Program-made: the position numbers and the translations under genes
Part shown: positions 1 to 64,000 of the stretch, in pieces
Position numbering within the stretch: the first letter of the stretch is position 1
Layout of the letters: each line of letters starts with the position of its first letter
The notes under the pieces: generated by a model
What the model was told of the DNA's origin: nothing
The model's database searches: none
The model's input: the letters and a program-made list of their open reading frames with translations, nothing else
Source: Gluconobacter thailandicus F149-1 = NBRC 100600
Lineage (GTDB): Bacteria; Pseudomonadota; Alphaproteobacteria; Acetobacterales; Acetobacteraceae
Direction of reading: 5' to 3'
NCBI RefSeq assembly: GCF_000964465.1
Contig: NZ_BANH01000028.1
Coordinates: 62,001-126,000 of the forward strand
DNA length: 64,000 bases

Positions 1-1
1 C

Positions 2-1729
2 CTCTCCCTGAACGGGGTCTATGCCGACCATCTGACTGAAGACGTCACAAGTTCCATCAATCTGAGCTTTGACCATCAGGATCAGATCAGCCTTCAGGGC
101 CCGGCGCGGGGAATAGTGACAATACCAGCCGGGAATGCCTATTCGCCCTTTTCACAAGATGTTCTGCTTTATCGTAGCTTCAGCAATGTCCGCCCTCTTC
201 AACAAACGGGACACACTGACACAGGCCATGCAGGACTGAACTTCAACGGTAACCTCGGAAGCTGGAAATGGAATGGCGAGGGCAGCTACGACTATGCACG
301 AACAGTAACAGAAAGCCAGACCGGCCTCTCCCTGACAACGGCCCAGGCGGCTCTGAACAACGGAGACCTGTCCTTCGATCCATGGTCTACAATCTCGTCA
401 TCATGGCTCAACAGTCGACTGGTCAATCATGGTCGTACGACCAGCAATCAGGGCCAGATCAGCGGCCTGCTGTCCGGCCCAGTTTTTTCTCTCCCGGCAG
501 GTGAAGCTTCAACAAGTATCGCCGCGACCGGGATACTCAGCAAACAGAACGCAGCATCTTCTGTTAACGGGGTTACATCCCGGTCATCGATCAGCCGAGA
601 TATAGGAACCCTGCGGATCAACGGGGATCTGCCGATCGCCAACAGCAAGCAGCATGTCCTGTCCTTTCTCGGAAAACTTGATGCCAACGTGAATGGTGCA
701 GTGAGCCAGGTCTCCCATTTTGGAACACTCGGCACCCTCGGCGGCGGTATCACGTGGTCCCCGACAAGCTGGGTCCAGCTTCCCTTCTCGGTTCTACAAC
801 AAACAGAGGCCCCGGCAGCTTCATCTCTCGTCGCCCCAACCATCGAGACGCCAAACGTCACGACCTATGATTATGTGCGCGGTGAATCCGTGCAGGTCAC
901 AACCATTTCCGGCGGCAATCGCAATCTTCATTCCGCAGACCGTCACGAGCTCAGTCTGGGCGTCATTCTCTCCCCGCCTTTTCTGGAAGGATCACGCCTG
1001 CACCTCAACTATGTGCATGACAACACACACAATCCCGTTCTTTCACTCCCGACCGCCACAGCAGCTATTCAGGATGCGTTTCCCGACAACTATCAGCGCA
1101 ACGCAAGCGGTGTTCTTGAAACCGTAGATCTGCGACCCGTGAATGCCAACAACGAGAAACGCACCGAGTGGAATGCCACCTTCTCGCTTTCCCGTCCCTT
1201 TGGAGACGATCATGAGGCGGCCGGTCATAAAAGACATGCCGGAGGTGGCGCCGAAGGACGATACTACGTTGTCCTGACACAGGTCTGGCGTCTTGATGAT
1301 ACCATCAGGCTACGCTCCGGGTTGCCGGCCATTGATCTGCTGAATGGTGGCACCATCGGAGGGACGGGCGGAAAACCGAAACACGAAGTTGAACTTCAGG
1401 CTGGCGCTTACAAAAATGGTTTTGGCGTGCGACTGGATGGAAAATGGCAGTCCGGCACCACCACACTCGGAAGCACCTCAGCGGGAAGCCTCTATTTCAG
1501 CAGCCTCGCAACACTCGATCTTTCCGTCTTCGTGACACTGGGAGATATGCCGCATTGGCAGAATCGGAACTGGGCAAAAAACTTTCGTATCATGCTGTCG
1601 CTGGACAACGTCTCCAACAATCGCATTCACGCGCATAACGGGCTGGGCATCACCCCTGCAGGCTATCAACCTGCTTTCATGGACCCGATCGGACGCACGA
1701 TTGGCCTTTCTCTACGCAAGACACTCTGA
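2..1729 (+). CDS. TonB-dependent receptor, C-terminal part (5' end outside window)
   Basis: This is the last 575 codons of an outer-membrane protein whose start lies before the window. The frame is open from base 2, so the GTG at 116 is an internal valine and not a start. The chain is rich in alternating polar and aromatic residues and in Asn, Gly and Ser, as expected of a beta barrel. It ends in IGRTIGLSLRKTL, the strand-like C-terminus typical of TonB-dependent receptors. Such receptors import siderophores, cobalamin or sugars using the TonB-ExbBD motor. The plug domain and TonB box are not visible here, so the substrate cannot be inferred. The family call is based on the overall barrel character and the C-terminus. 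Confidence 0.75.
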   Translation, partial: LSLNGVYADHLTEDVTSSINLSFDHQDQISLQGPARGIVTIPAGNAYSPFSQDVLLYRSFSNVRPLQQTGHTDTGHAGLNFNGNLGSWKWNGEGSYDYARTVTESQTGLSLTTAQAALNNGDLSFDPWSTISSSWLNSRLVNHGRTTSNQGQISGLLSGPVFSLPAGEASTSIAATGILSKQNAASSVNGVTSRSSISRDIGTLRINGDLPIANSKQHVLSFLGKLDANVNGAVSQVSHFGTLGTLGGGITWSPTSWVQLPFSVLQQTEAPAASSLVAPTIETPNVTTYDYVRGESVQVTTISGGNRNLHSADRHELSLGVILSPPFLEGSRLHLNYVHDNTHNPVLSLPTATAAIQDAFPDNYQRNASGVLETVDLRPVNANNEKRTEWNATFSLSRPFGDDHEAAGHKRHAGGGAEGRYYVVLTQVWRLDDTIRLRSGLPAIDLLNGGTIGGTGGKPKHEVELQAGAYKNGFGVRLDGKWQSGTTTLGSTSAGSLYFSSLATLDLSVFVTLGDMPHWQNRNWAKNFRIMLSLDNVSNNRIHAHNGLGITPAGYQPAFMDPIGRTIGLSLRKTL

Positions 1730-2785
1730 CGCAGGATGGCTTCCGTATACTGAATCCAGGAAGCAGGCGACGCTACATGCGCAGCAGTAGTTCATGGATC
1801 CTGCGAGACTCAAGCGCCTGTCTGGCATTGGATACCACTGAGCCTGCAATATGTTCCGCGTACTGGAAGATATTCTCCATATCAATTCAGACGGTATATC
1901 TCGCCATGCTTTTCTCTATTTTCCGGCAACTATCCGATCGTCTGTTTTTAACAGTTTTTTAATTCTATTGGCAGATGAAACAACGTTTGGTCAGCTATTT
2001 CCAAGATATTTTGATATACTCCCTTGGGCAGGGCATTTTCACAGCGCGCAGCCCCCCATCATCTTTCGCCTCTTTCACGATTTCGAATGACACGCATTTT
2101 CGAAAGGCGACTGAAACAACAGGCCAGCACGGTCCTATTTTTCTACTTCCAAGACAATACGGGGCAGAATAAGGCGCCAGAAATTCCTGGTTTTCTGGAA
2201 ATTTTTTCCATTCTAATCAATGACCTCACGACTGACCCTATGTACCTCGCACACATGTGCAATGTTCGGTCATAAAATGTGAGTTTTGATTTTCGCTTAA
2301 AAGCCTATTTCTGAGGCCCATATATGACAACGATCTGACAGTGATGAAAGTTTCCATACCCTGATGTCGGACGCAAAACGGTCTCAACAGCCTCTGAAAG
2401 CGGTCCGCAGTCGACGTGTCATGAGAAATGTAGGCGTACTGCTGGGAGGACGCGCCATCAACGCTCCACACAGCCGCATCCATATTTGGCCGACAACTCA
2501 TCTACTCGGAAGTCACGGATGTGAGTTGATCGCCATGATGTATCCATTCGCCCGGACGATGAGTGATCTGTGGATTTTAAATTCTGGCAGACCAGTTCTG
2601 AAATATGGGTTGCACCTCCTGACCAGCCTCAATTCCGCTCTGGCTCTGACATTCAATCATATCGGTACGCCTGGCGTTGGAACCTATGTGGGGTCAGCCA
2701 GATCGCCTCTGGCATCGCCCAGCCAACATCCATTATCCAAACAAACGTTTATCCGGAAATGGGTCACCTCTGGCGTGAGTTCGCC
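1730..2785. other. Gene-poor stretch of about 1 kb
   Basis: I see no convincing gene here. It is more AT-rich than its neighbours and holds only short overlapping open frames on both strands. A + strand frame at 2364-2789 (141 codons) and an open stretch just 5' of the next gene have no family I recognise and could be decayed coding sequence. Any promoter for the sphingolipid genes downstream would have to lie here, but I cannot place one with confidence. Confidence 0.5.
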
Positions 2786-3151
2786 ATGACACACCTGTAT
2801 CGCCTTATCCTTCTGGCGGCCTTGGCAGTGAGCAGCATTGGCGCCTGCCTGCCAATCGCAACCCTTCTCTCTGGAAAACCCCTCCTTCAGTTCTATATTG
2901 GTAAGAGCGGAGCCATGCAGACGCTTCCCGTAATCCTGTGGCTACTGGCCGCGGAGGTCGTGGTGGTCTGGAGGCTTCCGCGGGAGCCTTTGTTTTTCAG
3001 AACCAACTGCTCCAGCCCGGCAAGATCAGTCCGCCTGTTAGACTGCCTCGTTTTCTTTCCCAAACTTGCGCTGGCTGTTCGTCGCTACGGACTGATCGGT
3101 CTGGAGCTTTTACTTGTCCTTCGAACCCCTACATTGCGGACGGCAAATTGA
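2786..3151 (+). CDS. Small membrane protein of unknown function
   Basis: This 121-residue frame is not a family I recognise. It starts MTHLYRLILL and has two clearly hydrophobic stretches, at about residues 3-28 and 45-62, so it is probably an inner-membrane protein. A third weaker hydrophobic patch sits near the C-terminus. The frame is open upstream to 2570, but the ATG at 2786 starts directly at the first hydrophobic helix. Its stop lies two bases before the ATG of the next gene, which suggests translational coupling and is the main reason to think it is real. It could also be the 3' remnant of a longer decayed gene. Confidence 0.45.
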   Translation: MTHLYRLILLAALAVSSIGACLPIATLLSGKPLLQFYIGKSGAMQTLPVILWLLAAEVVVVWRLPREPLFFRTNCSSPARSVRLLDCLVFFPKLALAVRRYGLIGLELLLVLRTPTLRTAN

Positions 3152-3153
3152 CT

Positions 3154-4284
3154 ATGAAAGTCGTCTTTCCTCTGATTGCACAGCGTCATCAGACGCTGCA
3201 TGCCCTGCCGATTGCGCTCGAAATGTCGGCCCGGTATCCCGAAATTTCCGTACATGTCGCCTGCCTGACCAGCAGCCATCTTGAACTGGCGCGCTCCCTG
3301 GCAACGCTCTATCCGGAGTCACGCGTTCAGTTCGATCTTCTTCCTATCTCGGAAAACCTGCGTCATCGCATTGAGGCTCAGGGCCTGCGTGTGCTTGACA
3401 GACTTCTGGGGCTTTTCTTTTCCCGCCGGTATTTTCGCGGCTTTGAAGCAATTATCGTTCCGGAAGCGACGTCCCTGCAACTTCGCAATATGGGCGTCCG
3501 CACGCCCCGCATGATCTGGACTGGTCATGGAGCCGGGGATCGTGCCATCGGCTTCGCAAAGCATCTGCGAAAGTTTGATTACCTGCTCGTACCCGGCCGG
3601 AAGGTCGAAGATCGCATGTTGAAGAAAGGCATTATTCGCCCAGGTTTCTATCATCGTGGAACATACGCGAAATTTGACCTGGTTCGGCGAATGCATGCCC
3701 GCAGACAGCCACTCTTCAGCAACAATCGTCCGACCGTTCTGTACAATCCACACTTTGTGCAGAAATTTTCTTCTTGGAAGGCTATGGGGCGCGACCTGCT
3801 GGACTTCTTTGCCCGACAGGACCAGTACAATGTGATCTTTGCACCCCACTTCCGCCTCTTTGACAATAATCGTGATGAGGGAGAAGCTCTCAAACGTGAT
3901 TATGAGAGTGTTCCGCACCTTATCGTGGATCCAGGAAGTCAACGCAGTATCGACATGACCTACACCATGGGTGCAGATCTCTATCTCGGGGATGTCAGCA
4001 GTCAAGTGGCAGAATTCATGATAAAACCCCGGCCTTGTCTGTTTCTGAATGCTCATGAAGCAGACTGGCAGAACAACCCGAATTATCAGTCATGGACGCT
4101 TGGGCCTGTTACGGATAATATCGCCCATCCGGCTGAGGAAATTGTTAAGGCGTTTGAGACACACTCACGTTTTCTTGAGATTCAGCGCCAATATGTACTA
4201 GAGACATTCGAAACTCTAGGCGAACAGCCTACGGCCCCCGCTGCTGCGGATGCCATTGTCGATTTTTTACAGAAAGCCGCCTGA
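3154..4284 (+). CDS. CDP-glycerol glycerophosphotransferase-like transferase
   Basis: A 376-residue protein resembling the C-terminal catalytic part of the TagB/TagF glycerophosphotransferase family. The family hallmark near the C-terminus is present: GADLYLGDVSSQVAEF followed by PRPCLFLN, the usual nucleotide-diphosphate-alditol binding region. It also has NPHF and FAPHFR segments resembling the family's TxR/HP motifs. I chose the ATG at 3154 because the first strand of the fold (MKVVFPLI) begins there; the longer frame from 2938 adds an unrelated leader that overlaps the upstream gene. Its stop overlaps the start of the acyl-AMP ligase gene by one base. In this context it may transfer a phospho-alditol or phosphosugar headgroup to a ceramide. 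That role is inference; no ortholog can be tested here. Confidence 0.7.
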   Translation: MKVVFPLIAQRHQTLHALPIALEMSARYPEISVHVACLTSSHLELARSLATLYPESRVQFDLLPISENLRHRIEAQGLRVLDRLLGLFFSRRYFRGFEAIIVPEATSLQLRNMGVRTPRMIWTGHGAGDRAIGFAKHLRKFDYLLVPGRKVEDRMLKKGIIRPGFYHRGTYAKFDLVRRMHARRQPLFSNNRPTVLYNPHFVQKFSSWKAMGRDLLDFFARQDQYNVIFAPHFRLFDNNRDEGEALKRDYESVPHLIVDPGSQRSIDMTYTMGADLYLGDVSSQVAEFMIKPRPCLFLNAHEADWQNNPNYQSWTLGPVTDNIAHPAEEIVKAFETHSRFLEIQRQYVLETFETLGEQPTAPAAADAIVDFLQKAA

Positions 4285-6092
4285 TGTCCGGCGACCCTAA
4301 TGGAGCTAGTCTAGGTTTGACCGAGGACAACCAGAACCCCATCACCCATCCCGCTCCAACGCCCAGCCGCTCTGGTCTGGTCAGACGGTACGGAAACTTC
4401 CCAAGCTTCGCTGCAGCACTTGATTATGCAGCCCAGGGCGAGAGTGGATTCAACATCTACTCCGGACGTGGCCAGCTTCTGGAAGCTCTGCCCTACCGCG
4501 TTCTGCGGGAACAGGCGGTCTCGATGGCCCGACGTCTTCTGGGTCTTGGACTGGCTCCCGGAGACCGGGTCGCGATTGTTGCGGAAAGCGATGGCGATTT
4601 CGCCCGCATTTTCTTCGGTTGTCAGTATGCCGGTCTGGTTCCTGCTCCCCTTCCGCTTCCTGTCGCCTTTGGTGGCAAGGAAGGATATGTGTCCACGCTT
4701 CGTGGCATGATCCAGGTTGCGGCTGCTCGTGCCGTTGTTGTGCCGGATGTGATTGGAAGCTGGACGTCTGATATCGTTGACGGCCTGGACCTGATCTTTG
4801 GCGGTTCGCCTGCCGACCTTCATCGCCATGCCGAAGCCAGCGTCGAACTGCCGGAAATCCGGTCTGAAGACCTGTCCTATCTACAGTTTTCATCAGGCAG
4901 CACCCGCTTCCCGATGGGCGTCTCCGTGACGCAGGCTGCCGGCATGGCCAATGCCCGTGCCATTGCCCGGGACGGCCTGAAGGTTCATCCGGCAGAAGAC
5001 CCGCGTGATGATCGCTGTGTGTCCTGGCTCCCGCTTTATCATGACATGGGACTGGTCGGGTTTTTCCTGACGCCACTCACATGCCAGTTGACGGTCGATC
5101 TGCTGCCGACGCGTGAATTTGCCCGTCGCCCCCATGTCTGGCTGGACCTGATCTCGCGGAACCGTGGTACGATCGCCTACAGCCCGTCGTTCGGATACGA
5201 GCTCTGCTCACGTCGTAGCGGTCAGGCCGAACTGGATCTCTCATGCTGGCGCATCGCTGGCATCGGCGGTGACATGATCCGCCACCATATCCTTGAAGGT
5301 TTCGCTGAGCGTTTTGCTTCTAATGGTTTTGATGCACGCGCTTTCGTCGCCAGTTATGGCATGGCAGAAGCCACGCTCGCCATTAGTTTTGCTCCGCTGA
5401 ACACTGGCATCCAGACAGATACGATCGACCTGCGGACTCTGGAGAAAGATGGCCTCGCCCAGCCCTCCAACGACCCGTCTCATGCTCTTCGGACATTCGT
5501 ACTCTGCGGCGAACCGCTCCCTGAGCATGAAATTGAGGTTCGCGACCCGTCAGGTAAGGTCCAGCCTGACCGCCATGTCGGCTGCGTTTTCGTTCGTGGC
5601 CCCAGCCTGATGTGCGGCTACTTCCGTCGTCCGGAAGAGACAGAAGCTGTTCTGGACGCTGATGGCTGGCTGAATACAGGCGATCTTGGCTATCATCTGA
5701 ATGGCCAGATCGTCGTCACAGGCCGTGCCAAGGATCTGATCATCATCAATGGCCGCAATATCTGGCCTCAGGATCTTGAGTGGTCCGCTGAAAGCGAAAT
5801 CAGCACCCTGCGATCACGTGACGTCGCTGTTTTTTCGGTTGAAACAGAAACCGGCGAGAGCATTGTGGCTCTGGTGCAATGTCGCGCCACCGAAGAAGAA
5901 AACCGCAACAGCCTGCGCGACGAAGTCACCAGCCTCTTCCGTCGTCAGCATGGCGTTGATGTCCGGGTGGTTCTGGTACCACCTCGCACGCTTCCACAGA
6001 CGTCTTCCGGAAAACTGACGCGTGCTCGCGCCAAGGCAATGCTACTCTCGGGTCAGTTTGACCTGGAACAGGCTGCAAGTTCAGCGGTCTGA
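4284..6092 (+). CDS. Fatty acyl-AMP ligase / acyl-ACP synthetase of sphingolipid synthesis
   Basis: A 602-residue member of the ANL adenylating superfamily, of the fatty acyl-AMP ligase type. Visible motifs are the phosphate-binding loop at about 197-212 (SSGSTRFPMG, with RF replacing the usual G-x), GWLNTGDLGY near 460, the hinge GRAKDLIIINGRNIWPQDLE near 480, and SSGKL near 573, whose lysine is the usual catalytic one. The ATG overlaps the preceding stop by one base. With the dedicated ACP and serine palmitoyltransferase genes just downstream, it most likely activates a fatty acid as acyl-AMP and loads it on that ACP, as the acyl-ACP synthetase of the Caulobacter sphingolipid cluster does. 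Chain-length preference cannot be read from sequence. Confidence 0.88.
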   Translation: MSGDPNGASLGLTEDNQNPITHPAPTPSRSGLVRRYGNFPSFAAALDYAAQGESGFNIYSGRGQLLEALPYRVLREQAVSMARRLLGLGLAPGDRVAIVAESDGDFARIFFGCQYAGLVPAPLPLPVAFGGKEGYVSTLRGMIQVAAARAVVVPDVIGSWTSDIVDGLDLIFGGSPADLHRHAEASVELPEIRSEDLSYLQFSSGSTRFPMGVSVTQAAGMANARAIARDGLKVHPAEDPRDDRCVSWLPLYHDMGLVGFFLTPLTCQLTVDLLPTREFARRPHVWLDLISRNRGTIAYSPSFGYELCSRRSGQAELDLSCWRIAGIGGDMIRHHILEGFAERFASNGFDARAFVASYGMAEATLAISFAPLNTGIQTDTIDLRTLEKDGLAQPSNDPSHALRTFVLCGEPLPEHEIEVRDPSGKVQPDRHVGCVFVRGPSLMCGYFRRPEETEAVLDADGWLNTGDLGYHLNGQIVVTGRAKDLIIINGRNIWPQDLEWSAESEISTLRSRDVAVFSVETETGESIVALVQCRATEEENRNSLRDEVTSLFRRQHGVDVRVVLVPPRTLPQTSSGKLTRARAKAMLLSGQFDLEQAASSAV

Positions 6093-6099
6093 AAAACAT

Positions 6100-6135
6100 C
6101 AGTCCGCCCCCTTGCACAGAAGGGGTAGCGGACTG
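6100..6135 (+). promoter_or_regulatory. Strong RNA hairpin between the acyl-AMP ligase and ACP genes
   Basis: Left arm CAGTCCGCCCCTT (6100-6113, read with its run of C) pairs with AAGGGG (6120-6125) and GCGGACTG (6128-6135), with a two-base TA bulge. That is 14 pairs around a six-base loop. No U-tract follows, so it is not a normal intrinsic terminator. It could be an mRNA processing or stability element that adjusts the ratio of ligase to carrier protein. Confidence 0.6.
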
Positions 6136-6194
6136 ACGTGCTTTGACGCATAAAGCGTCCCCAAAACTGCATAGAAGACCGAGAGTTCAATTTC

Positions 6195-6449
6195 ATGACT
6201 GACAGCGTCGCCGGCATCTCCGGCATGATCATCGAAAAACTGCTCGCCAACCCGAAAGTTCCTCGGGACATCAATGGCAACAGCAAGATCGTCGAAGATC
6301 TGGCTTTCGATAGCCTGGCTGTCATGAACTTCGTCATGGAAATTGAAGACGAACTGGATGTTTCGGTCCCGCTGGACAAGCTGGCCGACATCCGGACCAT
6401 CAACGATCTGGCTGCATGCCTGCATACCCTCAAGGCCAGCCAAGCGTGA
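6195..6449 (+). CDS. Dedicated acyl carrier protein of sphingolipid synthesis
   Basis: An 84-residue acyl carrier protein. The phosphopantetheine attachment motif is LAFDSLAVMNF, with Ser40 in DSL. The acidic helix II and overall length are typical. It is distinct from the housekeeping AcpP gene at 21.2 kb, whose site is GADSLDTVE. It sits between the acyl-AMP ligase and serine palmitoyltransferase genes, and its stop overlaps the next start in GTGA. The likely role is to carry the acyl chain that serine palmitoyltransferase condenses with serine, as in the Caulobacter and Sphingomonas sphingolipid loci. A hairpin lies 60 bases upstream of the start. Confidence 0.9.
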   Translation: MTDSVAGISGMIIEKLLANPKVPRDINGNSKIVEDLAFDSLAVMNFVMEIEDELDVSVPLDKLADIRTINDLAACLHTLKASQA

Positions 6450-7639
6450 TCGATATCTTCGCCAAGCACGCGGCGCTTCGTACGGCCTACGAGGGGCTTA
6501 CCGCAGTCTCACCGCGCAATCCCTTTGAAGTTGTGATCGAACGACCGCTGTCGGCCACGGTCGGACTTATTGAAGGCCGTGAGACGCTACTGTTCGGCAC
6601 CAACAACTATCTTGGTCTGAGTCAGTCTACACGTGCGGTCGAAGCGGCCGTTGAAACTGCCCGCACCATGGGCGTTGGCACAACGGGTTCCCGAATTGCC
6701 AATGGTACGTTCGGTCTGCACCAGCGCCTTGAAAAGCGTCTTGCGTCATTCTTTGGTCGCAAGCACTGCATGGTGTTCTCCACCGGATATCAGGCTAATC
6801 TGGGCACAATTTCCGCGCTCGTGAACAAGGACGATGTCCTGCTTCTCGATGCTGACAGCCATGCCAGCATTTATGATGGTGCAAAGCTTTCCGGCGCGCA
6901 GGTCATCCGGTTCCGCCACAATGATCCGGTTGATCTGGAAAAGCGTCTTGCACGCCTGAAAGATCATCCCGGCGCGAAGCTGATTATTGCTGAGGGCATC
7001 TATTCCATGACGGGGAATGTTGCCCCGCTGGACAAGTTTGTGGACATCAAGACGCGTCACGGCGCTTACCTGATGGCAGACGAAGCGCATTCCTTCGGCG
7101 TTCTGGGTGAAAATGGCCGCGGTGTGGCAGAAATGCAGGGCTGTGAAGATGGCATCGACTTTATTGTCGGCACCTTCTCCAAGTCTCTTGGTACGGTCGG
7201 TGGGTACTGCATTACGGACCACGATGGCGTGGACCTGATGCGCCTGTGCTCTCGTCCCTACATGTTCACGGCTTCCCTGCCTCCGGAAATCATCGCAGCG
7301 ACCCTTGCCGCTCTGGATGACATGGAAGCGCGCCCGGAACTGCGCGTAAAACTCCAGGAAAACGCCGCTCGTCTGCACGCAGGCCTCAAGGCAGCGGGTC
7401 TCCAGACAGGGGAGCATGTTTCTCCAGTTGTGGCAGTTACGCTTGAGAACATTCCGCAGGCTGTGGGCTTCTGGAATGCCCTGCTGGAAAACGGCGTGTA
7501 TGTGAACCTGTCTCTTCCACCAGCAACGCCTGACAACCGCCCTCTCCTGCGGTGCTCCGTCATGGCAGCGCACAGCGCGGAAGAAATCGACAAAGCAACT
7601 GCCGTCTTCAAAGCTGTCGCAGAACACTTCCATGCCTGA
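6446..7639 (+). CDS. spt: Serine palmitoyltransferase
   Basis: A 397-residue PLP enzyme of the alpha-oxoamine synthase family. It condenses L-serine with an acyl thioester to give 3-ketosphinganine, the committed step of sphingolipid synthesis. The PLP lysine is Lys246 in GTFSKSLG; Asp212 and His215 (DEAHSFGVLG) and His139 (DADSHAS) match the cofactor-binding residues. The GTG at 6446 is the best start because it overlaps the ACP stop in GTGA and gives the N-terminus expected of soluble bacterial enzymes. The preceding ACP and acyl-AMP ligase genes favour this call over 8-amino-7-oxononanoate synthase or 2-amino-3-ketobutyrate ligase. Ceramide synthase and 3-ketosphinganine reductase genes are not in the window. 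Confidence 0.9.
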   Translation: MIDIFAKHAALRTAYEGLTAVSPRNPFEVVIERPLSATVGLIEGRETLLFGTNNYLGLSQSTRAVEAAVETARTMGVGTTGSRIANGTFGLHQRLEKRLASFFGRKHCMVFSTGYQANLGTISALVNKDDVLLLDADSHASIYDGAKLSGAQVIRFRHNDPVDLEKRLARLKDHPGAKLIIAEGIYSMTGNVAPLDKFVDIKTRHGAYLMADEAHSFGVLGENGRGVAEMQGCEDGIDFIVGTFSKSLGTVGGYCITDHDGVDLMRLCSRPYMFTASLPPEIIAATLAALDDMEARPELRVKLQENAARLHAGLKAAGLQTGEHVSPVVAVTLENIPQAVGFWNALLENGVYVNLSLPPATPDNRPLLRCSVMAAHSAEEIDKATAVFKAVAEHFHA

Positions 7640-7662
7640 AGACCTGCATCTTCAAGCATGAG

Positions 7663-7693
7663 AAAGGGGACCTTTTCTAAGGTCCCCTTTTTT
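7663..7693. terminator. Bidirectional intrinsic terminator
   Basis: An 11-pair stem (AAGGGGACCTT / AAGGTCCCCTT) with a short loop is followed by T residues on the + strand and preceded by A residues, so it can act on both strands. It separates the spt gene from the convergent nucleotidyltransferase-like gene. Confidence 0.9.
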
Positions 7694-7698
7694 GTATC

Positions 7699-8643
7699 TT
7701 AACCTGGCGACTGAGCCTGTTTCTTCAAACGCTGCATGCGCCGTAGGAGAACTGGAAGGAAGACAAGCGGGTGTTTCCGCTCTCTTTCAGAAAGGCTCAG
7801 ATCCACTCCCGTGTGCCGCTGGATCTTCCAAGCGAGATAGGACGCTCCGTTCTCAAATGTGAAGGCAGCTTTTATCAGGCGGACAACATTCCGGGGCTTG
7901 CCGGTCTGGCCTACCAAAGCCCACCGTCGGGCGGCTCGCTTTCGAGCTACAGAAGAGAGAACAGGCTCCAGCATATTGCCGATTGCCGAATAACGCAGAT
8001 GAGCGCGCGCCCACCCTAACGGTAACATCGCTGCAAACCGGTCTTCCTGACCGGCGATCAGACTGTGCCCCCGCCCCTTCTTCTCAACCCGCAGTTCAGA
8101 ATCATATGTTCGCGCGAAAAGGGACTGCCAGTATTCAACGGCCGTCATGCGTGACTGCCCAAGAAGAGCAGCCCAGCAGGACGCTGTCGTAACGCATCGC
8201 GCAATCAGATCGAGAAGCGTATCTGCTGCTTTTTCATCCCGCACCCAAATGAGCCTGACAGGCTGACAGAACCTGGCCCACAGGGTTGTGTCCAGCGTGC
8301 CGAGGGTTGTGCGCTCTTCAAACTGCTGCCGTGAAAGGACGGCGATCTTGGCACGAAGGATACGCTCTCCGGCCTTGAACTCCGCATAGCGGACATTGGG
8401 CGGCAACAGGAGGTTGCCAGTGCGGGAGATCAGGCCGCCTGTAAAGCCGGAGGCATTTTCCGTCACAATATAGAAATCGAGAATACCCTCGAAATCTTCC
8501 GTCCTCAGGACAGAACCGTAAAACAGAATTCCAAGAGGCATCTGTGGGCAGGCAGACGCCACAGCGTCCGCGAAAGCCACGACATCTGGGTGAACCGGGG
8601 TCGTCAGTTCCCCGATCAGAAATTTTTCAAGCGCATCAGGCAT
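7699..8643 (-). CDS. Nucleotidyltransferase-like protein next to lipid kinase
   Basis: A 314-residue protein I cannot place firmly. Near the N-terminus it has ILFYGSVLRTEDFEGILDFYIV (Gly43-Ser44, then Asp56), which resembles the GS...DxD signature of the nucleotidyltransferase fold, though the second Asp is replaced by Tyr58. The rest is helical and basic, with no signal peptide. The ATG at 8643 is preferred to the upstream ATG at 8715 because it overlaps the kinase stop by only eight bases. The tight pairing with the lipid kinase gene and the position opposite spt suggest a role in modifying a ceramide phosphate. That role is inference from context; the fold assignment is tentative. Confidence 0.6.
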   Translation of the reverse strand: MPDALEKFLIGELTTPVHPDVVAFADAVASACPQMPLGILFYGSVLRTEDFEGILDFYIVTENASGFTGGLISRTGNLLLPPNVRYAEFKAGERILRAKIAVLSRQQFEERTTLGTLDTTLWARFCQPVRLIWVRDEKAADTLLDLIARCVTTASCWAALLGQSRMTAVEYWQSLFARTYDSELRVEKKGRGHSLIAGQEDRFAAMLPLGWARAHLRYSAIGNMLEPVLSSVARKRAARRWALVGQTGKPRNVVRLIKAAFTFENGASYLAWKIQRHTGVDLSLSERERKHPLVFLPVLLRRMQRLKKQAQSPG

Positions 8644-9586
8644 GGAGAAAACGGAACGCCGGCCCACGTTCAAGACGGATCTTCTCATGTTCGGACGGGG
8701 CAAAGACCTCTCCATCCAGAACGAAATCGCTCTTTGTCGTGAGCATCATGTCATCTGTGCGACCACTGACATAATCCGGATGCCGGCGCAGCCAGCGTGG
8801 TGCCCGACCGCACAGAAGTGCAGCCGTCGCGCGTGAGAGATTTTCAGGATGCGCGCCTACATCCAGATATCGCAATCCCTCAACATTCGGCTCAGCATCC
8901 CAGAAGGGCCAGATCCCGCGTGACAGCCGGGACAGACCCGTTACCAGAAACATGAAGCTGTCCCCATCATATGCATGACCGGAGGTTTCAACACGTAGTG
9001 GCTCGCCCGAGAGCCAGCTTTCCCGGCTTTTACGAAACATGAGGCTGACAACAGTGCTGAGCAGCGTAAAACCGACAGCCAGATCATGCGGCGCAAAGCG
9101 CACAACGGTCGGGGAATGTGCAATCCGAACCGCCCGTGCATATCCGGTACACCCTCCAAAAAGCCCGAGAACCGGTATGCGATCCGTTTCTGGCCATGAT
9201 AGCCGAACCGGCGTCCGAATACTGGACCGCATGGCCGCCCCCTGCTGCAGGCGACGGATCGCTTCCATCCCGCGCAGCCCGAACCCGACATCATTGGCAA
9301 TCAGATTGGTATTTCCAGACGCCAGAACTGCAATATCGGGCAACCGGTCAGCAGGATACACACGGGCAATAGCGGTCAGAGCAGTGCTGACCGTGCCGTC
9401 TCCGCCATCAATCACAATCGTCCGCACATCTCTTGCGCAAAGATGGCGCACATGCTCCGTCATGCCCTCCCGACTATCTGATGGAACGAAATTTTCTCCC
9501 AGAATCGCCTTGGCCTCCGCAGCAAAAACGGAACCACTGCGCCGGTTCTTGCGACTACGGGCATTATGAATAAGAGCAAATCGCAC
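8636..9586 (-). CDS. Diacylglycerol-kinase-family lipid kinase, candidate ceramide kinase
   Basis: A 316-residue protein with the DAGK catalytic signature: GGDGT at residues 61-65 and, further on, ASGNTNLIANDVG, the position of the family's GTGND-type motif. These proteins phosphorylate a lipid hydroxyl with ATP on the inner face of the membrane. The start is the GTG at 9586; the open frame runs on to 9757, but that leader would overlap the divergent phosphoesterase gene and does not look like protein. Being clustered with spt, it is a candidate ceramide kinase, the role shown for CpgB in the Caulobacter sphingolipid cluster. A YegS- or diacylglycerol-type kinase is the alternative. The stop overlaps the start of the next - strand gene by eight bases. 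Confidence 0.75.
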   Translation of the reverse strand: MRFALIHNARSRKNRRSGSVFAAEAKAILGENFVPSDSREGMTEHVRHLCARDVRTIVIDGGDGTVSTALTAIARVYPADRLPDIAVLASGNTNLIANDVGFGLRGMEAIRRLQQGAAMRSSIRTPVRLSWPETDRIPVLGLFGGCTGYARAVRIAHSPTVVRFAPHDLAVGFTLLSTVVSLMFRKSRESWLSGEPLRVETSGHAYDGDSFMFLVTGLSRLSRGIWPFWDAEPNVEGLRYLDVGAHPENLSRATAALLCGRAPRWLRRHPDYVSGRTDDMMLTTKSDFVLDGEVFAPSEHEKIRLERGPAFRFLHA

Positions 9587-9711
9587 TATGGGGGGAATTC
9601 TTCGTGTTATGTTCGGAGCTATGCGGGCGGGTCTAGCACGGCTATGATGGTTCCACCAGAATATGGGTGTCTCCTTCTGGTAGAAAGACAGACTAAGGCC
9701 ACGTTTCTCAA

Positions 9712-10620
9712 ATGCCCCACACACGTCCCGCAGAAACACGCACTCCGCGGACAGCACGTGCCGTCACGTTGGCCCATCTGTCGGACCCTCATCTTCCACC
9801 CCCGCCGGTGCACTGGCGTGACGCCCTCAACAAGCGCGCCCTGAGCCTCCTCTCCTGGAAAAAGCATCGGCGTCACGTACATCTGGCGACAACATGCGCC
9901 GCGATCGTGCAGGACATTACCAGAAGTGATGTGGATGCCATTCTGGTCAGTGGTGACCTGACAAATTTCGGCACACCGGACGAATTTGCCCTGGCTGCCG
10001 ACTGGCTGAAACAGCTTCCGGTTACCGCCATGGTCATTCCGGGCAACCATGACTGCATGATTCGCCAGCCAGCCGAAAAAGGCCTGCTCCAGTGGAAGAC
10101 ATGGTCTGCTACATCCTATCCGTATGCGCGCATTCATGATGGTGTGGCTGTTGTAGGTGTGAATTCGGGCGTGCCGACGCCGCCTTTCATGGCCTATGGG
10201 CGCGTTGGACGTAGGCAGTTAGCGCGGCTTGAAGCCCTTCTGAAACAGCTTGGAGACGCCGGGCTGTGCCGTGTTGTCATGATCCATCACCCACCCAGAC
10301 GCGGTCTGGTGACATGGCGCAAGGCCCTGCACGACTACCGGGCCTTTGCCCGCGTCCTTAAGCGGACGGGCGCCGAAATCGTCCTGCATGGTCATTCCCA
10401 TGACGCGACCCTGACCCACATTCCCGGCACGGACATTCCCCTGCTCGGCGTAGCCTCAGCGTCTCTTATGGACAAACGGGAACATCGACAGGCCTGCTGG
10501 AACCATCTTTCCATTCATGCGCAGGACGATGGCTGGGCCATTCAGATGTCTCGCCACAGACCCGATGGCCGGATTACGGAAAAAGCGTCCTGGGTACGTC
10601 CGCGGAACAGCCGCGCATGA
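9712..10620 (+). CDS. Calcineurin-like metallophosphoesterase
   Basis: A 302-residue phosphoesterase with all the metal motifs of the calcineurin-like family in order: D25-x-H27 (LSDPHL), GD at 81-82, GNHD at 111-114, then IHHPP and finally LHGHSHD. No signal peptide or membrane helix is visible, so it probably acts in the cytoplasm or on its membrane face. It opens a six-gene operon, its stop overlapping the LptF-like start in ATGA, and it is divergent from the lipid kinase gene. A lipid phosphate or a nucleotide-diphospho intermediate of headgroup synthesis would fit as substrate, by analogy with the UDP-diacylglucosamine hydrolase LpxH, which has the same fold. The substrate is not shown by the sequence. 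Confidence 0.8.
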   Translation: MPHTRPAETRTPRTARAVTLAHLSDPHLPPPPVHWRDALNKRALSLLSWKKHRRHVHLATTCAAIVQDITRSDVDAILVSGDLTNFGTPDEFALAADWLKQLPVTAMVIPGNHDCMIRQPAEKGLLQWKTWSATSYPYARIHDGVAVVGVNSGVPTPPFMAYGRVGRRQLARLEALLKQLGDAGLCRVVMIHHPPRRGLVTWRKALHDYRAFARVLKRTGAEIVLHGHSHDATLTHIPGTDIPLLGVASASLMDKREHRQACWNHLSIHAQDDGWAIQMSRHRPDGRITEKASWVRPRNSRA

Positions 10621-11768
10621 AACAGCGCGCCACCATACTGGACCGGTATCTTCTCACGCAGATGATACCGCCGTTCGTGATTGCCCTGGTAGCGATGCTG
10701 ATCGCATTGCTTCTTGAGCGGCTTCTGGCTCTGTTTGACTATCTGGCTTCGGCAGGAAGCTCCCTGGCGACCTGTATCAAGCTGCTGACAGATCTTCTTC
10801 CGCATTATTTCGGAATCGCGATCCCTGCGGCCCTCTGTATTTCCGTCTTCCTCACCATTCGCGGAATGAGCGATAATAACGAGATTGATGCGCTTGAAGC
10901 AGGTCGGGTTTCCCTTCTGCGCATCAGCCGCCCGTTCATGTTCGTCGGCCTCATGCTCGGTGCTGCGAGCGTTCTGCTTTACGGATATATTCAGCCGGTC
11001 GCCCGATATGATTACCGGGCAGGTTTCTATTTTGCCGCGCATACGGGATGGGCTCCGCATCTTCAGGCCGGCATGTTTGCATCGACATCCAGCACAGCCG
11101 TGATGACGGCAGATAATGTGAGCCACGCGGGAACACGGATGAAACGGATCTTCATTCGGGAAGTAAACAAGAATGGCATGGCCCACGTCATCACGGCTCA
11201 AACGGGACAACTCACCATTTCGAACAAGCTGCGCAGCACCCAGCTTGATTTATGGAATGGTGAAATCGTTGATGATCCCTTCCCCAATCATGCCAATTTC
11301 AAGCCGACAGTGACCCATTTTTCCCATGTGGTCCGCATTATTGATCGGCAGACCCAGGCAAATTCTTTCCGCTCCAGAGGAGCGGATGAGCGTGAGTTGA
11401 CCCTGTTTGAGCTGGCTCATGACCTGCGGTACGGCGTACCCGGGATCGAATACCGCACACTCCGTGCGGAAATGGATTTCCGTGTAGCGCACGCTTTGGC
11501 GATCCCGTTCATCCCCCCTCTGGCCGTGGCGCTGGCCATCGGTTCGAGACGACGCAGATCCGTATGGGGCCTAATCGCCGTTTCGGCCATTCTGGTGGGC
11601 TTTGATCAGACCCTTATGTTTGGTCATAGTCTGGCGGCTACAGGGCGGCTGCCGATCTGGCTGGCCATCTGGGTGCCGCTGGCTCTCTTCTGTATCGCCT
11701 GTCCCGCCACGCTTCTTCGCCGCTCCCGCGGATCCTGGAGACGTCGCAAGCTGGTTCGTCCCTCATGA
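10617..11768 (+). CDS. LptF/LptG family permease (LptF-like)
   Basis: A 383-residue inner-membrane protein of the YjgP/YjgQ family. It opens with the family's ILDRYLLTQMIPPFV, then has three N-terminal membrane helices, a periplasmic beta-jellyroll region at about residues 125-270 and three C-terminal helices. LptF and LptG together with an LptB ATPase extract lipopolysaccharide from the inner membrane. Its start overlaps the phosphoesterase stop in ATGA and its stop overlaps the LptG-like start in ATGA. Being inside a sphingolipid locus, it may either be the sole LPS exporter of the cell or a second pair devoted to a sphingolipid. No ATPase gene is nearby. Confidence 0.85.
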   Translation: MKQRATILDRYLLTQMIPPFVIALVAMLIALLLERLLALFDYLASAGSSLATCIKLLTDLLPHYFGIAIPAALCISVFLTIRGMSDNNEIDALEAGRVSLLRISRPFMFVGLMLGAASVLLYGYIQPVARYDYRAGFYFAAHTGWAPHLQAGMFASTSSTAVMTADNVSHAGTRMKRIFIREVNKNGMAHVITAQTGQLTISNKLRSTQLDLWNGEIVDDPFPNHANFKPTVTHFSHVVRIIDRQTQANSFRSRGADERELTLFELAHDLRYGVPGIEYRTLRAEMDFRVAHALAIPFIPPLAVALAIGSRRRRSVWGLIAVSAILVGFDQTLMFGHSLAATGRLPIWLAIWVPLALFCIACPATLLRRSRGSWRRRKLVRPS

Positions 11769-12865
11769 CTGCACATGCCCCACAACACGTTCTGTACCGA
11801 TACCTGAACCGCGCCCTTCTCGGGCGCTTCATGCTGTGCGGTGCGGTTCTTGTTTCCCTGCTCGAAATTCTGGCGCTTCTTGAAAAAACAACGCCCATCC
11901 TGAACCGAAATCTGGGCTTTCGTGGCATTCTGACGTTTGCATTTCTGCATCTACCAGCCCTGAGTGTAGAAATCATACCGCTGGCGTTCATGATCGGGGC
12001 GCTGTTCCTGCTCATGCAGATGACGCTTTCGTCAGAAATGGCCGCACTCCGCGCATCAGGCCTTTCGACTGTGGGGCTGTACCAGCGGTTTCTGCCTGCC
12101 GTTCTGATTGTCGGATTTACCGCGACGGCGGTGCAGTACTGGGTCATTCCCCCCTGCGAAAACGCCCTTGCAACGTGGTGGAACAAAACTGATCCGGATG
12201 CCGCAACACCGGACACACCTGCAAAACGCATTCTCTGGTTCCGTACAGGACCGACGCTTGTGCGGATCGGCCAGTATGCGAATGGTGGAGCCTTCCTGCG
12301 GGACGTGACGATTTACCACCGGGACGCCAGCGGCCTCCTGACAGGGACGGAGCACGCGGCAACACTCTCTTACGACGGGCAGATCTGGCATCCGACAGGG
12401 GCGCAGGATCTGACGCTCACGGATAACGGAGCGTTCGTAAAAATAACGGGGGGTGACAACCGCTTCGAAATTCCGGCCACCCCCAAGATGATTATGACCC
12501 TCTCTGAAGACAATGCTGCCGTTACACCAGCGCAGATCGGGGCTATTCTTCACAAGGGCGCCCCTGCCAGTCTGCCACGCGCGACATATCGCATGGCACT
12601 CTTCAGTGGCATCATTCTTCCATTTCAGATTGCAGTAATGCTTCTATTGGCGCTGCCGGTGATCTATATCCCTCCACGGGCAGGACTTCGAAATCCGCTT
12701 CCGGTCTATGTACTGGCTGCCGGCATGGGTTTCGTAATCCTGCAGGGAATGATTTCCGCACTCGGAAATGCAGGAACGCTTGGAGCACCTCTGGCTACCA
12801 GTGCGGGCCCGCTGCTAGGCGCCTTTTTGGGGATGACCTGGATCCTGCGGATGGAGGAAAAATGA
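11765..12865 (+). CDS. LptF/LptG family permease (LptG-like)
   Basis: A 366-residue partner of the preceding permease, with the same plan: three N-terminal helices, a periplasmic domain and three C-terminal helices. The segment SSEMAALRASGLSTVGL is the characteristic cytoplasmic coupling region of LptF/LptG. The N-terminus (YRYLNRALLGRFM) resembles LptG more than LptF. It overlaps the neighbours on both sides by four bases (ATGA), so the pair is co-translated, and the next gene encodes a fatty acid hydroxylase. The ordinary job is lipopolysaccharide transport. Export of a modified ceramide is the alternative raised by its surroundings. Confidence 0.85.
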   Translation: MTAHAPQHVLYRYLNRALLGRFMLCGAVLVSLLEILALLEKTTPILNRNLGFRGILTFAFLHLPALSVEIIPLAFMIGALFLLMQMTLSSEMAALRASGLSTVGLYQRFLPAVLIVGFTATAVQYWVIPPCENALATWWNKTDPDAATPDTPAKRILWFRTGPTLVRIGQYANGGAFLRDVTIYHRDASGLLTGTEHAATLSYDGQIWHPTGAQDLTLTDNGAFVKITGGDNRFEIPATPKMIMTLSEDNAAVTPAQIGAILHKGAPASLPRATYRMALFSGIILPFQIAVMLLLALPVIYIPPRAGLRNPLPVYVLAAGMGFVILQGMISALGNAGTLGAPLATSAGPLLGAFLGMTWILRMEEK

Positions 12866-13659
12866 GCAAGTCCAAACCCTGGCATAACATGTCGTCCCTG
12901 CGGACGGGCCGCAGCTTTGATCTGGGCAAGATGTCACTGCCCCAGTTGTGGATTGCCTACCTCACCTACCCGACGATCCTTCTCTATTTTGCGCTGATTG
13001 CCGCCGCAGCCTTTGGAGCCCTTCACTTCTCCCACAGCCTGTGGGACACACTGATCCCCACCCCGGTTGTAATCGCCGTTTATCCTCTGGCCTGGTACAT
13101 GATCCATCGCTTCATCCTCCACGGGCGCTGGCTGTATCGGAACCACTGGACTGCGGCCCTGTGGAAGCGCATCCATTTCGATCATCATCAGGACCCGCAT
13201 CTTCTGGATGTGCTGTTCGGATCACCCCTGAACACCATCCCCACGATGGCTCTTATCACCATGCCGATCGGGTATCTCATCAGTGGCTGGAGCGGCTCTT
13301 TCTGCGCGCTTTCCACGGCGCTGGTGATGACGTGCATCTATGAATTCTTCCACTGCATCCAGCATCTGGCTTACAAGCCGCGCTGGAAGTGGGTTGCCCA
13401 TATCAAGCAACTTCACGTTCTGCATCATTTCCACGATGAAGACGGCAATTATGGCATCACAAATTATGTGCCGGACCGCCTGTTTGGCAGCTTCTATCGG
13501 GAAGCCCGCGATCGCGCCCGTAGCCAACATGTCTTCAATCTCGGCTACGACATCGAAGAAGCCAAGCGCTACCCTTGGGTCATGGATCTGACGGGCTCTG
13601 CTCCGAAAGATCGACCAGACGGTGCCCGTCCAGCCTCAGACCGCAGCCGCACGGCGTGA
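12862..13659 (+). CDS. Fatty acid hydroxylase (sterol desaturase family), likely ceramide hydroxylase
   Basis: A 265-residue membrane di-iron enzyme. The histidine clusters are His82 and His87 (IHRFILH), His105-x2-HH109 with His113, FFHCIQH (164-168) and HVLHHFH (185-191), which is the arrangement of the fatty acid hydroxylase superfamily. Hydrophobic segments lie at about 32-55, 64-81 and 120-162. The family includes fatty acid 2-hydroxylases acting on ceramides (Scs7/FA2H) and C4 hydroxylases. Acetic acid bacteria are known to make ceramides containing 2-hydroxypalmitate, so 2-hydroxylation of the N-acyl chain is the likeliest reaction. It overlaps both neighbours by four bases. Which carbon is hydroxylated is inference. 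Confidence 0.82.
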   Translation: MSKSKPWHNMSSLRTGRSFDLGKMSLPQLWIAYLTYPTILLYFALIAAAAFGALHFSHSLWDTLIPTPVVIAVYPLAWYMIHRFILHGRWLYRNHWTAALWKRIHFDHHQDPHLLDVLFGSPLNTIPTMALITMPIGYLISGWSGSFCALSTALVMTCIYEFFHCIQHLAYKPRWKWVAHIKQLHVLHHFHDEDGNYGITNYVPDRLFGSFYREARDRARSQHVFNLGYDIEEAKRYPWVMDLTGSAPKDRPDGARPASDRSRTA

Positions 13660-14411
13660 CTCTTCCCGTTCTCGTTCTTGCCGGTTCCCGCGATGGTGAG
13701 CAGGATATCCTCGCCCAACTGGGGAAAGTGTCTCACAAGGCACTTCTCCCTGTTCGAGGGGAGCCCATGCTTGGGCGTGTTCTCAGAACACTTGACGCTA
13801 CCCCGGGCCTTGGCCCCGTTACCATCAGCATTGAAGCCCCTGCCTGCATCCGTGATATTGCTGGCACGGCTCAGGTTCTGAAAGCCGCGCCCTCCCCCAG
13901 TGAGAGCGTTGCCGAGGCGCTGGCCCATATTGGTACGCCTTGCCTCGTCACGACCGCAGACCATGCGCTGCTCCGCCCCGAGTGGATCACGGAGTTTCTC
14001 GGCAAAACTGCGAACTGCGATCTGGCTGTCGGCGTTGCACTCAAGGCGACCGTTGAGCGGGATGTTCCCAATACAAAGCGCACCTATATCCGCCTATCGG
14101 ACATGAGTTTTTCGGGGTGCAATCTTTTCTGGATGGGAACACCGCGCGCCGAGGCGGTCGTGGAGCTTTGGAAGCGCTTGCAGAAAGATCGTAAGCGCCC
14201 GCTGAAAATGGCGCGGACGCTTGGGTTCGGGACACTTCTCCGCGCTCTTCTGGGACGGCTGGATTCCAGAGCGCTCTGTCAGCGTATTGAAGCCCTGACA
14301 GGCGCACGCGTTCGTCTTGTCCCCCTGTCGGACGGTCAGGCCGCCGTAGATGTCGACAAGCCAGCCGATCTTATCCTGGCCGAAGAGCTTCTGGCACAAC
14401 GTCCCTCATGA
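13656..14411 (+). CDS. MobA-like NTP-transferase family protein
   Basis: A 251-residue nucleotidyltransferase of the GT-A-like NTP-transferase fold. It begins LPVLVLAGSRDG, the nucleotide-binding strand and loop, followed by HKALLPVRGEPML, with the lysine and proline typical of sugar-phosphate nucleotidyltransferases. DVDKPADL near the end is also characteristic. I chose the GTG at 13656 because it overlaps the preceding stop in GTGA and starts at the first strand of the fold; the ATG at 13575 would read 85 bases into the hydroxylase gene. In this operon it may make an activated headgroup donor such as a CDP- or UDP-linked sugar or polyol. The substrate cannot be told from the sequence. Confidence 0.78.
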   Translation: MTLPVLVLAGSRDGEQDILAQLGKVSHKALLPVRGEPMLGRVLRTLDATPGLGPVTISIEAPACIRDIAGTAQVLKAAPSPSESVAEALAHIGTPCLVTTADHALLRPEWITEFLGKTANCDLAVGVALKATVERDVPNTKRTYIRLSDMSFSGCNLFWMGTPRAEAVVELWKRLQKDRKRPLKMARTLGFGTLLRALLGRLDSRALCQRIEALTGARVRLVPLSDGQAAVDVDKPADLILAEELLAQRPS

Positions 14412-15508
14412 AAATTGCCTACGTTATCAATTCGCTGGAATGTGGCGGCGCGCAACTTCCCATCCCTGACATCATCTCCGTTCTCCAAAACCGGGGCGGC
14501 GAAGTGACGGTATTCAGCCTTGAGAAGCGGGACGGGCTTGCCATCCCCGTTCTGGAGAAGCAGGGGATCAAGGTTCGCGTCCGCTCCGGCAGCAATAAAG
14601 ATCATCTGGCGGCATGGCGTTGGCTCCGTGATGAAATGGATGCTTTTCAGCCAGCCCTGATCTGGACCTCTCTGACCCGCGCAACCCTGCTGGGCCAAAG
14701 AGCGGCCAACAGGTTGGGCGTTCCGGCGGTTCACTGGCAGCACTCCGCCCGTCTGAAAAAGGGGAACAATATCCTGTTGCGTCTCCTGTGTCGGAAAGCC
14801 GCCCTCTGGGTTGCGGATTCCCCTACAGTCGAAAGCTTTTCGCGCAATAGCCTAGGCCTGCGAAACAAGGTCATGACCTGGCCCATTTTCCGGGCAAATC
14901 CGGCCAGCCCGAAAGCGGCAGCGTGGAAGAAGGGCAAAGTTGTTCGGATCGGTAGCCTTGGTCGGCTCCATGCGGTTAAAGGATACGACCTGCTGTTCGA
15001 AGCACTGGATCTTCTGCGCGACCATCCAGACCTGCCCCCCTATCGGGTGGTGCTGGCGGGCGATGGCCCTGAACGAGACGCTCTTGAGAAGATCGTTCAG
15101 GACAAGAAGCTACCCGTTGACTTTCTCGGGCACTGTGAAGAGCCTCTAGGCTTTCTTTCGAGCCTTCACCTTTACGTTCAGCCTTCCCATTGGGAAGGAA
15201 TGTGTGTCGCGGCCCACGAAGCCATGGCCTGCGCATTGCCTGTGATTGCAACACCGGCTGGCGAAATCCCCCATACGATGGATGACGGGCACTCTGGCCT
15301 GGTTGTGCCATTCAACAATGCCCCCGTTCTGGCCAGCGCCATTGCAGAACTCATCATGCACCCGAAGAAGCTGCACGCCATGGGTACCCTGTCCCGCAAG
15401 CGCGTGCTGGACCGCTTTGGCCCTGACGCCTTCCTGAGACAGGGTAATACTGTCCTTGATCGACTACCCGGCTTTAGCCCAGCCCCAGACGACGCTTCAC
15501 GTTCATAA
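14408..15508 (+). CDS. GT4-type glycosyltransferase
   Basis: A 366-residue GT-B glycosyltransferase. The N-terminal half begins KIAYVINSLECGGAQ, the usual acceptor-side glycine-rich opening. The C-terminal half has IGSLGRLHAVKGYDLL, VLAGDGP and the donor-binding E-x7-E element (WEGMCVAAHEAM) followed by PVIATPAGEIPH. It is the last gene of the six-gene operon, overlapping the NTP-transferase stop in ATGA. Its 3' end overlaps that of the convergent gene by 35 bases. It probably adds a sugar to the lipid built by this locus, using a nucleotide sugar; the donor and acceptor are not evident. Confidence 0.85.
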   Translation: MKIAYVINSLECGGAQLPIPDIISVLQNRGGEVTVFSLEKRDGLAIPVLEKQGIKVRVRSGSNKDHLAAWRWLRDEMDAFQPALIWTSLTRATLLGQRAANRLGVPAVHWQHSARLKKGNNILLRLLCRKAALWVADSPTVESFSRNSLGLRNKVMTWPIFRANPASPKAAAWKKGKVVRIGSLGRLHAVKGYDLLFEALDLLRDHPDLPPYRVVLAGDGPERDALEKIVQDKKLPVDFLGHCEEPLGFLSSLHLYVQPSHWEGMCVAAHEAMACALPVIATPAGEIPHTMDDGHSGLVVPFNNAPVLASAIAELIMHPKKLHAMGTLSRKRVLDRFGPDAFLRQGNTVLDRLPGFSPAPDDASRS

Positions 15509-16364
15509 AGTCTCGCTTGGGGCCAAACCCCACACGCTTCACATCCACAAGCGTGACCTGCCCGGCTGCAGATAGCGTGTGAAAACCATCAGGAAAGCGG
15601 CGACGGAGTACAGCCGGCGCGTCCAGAACCGCGTCCGGCGTGACCTTCGGCAATCCACGCTCCAATCCTTCGATTTTCAACAGGCGAATACCCTGACCGT
15701 AGGTGCCGCGGCAGTCCTGTGTGGGAAGGAAGATTTCCCCATCGACCACGATCGGCGTTCCTCCTGGCCGTGCCCCTGCGCGATCGTTCAGGAAAAGACC
15801 CAGAGACGTCCACGGCCCCATAAGGTCATCAGCCACCGAGAGATAGAGTGTTGACTGGCGCTCTTCTCGCGTACCGGCTGGCGTCCAGAACATCCACCAC
15901 CGCCCGGCATGGTGGAAAGGCGTCGCATCAATGGCAGCTTCCGGGAAATTGAACGCCTCGACCTTTTCCCAACCCAGGGGGAACTGTGTTGCCCGGTAGA
16001 GGGTCAACCGGCCAGATGCACTGGCTTCTGGCAGAAGGTACGTCTCTTCCTCATGCTCGAACACATAGGGATAAGAAAGGTGCCAGTCTTCGCGCAGCAC
16101 TTCTTCGCGCTCGATAAGCCGCCCGGTGCGGTCATAGACCAACACCTCGATGACGCCTTTCGGGCTGCGGTAATCATAGGCTTCTGCAAAGACATGCAGT
16201 CTTCCGTTACGCCATAATCCAAAGGGATCTGCGAGAAACCGATGATCTCCAATGTCTGGCAGGGTTGTGACCGCAAATCCGTTCAGGCTTCCCGCCCGGA
16301 TCAGATCGGTCAGAGGAGCGTGGATGATGGCGCAACGCCAGTGATCCGTGCGCAGGAACGGCAT
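15474..16364 (-). CDS. Glucosamine inositolphosphorylceramide transferase-like (GINT1-like) protein
   Basis: A 296-residue protein with a five-bladed beta-propeller look, rich in short strands and Trp, Tyr and Asp. Key segments are FLADPFGLWRNGRLHVFAEAYDY, SYPYVFEHEEETYLLPEAS, IDATPFHHAGRWWMFWT and GGTPIVVDGEIFLPTQDC. I recognise this as the glycosyl-hydrolase-43-like domain found at the N-terminus of plant glucosamine inositolphosphorylceramide transferase and in bacterial homologues. The ATG at 16364 follows an AGGAG ribosome-binding site (AAGGAGAGTCGGC), so the upstream ATG at 16493 is rejected. In plants the enzyme decorates inositolphosphorylceramide, which makes its presence beside spt striking. 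A headgroup glycosylation role is inference; a glycosidase is the alternative. Confidence 0.68.
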   Translation of the reverse strand: MPFLRTDHWRCAIIHAPLTDLIRAGSLNGFAVTTLPDIGDHRFLADPFGLWRNGRLHVFAEAYDYRSPKGVIEVLVYDRTGRLIEREEVLREDWHLSYPYVFEHEEETYLLPEASASGRLTLYRATQFPLGWEKVEAFNFPEAAIDATPFHHAGRWWMFWTPAGTREERQSTLYLSVADDLMGPWTSLGLFLNDRAGARPGGTPIVVDGEIFLPTQDCRGTYGQGIRLLKIEGLERGLPKVTPDAVLDAPAVLRRRFPDGFHTLSAAGQVTLVDVKRVGFGPKRDFMNVKRRLGLG

Positions 16365-16445
16365 GCCGACTCTCCTTGAAAATACAAACAGGGAAAAACG
16401 AGAACAGGGGCAGACGTAAAGCGCAGATCGGGGCAATATGGAACC

Positions 16446-16973
16446 ATGAGTTCGGTTCTTTCCGAGATGACACCCGGTTTCCCCGAAAGACAACTCGCCA
16501 TAAGGCGGGCTGTTCTGGCGCTTTGCCGCACCATGGGCTGGGCCGCGATCAATGAATTCGCCCTACCGTCAGCAGGGCGCCGTGCGGACGTCATGGCGCT
16601 TCTTCCTGATCACAGCCTGACGTGTATTGAGATCAAATCCGGCATTCGTGATTTCCAGACGGACCAGAAATGGTCCGACTATCGAAGCTGGTCGGACAGA
16701 CTGTTCTTTGCCGTGGATGATGACTTCCCGCTGCATGTTCTGCCGGAAGACGTTGGCGTCATCACAGTCAGCCTCAGCATGGTTCCACATAGTCTGTTCC
16801 ACAGCATCGTGGCGGAATGCGCCGTCATCCGGGAACCGGCGGAACATAAACTTGCCGCTGCCCGCCGCAGGACCATCCTGCACCTGTTTGCGACCACGGC
16901 AGCCAGCCGCCTCATGTCCCTTGAAGATCCCGCCCTCACTGCCTCCCTGCGTGCTGCACGCCGCACAGAATAG
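16446..16973 (+). CDS. mmcB: MmcB family DNA repair protein
   Basis: A 175-residue putative nuclease of the PD-(D/E)xK fold. The active-site pattern is visible as Glu37 (NEFALP), Asp48 (RADVMAL) and Glu62-x-Lys64 (CIEIKSG). MmcB proteins occur in alphaproteobacteria and are known from Caulobacter as SOS-induced DNA repair factors. I looked for the alphaproteobacterial LexA box (GTTC-N7-GTTC) upstream and found a half-site (GAAC at 16402-16405) but no clear full site. The gene is divergent from the GINT1-like gene and is followed 11 bases later by the inositol monophosphatase family gene. Confidence 0.82.
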   Translation: MSSVLSEMTPGFPERQLAIRRAVLALCRTMGWAAINEFALPSAGRRADVMALLPDHSLTCIEIKSGIRDFQTDQKWSDYRSWSDRLFFAVDDDFPLHVLPEDVGVITVSLSMVPHSLFHSIVAECAVIREPAEHKLAAARRRTILHLFATTAASRLMSLEDPALTASLRAARRTE

Positions 16974-16984
16974 GAAATACCCCA

Positions 16985-17773
16985 ATGAGTTTCGATCCTG
17001 TCGCCGTTCGCCTCGAAGCCGCCCGCAGTGTTGTTCGGGACGCGGCAATGCTGGCCCTCGCCATGCGCCCCGCCCCCGGAGGCCCGACAGGCACCCTGAA
17101 AGGACGGCAGGACTATCTGACGGAAGCGGACGGTGCCGTTGAGGCTCTGGTCAGCAAACGTATCCAGGAGCTCTTCCCGGAAGATGGCTTTCAGGGCGAA
17201 GAAGGCGGTGTTACGCGCAAAGGACAATTCCGCTGGGTTGTGGACCCAATTGATGGAACGTCCAATTTTGCGCGAGGCCGTGATCGGTGGTGTGTTTCGC
17301 TTGGGCTTCTTAAAGGGGATGAACCCGTTGCCGGTGTGATCGAAGCCCCTGCGCTCGGTGAGGTTTTCACCGCCCAGAAAGGTAAAGGCGCCTTTCTGAA
17401 TGGCAAGCCCATCAAAGCCTCCCCGATCAACAACCCGCAGGAAGCCATGATCGAGATGGGCTGGTCTTCCCGTGTTTCGACCGAACTGTTTGGCGAAAAA
17501 GTTGGCGCCATCATGGCTCTTGGCGCCATGCCGCGCTCAGGTGGTTCCGGCGCTCTGGCTCTGACAGACGTCGCCTGCGGTCGCAGTGACGGCTATCTGG
17601 AAATCGTGATCCAGCTCTGGGACGTCGCGGCCGCTCTCATCATTCTGGAAGAAGCAGGCGCGGCTGTATCCCCTTTTCTTCAGACTGGAGGACTGACAGG
17701 CGGAGCGACCATTCTTGCGGCGGCTCCTGGCATTGCCAAGGTCCTTTCCGAAGCGGTTCAGGTGGAAATCTGA
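16985..17773 (+). CDS. Inositol monophosphatase family protein
   Basis: A 262-residue Mg-dependent phosphatase of the IMPase/CysQ superfamily. Motifs are GEEGG at 71-75, WVVDPIDGTSNF at about 84-95, which carries the metal-binding Asp88 and Asp90, and the C-terminal WDVAAALIILEEAG. Family members hydrolyse myo-inositol-1-phosphate, fructose-1,6-bisphosphate or 3'-phosphoadenosine-5'-phosphate; the sequence does not decide among them. It follows mmcB by 11 bases. It lies just outside the sphingolipid locus, and an inositol-phosphate role would fit with the GINT1-like protein next door, but that is speculation. Confidence 0.88.
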   Translation: MSFDPVAVRLEAARSVVRDAAMLALAMRPAPGGPTGTLKGRQDYLTEADGAVEALVSKRIQELFPEDGFQGEEGGVTRKGQFRWVVDPIDGTSNFARGRDRWCVSLGLLKGDEPVAGVIEAPALGEVFTAQKGKGAFLNGKPIKASPINNPQEAMIEMGWSSRVSTELFGEKVGAIMALGAMPRSGGSGALALTDVACGRSDGYLEIVIQLWDVAAALIILEEAGAAVSPFLQTGGLTGGATILAAAPGIAKVLSEAVQVEI

Positions 17774-17810
17774 ACTCCTTTCCCAATCCCCATTCGTGAT
17801 TTGGCCTCAT

Positions 17811-17829
17811 TTCCCGCATAGTGCGGGAA
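17811..17829 (+). promoter_or_regulatory. Short perfect inverted repeat before the SYLF gene
   Basis: TTCCCGCA and TGCGGGAA form an 8-pair stem around the loop TAG. A short T-run (AATTTTG) begins about seven bases after it. It could be a weak terminator for the phosphatase gene or an operator for the lipoprotein gene starting at 17865. Confidence 0.4.
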
Positions 17830-17864
17830 GACTTCAATTTTGCCGTTAGCAGAAGGTAAGCTTT

Positions 17865-18740
17865 ATGACCCTGTCCGGTCTCCTGCGTTCGACCGTTCTT
17901 GCCGCCACAGGGTGTGCAACGCTCGCGGCGTGCTCTGGTACGTCCACCACAACAGCCAGCGAACAGCAAATCGTTGTCGACAAGGCGACAATCGCCGTTC
18001 AGGACCTGTTTGCAAATACGACCGCAACATCCCGTTCCCAGCAGCTACTGGCGCAGGCCAAGGCCGTCATGGTCTGCCCGTCCGTGCTCAACATGTCCTT
18101 CGGGCTCGGCGGCTCCGGAGGGCGCTGCGTTCTCATGAGCCGGGATGCGCGTGGCTCCTGGTCTGACCCGGCGTTCTATCGCCTGAGCACAGGCTCTCTC
18201 GGCATCCAGGCTGGGGTACAGAGCTCGGAAATGATCTTCTTCATCATGTCCCAGCGCGGCATCCAGGCCCTCCTGGATAGCCAGTTCAAGTTTGATGCAA
18301 CGGCCTCCGCGTCCTTTGCGACCATCGGGACCGGCGCGGAGAGCAGTACCGCAGGCGCGAGAAACACTGACATCTACGCCGCTCAGAAGGCACAGGGTCT
18401 CTATGCAGGCCTCTCTCTTGGTGGCTCAAAGCTGACGGTGGATAGTGGGGCCAACAGGGCCTACTATAACCAGACTGTTGGACCCGAAGACGTCATCGTA
18501 ACGATGCGCGTGAATAATCCTTCTGCTGATCCTCTCCGTCGCATGATGATGAATGTTGCCAAGCTGCCAACAGCATCCACTGCTCATGCAACAGCTGCCA
18601 CCGCACCTGCGTCAGAGAACGCCACAACGGACGTCGATCCCGTAGGCAGCAGCCCGTATCCAAGCAACTACAACGCTTCACGCCCTTACAGCACACAGAC
18701 GCGCGGAGTGCAGAGTTCGTCTCTGGCACCCGTCCACTAA
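17865..18740 (+). CDS. SYLF-domain (Ysc84-like) lipoprotein
   Basis: A 291-residue exported protein. The N-terminus is a lipoprotein signal with the lipobox LAAC, the modified cysteine being Cys23. Residues of about 40-235 form a SYLF domain, with the family features ALLDSQFKFDATASASFATIG and AGLSLGGSKLTVD. SYLF proteins bind phospholipids in eukaryotes; in bacteria their role is largely unknown, probably at the cell envelope. The last 55 residues are low-complexity (Ala, Thr, Ser, Pro, Tyr). It stands alone with a strong terminator after it. Confidence 0.85.
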   Translation: MTLSGLLRSTVLAATGCATLAACSGTSTTTASEQQIVVDKATIAVQDLFANTTATSRSQQLLAQAKAVMVCPSVLNMSFGLGGSGGRCVLMSRDARGSWSDPAFYRLSTGSLGIQAGVQSSEMIFFIMSQRGIQALLDSQFKFDATASASFATIGTGAESSTAGARNTDIYAAQKAQGLYAGLSLGGSKLTVDSGANRAYYNQTVGPEDVIVTMRVNNPSADPLRRMMMNVAKLPTASTAHATAATAPASENATTDVDPVGSSPYPSNYNASRPYSTQTRGVQSSSLAPVH

Positions 18741-18744
18741 ACAC

Positions 18745-18781
18745 AAAAAGCCCCGCATCTTTGAATGCGGGGCTTTTTTAT
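18745..18781. terminator. Bidirectional intrinsic terminator
   Basis: AAAAAGCCCCGCAT and ATGCGGGGCTTTTT form a stem of at least 12 pairs with a short loop, with T-runs in both directions. It separates the SYLF gene from the convergent mltG gene. Confidence 0.93.
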
Positions 18782-18783
18782 TA

Positions 18784-19821
18784 TCACTGTGGCGAAGCAG
18801 TTTTTTCTCGATAAGCCCGGATATTCTGGTCCTGCTCTTGCAGGGTCTCCGCAAAATTGTGACCGCCCTCTCCCGTCGCTACAAAATACAGGGCCTTGCT
18901 ATCTGCTGGATGAGCGGCGGCTTCCAGAGAGGTAACACCGGGAGAACAGATTGGTCCCGGGGGCAGACCAGCCTCAAGATAGGTATTATACGGACCCGGC
19001 GTTTGCAGATCCTCGTGCATCAGCGGACGATCCAGCGTTCCGAAACCATCACTCAGGCCATAGATCACACTTGGGTCCGTCTGAAGACGCATCCCGAGTT
19101 TGAGACGGTTCAGAAACACCCGCGCCACCATGGGGCGCTCTGACGGTACACCCGTTTCACGCTCGATCAGGGAAGCCAGTGTCAGAAGTTCCTGTGGGCT
19201 CTGAATCAAGCCATCCAGAGCTTCCACATCCCGCTTTTCCCAGCTTGCCTGAAGCTGTTTATCCATCATGCGATGCAGACGATCTACGATGGCCTGTCTG
19301 GGCGTTCCCCACACATAAGCGATAGTCTGGGGCAGAACAGTGCCTTCTGCAATCTCTGGAACGTCTCCAGTCAGCACTGGCGCCTTACGGATGATGTCCG
19401 CAATCTTCTTGGCTGTCAGGCCTTCCGGAACGGTCAGCGGATGAGAGACAGGTTTGCCATGGCGCAGGATTTCAAGGACGTGCGCAACAGAGACACGAGA
19501 TGGAAACTGAAATTCAGACGCATGAATCTGCCCCTCACGATGGGTCAGAAAAGCAGAAATGCGAAAAAATGCACCAGAGGCCCATGTGGGCGACAGGATA
19601 CCGTCTTCCTGTAGGGCCTTTGTAACCGTGGCATTATTGCCGCGAGGGATCACAAAGGCCTTGGTTTCCGGAAGCGGTCCAGGGTCAGTATAATGGCCAT
19701 ATCCGGCCACCGCTGCTGCAATACAGAGCAACGGGACCATGAAAATTGCCAGCTTGCGGCCAGCCTTGGGGGGAAGAAGGGGTGCCTTGTTTTCTTCGCC
19801 GTCCGGCTGGCTGTCAGGCAT
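18784..19821 (-). CDS. mltG: Endolytic murein transglycosylase MltG
   Basis: A 345-residue inner-membrane protein of the YceG/MltG family. It has a basic cytoplasmic tail, one membrane helix at about 24-43, a LysM-like region and the catalytic domain. The catalytic glutamate is Glu220 in LASLIERETG. LQTDPSVIYGL, GPYNTY and LPPGPICSPG are the conserved C-terminal motifs. MltG cuts nascent glycan strands and limits their length. It follows fabF, the usual alphaproteobacterial order, with an 18-base gap. Confidence 0.95.
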   Translation of the reverse strand: MPDSQPDGEENKAPLLPPKAGRKLAIFMVPLLCIAAAVAGYGHYTDPGPLPETKAFVIPRGNNATVTKALQEDGILSPTWASGAFFRISAFLTHREGQIHASEFQFPSRVSVAHVLEILRHGKPVSHPLTVPEGLTAKKIADIIRKAPVLTGDVPEIAEGTVLPQTIAYVWGTPRQAIVDRLHRMMDKQLQASWEKRDVEALDGLIQSPQELLTLASLIERETGVPSERPMVARVFLNRLKLGMRLQTDPSVIYGLSDGFGTLDRPLMHEDLQTPGPYNTYLEAGLPPGPICSPGVTSLEAAAHPADSKALYFVATGEGGHNFAETLQEQDQNIRAYREKTASPQ

Positions 19822-19839
19822 AGACCGAAGTAACTCCGC

Positions 19840-21123
19840 TCAGCCCTCGCAACGCTTCAGAATAATGCTGGCGTTCGTGCCACCAAATCCGAAGCTGTTG
19901 GACAGGGCGACATCAACCTTGCGCTTCTGGGCCTTTAGAGCCACGCGATCAATGACGCTCTCGCGTGCCGGGTTCTCAAGGTTCAGCGTCGGCGGAACGA
20001 TACCATCACGGATCGCCTGAAGGCAGAAAATGGCTTCCACGGCACCGGCTGCACCAAGAAGATGACCAATGGCAGATTTCGTGGAAGACATAACGAGGTT
20101 CTTGGCATGATCGCCGAAGAAACGCTCGACTGCATCCAGTTCCAGATCGTCAGCCATGGTGGAAGTGCCATGCGCGTTGACGTAGTCGATATCAGACGGC
20201 TGAAGACCACTGTTCTTCAGCGCGGCTTTCATGGCGCGGAATGCACCCTCATGCCCTTCAGCCGGGGCCGTGATGTGATGGGCGTCGCCAGACAGGCCAT
20301 AGCCGCCGATTTCACCATAGATTTTGGCACCACGAGCCTTGGCATGTTCGTACTCTTCCAGCACGACCACGCCGGCGCCCTCGCCCATAATGAAGCCGTC
20401 ACGGTCCTTGTCCCACGGGCGGGAAGCTTTGGTCGGATCGTCATTGGAGCCCGTGGAGAGCGCACGAGCGGAGCAGAAACCAGCAATACCCAGGGAGCAG
20501 ATCGCTGCTTCCGCACCGCCGGCAATCATGACGTCTGCGTCCCCGTACTGGATCAGACGGGATGCATCGCCGATTGCATGTACGCCCGTTGCACAGGCCG
20601 TGACGACAGCGTGGTTCGGCCCCTTGAAGCCATAACGGATCGAAAGATGACCGGAAATGAGATTGATAAGTGCTGACGGAATGAAGAACGGTGACAGACG
20701 ACGCGCCTTGCCGCTCGAAACTGTCAGGGAGCCTTCATAAATCGTCTGCAGACCGCCGATACCGGAGCCGATCATCACGCCTGTAGCGCAGCGATCGTCT
20801 TCGTTCTCAGGCTTCCAGCCCGAGTCTTCGACAGCCTGAATGGCAGCGGCCAGACCAAGATGGATGAAGCGATCCATTTTTTTCTGGTCTTTGACCGGCA
20901 CCCAGTCAGACAGCGTGAGACCGCCTTCTTCGGTCGGTCCCTCAGGAACCTGACCAGCGACCTGCGCAGGGAGTTCGGAAGGATCAAAATGGGTAATACG
21001 CCCGATACCGGACTGCCCTTCGATCAGACGCTTCCACGTCAGTTCCGCACCCACCGCAAGTGGGCTGACAACACCGATACCGGTAACGACGACGCGTCTT
21101 CCGTTGATTGCATTCCCGCTCAT
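19840..21123 (-). CDS. fabF: Beta-ketoacyl-ACP synthase II
   Basis: A 427-residue condensing enzyme that elongates acyl-ACP with malonyl-ACP. The active-site cysteine is Cys177 in VTACATG; the two catalytic histidines are in NAHGTST and SAIGHLLGAAG, and the C-terminal gate SNSFGFGGTNAS is intact. I start at the ATG at 21123, just before the conserved GRRVVVTGIG opening; the ATG at 21141 would add six residues. It belongs to the fabD-fabG-acpP-fabF-mltG cluster. Confidence 0.96.
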   Translation of the reverse strand: MSGNAINGRRVVVTGIGVVSPLAVGAELTWKRLIEGQSGIGRITHFDPSELPAQVAGQVPEGPTEEGGLTLSDWVPVKDQKKMDRFIHLGLAAAIQAVEDSGWKPENEDDRCATGVMIGSGIGGLQTIYEGSLTVSSGKARRLSPFFIPSALINLISGHLSIRYGFKGPNHAVVTACATGVHAIGDASRLIQYGDADVMIAGGAEAAICSLGIAGFCSARALSTGSNDDPTKASRPWDKDRDGFIMGEGAGVVVLEEYEHAKARGAKIYGEIGGYGLSGDAHHITAPAEGHEGAFRAMKAALKNSGLQPSDIDYVNAHGTSTMADDLELDAVERFFGDHAKNLVMSSTKSAIGHLLGAAGAVEAIFCLQAIRDGIVPPTLNLENPARESVIDRVALKAQKRKVDVALSNSFGFGGTNASIILKRCEG

Positions 21124-21246
21124 CGATGCCTCATGTCTCACGTTATAAACGACCAGTACGGCGCAGCCTTGAGACTGCTCCGTTTATCCGCCCCTGTTTA
21201 TTATAGGGCGGGATGGGACCAGCCTGAAGCCAGTCCCGAAAGCGCC

Positions 21247-21486
21247 TCAGGCAGCCTTCTGCTTTTCGATGTAGTCAATCGCGTCTTTGACGGTGGCGAT
21301 CTTCTCAGCTGCATCTTCCGGGATCTCGACGGAGAAAGCTTCTTCGAAAGCCATGACCAGCTCGACGGTGTCGAGGCTGTCTGCGCCCAGATCGTCAATG
21401 AAAGACGCTTCCGGCGTGACCTTGCTTTCTTCAACGCCGAGGTGCTCGACAACGATCTTCTTCACCTTGTCAGCGATATCGCTCAT
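21247..21486 (-). CDS. acpP: Acyl carrier protein, housekeeping
   Basis: A 79-residue carrier protein of type II fatty acid synthesis. The phosphopantetheine serine is Ser37 in [17 protein letters not shown], the canonical AcpP motif. It is very acidic, as expected. The position between fabG and fabF is the standard one. A second, more divergent ACP gene sits in the sphingolipid locus at 6.2 kb, so the cell separates the two pathways at the carrier level. Confidence 0.97.
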
Positions 21487-21688
21487 CTGTTTGTTCCTTC
21501 TGCCCGTTCAGGGCGTTACAAAAAACTCTTATTGCCGTCTGCCAGTCCAGCAACCCTCATGGGCTTCCAGCGCAGGCCACCTCCCCTTGCGAAAAGGCGT
21601 TGCCGCCGGCCGAACCGGACATCGGCCTTCATCAGACCGGGCAAAGCAGCGCGCGATTAGCACGCTTTGACCTGAAACGCCAAGCGTC

Positions 21689-22429
21689 TCAGACCATGGC
21701 CATGCCACCGTTGACGTGCAAGGTCGTCCCGGTGACCCATGCAGCCTCGTCAGAAGCCAGATACACCACTGCCGCAGCCACGTCATCCGGGTTTCCCATC
21801 CGACCCAGTGGAATGGAGCCAACCAGCTTCTCGCGGATGCCTTCTGACAGCACATCCGTCATCGGCGTTTCAATGAAACCAGGGGCGACAACATTGACCG
21901 TCACACCGCGTGGCCCGGCTTCCTGAGCCAGAGACTTGCTCATGCCAACGATACCAGCCTTTGCAGCCGCATAGTTGGCCTGACCGGCATTCCCTGTTGT
22001 TCCAACAACGGAGGCAATGGAGATGATACGGCCAGCACGACGGCGCAGCATGCCTTTGAGGGCAGCGCGGGCCAGACGGAACGGGCTTTCCAGATCCACC
22101 GTCATGACCTGCGACCAGTCACTGTCCTTCATGCGGATGGCGAGTGTATCACGTGTCAGGCCTGCGTTGTTCACAAGAATGTCCAGCGGAGCACCAGCCA
22201 CTGCCTCTGCCTTGGCAACAAGGCCATCGGCTTCGGATGCGTCTGACAGATTGGCAACTGCAATATGTGCGCGCGCACCGAGGCTATCGGCCAGTTCCTT
22301 CAGGGCCGCTTCACGCGTGCCGCTGAGAACAACCGTTGCACCGAGTGCATGAAGCTGACGGGCGATAGCTGCACCGATGCCACCGGATGCGCCTGTGACG
22401 AGTGCGATCTTGCCAGAAAGAGAGAACAT
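21689..22429 (-). CDS. fabG: 3-oxoacyl-ACP reductase
   Basis: A 246-residue short-chain dehydrogenase. It has the NADPH-binding TGASGGIG at about 12-19, the NNAG motif, and the catalytic Ser-Tyr-Lys in ISIASVVG...ANYAAAKAG. The C-terminal VTGTTLHVNGGMAM matches FabG. A clear AAGGA site precedes the ATG. It lies 12 bases after fabD and about 200 bases before acpP, a typical fab cluster arrangement. Confidence 0.95.
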   Translation of the reverse strand: MFSLSGKIALVTGASGGIGAAIARQLHALGATVVLSGTREAALKELADSLGARAHIAVANLSDASEADGLVAKAEAVAGAPLDILVNNAGLTRDTLAIRMKDSDWSQVMTVDLESPFRLARAALKGMLRRRAGRIISIASVVGTTGNAGQANYAAAKAGIVGMSKSLAQEAGPRGVTVNVVAPGFIETPMTDVLSEGIREKLVGSIPLGRMGNPDDVAAAVVYLASDEAAWVTGTTLHVNGGMAMV

Positions 22430-22441
22430 GGTTCGTTGTCC

Positions 22442-23386
22442 TTACAGAGCCTTGAGCAGAGCTTCGATTTCAGCAGGGGTACCAGCATTGTCAGTCGCAA
22501 GGTCCGGAGCAATTCGACGGGCCAGACCACACAGGACCTTGCCTGCACCCAGTTCGTGCATGTTCGTCACGCCCATGGCGGCGATGGCTTGCACGCTCTC
22601 GCGCCAGCGAACGGTCCCCGTCACCTGTTTGACAAGCAGATCACGGATCGCCTCTGGATCATTCACTTTCGCGGCCGTGACGTTGGCAATGACGGGCACC
22701 TTAGGCGCATTCAGCGTTGCCTTGGCCAAAGCCTCTTCCATCTCACGAGCGGCCGGAGCCATCAGGGAAGAATGGAACGGCGCGGAGACCGGAAGTTTTA
22801 CGGCACGCTTGATGCCCCGCTCCTTGGCCAGCGAAATAGCGCGATCCACGGCCTCCATATGGCCGGATACGACAATCTGACCACCGCCATTGTCATTGGC
22901 GATCTCAAGGACCTGCCCTTGAGCCGCATCGTCGCAGATCGACTGAGCCTGCTCGGCTTCAACACCCAGCAGAGCAGCCATTCCACCCTCACCCGCCGGA
23001 ACGGCGCGTTGCATGGCCTGACCACGCAGACGCAGGAGGCGTGCACCTTCTGCAATTCCAAGTGTACCGGCGGCCGCGAGCGCAGAATATTCACCAAGAG
23101 AATGACCTGCTACGAGGGCCGCCTTATCCGTCAGGGGGAAACCACCTTCGGATTCCAGAGCGCGAACCGTGGCCAGTGAGACTGCGAAGAGAGCGGGCTG
23201 CGTATTTTCAGTCCGTGTCAGTTCGTCGGCATCGCCGGTGAACATGAGCTTGGAAAGGTTCTGTCCCAAGGCGTCATCGACTTCCTGAAAAACAGCGCGG
23301 GACGAGGCGAAGGCATCATGCAGGGCCTGCCCCATTCCAACTGACTGGCTGCCCTGACCGGGAAAGACAAAAGCGTGAACGGACAT
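22442..23386 (-). CDS. fabD: Malonyl-CoA:ACP transacylase
   Basis: A 314-residue transacylase that loads malonate onto AcpP. It opens with FVFPGQGSQ; the nucleophile is Ser96 in GHSLGEYSAL, and the second catalytic residue is the histidine of VSAPFHSSLM. The ATG at 23386 is preceded by a G-rich ribosome-binding site, so the upstream ATG at 23404 is less likely. It is the first gene of the fab cluster. The 71 bases before it separate it from the hypothetical gene upstream. Confidence 0.95.
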   Translation of the reverse strand: MSVHAFVFPGQGSQSVGMGQALHDAFASSRAVFQEVDDALGQNLSKLMFTGDADELTRTENTQPALFAVSLATVRALESEGGFPLTDKAALVAGHSLGEYSALAAAGTLGIAEGARLLRLRGQAMQRAVPAGEGGMAALLGVEAEQAQSICDDAAQGQVLEIANDNGGGQIVVSGHMEAVDRAISLAKERGIKRAVKLPVSAPFHSSLMAPAAREMEEALAKATLNAPKVPVIANVTAAKVNDPEAIRDLLVKQVTGTVRWRESVQAIAAMGVTNMHELGAGKVLCGLARRIAPDLATDNAGTPAEIEALLKAL

Positions 23387-23457
23387 GGAGCCCCCTGCTG
23401 GCATGAAAAACAGGCTCAGGGTGATGCTGTTTCATGCGCGTTCTGTCAAATTCTGGG

Positions 23458-24210
23458 TTATCTGTCCGGCGTAAAAGTCAGATAGGCATCTCCCGGAATT
23501 TTGACGCGAACCTGCACAAAAGGCTTGGTGGAGCGGAAAATCGTTTCTTCCGAATAGTCCTGAGGACGCAGCATCACCGTTATGGGGTCTTTCCCTTCGT
23601 TCCTGGCCAGCATTGTGGCATGTCCGTCAGTCACAGCCTCAAAACGTGCTCCGGGAGCCAGATCAATCTTGAGCCGATGCGCATCTGGCATGAACCAGGA
23701 CAGAATCACTCCCGTCAGATCCCGGATACAGGCGTTGATCTGCGTCAGCCAATGACGGGCCTGAACACCCGTAAATCTGTCACCCTGAGGCACTTCCACC
23801 CGAAGAGATAACTCCGTTCGGACATTATGACCGATCGACTCTGTCTGAAGAATTGGGGGATTTTCTGCTATGAGTGGAGCAGTACGCGGAAAGTGCATGT
23901 CCCGATCTGTGCCGAAGAACAGGGGAATGTCGCCCTGCTTACTATGAATGACGAGACGCGCTTTTGACGGAAGTTCGTGGTCGGGCAGCAATTCACCTGC
24001 AAAATGGAGTGATATTCCATCACGCGCAGCAGCCGGAAATTTTTCGAAGCGTTCATAAAAATGGGCGACGTCCTTGTAGGTCGCCACGCGAACAGCAGGT
24101 TTTCCCGAGACGGTCACATGCTCATCAGCAGCGTAAGCCGTGTGAACCGAGAGACAGAAGAGAGCCGCTGTAAGCCCGCATATCCGAAGTGTGCTGATCA
24201 TCATACCCAT
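23458..24210 (-). CDS. Exported protein of unknown function
   Basis: A 250-residue protein I do not recognise. The N-terminus is a signal peptide (hydrophobic core TAALFCLSVHTAYA, cleavage likely after AYA). The mature chain is mostly predicted beta strand, with Pro and charged residues and one pair of distant cysteines unlikely to matter. There are Met codons at positions 1, 3 and 4, so the exact start is uncertain by a few residues. It lies between the methyltransferase gene (17 bases upstream) and fabD, on the same strand, and may be co-transcribed with them. Confidence 0.65.
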   Translation of the reverse strand: MGMMISTLRICGLTAALFCLSVHTAYAADEHVTVSGKPAVRVATYKDVAHFYERFEKFPAAARDGISLHFAGELLPDHELPSKARLVIHSKQGDIPLFFGTDRDMHFPRTAPLIAENPPILQTESIGHNVRTELSLRVEVPQGDRFTGVQARHWLTQINACIRDLTGVILSWFMPDAHRLKIDLAPGARFEAVTDGHATMLARNEGKDPITVMLRPQDYSEETIFRSTKPFVQVRVKIPGDAYLTFTPDR

Positions 24211-24227
24211 TCACGACAAATGATGTC

Positions 24228-25106
24228 TTATCCGATCTTCTGCAAGACAATCAGAACCTGAGGCAGTCGCACAGGACTATCCAGATACTCAATCATCCGA
24301 AAAAGGCTGCCCCATGCCTTCAGAACATAATTCCGGGGAATAATGGCTTCTCCGTAATGCGCCTGAAAATGTGGAGGCTTTGCGGAAGAGGCATGCAGAA
24401 ACCGGCCGGCCTCGAAATCCGAATTGGCACGTGCCTCATCAACAAAACTGTCTGCACAGGCTTCGTGCCATGGATGTTCCAACCTCATTCCGGACGCGCG
24501 ACGCAGACGCTGTTCCGCGCAGAACGCCAGAAACCGACGGCTCTGCGTTGTCAGAACGACCAGCCCGCCCGGCTTCAGAAGCCGATGAAACTCTCGCATC
24601 CAATGGCCTGCAAGAAACTCATCCAGATGGGAAAAGGTGGACCAGGACGTCACCAGATCCAGACTTTCGGACACCATCGGGAGCGGAGGCACCTGCCCAG
24701 CCTGAAGAAAGCCAAGAGACGGATTGGCACGACGGGCCGCCATAAGAAAGCGATCCGTATTCTCCACGCTCATAAGAGACTGTGGCCGCACGTCTTTCAT
24801 GAACAGACGCGCTGTCCGTCCCCAGCCACATCCGAAGTCCAGCAGAGCTGTCTCAGGCCGAACCGGTCTACCGGCATACGCGCAGTAAGCCTTGATTTCA
24901 CGGTAGAAAACATGCGCCTCATGAATGGAGACCTCTCCATTATGCCCGTGAATTTCACGCTGGACGTCGTCTGGTGGGAAGTCTGGCATCCGAACGCCAC
25001 GAACCTCCCGCGCGAAAACAGAAGCCGTCAGAACATGCAGCCATTCTTCGTCGCTGAGACTGTGAAAAGCCTCAAAAACTGCATCCGTCCTGTCGGAATG
25101 AGTCAT
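24228..25106 (-). CDS. SAM-dependent methyltransferase, class I
   Basis: A 292-residue protein with a class I methyltransferase core. Motif I is LLDFGCGWGRTARLF at about 89-103; ESLDLVTSWSTFSHLD and LLKPGGLVVLTTQ correspond to motifs II-III of the family. The N-terminal 85 residues precede the core and may bind substrate. The C-terminal half is rich in aromatic and basic residues. The substrate is unknown; similar proteins act on sugars, lipids or small molecules. It has no close operon partner except the downstream exported-protein gene, 17 bases away. Confidence 0.78.
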   Translation of the reverse strand: MTHSDRTDAVFEAFHSLSDEEWLHVLTASVFAREVRGVRMPDFPPDDVQREIHGHNGEVSIHEAHVFYREIKAYCAYAGRPVRPETALLDFGCGWGRTARLFMKDVRPQSLMSVENTDRFLMAARRANPSLGFLQAGQVPPLPMVSESLDLVTSWSTFSHLDEFLAGHWMREFHRLLKPGGLVVLTTQSRRFLAFCAEQRLRRASGMRLEHPWHEACADSFVDEARANSDFEAGRFLHASSAKPPHFQAHYGEAIIPRNYVLKAWGSLFRMIEYLDSPVRLPQVLIVLQKIG

Positions 25107-26066
25107 TCTTCTACCGTTACACCCTGCTAGTAACGATTAATTAACGCATCTTTACCAACAAGAGAACCAGCCGAGACTGCTTTCCGGCAAATACCCCATT
25201 CACAAGCCATATCCGCGTCGTTTTTTACATGAACTGGATATGACTTTTGAAACCCGACAGAACTGCATCCAGAAGGTTAGATTGCGCATTCGGCTGTATA
25301 TAAACGGGACGTACAAGCTTCCCGCGCGCGCAAAAGTCCCATATTGAAGCAGGGTAGCCAGCAGTGAAATCCGAGATTTCTCAGACATCCGCCCGGCGTA
25401 ATGCCTTACATCGACCTGGTAATGGCTCCAGCAAATCATTGGTATTGTCGACGAGGAAACTCCGGCACGCTTGTCTTGCGGGAATCATCCATCGGGAGGG
25501 ATGTTGAAATCAGAAGACTTGGAGCCCAACCGACAACACACCCCATAACCTGCCCTAATACCGGAGACGAGACAAAAATTTCACCGAACAACAAAAGACC
25601 TTCACTATTTAGAAATTTATACAATAAATAATAACACATAAATTATTCATTATCTTCTCAAATACAACAATTCATAAACCATAATTTACTTCGTATAATA
25701 TTTTATTACTAAAAGATAAAAATTTGAATAATATTATAAAATAGAAAATAATTCCGTTTTCAGTCCCTATCAAGAATGCGATTTTAAAATCCAAACCCTC
25801 ATGGAAATAAACTATATTTTATTAGTATTTATAAAGATAACGTAAATTATATATTTTTCATATTAAATTCCAAAAATAGAAATACCAGTTACTATAAATA
25901 ATTAATCCCTGAAAATAATGTAATGTGAATGTCATACAAACACTTTTTTGTGGATATTTCCGAAAATGTGTCTTTTTTTGTGGAAAATCAAAACCGGTAA
26001 GCAGAAGAGGTTTATCGTTCACGCGAACCACATGTCGTGGCGTGTGACGAGAGAGGAAATTTCTGC
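25107..26066. other. Long intergenic region with very AT-rich island
   Basis: I see no convincing gene in this 960-base gap. Frames at 25200-25439 (- strand) and 25401-25639 (both strands) are short and resemble no family I know. From about 25580 the DNA becomes extremely AT-rich; by hand count 75 of 360 bases (21%) are G or C over 25621-25980, far below the flanking genes. The last part should hold the promoter of the acetoin reductase gene. Confidence 0.7.
25944..25984 (+). promoter_or_regulatory. Direct repeat upstream of acetoin reductase gene
   Basis: The 11-mer TTTTTTGTGGA occurs at 25944-25954 and again at 25974-25984, exactly 30 bases apart, which is close to three helical turns. The pair lies 80-120 bases before the start codon of the downstream gene. 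This looks like a tandem protein-binding site; the regulator is unknown. Confidence 0.45.
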
Positions 26067-26846
26067 ATGTCTCTTTCTGGTAAGATTGCCGCTGTAACCG
26101 GGGCGGCTCAGGGTATCGGCAAGGCCATTGCTCTTCGTCTGGCCCGCGAAGGTGCAGACATCATCCTGCTGGACGTCAAACAGGAAACTGTTCAGCAGGC
26201 TGCAAAGGAAGTTGAAGCTCTTGGCCGTCGCGCCATCGCGCTGACGGCAGATATCAGCAACCGCGATGCATTTCATGCGACCCTTAAAGACGCCTCCGAC
26301 CAACTCGGTGGCCTCGACATCATGGTCAACAACGCCGGGATCTGTCAGGTCAAACCCATTCTGGACGTGACACCGGAAGAGGTTGAAAAAATCTATCGTA
26401 TTAACGTACAGGGCGTCATCTGGGGCATCCAGGCCTCCGCCAAGATTTTCCAGGCCAGCGGCAAGAAGGGCAAGATCATCAATGCCTGTTCCATCGCCGG
26501 ACATGAAGGCTTTCCGCTTCTTGGAATTTACTCTTCCACCAAGTTTGCCGTCCGCGCCCTGACACAGTCTGCGGCCAAGGAACTGGCTTCTTCCGGCATC
26601 ACCGTGAATTCCTATTGCCCCGGTATCGTCGGAACAGACATGTGGGTCGAGATCGACAAGCGCATGTCTGAAATCACGGGTGCCGACATTGGCGCGACTT
26701 ACAAAAAATACGTCGAAGGGATCGCCCTCGGCCGCGTTGAAACTGCCGATGATGTCGCTGGCTTCGTGGCATTCCTGTCTGGCAAGGATTCGGATTACAT
26801 CACCGGCCAGTCCATTCTGATCGACGGCGGCCTCGTTTACCGTTGA
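26067..26846 (+). CDS. Acetoin (diacetyl) reductase / 2,3-butanediol dehydrogenase
   Basis: A 259-residue short-chain dehydrogenase. It has the cofactor motif TGAAQGIG, the NNAG motif, and Ser-Tyr-Lys catalysis in NACSIAGHEG...YSSTKFA. Long segments match the Klebsiella BudC-type acetoin reductase pattern: VNNAGI, INVQGVIWGIQA, GKIINACS, VNSYCPGIVGTDMW and DYITGQSILIDGG. The enzyme interconverts diacetyl, acetoin and 2,3-butanediol with NADH. I start at the ATG at 26067, preceded by GAGAGGAAA; the codon at 26037 would add ten residues. A terminator follows. It stands alone after an AT-rich region with a direct repeat. Confidence 0.85.
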   Translation: MSLSGKIAAVTGAAQGIGKAIALRLAREGADIILLDVKQETVQQAAKEVEALGRRAIALTADISNRDAFHATLKDASDQLGGLDIMVNNAGICQVKPILDVTPEEVEKIYRINVQGVIWGIQASAKIFQASGKKGKIINACSIAGHEGFPLLGIYSSTKFAVRALTQSAAKELASSGITVNSYCPGIVGTDMWVEIDKRMSEITGADIGATYKKYVEGIALGRVETADDVAGFVAFLSGKDSDYITGQSILIDGGLVYR

Positions 26847-26861
26847 TCCGAGATCACAAAA

Positions 26862-26890
26862 AAAAGGGCCGGATTTCTCCGGCCCTTTTG
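26862..26890. terminator. Bidirectional intrinsic terminator
   Basis: AAAAGGGCCGGA and TCCGGCCCTTTT form a 12-pair stem with a TTTC loop, with A and T runs on either side. It separates the acetoin reductase gene from the convergent OpuAC-like gene. Confidence 0.92.
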
Positions 26891-26894
26891 ATAT

Positions 26895-27626
26895 TCAAGC
26901 ATCACGAGGAATGAGGCGACCGCGCTGCCAGGCTTCGGCAGCTTCATCCGGGTCCTGCCCCTCCACGCCGATCATATAGTCCAGCGCACTCATGACTTTG
27001 TTGCCGAGCATCATCTCGGAAAGCTCATCCAGCAGATCCGTGTCCGCTTTGCGGGCCACGTCTTCACGCAGGATCATGCGAGCGGACATTTCACCACCCA
27101 GCAGCTTGCCCGGATCTTCAACCAGCGTCAGAAAAGACGTGTGAAACACAGCATGCGGCTGTGTTGCAACAACGAGAGGTGCTTCCCCTTCGGCCTGAGC
27201 CTTTTCCAGACGTGCGATCAACGCGGCTTCCCCGACCACTTCCATCGGAAGGGTGGACAGGGCCGGAAGCTGCTTCAGGGCTTTTTCAAGAACTTCCCGG
27301 CTGTCATCCGCCACGATGACACGATCGACTTCAGCGGACGTCAGAGTGTTGACCGGACCAACCACCTTCAATGCTGCAAAGGAAACCTGCGGCTGGTACA
27401 GATCACCGATAACGCGGGAGCCAGGACCGGAAAATTTCTCGTCTCGCGGGAACCAGGCAGAAACCAGAAGATCAACTTCCCCTTGCTCCAGCGCTTCTTC
27501 AATATCTTCCGGGTCGAGGTCCAGGAATTCGACCTCTACTTCATGCGCTTCGAGAACACGGGCGACCGCACTGGCGCACCCGGCATGAAGCGAGGTGTAC
27601 AGATGGCCGATCGTCATTTGCGTCAT
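26895..27626 (-). CDS. OpuAC-like solute-binding domain protein without signal peptide
   Basis: A 243-residue protein resembling the substrate-binding domain of glycine betaine/choline ABC transporters (OpuAC type): the opening MTIGHLYTSLHAGCASAVARVLE, the segment LLVSAWFPRDE and the C-terminal DEAAEAWQRGRL fit that family. It lacks any signal peptide or lipobox and has no permease or ATPase gene beside it. It is very acidic. It may therefore be a cytoplasmic binding protein or a component working with a transporter encoded elsewhere. The start could also be the second Met, three codons later. Confidence 0.68.
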   Translation of the reverse strand: MTQMTIGHLYTSLHAGCASAVARVLEAHEVEVEFLDLDPEDIEEALEQGEVDLLVSAWFPRDEKFSGPGSRVIGDLYQPQVSFAALKVVGPVNTLTSAEVDRVIVADDSREVLEKALKQLPALSTLPMEVVGEAALIARLEKAQAEGEAPLVVATQPHAVFHTSFLTLVEDPGKLLGGEMSARMILREDVARKADTDLLDELSEMMLGNKVMSALDYMIGVEGQDPDEAAEAWQRGRLIPRDA

Positions 27627-27701
27627 GAGGCAGGTCCGTCAGTCGAGAAGTTGAAACGTGAGACCGTGGAATAGGCCTCACGCTTCATTTTGTCACGACC
27701 C

Positions 27702-29786
27702 TTACCAGATCTTTACGCGCTGATCCGGGGCCAGATAGAGCTTGTCTCCCTCTTTTACGCCAAAAGCATCATACCAGGCATCGATATTGTGCGCGGGCAT
27801 GTTCACACGCGTGACAGCAGGCGCATGTTCGTTCGAAAGAATCTGCTGACGCAGCGCATCCGGACGATCCTTCTCACGCCAGACCTGTGCCCATCCCAGG
27901 AAGACGCGCTGATCTCCCGTGAGACCATGTACAGTCGTTTCCGGCTTGCCATGCAGGGAGTCATGATAGGCCTGTAGACCCAGGTTCAGACCGCCAGAAT
28001 CAGCGATATTCTCACCCATCGTCATCTTGCCATTCACATGCGTGCCCGGCAGAGGCTCCTGTGCGTCATACTGAGCACCAAGACGGTCTGCGAGCTTCTG
28101 GAACGCATCGGAAGACGCCTTGCTCCACCAGTCACTCAGACGGCCATGCTCATCGTAATGACGACCCTGATCGTCAAAGCCGTGGCTCATCTCATGACCG
28201 ATCACGCCACCGATGGCGCCATAATTTACAGCCATATCGCCCTTCGGATCGAAGAACGGCGGCTGGAGAATAGCAGCCGGGAAGACGATTTCATTCATCG
28301 TCGGGTCGTTGTAGGCGTTTACCGTCTGCGGCGTCATGCCCCATTCGTCACGGTCCACCGGCTTGTCGAGCTTGTTCAGCTCATGCTGCCAGTTGAATGC
28401 AGCGCCACGCACGGCATTGCCGTACACATCGCCCTTGCGAACAACGAGGTTGCTGTAATCCCACCATTTTTTCGGATAACCCACCTGAAGGGCGAAATGA
28501 TCCAGCTTGTTGAGAGCAGCCTTACGGGTCGGTTCGTCCATCCATGTGTTGTGCTCAAGGCGGTCATGGAAGGAGGACTTCACTTCCTGCACCAGAGCCG
28601 TGATTTGAGCCTGAGCAGATGGCGGGAAATAACGGGCCACGTAGATCTGGCCGATCGCCCAGCCCATGGCACCGTTCGTTACACGGGTTCCGCGCTTCCA
28701 GCGAGGGGACTGCTGAGCAATGCCTGAGAGCGTCTTACCGTTGAAATCGAACGAAGCGTCCGAGAAGTCATGTGACAGATAGGTGGCCGCATTGTCCGCC
28801 AGATGGAAAGCAAGCCAGGCCTGAAGCGTGTTGTAATCTGCGGCTTTCAGAACGCGTGACATGGCGGCAATGCCTTCCGGCTCGCGCACATCCACCTTGC
28901 GATCTGCCAGACCTTCAGCCGGAAGACCTGCGGTCGTCAGGAACGTCGTCCAGTCGAAATCCGGCGCGATCTTCTGAAGCTGGGACACAGGCATCGGATT
29001 GTAGATCTTGAGCGGATCCCGGGTCTGGTCACGAGGGACTTCAACCTTGGCCAGCGCCGTCTCCAGATCCACCACGGCCTGCGCATTCTTCGCCGCATCC
29101 GGCCAGCCTTCAAGCGTCAGCATCCGGGCAATATATGCCTGGTAAGCCTTCTTCTTGTCGGCCAGCTTGGGGTCCGTGTAGTAGCTGATGTCCGGCAGAC
29201 CGAGACCACCACTGACACCGATGCTCATGCCCTGATCAAGCATCAGCATATAGTGCTCCGGGTCCTTCTGGTCCTGCTCAACGCCAATCTGGAACGTCGA
29301 GAATGCCATGGACTTCAGGGACGAACCGAAAGCTTCCGCGAGGCTTCTGGCGTCATTGACCTTGTGAATTTTTTCCAGATCTGCCGCCAGCGGCTTGGCA
29401 CCAAGCGCGTCTACAGCTTTCTGATCGAGGAAGCTGGCATAGAACGTGCCAATCTTGCCCATATCATCGGACGGTTCCGCCGAGACATGCTTCTGGGCCT
29501 CGTTCAGGATTGCCTTCTGACGCTCCATGGACAGTTCATAGAGAATACGGAACGGCCCGTAGCTGCTCATATCCCTTGGAATTTTCAGGTTCTTGAGATA
29601 GGTGCCATTGGCATATTCGAAGAAGTTGTCGCCAGCCTTGACGCTGCGGTTCATGCCGGCTTCATCGAAGCCCCAACCTGAATTGTAACCGGCGGCCTGT
29701 GCACTGACAGAGGTCAGACCCATGGCCAGTGCAAGCAGGCTCGCACCCTGCGTCAGGCGGCGTTTAACAGAAACTGTAGTCTTCAC
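27702..29786 (-). CDS. M13 family (neprilysin-like) zinc metallopeptidase, exported
   Basis: A 694-residue secreted peptidase of the PepO/neprilysin family. The zinc motif is HEMSH in VIGHEMSHGFDDQGRHYDEHG, and the third ligand is the Glu of GENIADSGGL. NAYNDPTMNEIVFPAAILQPPFF is the conserved substrate-side strand and PPHN-like MPAHNIDAWYDAF closes the chain. A signal peptide (LTQGASLLALAMGLTSVSAQA) precedes the mature protein. I prefer the GTG at 29786 because GAGG lies six bases before it; an ATG at 29798 is possible, and the open frame runs on to 29861. These enzymes digest short peptides in the periplasm. Confidence 0.93.
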   Translation of the reverse strand: MKTTVSVKRRLTQGASLLALAMGLTSVSAQAAGYNSGWGFDEAGMNRSVKAGDNFFEYANGTYLKNLKIPRDMSSYGPFRILYELSMERQKAILNEAQKHVSAEPSDDMGKIGTFYASFLDQKAVDALGAKPLAADLEKIHKVNDARSLAEAFGSSLKSMAFSTFQIGVEQDQKDPEHYMLMLDQGMSIGVSGGLGLPDISYYTDPKLADKKKAYQAYIARMLTLEGWPDAAKNAQAVVDLETALAKVEVPRDQTRDPLKIYNPMPVSQLQKIAPDFDWTTFLTTAGLPAEGLADRKVDVREPEGIAAMSRVLKAADYNTLQAWLAFHLADNAATYLSHDFSDASFDFNGKTLSGIAQQSPRWKRGTRVTNGAMGWAIGQIYVARYFPPSAQAQITALVQEVKSSFHDRLEHNTWMDEPTRKAALNKLDHFALQVGYPKKWWDYSNLVVRKGDVYGNAVRGAAFNWQHELNKLDKPVDRDEWGMTPQTVNAYNDPTMNEIVFPAAILQPPFFDPKGDMAVNYGAIGGVIGHEMSHGFDDQGRHYDEHGRLSDWWSKASSDAFQKLADRLGAQYDAQEPLPGTHVNGKMTMGENIADSGGLNLGLQAYHDSLHGKPETTVHGLTGDQRVFLGWAQVWREKDRPDALRQQILSNEHAPAVTRVNMPAHNIDAWYDAFGVKEGDKLYLAPDQRVKIW

Positions 29787-29875
29787 ATTGTGCCTCATGT
29801 TCTGGCGGTTGCCGTAGCATGAGGCATAAAAGATCACGTCGTCAAAAAACCGTCCATACAAACAGAGACTTTTTG

Positions 29876-30508
29876 TTACTTTCCGCTTTTACGGGAAGTC
29901 TTGCGGGCCTTTTCTGCCGGAGCGGAGACAACCAGCACGTCATAATCAAAGATCATAATCTTATCGATATAAGGCTCTGCAAACTCCTTGAAGGCTTCAT
30001 GAGCCGGGTCAAAGAATGCCGGATCTGTCACAACAGGCTTGCCCACGTAGTAATTGCGGTCACCTTCCGAGCGGAAGGTCACAAGAAAGGCCTGCTGCAA
30101 GCCGCCCTCGACCCCCTCGCCGCTGTTTTGAAACCCCGTCTCCAGGCTCACGACAACAGACCGGCCATCCGGGCGACGACTGTCCTGCGCCAGATGCAGG
30201 AAGCGGGCCGCGACTTCAGCGCGCTGTGCAGGTGTCGCATCCTTCTTGTACTTGAACATAACCATGTGACGCACCGTGCCGACATGCCAGTCCGCCGCCG
30301 TGAACTGGGCATAACCGACCTGTCTCGCCAGTTGCTGGCTCGCAACCGTGGCACTAGCCGGCGCGTCACTCGTGACAGGACCAGAGGTTGCAATCGGCAG
30401 GGAGTACGGGTCCGCCTTGGCGGCAAACCCCTGGGACAGCCCGGCCACGGACATCAGGGCTGCGGCACCCCAGACGAAGCGACGGGATAGAAGTGAACGG
30501 ACGTCCAT
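29876..30508 (-). CDS. Exported Dabb-domain (stress-responsive A/B barrel) protein
   Basis: A 210-residue protein with a signal peptide (residues up to about FAAKA) and a C-terminal dimeric alpha/beta-barrel domain. The domain opens GTVRHMVMFKYKKDATPAQRAEVAARF and has YVGKPVVTDPAFFDPAHEAFKEFAEPYID, a Dabb pattern. A Ser/Ala/Thr-rich linker separates the two. Dabb proteins are stress-related or act as cyclases; nothing here shows a substrate. I start at the second Met (30508), though the Met at 30514 is possible. The C-terminal tail is lysine-rich. Confidence 0.72.
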   Translation of the reverse strand: MDVRSLLSRRFVWGAAALMSVAGLSQGFAAKADPYSLPIATSGPVTSDAPASATVASQQLARQVGYAQFTAADWHVGTVRHMVMFKYKKDATPAQRAEVAARFLHLAQDSRRPDGRSVVVSLETGFQNSGEGVEGGLQQAFLVTFRSEGDRNYYVGKPVVTDPAFFDPAHEAFKEFAEPYIDKIMIFDYDVLVVSAPAEKARKTSRKSGK

Positions 30509-30600
30509 TCTCAAGCTCCAGTATCAAGACAGAAAATGCACTTCTTCATGACACAAAACTGCGTCTTCCGTCTTGTGAATTTCAGCGGCCCATAAAGCGA

Positions 30601-31422
30601 TCAGGCCGCAACCTGACGCTGGAATGCCCGCTTGCGCCACTGGATCAGCCGATAGACACCGTTCGCCGCAAGCTTCTGAAGCTTTGAGTGAGGCGTAAAG
30701 CCGATGGTCTTGAAGATCATGGCGGTCACACGATCAATGTGCTTCTGCTGATAGAAGCCCATCGCCTTGGACATGTAGGCCGCGATGCAGCGCTTGTGAT
30801 CGTAAGGAACATCCTCCCCCTCATTGGTCGTGTGATAGGCAGAAGCGAGCTCGTCGTCCTCACTTTCCGTCACACGTCCCAGCGCAATGCGGGTCCGCGC
30901 CCAGACACTGAGCTTCTCGCGCTTCAGGTAACGGTGCATGTGGTCATAGAACAGCTTGAAATGCCGGTACTCGTCCGCAGCAATCTGCTTGCAGATGGCT
31001 TTCAGAAGCGGCTCATCCGTTGCATCGGCCAGAGCCGTATAGAACGAAGACGTCCCCGTCTCGACCATGCAGCGCGCAATCAGTTCGCCCGTGCGGGAAC
31101 CACGAATGGACGCATCAACATCTGCATCAATCTTGTAACTTGCCCTGTAGCGGTCAAAGGCTTCTTCATAATCCCAGCTCGGGTCAGCCAGCATCGCCCA
31201 ACGACCCAGCGCATCACCATGCTGAACTTCTTCTACTGCCCAGTTCGCCGCGGCGGCACTGAAATCAGGATCACCAACAAAGACCCGACGCAGATATTCC
31301 GCGTAATCCAGACCGTTCTTTTCCACGACTGAAGCAGACTTCACCAGAGGAATGATATCCGGGTCCACGCGGGATGGATCAAAGGAGTCCCAGTCCATCT
31401 GCTCGATACGCCAGTGTTTCAT
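30601..31422 (-). CDS. Ferritin-like di-iron protein
   Basis: A 273-residue helical protein with two E-x-x-H motifs, EEVQHGDALGRWA and ADEYRHFKLFYDH, plus CMVETGTSSFYTALAD between them. That is the arrangement of the ferritin-like superfamily (acyl-ACP desaturase and related oxygenases). The C-terminus is basic. I start at the ATG at 31422 preceded by GAGG; the frame runs open to 31545 across the divergent bioB promoter. The function is not clear: an oxygenase or a desaturase acting on an acyl chain is possible. It is divergent from bioB with about 100 bases between the starts. Confidence 0.72.
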   Translation of the reverse strand: MKHWRIEQMDWDSFDPSRVDPDIIPLVKSASVVEKNGLDYAEYLRRVFVGDPDFSAAAANWAVEEVQHGDALGRWAMLADPSWDYEEAFDRYRASYKIDADVDASIRGSRTGELIARCMVETGTSSFYTALADATDEPLLKAICKQIAADEYRHFKLFYDHMHRYLKREKLSVWARTRIALGRVTESEDDELASAYHTTNEGEDVPYDHKRCIAAYMSKAMGFYQQKHIDRVTAMIFKTIGFTPHSKLQKLAANGVYRLIQWRKRAFQRQVAA

Positions 31423-31523
31423 TGCTTTGCCTCGTCCGTTTTCCGGCTCATAATCATGACGATGAGATGACACGCCGGGGCCATTTTGGGTAGGTGTGAC
31501 GCAACAACGTTGGAGAAAGCCCC

Positions 31524-32564
31524 GTGACGGCTCAGAAAATGACACAGCCAGACGTCCGCCACGACTGGACGCGCGCTGAGGTTGAAGCGCTGATCAACCT
31601 CCCCTTCCCGGACCTGATGTTCCGCGCCCAGGAACTGCACCGTCGTTATTTCGACCCCACAAAAGTGCAGATTTCTACGCTTCTTTCGATCAAGACGGGT
31701 GGCTGCCCTGAAGATTGCGCCTACTGTCCGCAGAGCGCGCGCCATGAGAAAAGCGTGAAGGCCGAGCGCCTGATGGCGCTCGACAAGGTCATGAAAGAAG
31801 CCCGCGCCGCCAAGGCAGCAGGTGCAGGCCGATTCTGCATGGGCGCAGCATGGCGCTCTCCCAAGGATCATGATCTCGATTCTGTCTGCGAGATGATCGA
31901 AGGCGTCAAATCCCTCGGCCTCGAAACCTGCGTCACGCTCGGGATGCTGGATTCCACGCAGTCCCAGCGCCTCAAGGATGCGGGGCTGGATTATTACAAT
32001 CACAATCTTGACACGTCCGAAGAGTTCTACGGCTCCATCATCTCGACCCGCACCTATCAGGAACGTCTCGACACGCTTTCCAACGTGCGGGACGCAGGCA
32101 TCAATGTCTGCTGTGGTGGCATCGTGGGTATGGGTGAAGACCTGTCCGACCGTGCTGGCCTGCTGATGACACTGGCCAATCTGCCGAAGCACCCGGAAAG
32201 CGTACCGATCAACCTGCTCGTGCGCGTGGAAGGTACCCCGCTGGGAGACGTCGAAGCCGTCGATCCGATCACCTTCGTGCGCATGATTGCCACGGCCCGG
32301 ATCATGATGCCGCAAAGCCATGTCCGCCTTGCGGCTGGCCGTGAGAACATGACGGATGAAGCCCACGCCCTGTGCTTCCTGGCGGGTGCCAATTCCATCT
32401 TCTGCGGTGAGAAGCTTCTGACCACGCCGAACCCTGCCGAACACCGGGACCGTCAGCTTCTGTCCGCTCTGGGCATGACGCCGATGGTTCAGTCCGAAGC
32501 GGAAATGGGCACCCTGCGCCCTGCTGTTCCGGACGTTGCCGCCTGCGAGGCCGCCCTGTCCTGA
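31524..32564 (+). CDS. bioB: Biotin synthase
   Basis: A 346-residue radical-SAM enzyme that inserts sulfur into dethiobiotin. The iron-sulfur motif C-x3-C-x2-C is at Cys61, Cys65 and Cys68 ([13 protein letters not shown]). [17 protein letters not shown] and [13 protein letters not shown] are conserved BioB segments. The start is a GTG with GGAGA upstream. No other biotin gene is near. A terminator hairpin follows. Confidence 0.96.
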
Positions 32565-32570
32565 CAGACT

Positions 32571-32608
32571 GTCGGGAGCGTCTCACCTGGGGCGCTTCCG
32601 GCTTTTTT
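32571..32608 (+). terminator. Intrinsic terminator of bioB
   Basis: CGGGAGCG and CGCTTCCG pair (one G-U) around a 10-12 base loop and are followed by GGCTTTTTT. It lies just after the bioB stop. Confidence 0.75.
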
Positions 32609-32676
32609 CTCTTGGCGCGGCTGCCGTTCTTTCCTAAACCCTCGCCCTTCGCGAATTCGGGACGGGACCAGCCAGC

Positions 32677-33981
32677 ATGACGACGCATTCTTCCACAGCG
32701 CGAAAAATTCGCGTCGGCATCGACTTTGGCACCACAAACAGTGTCGTGGTCATTGCAGACGAGCAGGGCAATACACAGCCTGCTGTTTTCAACTTCGTAG
32801 ATAGTCCCTCTTCCGAGACCTGCCGGACCCTGCTCTGCCTCTGGCTCGATCAGGATGGAAAAAAGCGCGTTCTTCAGGACGCCATCGGGCTCGATGCGAT
32901 CGAAGCCTATCTGGACGATCCGGCGGAAAGCCGTCTCATCATGTCCATGAAGACCTATCTCGCTCAGGGCTCCTTTCGCGAAACCCGCGTCTTTTCCACC
33001 ACCATGACGCTTCAGAACCTGATTGCACGGTTTCTTCGGTCCCTTATGGACAAGGCTGGCATCAGCCCGGCTCAGGTCAGCGCTACGATTGGTCGCCCTG
33101 TACGTTTTGCTGGCGAGCTTGCAGATGACGAACTGGGCGTAAAACGTCTCAAAGAGAGCTTTGTCGAAGCTGGGTTTGCAGAACCCAATGTCGTTCTTGA
33201 GCCGGAAGGCGCTGGCTGGCGGTTCATGCAGCGTCTCGATGCACCCGCAACCGTTCTGGTCGGAGACTTTGGTGGCGGTACAAGCGACTTTTCCGTCATG
33301 CGCTTTGATCCGCACGGCTCTCCCCGCACGGTGACACTGGGCCACTCTGGTGTTGGGATTGCGGGAGACCAGTTCGACTTCCGCATCATAGACAACGTGA
33401 TCGCCCCAGCCCTCGGACGGGACACAACCTACCGCGTCATGGGTGGACAGCCCCTCCCCGTTCCGATCGAATGGTATGCGAGCCTGGGTCGCTGGCACCG
33501 TCTGTCCCTGATGCGGACACCACAGACCCTCCGCAACATCGAAGATGTCGCGAAGACAGCATCGGACCCGCAGAAGCTCCGCAATCTGCTGCGTCTGATC
33601 GAAGACCAGGAAGGGCACAACCTCTATCGGGCCATCGGTCAGGCCAAGACCGATTTATCCCGGCAGGACAGCACGGTCCTGCGCTTTACCCACAAGGATC
33701 TCAAAATCGAGCAGCCGATCACACGCGCTGACTTTGAGAACTGGATCCGCCCCGATCTGGACAAACTGGCCGCAGCTATCGACGACGCGCTTGAGCGTAC
33801 TGGCCTGGGAACAAAGGGGATCGACCGCGTGTTCCTGACCGGCGGCACCTCGTTTGTGCCCGCCGTTCGTCAACTGTTTATCGATCGCTTCGGGGCAGAC
33901 CGCGTCGATAGTGGTTCGGAATTCGTCTCCGTTGCCGAAGGTCTGGCACTCATCGAAGTGGAAAACAGCGCCACCGCCTGA
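32677..33981 (+). CDS. Hsp70-family (YegD-like) protein
   Basis: A 434-residue protein made of an Hsp70/actin-type ATPase domain only. Motifs are the phosphate-1 loop GIDFGTTNSVVVI near residue 14, VGDFGGGTSDFSVM near 195 and LTGGTSFVPAVRQLF near 390. It lacks the C-terminal substrate-binding domain of DnaK (about 640 residues), as expected for the YegD subgroup. YegD-type chaperones are thought to act in protein folding but have no settled client. The gene stands alone between bioB and a convergent lipoprotein gene. Confidence 0.85.
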   Translation: MTTHSSTARKIRVGIDFGTTNSVVVIADEQGNTQPAVFNFVDSPSSETCRTLLCLWLDQDGKKRVLQDAIGLDAIEAYLDDPAESRLIMSMKTYLAQGSFRETRVFSTTMTLQNLIARFLRSLMDKAGISPAQVSATIGRPVRFAGELADDELGVKRLKESFVEAGFAEPNVVLEPEGAGWRFMQRLDAPATVLVGDFGGGTSDFSVMRFDPHGSPRTVTLGHSGVGIAGDQFDFRIIDNVIAPALGRDTTYRVMGGQPLPVPIEWYASLGRWHRLSLMRTPQTLRNIEDVAKTASDPQKLRNLLRLIEDQEGHNLYRAIGQAKTDLSRQDSTVLRFTHKDLKIEQPITRADFENWIRPDLDKLAAAIDDALERTGLGTKGIDRVFLTGGTSFVPAVRQLFIDRFGADRVDSGSEFVSVAEGLALIEVENSATA

Positions 33982-34012
33982 ACGCTGCAAAACCGGACGG
34001 CCTATGTCCCAA

Positions 34013-34837
34013 TCAGCGGGTAGCCGCCGCCTGAACGCTCGTGGTGGAAACCGTGATGGACGCTTTCTCCACACGGCCGGTTTCCTGCAAACTGCGGCTC
34101 GACAGTTCCTGCTGACGTAAAGCAGCGGCAGTGCTCATGTCTCCCTGTGCTTCGGCTGCCTGCGCGGCCACAAGAAGGGCACGTCGCATCCCTTCGTAAT
34201 CCTGCGCATCCCGTCTTTTCTGCGTAAGGGACATGGCCTGATCCAGTGCAAGGGCTGGCGCATGATTGAGGAGTGCCAGACGCGCCGCCAGATCCTGATG
34301 ATCCAGCATAGCAGCAGACTCTTTCGAGGGCGCCAGCAATGCTTCCATATGGGTTAACTGCGTTGTGTCCCCCTGATCTGCTGCGCTCAAACCAACCAGA
34401 TAAGCAGCCCGGTTCCGGACCGTCGTATCTGGCGACTGAAGAGCCAGAAGAGCTGCGGCTTCAGAGCCTGTCAGATCATGTTGCCGGTACAGGGCCGCGC
34501 TTCTGACAAGCTCCAGATCACTTGTCTGGCTATACTGACGGAGCGTCAGCGCCTTTTCCGTACGATCCAGAGCCGCCAGGACATCAGCCGGCTTGTTTTC
34601 TTCCAGCAACGTCGTGGCAAGGTTGAACCCCGCATCATGGATCTGAGCAGCATCATCACGAATCAGCGCACGGTCCATGGCGGTGTGATATTGGCTCTCT
34701 GACTGATCAGGGTGCCCAAGTTCGAAAGCGCTTCGACCGGTTTCCATCGCATTTTCATACGCCTGATCCGGGTCAGGGCCCTTGCTGACTGACGAGCAAC
34801 CAGCCAACAGCAGGCACAGGAACATCGCGCGCTTCAT
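34013..34837 (-). CDS. Lipoprotein of the Mla-type transport operon
   Basis: A 274-residue outer or periplasmic lipoprotein. The signal ends in the lipobox LLAGC (MKRAMFLCLLLAGC). The mature chain is almost all helical, with an Ala-rich repeat pattern reminiscent of TPR arrays (TAMDRALIRDDAAQIHDAGFNLATTLLEEN and later pairs), though I cannot assign formal repeats. The ATG at 34837 overlaps the preceding stop in ATGA, so it is the fifth gene of the operon. It may be an outer-membrane-side partner of the MCE protein, analogous to a lipoprotein such as MlaA or PqiC, but has no clear similarity to them. Confidence 0.72.
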   Translation of the reverse strand: MKRAMFLCLLLAGCSSVSKGPDPDQAYENAMETGRSAFELGHPDQSESQYHTAMDRALIRDDAAQIHDAGFNLATTLLEENKPADVLAALDRTEKALTLRQYSQTSDLELVRSAALYRQHDLTGSEAAALLALQSPDTTVRNRAAYLVGLSAADQGDTTQLTHMEALLAPSKESAAMLDHQDLAARLALLNHAPALALDQAMSLTQKRRDAQDYEGMRRALLVAAQAAEAQGDMSTAAALRQQELSSRSLQETGRVEKASITVSTTSVQAAATR

Positions 34838-35787
34838 GGACGAACAGCCTCCGCGGGCAGACGATGAGACGGCGTTTTTTGTGCACTTCCGCCAAGGAGC
34901 CACAGGCCCCGCAGTTGATCGGTCAGTTTGCGCAGACTGTTTGCACTGGCTTCCGCCTGCGAGATCAGAGCCGGAATCTGTGCTGTTGCCGCATTGGTAT
35001 GGGCAATCGTTTCCTGAACCTGGGGCATGCTCTTTTTCAATGTTGCAGACGCAGATCTGGCGTTCTCCATCGTGCCATCAGCTTTGGTCATGACGCCACC
35101 AAGCTGTTTTTCAATCGGCTGAAGGCGCGCGATGACTTCATTCAGGTTCTCAAGAGCCTGATTGGCACGCTGGAGGGTATCATCCTTGACCAGAAGGCCA
35201 CCCACAGTTCCCTTGCCTGCCCGCATGTCCGTCAGCATGTCGTTGACCTGCTTGGTAATGGCCTGAACGCTATCCATGGCAGGCACCAGCTTGTTCCGAA
35301 CATCTGTGACAGTCTGGGTAATAACGTCCGCAGGATTGGCTTCCACAGTCGCGTTCAGAACGGCGTAGCCCCAATCCATGTCCTCGCCTCTCCCACGTCC
35401 CAGTTCGATATAGCTTGCGCCAGCGACAACAAAACGATGCCGAATTACGGCTGAACTGTCTTGCTTGATGAAGGGCACAAATTGGGGTTCGATATAGCCT
35501 TCCGCATACATGCGACCCGTGCTGTTCAGATCAAGATGGCGGATTTCACCGGCATGAACGCCCATGATCTCAATGTCATCGCCAATCGCCAGACCTGCAA
35601 CGCCGGTTTCAGGCAGCACGAAATGGATCTTCTTTTCCGGTGTCAACCACTGCTTGAGGAAGCCAGCTTCCGCAACGGCAACCGCAAACAGCACGATGGT
35701 CGCAAGAACCAGCAGCCCAACCCATTCATCCGCATAGCGGTTCTGAAAAAGTGGACGGGCAGTGTCGGGGCGGCGTACGCGAAACAT
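34834..35787 (-). CDS. MCE-domain (MlaD-like) protein
   Basis: A 317-residue protein anchored by one N-terminal helix (about residues 24-42). An MCE domain follows at about residues 50-130 (IHFVLPETGVAGLAIGDDIEIMGVHAGEIRHLDLN). The C-terminal half is a long helix-rich region (VTQTVTDVRNKLVPAMDSVQAITKQV...), which in this class lines a lipid-conducting channel. MlaD-type proteins form hexamers that bind the MlaE permease and shuttle lipids across the periplasm. The ATG at 35787 overlaps the previous stop in TGATG; the codon before it is a TTG that is less likely as the start. It belongs to the five-gene operon 34013-39647. Confidence 0.88.
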   Translation of the reverse strand: MFRVRRPDTARPLFQNRYADEWVGLLVLATIVLFAVAVAEAGFLKQWLTPEKKIHFVLPETGVAGLAIGDDIEIMGVHAGEIRHLDLNSTGRMYAEGYIEPQFVPFIKQDSSAVIRHRFVVAGASYIELGRGRGEDMDWGYAVLNATVEANPADVITQTVTDVRNKLVPAMDSVQAITKQVNDMLTDMRAGKGTVGGLLVKDDTLQRANQALENLNEVIARLQPIEKQLGGVMTKADGTMENARSASATLKKSMPQVQETIAHTNAATAQIPALISQAEASANSLRKLTDQLRGLWLLGGSAQKTPSHRLPAEAVRP

Positions 35788-36515
35788 CAAGACCCTCGCA
35801 TCGAAAACAGTCCATCATCATAAAGACGCAGGCGAATGCTCGCATCCGACTCATAGGACCGCCAGCTACTGTCATCGGGTGCAAGCCAGACAACCGCACA
35901 GCCACGATCCCGCGCATCGGTCAGAGCTGACAAAAACGCGTTGAGGAGGGGACCATTCTCGCTCCCCATGGGGTTTTCAAGCAACAAAAGCGCGGGTTCC
36001 CCCAGAAAAGCCCGCACGCAATCCGCCCGGCATCGGTCCAACGGAGAGAGCTTCCCCGGAGAAATGACCGGCAAGCCGGGGAGACCAAACTGCATGCCAA
36101 GCTGCACGGCCCGTTGCATCAGACGCTCTTCCGGCACGCGAGTATGATATAACTGCGGCCAGAGAATATTCATGTGGGTACCATACAGGTCGATCCAGCC
36201 GCCATTAGCCACCATCCGGCCGATGCGTCCACGGAGAGCCGCGACACGACGCCCATCCAGATCGGACCATTCCAGCCCCATGCATCGAACGTGCCCATCG
36301 TCCAGGTCCACAAGCCCGACACACATATCCGCAAACAGGCTGGCCTGCTGCATGTCCCGGCATTCGATCAGCGCACAATCTCCGGGGTTTAAACGCAGAT
36401 TGTAGCGCACGGATGCCAGCCCGGCGCCATCAAACCGGGGCCGCGCATCCAGGAGTTCCAGAACCGGCTCAAGGATATTCAGTTCTGCCACGGGAGTTTT
36501 GTTCTCTTCTGCCAT
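35787..36515 (-). CDS. Degenerate MlaF-like ABC ATPase subunit lacking nucleotide-binding motifs
   Basis: A 242-residue protein that aligns end to end with MlaF-type ATPases but has lost every catalytic motif. Where MlaF has the Walker A GPSGIGKTT this has ECRDMQQAS (51-59), with no lysine. The Q-loop glutamine is absent near VANGG (102-106). The signature LSGGM is LSPLDR (156-161). Walker B with its glutamate, FDEP, is LENP (179-182). The switch histidine is missing in APDD (212-215). Yet the frame is intact and tightly coupled to mlaE-like and MCE genes on both sides. It is probably a pseudo-ATPase acting as a scaffold or regulator, or the system uses an ATPase encoded elsewhere. Confidence 0.75.
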   Translation of the reverse strand: MAEENKTPVAELNILEPVLELLDARPRFDGAGLASVRYNLRLNPGDCALIECRDMQQASLFADMCVGLVDLDDGHVRCMGLEWSDLDGRRVAALRGRIGRMVANGGWIDLYGTHMNILWPQLYHTRVPEERLMQRAVQLGMQFGLPGLPVISPGKLSPLDRCRADCVRAFLGEPALLLLENPMGSENGPLLNAFLSALTDARDRGCAVVWLAPDDSSWRSYESDASIRLRLYDDGLFSMRGS

Positions 36516-36516
36516 G

Positions 36517-37332
36517 TCAGTCCAACCAGACGCTCAGGGCGACGTTGATCGTCATGATAGACATGATACCGCGGGCAAACCCACGCGGCAGAAGGGAGGC
36601 AAGGTCATCTTCCGTCGTTGCGTCCATGCCGGAGAGGCAGGAGCAGACTCCGACGGCAAACCCGCTGAAGATGAATTTCGCCGGAATGGCGAAATAGTCC
36701 ACCGGGCGCATACTGCTCACGACCTGATCCAGAAACGCCCAGACCGGCATGGTAATGACGTCCTCCACCCGGCAGACGGCATACCCCACTAATAAAGCAG
36801 TCAGACTGAAGACGATGCCCAATGTGAAACCGCTGATGGTCATGGCAAGGCTTCGGGGCAGCAAGAAAGCTAAAAAGGGGTCAATGCCCATCCCTGTCAG
36901 CACGCGCATCTGTCCACCCGTTGTGAGTGTTCCCAGTTCCGTCAGCATCAGCATCCCTGATCGGCCCAGCAGGATGACGCCCACAAGAACAGGTGCAATT
37001 TCACGAACCATAACGGTTGAGAGGATGGAGCCGGTCATCTGCGCCATGCCAGCGAACCCCAGCCAGTACACCGCCTGAGCCACGATCCCGAAGCCGGTCA
37101 GGGCCGCCGTGACCAGAACACTCAACAGTCCGCCGCCGGTCGCCTGCTGGAGCGAGTGCCAGAACTCGATCCGCACTGTACGCCGCCATGATGTGGGAGA
37201 CAGACCAAGCCGCAGAACACCCCAGGCCGCCCCGACGACCATCAGCGTAAAGCGCATCTGGGCCCGCGTGACGCGCCCCAGAGAAGCAAGTGCGTTCTGA
37301 ATCCGGGAAATACGTTCGGAGGGGCTTTTCAT
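36517..37332 (-). CDS. MlaE-family lipid ABC transporter permease
   Basis: A 271-residue inner-membrane protein of the MlaE/YrbE family. It has five to six hydrophobic segments and the core VMVREIAPVLVGVILLGRSGMLMLTELGTL, which matches the family's most conserved stretch. The C-terminus has a further conserved region ending SIMTINVALSVWLD. MlaE is the permease core of the MCE lipid-transport system. It overlaps the cyclase-like gene's stop in ATGA and is one base from the ATPase-like gene. The direction of transport and the lipid are not evident. Confidence 0.9.
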   Translation of the reverse strand: MKSPSERISRIQNALASLGRVTRAQMRFTLMVVGAAWGVLRLGLSPTSWRRTVRIEFWHSLQQATGGGLLSVLVTAALTGFGIVAQAVYWLGFAGMAQMTGSILSTVMVREIAPVLVGVILLGRSGMLMLTELGTLTTGGQMRVLTGMGIDPFLAFLLPRSLAMTISGFTLGIVFSLTALLVGYAVCRVEDVITMPVWAFLDQVVSSMRPVDYFAIPAKFIFSGFAVGVCSCLSGMDATTEDDLASLLPRGFARGIMSIMTINVALSVWLD

Positions 37333-39647
37333 CGGCGCCCCGCCAGAATGAAGCTGCGGGTCACGCCGCTATTGGGAAGATAGAACATTCCCCGCGCGCG
37401 GAAGAGGAAATGCTCCCGAAGCTGAAGGTAAGCCTGCTCCGAAACCTGGATCGTTCCCGCATCCGGGGCGCTGGCCGCCAGAAGCTCGGCAACATTGATT
37501 GCTTCGCCCCATAGATTGAAAACCGCAGGGTCACGGCCCAGCATTGCTGCCATCACCGGTCCGACGTCAATGCCAACCCGGAAGACCGGGTCGATATCAA
37601 CCGACGCCAGAAGTGAAAGACACGCCTCACGGATGGACACCGCCGCATCGGCCAGACGCAACATGGCATTCGGATCCGGTTCCTGCGAACACCCCCCCAC
37701 CAGCACCAGACGATTGCTGACAACCTGTACGGAGAACAGTCCCGTTTCCCGGGAAATGCGCTGGATGTCCTCACTGAGCGAAGACACCACCTTCATGGAT
37801 CGCTCGGCGCTATGGCGATCCATGGCATAGGGGTCTGCGAATGAAATGACCATGACGGGCACCTGCGGATAGATCCCGCTGGGAACAGACTCATCCTGAA
37901 CACCGGACGCTGGCGGCAAGAGAAATCCCTCGTCATAGCGCGTGTCTTTCAACTGATGGGTCAAACTCGGACGGGCCTCGGCCTGACGATCGTTCTGATC
38001 AAACACCTGCGAGAAGCGAAGCGCCACGACGGACGAGACAATCGCCACGATATGCTCCATCGCATCAGCCCTGGACGGGTTCTCAAGTACGATGGCGCCA
38101 ACAGCCTGATGCCCACGCATCACCGGATGAAACACCAGTGATGTGGCCTCTACAGCCCTCATGATGAGGCGCTGGAAATTCTGGCTGCGCTCATCCTGCA
38201 CTGCATCGTCAATGAACAGGGAATGCCCTTCCATCAAGGCTTCAAACAGCAGGGAGTTTTCGCGCTTCGTGATTTCAATGCCTGTACTGTGGACGTCCCG
38301 AACCGGATCGAACGCATCCTCGCAGAGCAGCCTCTCTCCGTCCGGCAACAGCCGCCACAGACTGGCACGACGGGAGTTTGTGCGAGCCGCCAGAGCTTCC
38401 GTCAGGATCGGAACATCGTGGGACGCCTCAAACAGATCCGGCGTGCTGGCAATCTCGTAAAGAGAAGCGTTTTCCGCACGCATTTGTTCACGTCCGATTT
38501 CGATGCGCCTGCGAAGCCTTTCAATACGACGCCCCTGAATGATCAGTCCTAATGCCAGCAGAGAGGCAAGCCCAACCACCAGCGCCGAAAACCACATATT
38601 CTGCCGACGTGCCGTAATGGCGAAATCCGAGAAATCGTTTTCAGGAGCATTCAGCAACAAAACCCAGCGCCGGTGCACGAACGGCAGTGCTGTCGCGATG
38701 GTGACGTAATTTTTCCCCCGTGCCGAAACCAGGCCAGGGCCCGGGCCTCTTATCTTGAACGTATTGAGTGCCCGGATGAAAACAGGCTGTGTCTTGGGAT
38801 TAAGGTGCATGTTGGCCGGGTCGAAGGCCGGTTGTGTTCCATCATCTGTCGCTGTTTGACCGGCAATGATCTGGCCGTGCATATCGACGATGACCGCCTT
38901 GCCGCTCCGCCCCACCTGAAGGTTGCTCAGGAAAGAGGTCAGCCGGTTCAGGGCAATGTTAGTTGCAAAGACTGCCTGATGGCCATCATTCGTCTGAAAG
39001 GCCATGGATGCCGTGATGGTGAACTCCCGCGCCGCCAGATAGGCGTAAGGGTCAGTCCAGTAGAGAGCCCCCTCTCCGCGCCCGATACGCTTTATGGCCC
39101 CGCGAAACCATGGCCGGGTCGTAACATCATAACCGTCAGCCGGATCAAAACCCGTCCCAACGACCTTGCCACTCTGATCGACATAAGTGTGGCGATAGAC
39201 ACCGTGGCCATTCTCGATCTGAAAGTGCGTCTGCTCGTAATCCTGACCATGCCGTGTGACCATCCAGAACTGCTTCTGGTCACTGGCAAGATAAAAGCTG
39301 TCGACCTGCGGCATGTGCGCCAGCATGGAACGTCCATAGAGCATGAACGCGTCTGGGGAGGCATCCGTAAGTGGCTCACGGAACATGTCCTGCGCGATGG
39401 TTGCGCTGTCGGAGGCGGGAGAAAGGTAATTCTGGACCTCTTGCGTCACGTATTTCTGCTGGCTTCGCAGAAGATCGCTGGACAGGGAAATCGCGCCCTG
39501 ACGGGTCGTCCGGTAATTATGAAGACTGATGGTGATAATCGCCGCGATGACGAGCAGCACGCCAATAATCGGGCCGAGAAACTGCAGGACCTTCTGCCGG
39601 CTACTGGCAGGACTACGTGTCGGGTCAACAATCTCGGCGGCTGACAA
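37329..39647 (-). CDS. dCache/GAF/class III cyclase-like membrane protein
   Basis: A 772-residue protein. Helix 1 is at about 25-47 and helix 2 at about 350-372, enclosing an extracytoplasmic dCache-like sensor (DVTTRPWFRGAI is the family's typical segment). A GAF-like domain follows at about 395-545 and a class III nucleotide cyclase domain at about 595-745. The first metal-binding Asp is retained (SFADPYAMD), but where a second Asp is expected there is VSNRLVLVGG, and the usual GDTVN is GEAIN. Cyclase activity is thus doubtful. It heads the Mla-type operon, its stop overlapping the permease start in ATGA. It probably senses an envelope signal. Confidence 0.72.
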   Translation of the reverse strand: MSAAEIVDPTRSPASSRQKVLQFLGPIIGVLLVIAAIITISLHNYRTTRQGAISLSSDLLRSQQKYVTQEVQNYLSPASDSATIAQDMFREPLTDASPDAFMLYGRSMLAHMPQVDSFYLASDQKQFWMVTRHGQDYEQTHFQIENGHGVYRHTYVDQSGKVVGTGFDPADGYDVTTRPWFRGAIKRIGRGEGALYWTDPYAYLAAREFTITASMAFQTNDGHQAVFATNIALNRLTSFLSNLQVGRSGKAVIVDMHGQIIAGQTATDDGTQPAFDPANMHLNPKTQPVFIRALNTFKIRGPGPGLVSARGKNYVTIATALPFVHRRWVLLLNAPENDFSDFAITARRQNMWFSALVVGLASLLALGLIIQGRRIERLRRRIEIGREQMRAENASLYEIASTPDLFEASHDVPILTEALAARTNSRRASLWRLLPDGERLLCEDAFDPVRDVHSTGIEITKRENSLLFEALMEGHSLFIDDAVQDERSQNFQRLIMRAVEATSLVFHPVMRGHQAVGAIVLENPSRADAMEHIVAIVSSVVALRFSQVFDQNDRQAEARPSLTHQLKDTRYDEGFLLPPASGVQDESVPSGIYPQVPVMVISFADPYAMDRHSAERSMKVVSSLSEDIQRISRETGLFSVQVVSNRLVLVGGCSQEPDPNAMLRLADAAVSIREACLSLLASVDIDPVFRVGIDVGPVMAAMLGRDPAVFNLWGEAINVAELLAASAPDAGTIQVSEQAYLQLREHFLFRARGMFYLPNSGVTRSFILAGRR

Positions 39648-39926
39648 GGGCTTTTACTCCGGGATCACGGATATTCGGATACTATTTCTAACACTCAGTA
39701 ACATGCCAATATCCTCTGCTCCATGATTGATCGCAACCCGCCTGTCGGGTGACAAACGCATGAGGCCTCAAGATTTTTACTTTCTGGCAATAAAATTTCG
39801 TCAATTCCAACCTCTATACACAAAGACCATAATCCGTATCATACCAGTCCTGTTTCACTGACTCTCATGTGATGCTCGGGAGGCCTCCTGAGAGTGTCAC
39901 GCTTCAAGAACCCTCGGTGCTTCTTC

Positions 39927-40736
39927 ATGCTTGACCTGCTGCCCTACCGTTCCGTTCTAGCCTTCACGAGCGCTGGTCGCGTGTCTTTTCTGCAAGGACT
40001 GATCACGAACGATGTCCAGCTTCTGACACCAGACACAGCTCTCTGGAGTGCTCTTCTGACACCACAGGGGCGATGGCTGAGCGAGTTTTTCCTGTTCAGC
40101 ACGCCAGACAGCATTCTGATGGATTGCCCGGCAGATCATGCCGAAATGCTGTCCAAAAAGCTGTCCCGGTTTCGCTTAAGGGCTGACGTCAAAATTGAAA
40201 CTACGGACTTTCAGGTGCTTGTCGGACATGACAGTTCGCCTCCAGCGGATGCCGTCTGTGTGGCGAATGATCCACGAGGTGACGGTGCAGGGTGGCGGGC
40301 TGTGGTGCAGCAGGCTCCTGAGAATGCAGGGCATGGAGACAACTGGCTGAAGAGACGACTTGAAAAAGGCCTCCCCGAAGCAGCCGATTTTGAAAGTGAA
40401 AAGACGCTGGCCCTTGAAGCCAACATGGACCTTCTGCACGGTGTGTCGTGGAAAAAAGGCTGCTATATGGGCCAGGAACTCACGGCCCGCACACATTACC
40501 GGGGGCTATTACGCCGGCGCCTCCTGCCCGTTCAAATTCAGGATGAAGCTTTTCCTGAAACCGGCGGCACGCTTCTTATGGGCGACAAGGAAGTTGGAGA
40601 ACTGCGCTCTCGCCAGGGATCCCGCGCCTTGGCCATGCTACGTCGTGAAGCGTGGTCGTCTCCAGAACTTGCTTTTGAAGGCAAACCGGTCTCCGTTGTC
40701 TGGCCTGACTGGTTCCCTCTGGAGATGCGTTCGTGA
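39927..40736 (+). CDS. ygfZ: YgfZ/GcvT-family folate-binding protein
   Basis: A 269-residue protein of the YgfZ family. It has the early segment FLQGLITNDV, also seen in GcvT, and the YgfZ signature KGCYMGQELTARTHYRG with its conserved Cys at about 179. YgfZ helps assemble or repair iron-sulfur enzymes, apparently using folate. I start at the ATG at 39927, which gives the usual N-terminal length; a GTG at 39894 with GGAGG ten bases upstream is the alternative and adds 11 residues. The stop overlaps hisI by four bases. Confidence 0.85.
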   Translation: MLDLLPYRSVLAFTSAGRVSFLQGLITNDVQLLTPDTALWSALLTPQGRWLSEFFLFSTPDSILMDCPADHAEMLSKKLSRFRLRADVKIETTDFQVLVGHDSSPPADAVCVANDPRGDGAGWRAVVQQAPENAGHGDNWLKRRLEKGLPEAADFESEKTLALEANMDLLHGVSWKKGCYMGQELTARTHYRGLLRRRLLPVQIQDEAFPETGGTLLMGDKEVGELRSRQGSRALAMLRREAWSSPELAFEGKPVSVVWPDWFPLEMRS

Positions 40737-41143
40737 CCTATACCCCGCCTGCACCCGCCATCATTGATGACATTGTCAGCCAGACGAAATTCGATGCGAA
40801 TGGCCTGATTTCCGCCATCGCGCAGGACACGAACGGCGTCATCCTGATGCTGGCCTGGATGAATGCGGATGCTCTTCGGGAAACGCTGCTTACCGGCCGC
40901 GTCTGCTATTGGTCCCGCAGCCGCAAGTCCCTGTGGCGGAAGGGCGAAACGTCAGGCCAGCAGCAGCATCTTCTGGAAGCCCGACTGGACTGTGACATGG
41001 ACGCCGTTCTCATGATCGTGGATCAGACCGGCGTGGCTTGCCATACGGGCCGTCGAAGCTGCTTTTATCATGGGGTAACCCCGGACGGGCTGCGCGATAC
41101 AGCACAGCCCGAAATTAGCGCCGAAGAACTTTACGGGCGCTGA
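40733..41143 (+). CDS. hisI: Phosphoribosyl-AMP cyclohydrolase
   Basis: A 136-residue enzyme of histidine synthesis that opens the adenine ring of phosphoribosyl-AMP. The core YWSRSRKSLWRKGETSG is the family signature, and the zinc and magnesium ligands lie in DCDMDAVLMIV and CHTGRRSCFYH. It is the stand-alone HisI without a HisE domain. Its GTG start overlaps ygfZ by four bases. The 3' end overlaps the convergent RNase T2 gene by 13 bases. Confidence 0.96.
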   Translation: MTYTPPAPAIIDDIVSQTKFDANGLISAIAQDTNGVILMLAWMNADALRETLLTGRVCYWSRSRKSLWRKGETSGQQQHLLEARLDCDMDAVLMIVDQTGVACHTGRRSCFYHGVTPDGLRDTAQPEISAEELYGR

Positions 41144-41910
41144 TCGGTAACAGTCGCCCCTGCCCCGGGGAGTGGCCAGCCCGGCATCATGAACGTTGCC
41201 GGGCAGTTATCCTGCACCTGCGGAGATGACCGATAAGACCCATTGGCCGGAAAAGTCGAGAGTTTCTTCGGATCCAGCGTGAACCAGAGCTGCGTCAGAA
41301 CGACTTTCCCATCATGATCGGGTTCGCACTGAAACTGGAGCGCCCGTTCTTCCCGCACACCTGTCAGTTGCACGAACATGGTCAGCAGGTTGTCTTTCTT
41401 CACCTGAAAACCGCTATGCTGCGCCAGCCACTGCCCATAAGCCGATGAGGCGAAACGGTCCCGCAACTGCATGGACGTGATGAAAAACTGATCCGCATCG
41501 TAGCCGAAACAGCGGGCATGTTTGGTATATTCATGCACATGCAGCGGATGCTTCAGATGAGGAACGACGCTGGCCAGTGCGTTTTCTGTTGCAGGCTGGA
41601 GCGTCGGCGGCGTGTCATCGTGGTCATAGATGTCACAGCCTTTCATCCACCACTGCTGGACAGGGACATTCTGCGCCTCAAGCGCGTGCGGCTCTGACGC
41701 CCAGAGACCATGCAGACCAATCAGATGGCTATGCGGCTGACTGGCTGTACAGCCTCCGCCGGTCGCGCAGAAACCCGGCTGCCAAGTCAGGGCGAGCGTG
41801 TCATGACTGAAATCCGTATGAGTGACAGGTGTCAGGGACGGTCCGACAGGCGCCTGTGACGAAACACACCCTCCGAGAACAAGGAGGGCAGCAACAACAA
41901 GGCGCTTCAT
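41131..41910 (-). CDS. RNase T2-family lipoprotein
   Basis: A 259-residue protein with a lipoprotein signal and lipobox LGGC (Cys15), so anchored in the envelope. The catalytic segments of RNase T2 are visible: CAS1 as GLHGLWAS with His67, and CAS2 as HVHEYTKHARC with His126, Glu127 and His131. Cysteines are abundant, as in secreted members. RNase T2 enzymes cut single-stranded RNA without strong base preference. Unusually, its start overlaps the fghA stop in ATGA, so it is translated with formaldehyde-detoxification genes. Its 3' end overlaps hisI by 13 bases. Confidence 0.88.
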   Translation of the reverse strand: MKRLVVAALLVLGGCVSSQAPVGPSLTPVTHTDFSHDTLALTWQPGFCATGGGCTASQPHSHLIGLHGLWASEPHALEAQNVPVQQWWMKGCDIYDHDDTPPTLQPATENALASVVPHLKHPLHVHEYTKHARCFGYDADQFFITSMQLRDRFASSAYGQWLAQHSGFQVKKDNLLTMFVQLTGVREERALQFQCEPDHDGKVVLTQLWFTLDPKKLSTFPANGSYRSSPQVQDNCPATFMMPGWPLPGAGATVTDQRP

Positions 41911-42767
41911 GCCTTCAGTCCTTTGGCGTGATGGTTCAGATGATCGGCAATGAAGGTCTGGATGAACCAGTAGGAGTGGTCGTAAGCGTCATGATGTCGC
42001 ATTTCGAGCGACTGCCCACTTTCTTTTGCGGCCTCGACAAGAGCATCTACCCGTAGATCGGACAGGTACTGGTCCTGCAATCCCTGATCGACGAGGATTG
42101 TGGCGGGATGCTTATGGCCGTTCCTGAGCAGGAGCGTAGGATCGCAGTCGCGCCATTTCGACGGGTCTCCCCCGAAATAGGCGTCAAAGGCCTTCTGCCC
42201 CCATGGGATCACACTCGGATGGCAGATCGGGGCAAAAGCGGAAACTGTTTTCCAGAACTCGGGGTAACGAAGTGCCTGAACGAGCGTACCCATGCCTCCC
42301 ATGGAATGGCCCATGATGCCCCGACGGTCTCCATCCAGCGGGAACAGTTTTTCCGTCAGAGCAGGCAATTTCCGATGGATATAACTCTCCATGCGATAGT
42401 GCCTGCTCCACGGTTCAGCCGTAGCGTCCACATAGAACCCTGCTCCTGACCCAAGATCATACGCATCATCTTCGCCCGGGGTACCCGTGTCACGGGGTGA
42501 CGTGTCCGGGGCGACCAGGGCAATGCCATGCTCTGCTGCGAAGCGGATGGCGTTGGATTTGATGAGGAAAGTCTCATGATTACCGGTCAAACCGGCGAGC
42601 ACATGAATGACCGGAACCTTCTGACCCGCCAGAGCCTCTTTGGGGAGAAAAATCGAGAAGGTAGCGGGAACGCCCAGAACGTCTGAATTATGCTTCAGAA
42701 CGCGTAAGGAGCCGCCACAACAGGTATGCTGGCCTAATGTTTCAATAACGGGGGTCTCAATCGACAT
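41907..42767 (-). CDS. fghA: S-formylglutathione hydrolase
   Basis: A 286-residue serine esterase. The nucleophile is Ser155 in GHSMGG; the oxyanion region has VLAGLTGNHETF and the C-terminal histidine sits in AYDHSYWF. It hydrolyses S-formylglutathione to formate and glutathione, the second step of formaldehyde detoxification. The dehydrogenase for the first step lies immediately upstream on the same strand, two bases away. Its stop overlaps the RNase T2 start in ATGA. Confidence 0.95.
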   Translation of the reverse strand: MSIETPVIETLGQHTCCGGSLRVLKHNSDVLGVPATFSIFLPKEALAGQKVPVIHVLAGLTGNHETFLIKSNAIRFAAEHGIALVAPDTSPRDTGTPGEDDAYDLGSGAGFYVDATAEPWSRHYRMESYIHRKLPALTEKLFPLDGDRRGIMGHSMGGMGTLVQALRYPEFWKTVSAFAPICHPSVIPWGQKAFDAYFGGDPSKWRDCDPTLLLRNGHKHPATILVDQGLQDQYLSDLRVDALVEAAKESGQSLEMRHHDAYDHSYWFIQTFIADHLNHHAKGLKA

Positions 42768-42769
42768 AC

Positions 42770-43885
42770 TCAGAACTCCACAACGCTGCGAATACTCTCG
42801 CCACGCGCCATGAGATCAAAACCGTGATTGATCTCGGAAAGCTTGAGCTTGTGGGTGATGAGGGAATCAATGTCGATCCGCCCGTCCATGTACCAGTCCA
42901 CGATTTTCGGGACATCGGTACGGCCTCTCGCGCCTCCGAATGCAGAGCCGATCCACCGGCGGCCGGTCACAAGCTGAAACGGACGTGTGCTGATTTCCTG
43001 ACCCGCTCCCGCGACACCGATAACGCAGGACACGCCCCAACCACGATGTGCGCTTTCCAGAGCCTGACGCATGAGCGTGACGTTGCCGACACATTCGAAC
43101 GTGTAGTCTGCGCCTCCACCCGTCATTTCGATCAGATGTCCGACCAGATCGCCATTAGGCCCCAGATCTTTTGGATTCACGAAATCCGTCATGCCGAACT
43201 GGCGCGCCATGGCTTCACGGCCTGGATTGACGTCCACGCCGATGATGCGCGTTGCGCCTACCATCTTTGCGCCCTGAATGACGTTCAGGCCGATGCCCCC
43301 CAGTCCGAAGACTGCCACGGTAGAACCTGGCTCGACCTGTGCCGTAAACATGACAGCGCCAATGCCCGTCGTCACGCCGCAGCCAATATAGCAGACCTTG
43401 TCGAACGGGGCGTCCGAACGGATTTTTGCCAGTGAAATTTCTGGCAGAACCGTATAGTTCGCGAAGGTTGAACAGCCCATGTAGTGATGGATAGGCTGGC
43501 CCTTATAGGAGAAGCGCGACGTTCCATCAGGCATTACGCCCCTGCCCTGCGTGGAGCGGATGGAAGTACAGAGATTCGTCTTACGGGACAGGCAGGACGG
43601 GCATTCCCGGCATTCCGGCGTGTAAAGCGGGATCACATGGTCTCCCGGCTTCAGGTGCTTCACACCCGGCCCGACTTCCCGAACAATACCGGCGCCCTCA
43701 TGTCCCAGAATGGCAGGAAACAGGCCCTCAGGGTCCTGTCCGGACAGCGTGTACTTGTCAGTATGGCACAGACCGGTCGCCTTGATCTCGACCAGAACCT
43801 CGCCTTCTTTAGGACCCTCAAGTTGAACGGTATCGATTTCAAGCGGCCTGCCTGCTTCAAACGCGATCGCGGCAATGACATCCAT
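42770..43885 (-). CDS. frmA: S-(hydroxymethyl)glutathione dehydrogenase (class III alcohol dehydrogenase)
   Basis: A 371-residue zinc dehydrogenase that oxidises the glutathione adduct of formaldehyde with NAD. It has [12 protein letters not shown] with the catalytic zinc Cys, GHEGAGIV, and the structural zinc cysteines [36 protein letters not shown] is the Rossmann cofactor site. I start at the ATG at 43885 after GGGAG; the ATG at 43903 adds six residues. It is co-transcribed with fghA and is divergent from the bestrophin gene. Confidence 0.95.
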
Positions 43886-44121
43886 CTGACTGTCTCCCTG
43901 CATACAGTGCTGCCAAGGTGTCGCATTCGGGAAACGGGATGCAAGAGGCGCGTTATGGTTTCCTGCGGTCTTTCGAAGCAGACCTGTCGAACGGAAAAGT
44001 TTCTATCCCGGTCTGACTGGAAAAACTGCGCAAAACATTGGACATCTTTTGGTGTTGGCCGGTCACACTTTTCACGGTTAGTTTCAGAAGACATTCCGTA
44101 CTCAGGCAAGGAGCCTTCGGC

Positions 44122-44997
44122 TTGATCGTTAATCGCCAACACGGCCTGGCCATTCTCTTCAGAGAATCCCTGCCACCTATTCTTCTGCTGGCCCTCTGGG
44201 ATCTTGTTGTCGTTATCCTTTTCCAGATTTACCATCAGGAATGGATGGACCAGCCCGCTCTCCCCATTTCCCTGATGGGCTCCGCGCTGGCCATCTTTCT
44301 GGGCATGCGCAACAACGCCGCCTATGCACGTTGGTGGGAAGGACGGACTCTCTGGGGATCTATCACCAACAACTGTCGCTCTTTCGGGCGTGAAGCCGCA
44401 TCATTGCTGGGCGGACGCCCTGATCTTGCACGGTACATGGCCGCTTACCCTCACGTGCTGCGTGCTGCGCTGCGTGGGGATTCTACCGGTGAGGAAGTCG
44501 AAAGACTGCTTCCGACGGATGTTCGCGCCAAGGTCTTCGCGTGCTCCAACACCGCCAATGCACTGCTTTACGAAATCGGTCTCGGCGTACAGCAGGAAGT
44601 GGAACTCAAGAACATTGATGGTGCCGTTCATGGCACGGTAGATCGTATCCTTTCGGATATTGCCAACGCACAGGGCGGTCTTGAGCGTATCCGCAATACG
44701 CCACTTCCGGTCCAGTATTCCGTCATTCCCGAGCTGGCAACGCATCTGTTCTGCATCATCCTGCCCCTGTCGGCAGTTCAGACGCTGGGCTGGATCACGC
44801 CGCTCGGCTCCAGCGTGATTGGACTGCTGTTCCAGATGCTGGATCGCAGTGGCCGCGACCTTCAGGAACCGTTCATTGCCAGTGTGCATGCCCTACCGAT
44901 GCACACCATGGCCCGGACCATCGAGCGCGATCTTCTGCAACCGATCGGAGAACCTGCTCCGGCACCGATCCAGCCCAAGCACGGGGTCCAGGCATGA
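44122..44997 (+). CDS. Bestrophin-family (UPF0187) membrane protein
   Basis: A 291-residue protein of the bacterial bestrophin family, which form pentameric ion channels. Conserved segments are LAIFLGMRNNAAYARWWEGRTLWG and the C-terminal LQEPFIASVHALPMHTMARTIERDLLQ. There are membrane segments at about 18-36 and 42-58, with further ones near 210-250. I choose the TTG at 44122 because AGGAG lies nine bases before it; the longer frame from 44038 has no similarity there. It is divergent from frmA. Confidence 0.85.
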   Translation: MIVNRQHGLAILFRESLPPILLLALWDLVVVILFQIYHQEWMDQPALPISLMGSALAIFLGMRNNAAYARWWEGRTLWGSITNNCRSFGREAASLLGGRPDLARYMAAYPHVLRAALRGDSTGEEVERLLPTDVRAKVFACSNTANALLYEIGLGVQQEVELKNIDGAVHGTVDRILSDIANAQGGLERIRNTPLPVQYSVIPELATHLFCIILPLSAVQTLGWITPLGSSVIGLLFQMLDRSGRDLQEPFIASVHALPMHTMARTIERDLLQPIGEPAPAPIQPKHGVQA

Positions 44998-45051
44998 TTG
45001 AAGTCGGATAATGCAGGACAGGAGGGCGTTTTTCTGGTATCATCCCAAGTT

Positions 45052-45639
45052 ATGAACACCTTCAAGACCCCCCCGAAGGGCGGCATGACCGATGAAATGG
45101 CTCGTGCCGCAGCCAAGTACACCGCCCGTCAGACCGATCCCGAGCACGATTCAGATCCGTTCAGCGAGGGTGATTCCATCGTTTACGCAGCTCATGGCGT
45201 AGGACGGGTGGAAAAGATCGGTATGGTCGAAGTGGCCGATACCATGATCGAGATGATCCAGATCTCGTTCCCTGGAAACCAGATGACTCTGCGCATCCCG
45301 CTGGCCAAGGCCCGCAAGGCTGGCCTGCGCAAGATTGTCACCCGGGACATCGTGGACAAGGCAATGACGGTCATCAAGGGCAAGCCACATGTCAGCAAAG
45401 GCATGTGGGCCCGTCGTGCCGTCGCTTATCAGGAAAAGATCAACTCCGGTGATCTGATCCAGATTGCGGAAGTCCTCCGTGACCTGCGTCGGAACGTGGA
45501 CAGCCTTGATGGCAGCTTCTCCGAGCGCAAGCTTTTCGAAGCCGCACAGGAACGCTTCGTTGCGGAAGTTGCCGTCCTCGAGAACACAGACCCCGCAACG
45601 GTTCTCGAGAGCCTGACCAAGACCATGAAGGCCGCCTGA
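45052..45639 (+). CDS. CarD-family transcriptional regulator
   Basis: A 195-residue protein with the CarD_CdnL_TRCF N-terminal Tudor-like domain (DSIVYAAHGVGRVEKI at about 41-56) followed by a helical C-terminal half. CarD-type proteins bind RNA polymerase beta and stabilise open complexes at promoters. I start at the ATG at 45052; the frame is open from a TTG at 44998 just after the bestrophin gene, and no strong ribosome site decides. A perfect 15-base inverted repeat follows the stop. Confidence 0.88.
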   Translation: MNTFKTPPKGGMTDEMARAAAKYTARQTDPEHDSDPFSEGDSIVYAAHGVGRVEKIGMVEVADTMIEMIQISFPGNQMTLRIPLAKARKAGLRKIVTRDIVDKAMTVIKGKPHVSKGMWARRAVAYQEKINSGDLIQIAEVLRDLRRNVDSLDGSFSERKLFEAAQERFVAEVAVLENTDPATVLESLTKTMKAA

Positions 45640-45651
45640 GCCTTCCAAATT

Positions 45652-45687
45652 CTGTGATGTTTTCATGTCATTATGAAAACATCACAG
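45652..45687. promoter_or_regulatory. Perfect 15-base inverted repeat after the CarD gene
   Basis: CTGTGATGTTTTCAT (45652-45666) and ATGAAAACATCACAG (45673-45687) are exact reverse complements around a six-base loop GTCATT. There is no T-run after it, so a classical terminator is unlikely. It could be an mRNA 3' stabiliser or a binding site. Confidence 0.6.
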
Positions 45688-45795
45688 CTTGAAAAGCATC
45701 CTTCAGGCCTTTTCCGCGTTGGCGATATGGAAGGCCGCTCCCAGATGCCCTATCCCATCTTTAAATCATTGACGCTCAGGAAAAGGTAAGGACCT

Positions 45796-46596
45796 ATGGC
45801 CGCCCCTTACAGCAATCGTTTCGCCGGCAAGAAAGTACTCGTTACGGGTGCATCCCAGGGTATTGGTGAGGCCACAGCCCTCCGCTTTGCAGAAGAAGGC
45901 GCTCAGGTCGCACTGAATGGCCGCAAGGAAGACAAGCTGATTGCTGTCCGCGATAAGCTTCCGAAGGTTTCTGGCGGTGAACATCCGATCGCCACAGGTG
46001 ACATCTCCAAGGAAGCGGACGTCCGCCGCCTGATGCGCGAAAGCATCGAGGCCATGGGTGGACTGGATATTCTGGTCTGCAACGCAGGTTACCAGATCCA
46101 GTCTCCGTCCGAGGACATCAAGCTGGAAGACTTCGAAGGCGTGATGGCCGTCAATGTCACTGGCGTGATGTTGCCATGTCGCGAAGCCATCAAGTACTGG
46201 CTTGAAAACGGCATTCAGGGAGCGATCGTCGTGAACTCCTCTGTTCACCAGATCATCCCGAAGCCTCACTATCTCGGCTATTCTGCTTCCAAAGGCGCCG
46301 TAGGTAACATCGTCCGCACGCTGGCTCTGGAATACGCAAGCCGTGGCATCCGTGTGAACGCGGTCGCACCGGGTGCCATCGTGACGCCAATCAACATGTC
46401 CTGGGTCAATGATCCCGTGCAGTACAAGAACGTGTCTGATCACATTCCGATGAAGCGCCCAGGCGAAGGCCGGGAAATTGCTGATGCCGTCACGTTTCTT
46501 GCGGCGGAAGACAGCACCTACATCACAGGTCAAACCCTCTATGTGGATGGCGGCCTGACGTTGTATGGTGACTTCGAAAAGAACTGGTCCTCGTAA
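45796..46596 (+). CDS. Short-chain dehydrogenase, glucose 1-dehydrogenase-like
   Basis: A 266-residue NAD(P)-dependent short-chain dehydrogenase with TGASQGIG, the CNAG motif, and Ser-Tyr-Lys in VNSSVHQ...GYSASKG. I recognise a close likeness to the soluble glucose 1-dehydrogenase of Gluconobacter, including the N-terminus RFAGKKVLVTGASQGIGEA and the C-terminus GGLTLYGDFEKNWSS. Such enzymes oxidise glucose with NADP in the cytoplasm, apart from the membrane-bound PQQ enzyme. AAGG precedes the ATG. The likeness is from memory and the substrate is not proven; a polyol is possible. The gene is followed three bases later by a receiver-domain gene. Confidence 0.83.
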   Translation: MAAPYSNRFAGKKVLVTGASQGIGEATALRFAEEGAQVALNGRKEDKLIAVRDKLPKVSGGEHPIATGDISKEADVRRLMRESIEAMGGLDILVCNAGYQIQSPSEDIKLEDFEGVMAVNVTGVMLPCREAIKYWLENGIQGAIVVNSSVHQIIPKPHYLGYSASKGAVGNIVRTLALEYASRGIRVNAVAPGAIVTPINMSWVNDPVQYKNVSDHIPMKRPGEGREIADAVTFLAAEDSTYITGQTLYVDGGLTLYGDFEKNWSS

Positions 46597-46599
46597 TTC

Positions 46600-46980
46600 A
46601 TGACACCTTCCCTCACTGTTCTCATCATTGAAGATGATTTCCTGATCCGTACCTGTCTTGTGGAATTCCTGCAGGACAGCGGACTGATCGTGAGGGAAGC
46701 CGGAACCTGCGCTGAAGCGATCGCCTGCATTACTTCAGAGCCGAGACTTGATGCCCTTGTGGCAGACATGGCCCTTCCTGATGGCGATGGCATGAGCCTT
46801 AGCCATCAGGCACGCCAGCGCTGGCCCAATATTCCGGTCATCTATATCAGCGGCCATGGCGATCTGCGCCGGGATGAGACGTCTGGCGATCCGGCACAGG
46901 ATCGCTTTCTTTCCAAACCCTATTCTCTGGCCGCCATCCTGAAAGCTATTCAGGAGATGGCAGAGCCGGTTTCCGGCTAG
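46600..46980 (+). CDS. Single-domain response regulator
   Basis: A 126-residue receiver domain without an output domain. The acidic pocket is Asp12-Asp13, the phosphoacceptor Asp56 (VADMALPDGDG), and Lys106 (LSKPYSL) completes the site. It lies three bases after the dehydrogenase gene and 11 before the TPR gene, with no histidine kinase in the window. Lone receivers usually pass phosphate in a relay or bind a partner such as a kinase. Confidence 0.9.
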   Translation: MTPSLTVLIIEDDFLIRTCLVEFLQDSGLIVREAGTCAEAIACITSEPRLDALVADMALPDGDGMSLSHQARQRWPNIPVIYISGHGDLRRDETSGDPAQDRFLSKPYSLAAILKAIQEMAEPVSG

Positions 46981-46991
46981 GGCAGGTATCC

Positions 46992-48575
46992 ATGAGCAGT
47001 GTTAGCGACATCGCGTTACCGTCCCCTGTTGATCACCGCCTGAAGGAGGCGGATCAAAGTCTGAGAGCCGGCGACGCAGAAACTGCTCTTGATATGCTCC
47101 TCCCTCTTCCGGAGAGCGATGCCGTTCATCTGACCAGAGGCCGCGCGTTCTTCCGCCTTGCCCGGTATAGGGATGCAGCAGCAGAGCTTGAAAAAGCCAC
47201 CCGACCCTTCGGGGGCCATGCGGTTGCCGCCCTTATCGACGAAGCGGTGGCCCTTCGTCGTAGAGGTGACCTACTCTTCCTGCTTGCGGAAAGCCGTAAA
47301 ATTGCACCGCATGATCCGCGCCTTCTGGATGCACAGGGGAATATTCTCATGCACCTGGGTCGCTTCGATGAATCGGAGATCTGTCTGCGGGAAAGCCTGA
47401 AACGCCGACCGAATGACAAGGGCACTCTCAATCTTCTGGCCATGAACCTGACCGAACAGGGACGCTTCGATGAAGCACTGGCCATTCTGGACAATCTTCG
47501 TCAACGCGCTCCTGATGAATGGGGGCCGGGCTGCAACATGGCTGCTATCCTGAACAACATCGGGCGCCTTGAAGAAGCGGCGAACATCTATCGGGAAACC
47601 ATTCCCCTCGCCCCGAACGAAGCTGCCCTCAGGCTCAATCATTCCATTGCAATGCTCAAGAGCGGCCGTATGGCTCAGGGCTGGGCCGAACATGAATGGC
47701 GCTTCGGAATCCCCGGGCACACGAACCTCCCGCAGAACCGCCTCCTGCCCAATATCACGCCCTCCCTGAACCTTGAGGGAAGGCGCATCCTCGTGACGCA
47801 GGAGGAAGGTCTCGGCGATACGCTAATGTATCTCCGGTATATCCCGGCTCTGGCGCGAACAGGAGCCATTGTTCATATCTGGGGCACTTCCACGCTTGCG
47901 GGGCTATGCCGCCGCGTTGAAGGCGTCACCATCGTTCAGCATGGCGGCGAGACACCGGAATACGATTATCACTGCCCGTTCATAAGCCTTCCCCGCGCGT
48001 TCTCGGCCACGCCCAATGCCATGGGAGCACCTGTTCCCTATCTGCACGCAGACCCCGTCAAAGTCAGCCAGTGGAAGAAAATCCTTCGTACCGACCGTAA
48101 TTTGCGTGTTGGTCTGGTCTGGGCAGGTGGTGCGCGGCCGGAAAATACAGGTGCACAGATGGTGGACCGCCAACGCTCCATGCCCCTCTCGGCACTGGCT
48201 CCGCTGGCCGACCTGGAGGGTATCAGCTTCTATTCCCTCCAGAAGGATGAACCAGCCCTGCAAAGGCTCGATTTTCCAGGTCCGCTGGTGGATTTCATGC
48301 CGCAGTGCCTTGATATGGACGACACGGCTGCCCTCGTCTCATGTCTCGATCTGGTCGTGTCCGTAGATACGTCCATGGTGCATCTGGCCGGAGGACTTGG
48401 AAAACCTGTCATCATGATGGACAGGTTTAACAACTGCTGGCGCTGGCTTCACGGCCGGGACGACAGCCCGTGGTATCCGAAAATGAAAATCGTCCGCCAG
48501 ACCCGTTTCCGGGACTGGTCGGACGTCGTGACCCGGGTCAAATCACTGCTTGAAGAAGCGGTTCGCGTTTCTTAA
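46992..48575 (+). CDS. TPR protein with C-terminal glycosyltransferase-9-like domain
   Basis: A 527-residue protein of two parts. Residues 1 to about 235 form TPR repeats (LRAGDAETALDMLLPL, GRFDESEICLRESLKRRPNDKGTLNLLAMNL, GRFDEALAILDNL, GRLEEAANIYRETIPLAPNEAALRLN). Residues from about 275 resemble the GT9/heptosyltransferase fold: the LVTQEEGLGDTLMYLRYIP opening and the SVDTSMVHLAGGLGKPVIMM motif. Such proteins are common in alphaproteobacteria and may glycosylate proteins or polysaccharides. The donor is unknown. It ends five bases before the convergent tamB stop, without an obvious terminator. Confidence 0.82.
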   Translation: MSSVSDIALPSPVDHRLKEADQSLRAGDAETALDMLLPLPESDAVHLTRGRAFFRLARYRDAAAELEKATRPFGGHAVAALIDEAVALRRRGDLLFLLAESRKIAPHDPRLLDAQGNILMHLGRFDESEICLRESLKRRPNDKGTLNLLAMNLTEQGRFDEALAILDNLRQRAPDEWGPGCNMAAILNNIGRLEEAANIYRETIPLAPNEAALRLNHSIAMLKSGRMAQGWAEHEWRFGIPGHTNLPQNRLLPNITPSLNLEGRRILVTQEEGLGDTLMYLRYIPALARTGAIVHIWGTSTLAGLCRRVEGVTIVQHGGETPEYDYHCPFISLPRAFSATPNAMGAPVPYLHADPVKVSQWKKILRTDRNLRVGLVWAGGARPENTGAQMVDRQRSMPLSALAPLADLEGISFYSLQKDEPALQRLDFPGPLVDFMPQCLDMDDTAALVSCLDLVVSVDTSMVHLAGGLGKPVIMMDRFNNCWRWLHGRDDSPWYPKMKIVRQTRFRDWSDVVTRVKSLLEEAVRVS

Positions 48576-48580
48576 TCAGT

Positions 48581-51500
48581 TCAGTAATCGAAACCATAAG
48601 ACAGGCCGATACTGGATCCCGGATCGTTTTCCGGAGTGGTGAAGCCTGTCACCTGTCCACCTGTTCCGACCGTCGTGTTGAGCTTGAGGCGCTTCGTCAG
48701 ATCAATCTGAACCTGGGCCTGCGTGCCGGAACCGGATGTCGCCTGTTTGGCGCCTACATAGACGCCCTTCATGACGTATTTTCCGGCTTCCACGCTGGTG
48801 CCGCCGTTATCGACGCCACTGCCACCGCCTACCGCCAGGCGATCAAGCCCAAGTGCATTTCGCACCTTCCCGAGCGGATCAAAGGACGACCCCCCTGCAA
48901 GCTGAGCCACGGCGGCTGCAAGTTCTGCAAGCTGCGTCGTCGAAAGGGAATGGGCGTCTGTGCCGAAGAGCAGAATGGCCAGGACTTCATCCCGCGGCTG
49001 TGTCGGCACGGATGCGAAGTCGATCTTCGGCGCGCTGGCGTACCCTGTGACCAGAAGACTCGCCAGCGTTCCCTTGGCATTACGATCCGCCCGGAAATCC
49101 AGGCTCGGATCGAGCTTGTGGTTCACACCCGTGCCATTAAACGCGACACGGCCATGCGTGAAGTTCAGGTTGATTCCGGCAAGGTTGAAGTTGCCGCGCT
49201 TCATGTCGAAACCACCGGTCACTGATGGTGCACTGCTGGTACCACCGACATGCAGTTTGCCCTGCATTTCGGCGTCCAGACCATGCCCCTGCACCACGAA
49301 CTGTCCCGGCGAGACCACGTCGATAGCCAGACCAATGATCAGAGCACTGGTCGTGTCCGGCGCCTTCTGGCCGGGACGCACCACATCCAGTTGCGCCACA
49401 GAGGCCGGCATGGAGTTAGGGATATTTACCGTCACGCTCGGAAGAACAATCTTCCCGTCCACATCGACCCGGGTCGTGGCCTGTCCGTGAATATGGAGGT
49501 CCGTGTTGATGGTGGCCGTTACCAGATCACTGGAAATCGGTCGCGCCTTGTTGGAAACGACCTTGATATCCACCGGCAGCCCCGGACGGAAAACACCGAC
49601 CGTCCCTGTCAGACCAATCGTTCCCTGCCCTGCATGAGCCAGAACGTTCTGAAGCGTCAGGGTGTCTCCTGACGCCACAATGGCACCATTGATATCCGTC
49701 AGGCGGACGCCCTGCGCATAGTGATCAAAAGAAACATTCCGCAGGTCGACCTGTCCTGTTGCCCGAGGCTGGGTCGCGTTTCCGGTGACGTTAAGATTGA
49801 TCCCGACCTGGCCCTTTGTCGCCATGCCGCTCGCACCCAGAACACCGTTCGCAACAGACAGATCCACATGGCCCGTCGTATTCAGGGCGATCGCACCATC
49901 CGTCGAGGTAGGAGCCATCCCACGAACGGCCAGAGCCACCTTGGGACCCGCCGAAAGCGTCGCATCCACCTTTGCCGTTTTTCCGGCAAGACCGATATTC
50001 GCCAGAATTTCCGCGGCGGGTAATGAAGCGGCCGGTCCCGTCTGCATTTTCAAACCATGGGCGTTGAGAGACACGGTTCCGGTCGGTGCATCCAGTGTTC
50101 CGCCCAGATTGGCCTTTGCAGAAATGGTACCACTCGCGGCGAGGTCTGGCGCGAATGGCTTGGCAATTGCAGGCGTCAGACGGTCCACAGTTGCGGTCAG
50201 GGCAAGCCGGGGCTTGATCGAGCCGGCAACATCAATCGTTGCAGGTGCAACCCCCTTCGGCGCCAGCGTCGCACGCAGATGATCCACGCCCATGATATCC
50301 CCGAAGGACACATTGGCTGGCCCACCCAAGCGGATATATTCGTCCTTTGCCATAGCCGTCAGACGGTCAATACGAACGGTCTTCTTCGGAAGGTTCAGCA
50401 GGACCGCTGTATCGACGTTAGCGGGTGCCCCCATGACGTTCTGAAAAGCCCCGTTAAGCGTCAGGGCCATCGCGGATTGCGGTCCTTTGACCGTTGCGTG
50501 AGCCTTGCCGGTAATATCCTGCGAACGAACACCCGCCAGATCCAGTGTCAGATCCGGGGCCGGATCATCAATCGGATTGGAGATCATGCCCTTCAGAGTC
50601 AGGGACTGTACGCTCGCCTGAGCCATGGCCAACGCACCATCTAGCCCGAGTTTGACCTGTGGCGGTGCGCCTTGCGGCTCGGTCGTATGAATGGAAAGAG
50701 CCAGATGTCCCTTGATGGCCTGACCGATCAGACGCTGGAAATCCGCAAGGTTCTTGACGCTGAGATCCAGATCACCCAGCGGCACCTTGGCGCCACTGGG
50801 TAGGCGAAGTTTGCCCTGCCCGGTAAGGCTGTTCCAGCTCAGCTTGTTCAGATCAACATGGAATGCGCCATCATCCGTTTTCTGCACGGCACTATCCAGC
50901 ACCAGCGGCGCGTGATCCAGCGTTCCGTGAGCGGTCAGCGTACCCTGTGGATGTGAGGGCAAATGCTGGAAATCCGCATTCAGTGCTACTGGCCCCTTCG
51001 CAACATCCTTTGTCCCGAACTCGCCTTCCAGACCGGCTTTGACAGCCAGATCATCGGTCGGTCCATCCGCCGTGGCCGTCAGGGTCGTATTGCCGAGGAG
51101 CGTCGGGCTGACCTGCTTCAGATCAGGCAGCGCAACCGTTGCCTTCGTCTGCATCCGGTTGCCATGCGCCATATCCACGATGGCCGAGACCAGAACATGG
51201 AGCGCCTGACCATCCAGCCCGAAATTCTTCACCGTCAGAACATTGGCCGGAGACTTGCTGAGTTGCAGAGCCAGATGGCCGTCCTTGCCGATCAGATGCA
51301 AAGCCTGCGGCTGGCCGCCCGTGATGGAAATCGTGCCCGCGCTCTGGAGGGTCAGGTCATCATGATCCGTCACCGGCATGGCGAAATCAGCCGCCAGTGC
51401 AGCGTTTCCGCTCAGATCCGTGCTGCCCATGGCGGCAAGCGGGTGCAGGTCCGGCAATGTCAGCGTGACGTGACCGGATGCTGCAGGCTTAAGTGTCGTG

Positions 51501-52720
51501 TTTGCATTCATCTGGATCAGCGGGTGACTGACTGTCGCCACAACCGGCATGGTCGCCGTAAGCGGGTGCGCCGTCACATCCAGCGTCAACGGAGCAGATG
51601 CCAACAGTGTGGGCTGGGGTCCGGGTACACGCAGACCCGTCAAGGCGGCCTGAAGATGCGCGATCGTATCTTCGGGTTTGGGCGTTTCGGTCCCGTCAAA
51701 TGTCGCGTGCAGATGCCCGATGGAAGCTCCACCTGCGGTCAAGGCGTCGATGTCCAGAAGGCCCTGTCCAGCAGGAGCTTTCAAAGGCCCGTGCAGATCA
51801 GTGTTCAGAGCAATCGCATTCCAGCCAATTCCCGGCTTCAGGGTCATGGCAGGCGCATTGGCCTTGACGTGCAGGGTTGCAACATTGGTGTAGAGATTGA
51901 TCTGACCGGTTGATGAGGCCGTAATCGGACCGGCGCTCAGCCCGAAAACAAGATCGGCAGCAGTGCGCGGTCCGGACAGGTTCAGGTGCGTATCTACAGG
52001 ATCAAGCTGCGGGAACTGTCCGAGCGTAGTCGCAAACCCGTTGACGCCTTCCTTATAGGTAAGCTCCAGAGCAATACGGTCTTTGGGGGTTTGAGCCGCC
52101 AGCGTCAGGCCACCCGGTGCATCCAGACGGTTCAGTTGCAGCGCGATATCCATCTTCGGAAGCGACTGCACTGTTACGCCATTCAGGAAGGGCGCGATTG
52201 AGGCGATATGCGCATGTCCGTTCAGCGTGAAGACCGTAGGTTTACCCGTGAAGTCAGGCCCGATTTCGATACGGCCAACATTCAGCGCATCCAGATCCAC
52301 CCGAATGTTGAGCTTCGACGGGTTGGACTTCGTCTGTGTTTCAGTCGTCGTCTGCGTCGTATCCGAGACGGGGCTGCGGAGCAGCGCGAGACGGCTGGCA
52401 CTCAGAACCTTGACGTGCGCATCCATGCGCAGAAGGGAGAGCGGAGACCAGCGAAGTTCGAAATGGTCCAGCTCCAGCCAGACACCCTTGCTGTCCTTCA
52501 CGCGAAGTTCCGCCAGCGTCAGATGCTGCGGAAGCACACCCGACAACCCGGCGATCTGCACCATGCCACCCGTCAGTGGGCCGACTTTGCTTTCGATCAG
52601 CCGCTGCCCTGGCCCGATATTGATGCCAATGAGCACCACTGCGAGCGCCAAAACAACCAGCCCGAGCGGAACGCCGACAACGAGACCAACACTCCAGAGA
52701 ATGATCCTGCGGGCGCGCAT
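48581..52720 (-). CDS. tamB: Translocation and assembly module TamB
   Basis: A 1379-residue inner-membrane-anchored protein that spans the periplasm and, with TamA, helps insert outer-membrane proteins or move phospholipids. It has one N-terminal helix (about 6-28). Most of the chain is repetitive beta structure (AsmA/TamB-like). The C-terminal DUF490 domain contains FNLAGINLNFTHGRVAFNG and AILLFGTDAHSLSTTQLAELAAA. The ATG at 52720 overlaps the tamA stop by one base; a longer frame to 52756 would add 12 residues. Confidence 0.92.
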   Translation of the reverse strand: MRARRIILWSVGLVVGVPLGLVVLALAVVLIGINIGPGQRLIESKVGPLTGGMVQIAGLSGVLPQHLTLAELRVKDSKGVWLELDHFELRWSPLSLLRMDAHVKVLSASRLALLRSPVSDTTQTTTETQTKSNPSKLNIRVDLDALNVGRIEIGPDFTGKPTVFTLNGHAHIASIAPFLNGVTVQSLPKMDIALQLNRLDAPGGLTLAAQTPKDRIALELTYKEGVNGFATTLGQFPQLDPVDTHLNLSGPRTAADLVFGLSAGPITASSTGQINLYTNVATLHVKANAPAMTLKPGIGWNAIALNTDLHGPLKAPAGQGLLDIDALTAGGASIGHLHATFDGTETPKPEDTIAHLQAALTGLRVPGPQPTLLASAPLTLDVTAHPLTATMPVVATVSHPLIQMNANTTLKPAASGHVTLTLPDLHPLAAMGSTDLSGNAALAADFAMPVTDHDDLTLQSAGTISITGGQPQALHLIGKDGHLALQLSKSPANVLTVKNFGLDGQALHVLVSAIVDMAHGNRMQTKATVALPDLKQVSPTLLGNTTLTATADGPTDDLAVKAGLEGEFGTKDVAKGPVALNADFQHLPSHPQGTLTAHGTLDHAPLVLDSAVQKTDDGAFHVDLNKLSWNSLTGQGKLRLPSGAKVPLGDLDLSVKNLADFQRLIGQAIKGHLALSIHTTEPQGAPPQVKLGLDGALAMAQASVQSLTLKGMISNPIDDPAPDLTLDLAGVRSQDITGKAHATVKGPQSAMALTLNGAFQNVMGAPANVDTAVLLNLPKKTVRIDRLTAMAKDEYIRLGGPANVSFGDIMGVDHLRATLAPKGVAPATIDVAGSIKPRLALTATVDRLTPAIAKPFAPDLAASGTISAKANLGGTLDAPTGTVSLNAHGLKMQTGPAASLPAAEILANIGLAGKTAKVDATLSAGPKVALAVRGMAPTSTDGAIALNTTGHVDLSVANGVLGASGMATKGQVGINLNVTGNATQPRATGQVDLRNVSFDHYAQGVRLTDINGAIVASGDTLTLQNVLAHAGQGTIGLTGTVGVFRPGLPVDIKVVSNKARPISSDLVTATINTDLHIHGQATTRVDVDGKIVLPSVTVNIPNSMPASVAQLDVVRPGQKAPDTTSALIIGLAIDVVSPGQFVVQGHGLDAEMQGKLHVGGTSSAPSVTGGFDMKRGNFNLAGINLNFTHGRVAFNGTGVNHKLDPSLDFRADRNAKGTLASLLVTGYASAPKIDFASVPTQPRDEVLAILLFGTDAHSLSTTQLAELAAAVAQLAGGSSFDPLGKVRNALGLDRLAVGGGSGVDNGGTSVEAGKYVMKGVYVGAKQATSGSGTQAQVQIDLTKRLKLNTTVGTGGQVTGFTTPENDPGSSIGLSYGFDY

Positions 52721-54819
52721 CAGAAAGTCTCCCCAAGACCGATATAGAGTTCCCATTTGTCGCCATAAGCAGGGCGGTTCATTGGGAGAGCAACGTCAAC
52801 ACGGATAGGGCCGATCGGCGTGAAGTAACGAACGCCCGCACCATATCCGACACGGAGCGTTCCCTGCCCCGGCCGGGAGCCAGTGCCGACCTGACCGGCG
52901 TCCACGAAAGCCGCCACACCCAGATTCATTGGCAGCCGTTGGCGGAACTCGACCGTTCCTGCATCCAGAGACGTACCGCCAATGGCATATTTCGTGTTGC
53001 CATATTGCGGACCCACGCCCTGATACCGGAAGCCACGAACCGTCGCAGGTCCACCGGCATAAAGTCGCTGATCCGGGGGGATCTGGTAAGTGGATGCACC
53101 CTGAACCGATCCGACAGTGCCACGCACGGCAATGACGCTCTTGCCGGGTTTGGTCAGCCCAATCCGGGCAAGGTCAAAGTATGTGGAGACCTGCGCGGAC
53201 AGGAGTGTGAAGAAGGATGTTCCGTTTTCCAGTGACACCGACGGAGAAGCAGACAGGGAGGCACGGATGCCGTGAGTCGCAGGGTCGATCGGGTTTGAAA
53301 GCTGGGTACTGTCATAGGTCGCGCTGAGTGGTGCGGACACGATGAAATAATTCCGTGTGTCGCCAAACTGCTGAATCTGCTCCTGCATTCCCATGAGACC
53401 GCCTGACACGTACCAGAATTTGCCCAGGCGTCGGCCAATACCCCCGCGGAGGATAAAGGCTGTCTGATGATAGGAATAAAGAAGCTGCCGCACCGCTTCC
53501 ACACGCAGGCTCAGGTTCTGGTTCTTATGCAGGAAGTCTGGCTTGCTGAAATCGGCATAAACATCGTAGCCCAAGCCCTGCTGGGCTGAACCGCCGAGGC
53601 CTGTCAGCAGAGCTGTCAGCTTGAGCTGCTCGGCATTTCCGAGAAGGTTATGATGCGTCCAGGTCACACCGGCGCGCCCACCCAGATCGGTTGAATAGCC
53701 GGCCTGAACCGCGACGGTGCGCCTTTTGGCTTCCTTGAAATCGAAATCGACAGGCATGGCCTGGGAAACGCCGGGCACCAGGGTTTTACCCGGCCCAAGC
53801 GTTACGATTGGCGGCGCATTGTGCACCTGAACTGAAGAGAATACTCCGACGGCTGCAAGATCCTGTCGGGCAGCCTCAATCTTGGACGGCTGATACAGTT
53901 CGCCTTCCTTGATCGTCAGGCGCCGACGGAGGAACGACTGGTGCACGCGCTGCAATCCGTCCATCCCGACAGGGCCAATAACGACCTTGGGGCCTTTTCC
54001 GACCCGGAAGACCACATCCAGCGTATTATCATGAGGCTGAAGATAGGCGAGCGGCGTAGAGACATCCGCCACGGCATACCCTTCTTCCTGCAACTGTGTG
54101 AGCAGATTGCCCTGTGCCGCGAGCACATCCGAAGCAACGGCAGGTTGACCGGATTTGAGCTTGAACGCTTTCAGTTCGTCGGCAGTCAGTGCAACAGGTT
54201 CGCCTTGAGCAGCAGCGTCTCCGGTCGTTGCCGGGACGCCCATCTTGTCCGCTGTCTGCGCCTTGCTGGTCGCGGGAGCTGCACTGCCCTGTGGGGATGG
54301 CGCCTTTGCGGGAGCGTCAGACGGTTGAGCCGCTGTAGGTGGCGGCGTGGTCAGGGTGATCCTGCCAAGATGGAACTGCGGCCCTATCGTAGCCGATACC
54401 GTAATGCTGACCTTGCCGTCTTTGGGGAGCGCCTCCAGAGCGTCTGGCAGAGCCGGATCACGCCCGTCCAGTTCCTGATTCCCGACCTTGATACGAATTG
54501 TAACGGTACCCGCATAATAGCCCTGTGACTGTAATGCGGTATCCACACGGTCGTAATCCGCACGGATACGCCCCGCCAGCGCATAAGGCCCGACGGCGTG
54601 CGTCGTCTTCAGCGTCTGAAGCTGGGATGAAGCCTGTATGGCAGCATCAATCTCAGCATTCTTGGTTGGCTGGATAGTGACGGAATACGGAACGGTTTTT
54701 TCCGCCGCCTCACCACTGGAGGGAGCATCTGCCCATGCTTTATCGACATGACAGCAGGGTGCCATGGCTCCAAAAGCGAGGGAGAGAGAAACGACTGACG
54801 AGCGACGGCCTGGCTTCAC
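52720..54819 (-). CDS. tamA: Outer-membrane assembly protein TamA (BamA superfamily)
   Basis: A 699-residue Omp85 protein with a signal peptide, POTRA domains in the N-terminal half, and a C-terminal 16-stranded barrel ending DKWELYIGLGETF. The barrel signature RLYAGGPATVRGFRYQGVGP corresponds to the conserved VRGF/Y lid motif. I start at the GTG at 54819: AGGA lies six bases before it and a signal peptide follows. The frame is open to 54954, but that leader is not protein-like. A Pro/Ala/Ser-rich stretch of roughly 70 residues interrupts the POTRA region. Confidence 0.92.
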   Translation of the reverse strand: MKPGRRSSVVSLSLAFGAMAPCCHVDKAWADAPSSGEAAEKTVPYSVTIQPTKNAEIDAAIQASSQLQTLKTTHAVGPYALAGRIRADYDRVDTALQSQGYYAGTVTIRIKVGNQELDGRDPALPDALEALPKDGKVSITVSATIGPQFHLGRITLTTPPPTAAQPSDAPAKAPSPQGSAAPATSKAQTADKMGVPATTGDAAAQGEPVALTADELKAFKLKSGQPAVASDVLAAQGNLLTQLQEEGYAVADVSTPLAYLQPHDNTLDVVFRVGKGPKVVIGPVGMDGLQRVHQSFLRRRLTIKEGELYQPSKIEAARQDLAAVGVFSSVQVHNAPPIVTLGPGKTLVPGVSQAMPVDFDFKEAKRRTVAVQAGYSTDLGGRAGVTWTHHNLLGNAEQLKLTALLTGLGGSAQQGLGYDVYADFSKPDFLHKNQNLSLRVEAVRQLLYSYHQTAFILRGGIGRRLGKFWYVSGGLMGMQEQIQQFGDTRNYFIVSAPLSATYDSTQLSNPIDPATHGIRASLSASPSVSLENGTSFFTLLSAQVSTYFDLARIGLTKPGKSVIAVRGTVGSVQGASTYQIPPDQRLYAGGPATVRGFRYQGVGPQYGNTKYAIGGTSLDAGTVEFRQRLPMNLGVAAFVDAGQVGTGSRPGQGTLRVGYGAGVRYFTPIGPIRVDVALPMNRPAYGDKWELYIGLGETF

Positions 54820-55034
54820 CGGAGGTCCTGAAAATCCGTTTTGAGGGGTGATCGAACCGGAAAGGATCGAACCTTTGGAGCGGACCCGCAAAAGACGGCC
54901 GCATACCCTTCTGGCTGTATCCTGAACCTGCACGTCAAGTCCACCGTGGAACACCTTTTGTCACCATCGGTAAATACGCCTGTGAGACAAACAAGATTGT
55001 CTAGGCTCTCCGAAATCCGTATCACTCAGCACCC
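54820..55034. other. Divergent intergenic region, tamA and acyltransferase promoters
   Basis: About 215 bases between two divergent genes. Both promoters should lie here, but I cannot assign sigma-factor boxes. A sequence near 54855-54875 resembles a tRNA T-arm on the - strand; see rejected items. Confidence 0.4.
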
Positions 55035-55991
55035 ATGTCCCATCGTGATGCCCCTTCACCTTCCGGCCGTAGACGCCATAGCCGACCGATTATTGATGAA
55101 AGTGTCAATTTTCCGGCTGTTCAGGCAACAACGCAGTCTTCGGCCTTTAGTCGCCTGAGCTGTATCGGTCGTCTTGCGGCCGTTCTCATATGGGCGTTCT
55201 GGGCCGGGTGCCTGCAGACCATTTTTATCCGCATCCCGGGGCCTGCCAAGATCCGGCTGCCACGCTTTTTCTGGCGCACAATTGCCCGTATTCTCGGGTT
55301 GCAGCTTCGCGTTATCGGGCAAAGCGCTGGCGGAATCCGTACCGCAAAAGACGTTCAGCGAGGGGAGCAGCCGATCGTTTACGTCGCCAACCACTGTTCT
55401 TGGCTGGATATCATCGCCGTTGGGGGCGTGCTGCATACGGTGTTCGTAGCCAAGGGAGAAGTTGGCACCTGGCCGCTGATTGGCACAATCTCACGTCTCG
55501 GACGCACGATCTTCGTCAGCCGCAACCGCCAGAACACGGGCAAGGAGCTCCATGACATGGCGGACCGTCTCTGGGATGGAGACGATATCGTGCTTTTCCC
55601 GGAAGGGACGTCGTCAGATGGCAGTCGCGTCCTGCCGTTCCTGTCGTCTTTCTTTGCCGTGGCCAAGCCGGGCCGTCTTGAACAGGCAGGAATGCCGAAG
55701 CCCCCGCCGGTTCTGGTTCAGCCTGTCTCCATTGTGTATGACCGGCTTGAAGGCCTGCCTGTCGGGCGCAGTCGCAGATCCGTCTTTTCATGGTACGGGG
55801 ATATGGATCTGACGCCGCATATCTGGTCATTTGGCCAATGGCGTTCGATGCGGGCAACGGTCCTGCTGCACCCGCCGCTCAATCCGGAAGATTTCAAGTC
55901 CCGGAAAGAGCTGGCCAACGCAACATACAAAGCGGTGCGTGATGGCGCGGCACAGCTTCGACAGGGGCTCGTACCCGACACTCAGGGCTGA
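55035..55991 (+). CDS. PlsC-family lysophospholipid acyltransferase
   Basis: A 318-residue acyltransferase. The catalytic motif N-H-x4-D is at Asn119-His120 to Asp125 (ANHCSWLD), and the substrate motif FPEGTSSDG follows further on. A hydrophobic segment lies at about 45-64. These enzymes acylate 1-acyl-glycerol-3-phosphate or, in the OlsA branch, ornithine lipid precursors; both occur in acetic acid bacteria, and the sequence does not settle it. The first 30 residues may be disordered. It is divergent from tamA. Confidence 0.88.
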   Translation: MSHRDAPSPSGRRRHSRPIIDESVNFPAVQATTQSSAFSRLSCIGRLAAVLIWAFWAGCLQTIFIRIPGPAKIRLPRFFWRTIARILGLQLRVIGQSAGGIRTAKDVQRGEQPIVYVANHCSWLDIIAVGGVLHTVFVAKGEVGTWPLIGTISRLGRTIFVSRNRQNTGKELHDMADRLWDGDDIVLFPEGTSSDGSRVLPFLSSFFAVAKPGRLEQAGMPKPPPVLVQPVSIVYDRLEGLPVGRSRRSVFSWYGDMDLTPHIWSFGQWRSMRATVLLHPPLNPEDFKSRKELANATYKAVRDGAAQLRQGLVPDTQG

Positions 55992-56232
55992 ACGCCTGAT
56001 ATCTTTTACAGTTCACAAGGTTTGTCTTGACTTGCCCGGGGCCGCGGCGTCACTTTTATCGTCAATAACGGGAGCACTTTTGCGTCCGTCCGGAGATGAT
56101 GATGCCGCTTCAGGCCAGTCTGACATGCCGACATGACACCATGTTTGATCTCTCCCGCGTCTGGAAAGGCTTGACCGCACGGTCGCCTGCCCTGATGTGT
56201 GTGCCTGTTTCTGCCAACCCCGGATCGAGACC

Positions 56233-57657
56233 GTGACTTCCGAGACTTCTGCCGCCGCACCTACCCCCGCTGATCGTGCCCCCACTGATCATATCCGTCA
56301 TGGGCTGCATGTCATTACATGGGGCTGCCAGATGAACGTCTATGACAGCGCCCGAATGGCCGATGTCCTGCGTCCGCTTGGCTATGGGCCGGTTGAGACC
56401 CCCGAAGAAGCGGATATGGTGATCCTCAACACCTGTCATATCCGCGAACGCGCTACGGAAAAGGTCTTTTCCGAGCTGGGGCGCCTTCGCAAGATCCGTG
56501 ACGAGCGTATGGAAAACGGGCTGGACCGCAGCATCATCGCTGTTGCCGGGTGCGTTGCGCAGGCAGAGGGCGAGGAAATCCTTCGTCGTGCACCCTATGT
56601 TGATCTGGTGCTTGGTCCGCAGACCTATCATCGCCTGCCGGAAATGGTTGCGCGTGCAGCACGGGCTGGCGGTGCGGTCATCGAGACTGATTTCCCTGCC
56701 GAGCAGAAATTCGATTTCCTTCCCAATGAGGCCGCGCCGCAGTCCGCCGGGAATCTCACGGCTTTTCTTACCATTCAGGAAGGTTGCGACAAGTTCTGTT
56801 CCTTCTGTGTCGTACCTTACACGCGCGGCGCCGAAAGCAGCCGTTCGGTCGCATCCGTTATGGCCGAAGCACGGCGCATGGTGGAGGCTGGCGTACGGGA
56901 AATCACGCTGCTGGGTCAGAACGTCAACGCGTATCATGGCGATAACGGCCGGGGCGGCAGCGCCACGCTGGCGGAACTGGCTGAAGAACTGGCGCGCCTG
57001 CCGGGTCTGGACCGTATCCGGTACATGACCTCTCATCCGCGGGACGTTGACCAGACCCTGATCGACGCCCATCGCGACAATCAGGCCCTGATGCCATTCC
57101 TGCATCTGCCGGTTCAGAGCGGCTCAGACCGTATCCTGAAGGCGATGAACCGCGGACATACGGCAGATGAGTACCGTGAAAGCGTCCGTCGCCTCCGGGA
57201 AGCACGGCCGGATCTGGCATTGTCGTCTGACTTCATCGTGGGTCATCCGGGTGAAACGGATGAGGATTTCGAAGCCACGATGCAGCTTGTGCGCGATATT
57301 GGCTTCGCCATGGCCTACAGCTTCAAGTATTCCCCACGTCCCGGCACCCCTGCTGCAGGTCAGCCTTTTCAGGTGGCCGAAGACGTGAAGGACCGTCGCC
57401 TCGCCGAGCTTCAGGCGCTTCTGCGTGAACAGCAGGATGCGTTCAACGCGGATATGGTCGGGACGGTTCAGGATATCCTCATTACGGGAAAAGGCCGCAA
57501 GCCGGGTCAGCTTTCCGGTCGTTCTCCGTATCTCCAGCCTGTTCATTTCGAAGGGCCGGAACATCTGATTGGCACCATCGTCAAGGTTGCCATCACAACT
57601 CGCATGACCAACTCACTTGGTGGAACCCTCATCCGGGAGACAGCCTCCGCTTGCTGA
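56233..57657 (+). CDS. miaB: tRNA-2-methylthio-N6-dimethylallyladenosine synthase
   Basis: A 474-residue radical-SAM methylthiotransferase that modifies A37 of tRNAs reading UNN codons. Cluster ligands in the N-terminal domain are Cys32 (WGCQMN), Cys68 (NTCHIRE) and Cys107 (AGCVAQ); the radical-SAM cluster is Cys185, Cys189 and Cys192 ([16 protein letters not shown]). A TRAM domain ends the protein. I start at the GTG at 56233; an in-frame GTG at 56197 would add 12 residues. It heads the miaB-phoH-ybeY-corC operon. Confidence 0.93.
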
Positions 57658-58844
57658 CAACACCCCCGACGCGCTCCGTCGCCACCACTGGTGGCACCGA
57701 AGGCAATCGCACCGTCGCATTGCGCTTCAATGACAACATTCTTCTCCAGAGACTTCTGGGAGATCACGACCGGCACCTCGCCCGACTTGAAGACGGGTTT
57801 GATGTCCGGCTGTCCTGCCGCGGCAACAAGATCGCCATTTCGGGAGAGACGGATGCCGTAGGTCGGGCACAGGCCGCCATTGTCGCGCTCTACAATCAGC
57901 TCGAACAGGGCGGCACCATCGACAGTTCGCAGGTTGACGGCGTCATCCGCCTCACGGCACTGCCGACCCGCCACCAGGAACGGCAGCGCGCTGCTGTCCC
58001 GCCGCCACCTCCGACACAACACTCCCAGAAGCAGCATCCCCGCCGGGACAACCACCATCGGACGGATGCCCGCTCCCCGCAGCAGGCGCCCCCTTCCTCC
58101 GCCCCCCTGACGGACCTCCCCGCCATTCGCACCAAACGGGGCGTGATCGCGCCGCGGTCTCATGGCCAGGCGGCGTATATGGAAATGCTGGCCCGCACTG
58201 ATATGGTCTTCGGGATTGGTCCGGCTGGAACGGGCAAGACCTATCTTGCAGTCGCGCAGGGCGTCGCCATGCTGCTGGCCGGGCAGGTTGATCGCATCAT
58301 TCTCTCCCGTCCGGCAGTGGAAGCCGGCGAGCGTCTGGGCTTCCTGCCGGGCGACATGCGGGAAAAGATCGACCCTTATCTGCGGCCGCTCTATGATGCC
58401 CTGAATGACATGATGCCGGGCGATCAGGTCGTGCGCCGGATGGGCACAGGTGAGATTGAAGTCGCACCACTGGCTTTCATGCGCGGCAGAACCCTCGCCC
58501 ACTCTTTCGTCATTCTGGACGAAGCTCAGAACACGACACCGGCCCAGATGAAGATGTTCCTGACCCGTATGGGTGAAGGGACACGCATGGCTGTTACAGG
58601 CGACCTGAGCCAGATTGATCTGCCCAACGGGGTATCATCTGGGCTAAGGGAAGCCGTCGAGACCCTCGAAGGCATCAAGGGAATCGGTATTACACGCTTT
58701 ACATCTGTTGATGTGGTGCGCCATCCGCTGGTCGCCCGTATCGTCGATGCCTATGAACAGAAAGCGCCTGCCCCCCTGGACAGTTTCAGGGATCGGCCGC
58801 GCCGGGAAAACAATGGAACCTCCAAGTCGTCACGCCGGTACTGA
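57651..58844 (+). CDS. ybeZ: PhoH-like ATPase (YbeZ)
   Basis: A 397-residue protein. An N-terminal KH-like region is followed by a Pro/Gln/Ala-rich linker (about 115-150), then the PhoH ATPase domain with Walker A GPAGTGKT at 190-197 and Walker B VILDEAQN. YbeZ works with the endoribonuclease YbeY in 16S rRNA maturation, and the ybeY gene follows. The start is a TTG overlapping the miaB stop region by seven bases. The 3' end overlaps ybeY by 32 bases. Confidence 0.92.
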
Positions 58845-59301
58845 CATCATAATCGAGGACGCCAGATGGCGCTCCTCGGTTCCTGATACAGAACGCGCGA
58901 TCCGTCGTGCGCTCACCGCCGTCGCCCGTCAGGGCGGCCCGGATTTCAGCCGGTCTCCCGCTCCATCGATTCTTCTTTCGACGGACCGGATCGTAAAGCG
59001 GCTTAACGCCCGCTTCCGCAACAAGAACAAGCCCACGAATGTGCTCACCTTTGAGCCGGTCTCGCCCCTGCATGGCGGAGACATCATTCTGGGGTATGAG
59101 ACCGTCCGGAAGGAAGCGGATGCTGCCCATCGCAGCATGCGTGCCCATCTGTCACATCTTGTGGTTCATGGTGCCCTGCATCTGGCAGGATACGATCATT
59201 ATCAGCCCGGAGAAGCCCGGGACATGGAAGGCGTTGAAACGCGCACGATGCGTCAGCTAGGTTTTGGCGATCCGTGGCGGCAGGCAGGAAGACGGGCATG
59301 A
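58813..59301 (+). CDS. ybeY: Endoribonuclease YbeY
   Basis: A 162-residue zinc-dependent RNase that finishes the 3' end of 16S rRNA. The zinc site is the family's H-x3-H-x5-H: His119, His123 and His129 in HGALHLAGYDH. NKPTNVLTFE is the other conserved segment. The ATG at 58813 after GGGAAA is chosen over the open frame from 58708, which reads across ybeZ. It overlaps ybeZ by 32 bases and corC by four. Confidence 0.94.
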   Translation: MEPPSRHAGTDIIIEDARWRSSVPDTERAIRRALTAVARQGGPDFSRSPAPSILLSTDRIVKRLNARFRNKNKPTNVLTFEPVSPLHGGDIILGYETVRKEADAAHRSMRAHLSHLVVHGALHLAGYDHYQPGEARDMEGVETRTMRQLGFGDPWRQAGRRA

Positions 59302-60236
59302 GCGAAGATATTACTGACCGTTCAGACGACGGCAGGAAAAATTCCCGAGGCCTGTTCGGACTGTTCGGCCGCCGTGGTCGCGATCAGGGCCTGCGCGAAT
59401 CCATTGCCACGCTCGTTCATGAAGCAGCACAGCCTTTTGAGGAAACGGGCGACGAGCCTGAGCTCGATCGGCAGGAACGTGCCCTCATCATGAACGTGCT
59501 GCGCCTGCGGGACATCACGGCGGATGACGTCATGATCCCGCGCGCAGACATCATCGCCATGCCGGAGAACATCTCCTTCAACGATGCTCTGGACCACATG
59601 CGCCGGGAAAATCATTCCCGGATGCCCGTGTATCGCGGGCAGCTCGACGATATTGCGGGCATGATCCATGTAAAGGATCTGGTCGCGTATGTGGACGATC
59701 CGGAGGCGTTCGATATCCGCCCGCTTCTGCGTCAGCCTTTGATGATTGCACCGACCATTCCGGTTCTGGATCTGCTTCTGCAGATGCGTCAGCGCCGGAT
59801 GCACATGGCTCTCGTGATTGACGAATATGGCAGCATTGATGGCCTGGTCACGATAGAGGATCTGATCGAGACGATCGTGGGCGATATTTCGGACGAGCAT
59901 GACGATCCGGTGACGACGCCATGGGTCGAGCGTGCGGACGGGTCTTTCGATATCGACGCGCGCCTCCCTGTTCGCCATCTTGAAGAACGGCTTGGTTCCG
60001 TTCTGACGGATGCCGAAAGAGAAGCGGAAATCGAGACGGTTGGTGGCCTCGTTTTCCGTCTGGCAGAGCATGTTCCGGCAAAGGATGAAGTCCTCACTCA
60101 TGAAAGTGGGCTGGAATTCCGCGTTCTGGATGCCGATGCGCGCCATATCCGTGCCCTGCGAATGCGTGTTCCGGAAGGATGGGAAAAGAAGCCGCTTCCT
60201 GATACCGGACAACAGGATGATGAGCGCGGGTCTTGA
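59298..60236 (+). CDS. CorC/HlyC-family protein with CBS domains
   Basis: A 312-residue protein lacking membrane helices. It has two CBS domains (the first opens VMIPRADIIAMPENISF; the second includes VIDEYGSIDGLVTIEDLIETIVGDI) and a C-terminal CorC_HlyC transporter-associated domain. CorC-type proteins are linked to magnesium/cobalt efflux, and this fixed position after ybeY is conserved. The ATG overlaps the ybeY stop in ATGA. No lnt gene follows, unlike in many relatives. Confidence 0.92.
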   Translation: MSEDITDRSDDGRKNSRGLFGLFGRRGRDQGLRESIATLVHEAAQPFEETGDEPELDRQERALIMNVLRLRDITADDVMIPRADIIAMPENISFNDALDHMRRENHSRMPVYRGQLDDIAGMIHVKDLVAYVDDPEAFDIRPLLRQPLMIAPTIPVLDLLLQMRQRRMHMALVIDEYGSIDGLVTIEDLIETIVGDISDEHDDPVTTPWVERADGSFDIDARLPVRHLEERLGSVLTDAEREAEIETVGGLVFRLAEHVPAKDEVLTHESGLEFRVLDADARHIRALRMRVPEGWEKKPLPDTGQQDDERGS

Positions 60237-60294
60237 CGCCTGCGCCAGTTCAGCGTTGTGAGTAGGACACCCTGTCCGTAATGGAGACCCGTCC

Positions 60295-60924
60295 ATGACC
60301 CTTGGCCGCCGCGCATTCCTGGTTGCGGGCCCTGCCTTTGTAGCAGTGACCTCTCTTTCTTCTGCCCATGCAGAAGAAACCGGCCTTCCTGCGGGGGACA
60401 CCCGTATGGGGCCGCGCGTCCTCGGGTCACCTGAGGCGAAGGTTCAGGTGGACGAATGGTTCTCCATGACCTGCTCTCACTGTGCGCACTTCGCACAGAC
60501 GGTCTTCCCACAGGTGAAGGCAAACCTGATTGATACTGACAAGATCCGGTATCGCTATCATGATTTCCCGCTGGATCAGATTGCGCTTCTAGCCGCCATG
60601 GTGGCGCGCTCTTTGCCCGCAGACCGCTATGCGCCTTTCGTGGATGATCTGCTCCGCACGCAGGATCAGTGGGCTTTCGCCCAGAACATTGATCCCATGC
60701 AGGAATTGAAGAAGCGTGCCGCCCTGGCGGGCATTTCGGCAACTGACTTCGACAAGATCAACGCTGATAATGCCCTGCGCGAGGCTATCGTGAACCGGCA
60801 GGACCGCGATGGTGCTTTCCTTCAGATCCACGGTACCCCTTATTTCCGCATCAATGACGCTCCGGCGCCGGATGTCGTTTCCAGCTATGATGCGTTCGCC
60901 AAAGCAGTTGCAAAGGCTTCCTGA
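60295..60924 (+). CDS. DsbA-family thiol-disulfide protein (first of tandem pair)
   Basis: A 209-residue periplasmic thioredoxin-fold protein. A signal peptide ends near AHA (residue 26). The active site is Cys60-Ser-His-Cys63 (MTCSHCAHF). YFRIND near the C-terminus contains the cis-proline-proximal loop GTPYFR. DsbA proteins introduce disulfides in exported proteins. It is followed directly, with no gap, by a paralog with the same layout. Confidence 0.9.
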   Translation: MTLGRRAFLVAGPAFVAVTSLSSAHAEETGLPAGDTRMGPRVLGSPEAKVQVDEWFSMTCSHCAHFAQTVFPQVKANLIDTDKIRYRYHDFPLDQIALLAAMVARSLPADRYAPFVDDLLRTQDQWAFAQNIDPMQELKKRAALAGISATDFDKINADNALREAIVNRQDRDGAFLQIHGTPYFRINDAPAPDVVSSYDAFAKAVAKAS

Positions 60925-61563
60925 ATGACCCGTCCCATGATTTCCCGCCGCTTCATTCTCTCCGCAGCTCCGGCTCTTGCCGTGGCTGGTACGGCGGCCC
61001 GTGCGGCCGATGCGCCGCCAGCCCTTCCCGCCAATGACCCGCGCATGGGACCGCGCGTCATCGGCAACCCGAATGCCAAGGTGCTGGTGCAGGAATGGTT
61101 TTCCCTGACCTGCACACACTGCGCCCATTTTGGCACGGAAGAATTCCCGAAGATCAAGGAACAGCTCATTGATACGGGCAAGATCCGCTATCAGTTCCAT
61201 GACTTCTGTGGTGACCGCGTCGGCCTGACGGCAGCCATGGTGGCACGCTCCCTGCCGGAAGAACGGTATGTCCCGTTCATCGAAGCGCTGCTCTCAAGCC
61301 AGATGCAGTGGGCCTTTGCTTCGGGTGGCGACCCGATGCAGCGCCTGCAGCAGATGTCGGCTCTGGCTGGCGTCTCAGCGGCGCAGTTCAAGAGCATCAG
61401 CGAAGACACGGCGTTCATGCAGGCCATGTTCAATCAGGTGCAGAAGGACGCTGATACATACAGCATTCAGGGCACGCCCTATTTCCGCTTCAACAACACG
61501 CATTACGATCAGGATCCGGAAACCTACGAAAAGTTTGCTGATCTGGTCGCCAAGGCGTCCTGA
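60925..61563 (+). CDS. DsbA-family thiol-disulfide protein (second of tandem pair)
   Basis: A 212-residue paralog of the preceding protein, starting immediately after its stop. It has a signal sequence (ILSAAPALAVAGTAARA), the active site Cys63-Thr-His-Cys66 (LTCTHCAHF) and the GTPYFRFNN loop. The two proteins share MGPRV-G-P-AKV, EWFS-TC-HCAHF and the regular helical insert. The middle residues of the CxxC differ (Ser-His against Thr-His), which may tune the redox potential. The order DsbA-like gene then smc is typical of alphaproteobacteria. Confidence 0.9.
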   Translation: MTRPMISRRFILSAAPALAVAGTAARAADAPPALPANDPRMGPRVIGNPNAKVLVQEWFSLTCTHCAHFGTEEFPKIKEQLIDTGKIRYQFHDFCGDRVGLTAAMVARSLPEERYVPFIEALLSSQMQWAFASGGDPMQRLQQMSALAGVSAAQFKSISEDTAFMQAMFNQVQKDADTYSIQGTPYFRFNNTHYDQDPETYEKFADLVAKAS

Positions 61564-61591
61564 TCGCTTTCCGGACGTTTCATAGACACCG

Positions 61592-64000
61592 ATGTCAACC
61601 CACACCACGACGATCAGCCGCCTGACGATCGGCGGCTTTAAAAGCTTCGCCGATGAGGTGCGCGTTGACATCCTTCCGGGCCTGACGGGCATTATCGGCC
61701 CGAATGGCTGCGGCAAATCCAATGTCGTTGAAGGCCTGCGCTGGGCTATGGGTGAGACCTCTGCCCGCGCCCTTCGGGGTGGAGAGCTGGACGATCTGAT
61801 CTTTGCCGGAACAGGCGCACGTTCCGCCCGGAACATCGCTCAGGTCACGCTCCATCTGACCGGCGCGAAGGGTCTTGCCCCTGCTCCGTTTCAGGATGCT
61901 GAAGACCTCGAAATCACGCGTCGTGCAGAGCGTGGCTCGGGCAGCGAATACCGCATTAACGGCCGCGTCATGCGTGCGCGTGACGTACAGACGCTTTTTG
62001 CTGATCTGGCGTCCGGTGCGCGCAGTTCCGCCATCGTCAGCCAGAACCGTGTCGGCCAGCTTATTGCTGCCAAGCCGGAAGAGCGCCGCCTTCTCTTGGA
62101 AGAAGCTGCTGGCATCACAGGCCTTCATGCTCGCCGCCATGATGCGGAACTGAAACTCCGTCAGACCGAGACCAACCTGTCCCGTGCGGAAGACCTTCGC
62201 CTTCAGATTGAAGAACGCCTTGGCAGTCTTGAAGAACAGACCGTCCAGGCGCGGAAATATCGTGAGATCTCGGAAAAGCTGCGTGAAGCCGAGGTTCAGC
62301 TTCATGCCCTCTTACACGCCCGCGCCAATCTTGCTGTGCAGCGCAGCAAGGATGATCTGGCGAAGGCCCGTGAATCTCTGCGCAAAGCTGAACAGGAAGC
62401 CGAGCACGCGACCCTTGCGGAGTTTGAAGCCCGCAAGGCTACGCCACAGGCCCGAGAAGAAACAGACCGTCTCCGCAGTGCTTTAGAGCGTCTGAAAGTC
62501 CAGTCCGAAACGGCACGGGTGGATGTCACGCGCGCCAGGGAAGCAGAGGCCGAAGCACTGGCGCGCTTCCAGCAGGCCGAAGCAGACCTTGCCAGAAGTA
62601 CGGAACGGCTTTCACAGGATCAGGCTGCCCACGCAACTGCCCTCACTGATCTTGAGGCTCAGGAAAAGGAACACGCCCAGCTTCCTGAACAGCGCGCTCA
62701 GGCCACCGAAGAGCAGAACCAGCTCGCAACGCTCGAACGCACTCAGGCCGCGTCTCTGGAAGAAGCAATCCGTCTGCGAGATGCAGAAGCCATCCGCCGC
62801 GATGGGCTGAAAAGCGCTCTGGATGCTCTGACGACGCGACTTGATGCTGAGACAGGGGCTCTTCAGGCACTTGAAGCAGAACTGGCTGCGCTGGAGAAAG
62901 ACCGGCCTGACGATGATGTTCTTGAGAACCTGCGCCAACAGGTTGATGTCGCCATCCGTGAGGCTGAGGATGCCAGACAGACTGAAGCAGACGCTCTTTC
63001 GAAGCTTCAGGATGCACGTCTGGCGATGGAACTCCAGAGCCGAACCCTCGCAGAAGGGCGGCAGCGCCTGAATGTTCTGGAAAAAGCCGAGGCAGATCTG
63101 AACCGCCGTCTTCAGGCCGCGACAGCTCGTCTGACTCAGGACCGGGCAGCCCATACCCAGACGGCCACCGCTCTTTTGACGGACGAGCGACGCGCCGAGC
63201 TTCAGACTCAGCGTGAAAAGACCCTTCAGGCATTGGAAGAGATTTCCGCTCGGGAACGTGCAGCGCGGCAGGCTCTGGATGAGGCCAATACCGCATGGCT
63301 GGAAGCACGCGCGAAGGCCGAGGAAGGCGTTCAGCGGCATAAGGGCCTTCTGCGCGCGAAAGAAAGCGCGCAGCAGGCGGCCACTCAGGCAGCCCAACGC
63401 GCGGAAACAGCTCTTCGGGACCGTGACACAACCGCGAAAGCGCTTGTTCCTGAGAGTGAGGTGGCAGTCCTGCGAAAGGCTGTTACGGATCTGGAAACGC
63501 GACTGAATGCCCTTCAGGATAATCTTTCTGAAGCCGAAAAAGCTCTTATTTCCGCATCTGAGGCAGAAAGCTCAAGCCGCGACACACTGAGCCACACCGA
63601 AAGCACGATCCTACGACTTCGCTCGGAATGTGAAGGGCTTGAACAGACCTTGGCGGCCATAGCCGCCCAACCGGACCCGCTTGAAGACAAGCTTGATATT
63701 CCTGCGGACCTGGCACGGGCCGTCGCTGCGGCATTGGCAGATGGGCTAGACGCTTCTCTTGCGCCTGAGACCGTAGCAGCCGACCGGCGATGGCGTGCAC
63801 TCGCAACGATTGATAGTCCGCAGATTGACTCCTGCCCGCCCCTTTCCTCTCTGGTTGCAGCCCCTGAACCCGTTAGACGCTGTCTGGACGCGGTTTTTCT
63901 GTTGGATGACCCGGCCAGAGGGGCCGCCCTTCAAACGCATCTCCAGCCCGGTCAGGCGCTTGTCTGCCGGAATGGTGCTCTATGGAGATGGGATGGCTTC
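61592..64000 (+). CDS. smc: Chromosome segregation protein SMC, N-terminal part (3' end outside window)
   Basis: The first 803 codons of SMC, open to the window end. Walker A is GPNGCGKS at residues 36-43, with the Q-loop segment and LLLEEAAGITGLHARRHDAELKL following. A long coiled coil runs from about 165 to 650, very rich in Ala, Glu, Gln and Arg. What looks like the hinge begins after about residue 690 (LEDKLDIPADLARAVAAALADGL...). SMC with ScpA and ScpB condenses and segregates chromosomes. It starts at ATG 61592, 28 bases after the DsbA-like gene. Confidence 0.95.
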   Translation, partial: MSTHTTTISRLTIGGFKSFADEVRVDILPGLTGIIGPNGCGKSNVVEGLRWAMGETSARALRGGELDDLIFAGTGARSARNIAQVTLHLTGAKGLAPAPFQDAEDLEITRRAERGSGSEYRINGRVMRARDVQTLFADLASGARSSAIVSQNRVGQLIAAKPEERRLLLEEAAGITGLHARRHDAELKLRQTETNLSRAEDLRLQIEERLGSLEEQTVQARKYREISEKLREAEVQLHALLHARANLAVQRSKDDLAKARESLRKAEQEAEHATLAEFEARKATPQAREETDRLRSALERLKVQSETARVDVTRAREAEAEALARFQQAEADLARSTERLSQDQAAHATALTDLEAQEKEHAQLPEQRAQATEEQNQLATLERTQAASLEEAIRLRDAEAIRRDGLKSALDALTTRLDAETGALQALEAELAALEKDRPDDDVLENLRQQVDVAIREAEDARQTEADALSKLQDARLAMELQSRTLAEGRQRLNVLEKAEADLNRRLQAATARLTQDRAAHTQTATALLTDERRAELQTQREKTLQALEEISARERAARQALDEANTAWLEARAKAEEGVQRHKGLLRAKESAQQAATQAAQRAETALRDRDTTAKALVPESEVAVLRKAVTDLETRLNALQDNLSEAEKALISASEAESSSRDTLSHTESTILRLRSECEGLEQTLAAIAAQPDPLEDKLDIPADLARAVAAALADGLDASLAPETVAADRRWRALATIDSPQIDSCPPLSSLVAAPEPVRRCLDAVFLLDDPARGAALQTHLQPGQALVCRNGALWRWDGF

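Follow-up and report, generated by a model that had tools for sequence, protein, structure and literature searches.

The block at positions 2786–16364 of the window, the 64,000-nucleotide stretch of Gluconobacter thailandicus DNA analysed here, probably encodes the synthesis and export of a charged sphingolipid, and it is a reduced relative of a gene cluster known from Caulobacter. From protein families, gene order and predicted fold, we predict a phosphate-bearing (hydroxy)ceramide lipid that is handed to an Lpt-type exporter, a reading to which we assign a probability of roughly 0.6. It builds on the following features:

2187–3153, plus strand: decayed flippase (YghQ/CC_1166-type; blastn), with leftover ORFs 2364–2789 and 2786–3151
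3154–4284, plus strand: TagF-like-fold transferase, CC_1167-type by position (AlphaFold model, TagF best match)
4284–6092, plus strand: AasR, fatty acyl-AMP ligase/acyl-AcpR synthetase (NF006624, 904.2 bits; cut-off 600)
6195–6449, plus strand: AcpR, specialised acyl carrier protein (PF00550)
6416–7639, plus strand: Spt, serine palmitoyltransferase (NF047599 equivalog, 613.7 bits; cut-off 500)
7699–8643, minus strand: NT1, CpgC/CC_1161 by position, Tam41-fold nucleotidyltransferase and predicted CDP-ceramide synthase
8636–9586, minus strand: LipK, CpgB/CC_1160-type ceramide kinase by family and position (DAGK_cat, 40.9 bits)
9712–10620, plus strand: metallophosphoesterase, PPE (PF00149, 61.3 bits)
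10617–11768, plus strand: LptF2-like permease (PF03739, 172.8 bits; TIGR04407, 162.7, below the cut-off of 230)
11765–12865, plus strand: LptG2-like permease (PF03739, 215 bits; TIGR04408, 188.5, below the cut-off of 240)
12862–13659, plus strand: fatty acid hydroxylase (PF04116, 64.4 bits; His-rich sequence)
13656–14411, plus strand: NTP_transf_3 protein, CC_1153-type by position, not CpgD (PF12804)
14408–15508, plus strand: GT4-family glycosyltransferase, accessory (PF00534, 109.3 bits)
15474–16364, minus strand: GINT1_N-domain protein, accessory (PF24793, 118 bits)

The families named by the first-pass annotation are in place (matches to NF047599, NF006624, PF00550, DAGK_cat, Metallophos, FA_hydroxylase, NTP_transf_3, GT4 and GINT1_N), and the tight coupling it described is borne out by short gene overlaps. 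These measure 4 nt at all five junctions along PPE, LptF, LptG, the hydroxylase, the NTP protein and the glycosyltransferase, 1 nt between the TagF-like gene and aasR, and 8 nt between NT1 and LipK. Absent from its gene list were the LptF/LptG pair (10617–12865) and the 314-residue NT1 protein. The proposed check, a search of relatives for co-occurrence and order of these families with spt, covered 48 acetic-acid-type loci (24 + 24, in two sets that overlap in organisms and with some loci cut by contig ends). All 41 loci that hold the eight core genes have them in identical order and orientation, and thus the arrangement is more than chance. Conserved neighbourhoods and co-occurrence with spt support a single sphingolipid headgroup pathway well; the co-occurrence counts are raw numbers of genomes or loci and ignore kinship. 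Matches at 35–40% identity, presumably BioF-like, were rejected as Spt, and 19 genomes with only such matches were removed before counting.

The early steps are assigned by family match to enzymes whose roles were shown in Caulobacter: AasR would load AcpR, and Spt would condense the acyl chain with serine. The window protein matches the Spt in PDB entry 2x8u at 391.9 bits, and all but one of 148 loci with spt have an AcpR match of at least 30 bits. An alternative start for Spt is the GTG at 6446. The locus, put forward as possibly complete, is not so: the block has neither a ceramide synthase (CerS) nor a ketoreductase, both of which are placed elsewhere, and for the transferase that would use the activated lipid there are candidates only. 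As anticipated, ceramide synthase is encoded on another contig of the same genome (39%, E 1.8e-69), and it would add the amide chain. Matches of the cerR type in this genome are weak, and the extended-SDR matches were rejected as clear CerR orthologs, one of them being HpnA (492.7 bits). An SDR gene lies 68 bp from cerS, and a ketoreductase, perhaps this SDR, would reduce the base. Neither CerS nor its neighbour was found in the 0.8 of 1.94 Mb scanned on one contig of genome G070.

The lipid made by the gene set had been presented as not described. As a kind the set is not new, because most of it corresponds to the published phosphosphingolipid (CPG/CPG2) cluster CC_1152–CC_1168 (CCNA_01210–01226) of Caulobacter crescentus (PMC11324152, PMC12275187). 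Shared with that cluster, in the same relative order, are aasR, acpR, spt, cpgC (NT1), cpgB (LipK), the CC_1153-type NTP gene, lptF2, lptG2 and the CC_1167-type gene; the mapping to C. crescentus genes was made via gene order in Caulobacter and Phenylobacterium relatives, not C. crescentus's own sequence. In both clusters, the cpgB kinase adjoins cpgC on the strand opposite spt, and an LptF/LptG pair lies within the block. However, the Gluconobacter block lacks cpgA, cpgD, a HIT gene, cerR and cerS, and has the hydroxylase, the GT4 and the GINT1_N protein as extras. Unlike in the Caulobacter cluster, the flippase has decayed in this Gluconobacter strain. A blastn comparison of 2187–3153 with a 453-aa ORF of G. 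frateurii (L163, 5374–6735) covered both ends and left approximately 500 bp of the middle unmatched. Over its full length, this G. frateurii ORF matches a flippase-like gene of E. coli BL21 at 28%. The ORF at 2786–3151 was rejected as a gene, as it looks like a remnant of this flippase. Two Caulobacter loci (L192, L224) carry spt without headgroup genes within the stretch examined. The spt locus of E. coli BL21(DE3) (NC_012971, L038) has aasR, acpR, spt and an LptF/LptG pair in common with the block. Unlike the block, it includes cerR and cerS, and it shows no match to LipK, NT1 or the NTP protein in its 34.5-kb stretch. CPG2 is described as helping Caulobacter to live without LPS, and polymyxin sensitivity as being set by CPG-pathway genes (PMC11324152, PMC12275187).

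LipK would phosphorylate ceramide, as was shown for CpgB and is assigned here by family and position. NT1/CpgC would activate the resulting ceramide-1-phosphate with CTP to give CDP-ceramide, as its fold leads us to infer. LipK shares a locus with NT1 in 96/99 NT1-bearing loci; 16 of 100 spt genomes are without NT1, and NT1 lies more than 5 kb from spt in 7/84 genomes. The predicted structure of NT1 has the fold of the Tam41 CDP-diacylglycerol synthase (7ecd, 6ig4 and 6ig2) over 218–230 residues, as measured by VIA-align re-alignment of the chains ranked by Foldseek. However, identity is only 13–14%, and the lipid substrate of NT1 would be ceramide-1-phosphate. The common fold suggests CDP-ceramide synthesis as a prediction; the substrate does not follow from it. 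At the sequence level, none of 47 NT1 family members matches Pfam Tam41_Mmp37, and an NT1 profile searched against PDB sequences returned only a nucleotidyltransferase domain (E 0.07) and a single match at the level of chance. A search of the own genome with the Tam41 Pfam family gave no match at E 1. The lack of a Tam41 match at the sequence level would suit a different nucleotidyltransferase-fold enzyme, e.g. one for protein modification or other nucleotide transfer, with CPG made directly from ceramide-1-phosphate. The accessible parts of the Caulobacter papers likewise leave the mechanism of CpgC open (PMC12275187, PMC13228409). Against this, the three Tam41 structures lead the next-best nucleotidyltransferase among the matches listed by 7.6 to 11.1 Z units, and we consider such an enzyme unlikely. 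For the conversion of ceramide-1-phosphate to CPG, no known chemistry is given in the accessible text (PMC11324152, PMC12275187), and a limited literature search turned up no published suggestion of CDP-ceramide or Tam41. We tentatively propose, at somewhat less than even odds, that CPG-type bacterial phosphosphingolipids arise via CDP-ceramide from a new Tam41-fold family (CpgC), mirroring the CDP-diacylglycerol route. Under the same proposal, this route has been retained in acetic acid bacteria and the CDP-glycerate arm lost; they would make another head group, with an LptF/LptG pair of its own for export.

No match to cpgA (CDP-alcohol phosphotransferase; E 1e-5) or cpgD (CDP-glycerate synthase, COG1213 type; E 1e-10) was found in the own genome, and each was found in 0/25 acetic-acid-type genomes; the second phosphoglycerate of CPG2 is thus not expected. 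Three genomes that lack CpgA have weaker CpgD-like matches (30–37%), and one without CpgD is weakly matched by CpgA (E 4e-7). The published cpgD primers have no exact match in the loci, with only the shorter primer found, at three mismatches, in 11 loci. Could the block nevertheless make CPG2 as in Caulobacter, with the TagF-like protein in place of CpgA and the NTP protein in place of CpgD? Both genes are in the cluster, a TagF-like fold suits a CDP-glycerol-like donor, and the NTP protein, itself a nucleotidyltransferase, is weakly matched by CofC (E 0.0099; 15.5 bits, cut-off 105). However, Phenylobacterium (L205) has both of them next to genes of the CpgA and CpgD types, and therefore they are not simple replacements. 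Moreover, 23 of the 48 acetic-acid-type loci, including some truncated ones, show no 50-bit match to the TagF-like gene. An ordinary CPG2 cluster is, in our judgement, improbable.

The NTP protein matches PDB 2dpw at 92 bits and, at 51%, a Roseomonas haemaphysalidis gene beside CerS. It was rejected as CpgD, because a separate gene holds the CpgD place in named loci and the window protein matches the R. haemaphysalidis CpgD-type gene over 30 residues at 22 bits only. The gene at that place in L162 is annotated as phosphocholine cytidylyltransferase family, and R16 and K26 of its counterpart in L198 coincide with published CpgD residue numbers. The NTP gene was unseen in 28/99 NT1-bearing loci, some cut short. 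Its retention without CpgA and CpgD speaks against our reading, because the Caulobacter CC_1153 mutant still makes CPG (PMC11324152).

The label of a CDP-glycerol-type transferase for 3154–4284 stands in so far as the AlphaFold model is closest to the wall teichoic acid polymerase TagF (3l7m), but the protein is without a Pfam or NCBIfam match. Identity to TagF is 14%, and UDP-GlcNAc 2-epimerases are nearly as close in fold. Two homologues are likewise without a Pfam family, and a profile of the protein against PDB sequences gave three weak, unrelated matches.

A phosphorylated, glycosylated hydroxyceramide, with its sugar from the GT4 and GINT1-like proteins, was the product originally put forward. 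The GT4 gene overlaps the NTP gene by 4 nt, and strong GINT1_N matches occur in 63/100 spt genomes against 1/199 others. In three split genomes with NT1 apart from spt (G054, G180, G066), GINT1_N lies within 15 kb of NT1 but not within that distance of spt; in a fourth (G131), however, it is approximately 47 kb from NT1, and in 31 of the 63 it is either separated from spt by more than 15 kb or placed on a different contig. Of the 48 acetic-acid-type loci, 21 have a GT4 match, which in L179 at least is weak and on the opposite strand, and 27, some cut short, have none. Plant GINT1 is defined by a separate catalytic glycosyltransferase domain. The window protein shares its N-terminal domain, so the likeness holds for PF24793, but no glycosyltransferase Pfam domain was found at E 0.05. 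We consider this glycosylated product unlikely; the two accessory proteins perhaps modify the product in some species.

For the phosphate-bearing (hydroxy)ceramide lipid that we favour, the hydroxylase would oxidise a chain. It matches Scs7 weakly (E 0.24), and a homologue adjoins CerS in many other bacteria. Acetobacter contains 2-hydroxyacyl ceramides. A review has a ceramide entry for Acetobacter malorum. Candidates for swapping the CMP of CDP-ceramide for a head group are the TagF-like protein and a housekeeping CDP-alcohol transferase. The product would be CPG, or else carry another head group of a single unit, and LptF2/LptG2 would lift it toward the outer membrane.

The TagF-like gene in the block makes CC_1167 worth a second look: the Caulobacter study judged it probably unrelated, although its mutant has a cofitness with spt of 0.57 (PMC11324152). 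For the conversion of ceramide-1-phosphate to CPG, a Tam41-fold CpgC is a concrete, assayable proposal. That CpgA and CpgD are both missing from the acetic-acid-type genomes searched suggests that these bacteria make a lipid unlike CPG2, and it offers a natural test of the gene-to-step assignment.

Judged from its sequence, the block is a conserved set of clustered genes that would make and export a phosphosphingolipid. It is compact, with genes on both strands of the interval:

3154-4284, + strand, TagF-like transferase
4284-6092, + strand, AasR
6195-6449, + strand, AcpR
6416-7639, + strand, Spt (serine palmitoyltransferase)
7699-8643, - strand, NT1 (predicted Tam41 fold)
8636-9586, - strand, LipK (CpgB-type kinase)
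9712-15508, + strand, phosphoesterase, LptF, LptG, hydroxylase, NTP (NTP_transf_3 protein) and GT4 (glycosyltransferase), in this order, with successive 4-nt overlaps
15474-16364, convergent with the GT4 end, GINT1_N protein (PF24793 domain)

The families named in the first-pass annotation are found here; its list omitted LptF, LptG and NT1. Ahead of the block, 2187-3153 is the remnant of a flippase whose counterpart in Gluconobacter frateurii is a 453-aa ORF, and G. japonicus and G. sphaericus have full-length matches to it. The closest named Spt proteins, in a listing that may omit near-identical records, are those of G. frateurii (98%) and G. japonicus (97%), and G. frateurii DNA is 89% identical to the region across 14.6 kb. 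The TagF-like protein has two paralogues (35%) elsewhere in its own genome (C148:18776-19849 and C167:41152-42264). Downstream, window positions 24001-26000 have 46% GC, against 56–58% in the adjoining 2-kb windows.

Searching the window's genes against spt loci by tblastn revealed the same block around spt in acetic-acid-type genera. The sample comprised 48 loci, 24 unnamed and 24 named, with overlapping organisms and some loci ended by contig edges. All eight of Spt, NT1, LipK, phosphoesterase, LptF, LptG, hydroxylase and NTP were present in 41 of the 48, with identical order and orientation in each of these 41. Matches of at least 50 bits, some of them partial, placed the TagF-like gene in 25/48 loci, GT4 and GINT1_N in 21/48 each, and the flippase in 13/48. 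On these counts, we regard the eight as the core and the remaining four as accessory.

Across 299 family genomes, the Spt, NT1 and GINT1_N searches were taken as the same genome draw, as their handles agree. Spt matched at E 1e-60 in 119 genomes, 19 of which were set aside as holding only paralogues (best E 2e-70 to 9e-61), so that 100 genomes count as bearing spt; the threshold of 1e-110 was picked after a gap in E values was seen. In raw counts that ignore kinship, NT1 occurs in 84/100 spt genomes versus 1/199 others, and strong GINT1_N matches (E <1e-50) in 63/100 versus 1/199. Neither gene is thus equally frequent without spt. Weaker GINT1_N matches appear in 20 further genomes, all outside the 100. 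The proposed tie of headgroup genes to spt therefore holds for the presence of both, but for distance GINT1_N departs from it in part: of the 84 spt genomes with NT1, 77 have the two genes no more than 5 kb apart, and of the 63 with a strong GINT1_N match, 32 have it within 15 kb of spt. In Neokomagataea-type genomes (L058, L167; G054, G131, G180) spt and NT1 are on separate contigs, and two of the latter three have GINT1_N no more than 15 kb from NT1. Genome G056 carries NT1 and GINT1_N about 10 kb apart on contig C41, with no Spt match at E 1e-60.

CPG and CPG2 are the products of the published Caulobacter cluster CC_1152-CC_1168, whose genes include LptC2, LptF2 and LptG2 (PMC11324152). The order in Caulobacter sp. 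AP07 is TagF-like, flippase, AasR, CerR, AcpR, Spt, NT1, LipK, CDP-alcohol transferase, phosphoesterase, HIT, LptF, LptG, CerS, NTP; a Phenylobacterium locus repeats it, plus a DUF2141 gene ahead of HIT and an extra nucleotidyltransferase behind NTP. By position in these relatives, set beside the published C. crescentus gene numbers, NT1 corresponds to CpgC, LipK to CpgB, the CDP-alcohol transferase (PF01066) to CpgA, NTP to CC_1153, the TagF-like gene to CC_1167 and the last gene, the extra Phenylobacterium nucleotidyltransferase, to CpgD. In a further sequence (L198), R16 and K26 coincide with published CpgD residues, which lends some support to the CpgD assignment. Two other named Caulobacter loci (L192, L224) have spt, with no headgroup genes seen within the stretch covered.

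A CpgD-type gene (62–75% identity) was found in 4 of 41 family genomes searched; all four also carry a CpgA-type gene, present in one of them as a contig-end fragment. One of the four has, in addition, a second and weaker CpgD-like copy (30–37%), and matches at that level turn up in three other genomes, none of which has CpgA; a weak match to CpgA (E 4e-7) was obtained in one further genome. Both genes are absent from all 25 acetic-acid-type genomes, the strain's own included. CpgA and CpgD are proposed in PMC12275187 as partners in the second phosphoglycerate step; the partner genes are thus missing jointly, whereas CpgB and CpgC are retained. The CC_1153-type gene is retained as well, even though in Caulobacter it is needed for CPG2 and not for CPG (PMC11324152).

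Plasmids carry CpgC-type genes too: of 17 such records, 13 are from Roseomonas, 2 from Pseudomonas and 1 each from Qipengyuania and Diaphorobacter, and two of the 17 are predicted conjugative; of three of the 17 that were inspected (L160, L161, L162), one is an IncP plasmid. In E. coli BL21(DE3), the spt locus includes an LptF/LptG pair of its own together with a flippase-like gene annotated for lipopolysaccharide biosynthesis, and LipK, NT1 and NTP matches are all absent from that stretch.

Ceramide synthase is, as anticipated, encoded outside the block: a CerS homologue lies on contig C123 (10245-11366; 39%, E 1.8e-69). No clear CerR ortholog stood out in the genome; the best three CerR-profile matches among the genome stretches compared scored 78–109 bits, and one is HpnA. 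For G. oxydans, PMC9386255 gives GOX1849 as the gene of CerR type. A classical SDR (PF00106) faces CerS with 68 bp between the longest ORFs (C123:10224-12349), and is a possible 3-ketosphinganine reductase replacing CerR.

As to the product, accessible literature yielded no lipid data on the strain or on Gluconobacter. The proposed glycosylation leans mainly on GT4, since a Pfam search found no GT domain in the GINT1_N protein. The Caulobacter-like cluster offers a testable mechanistic proposal for the least understood step of the pathway.
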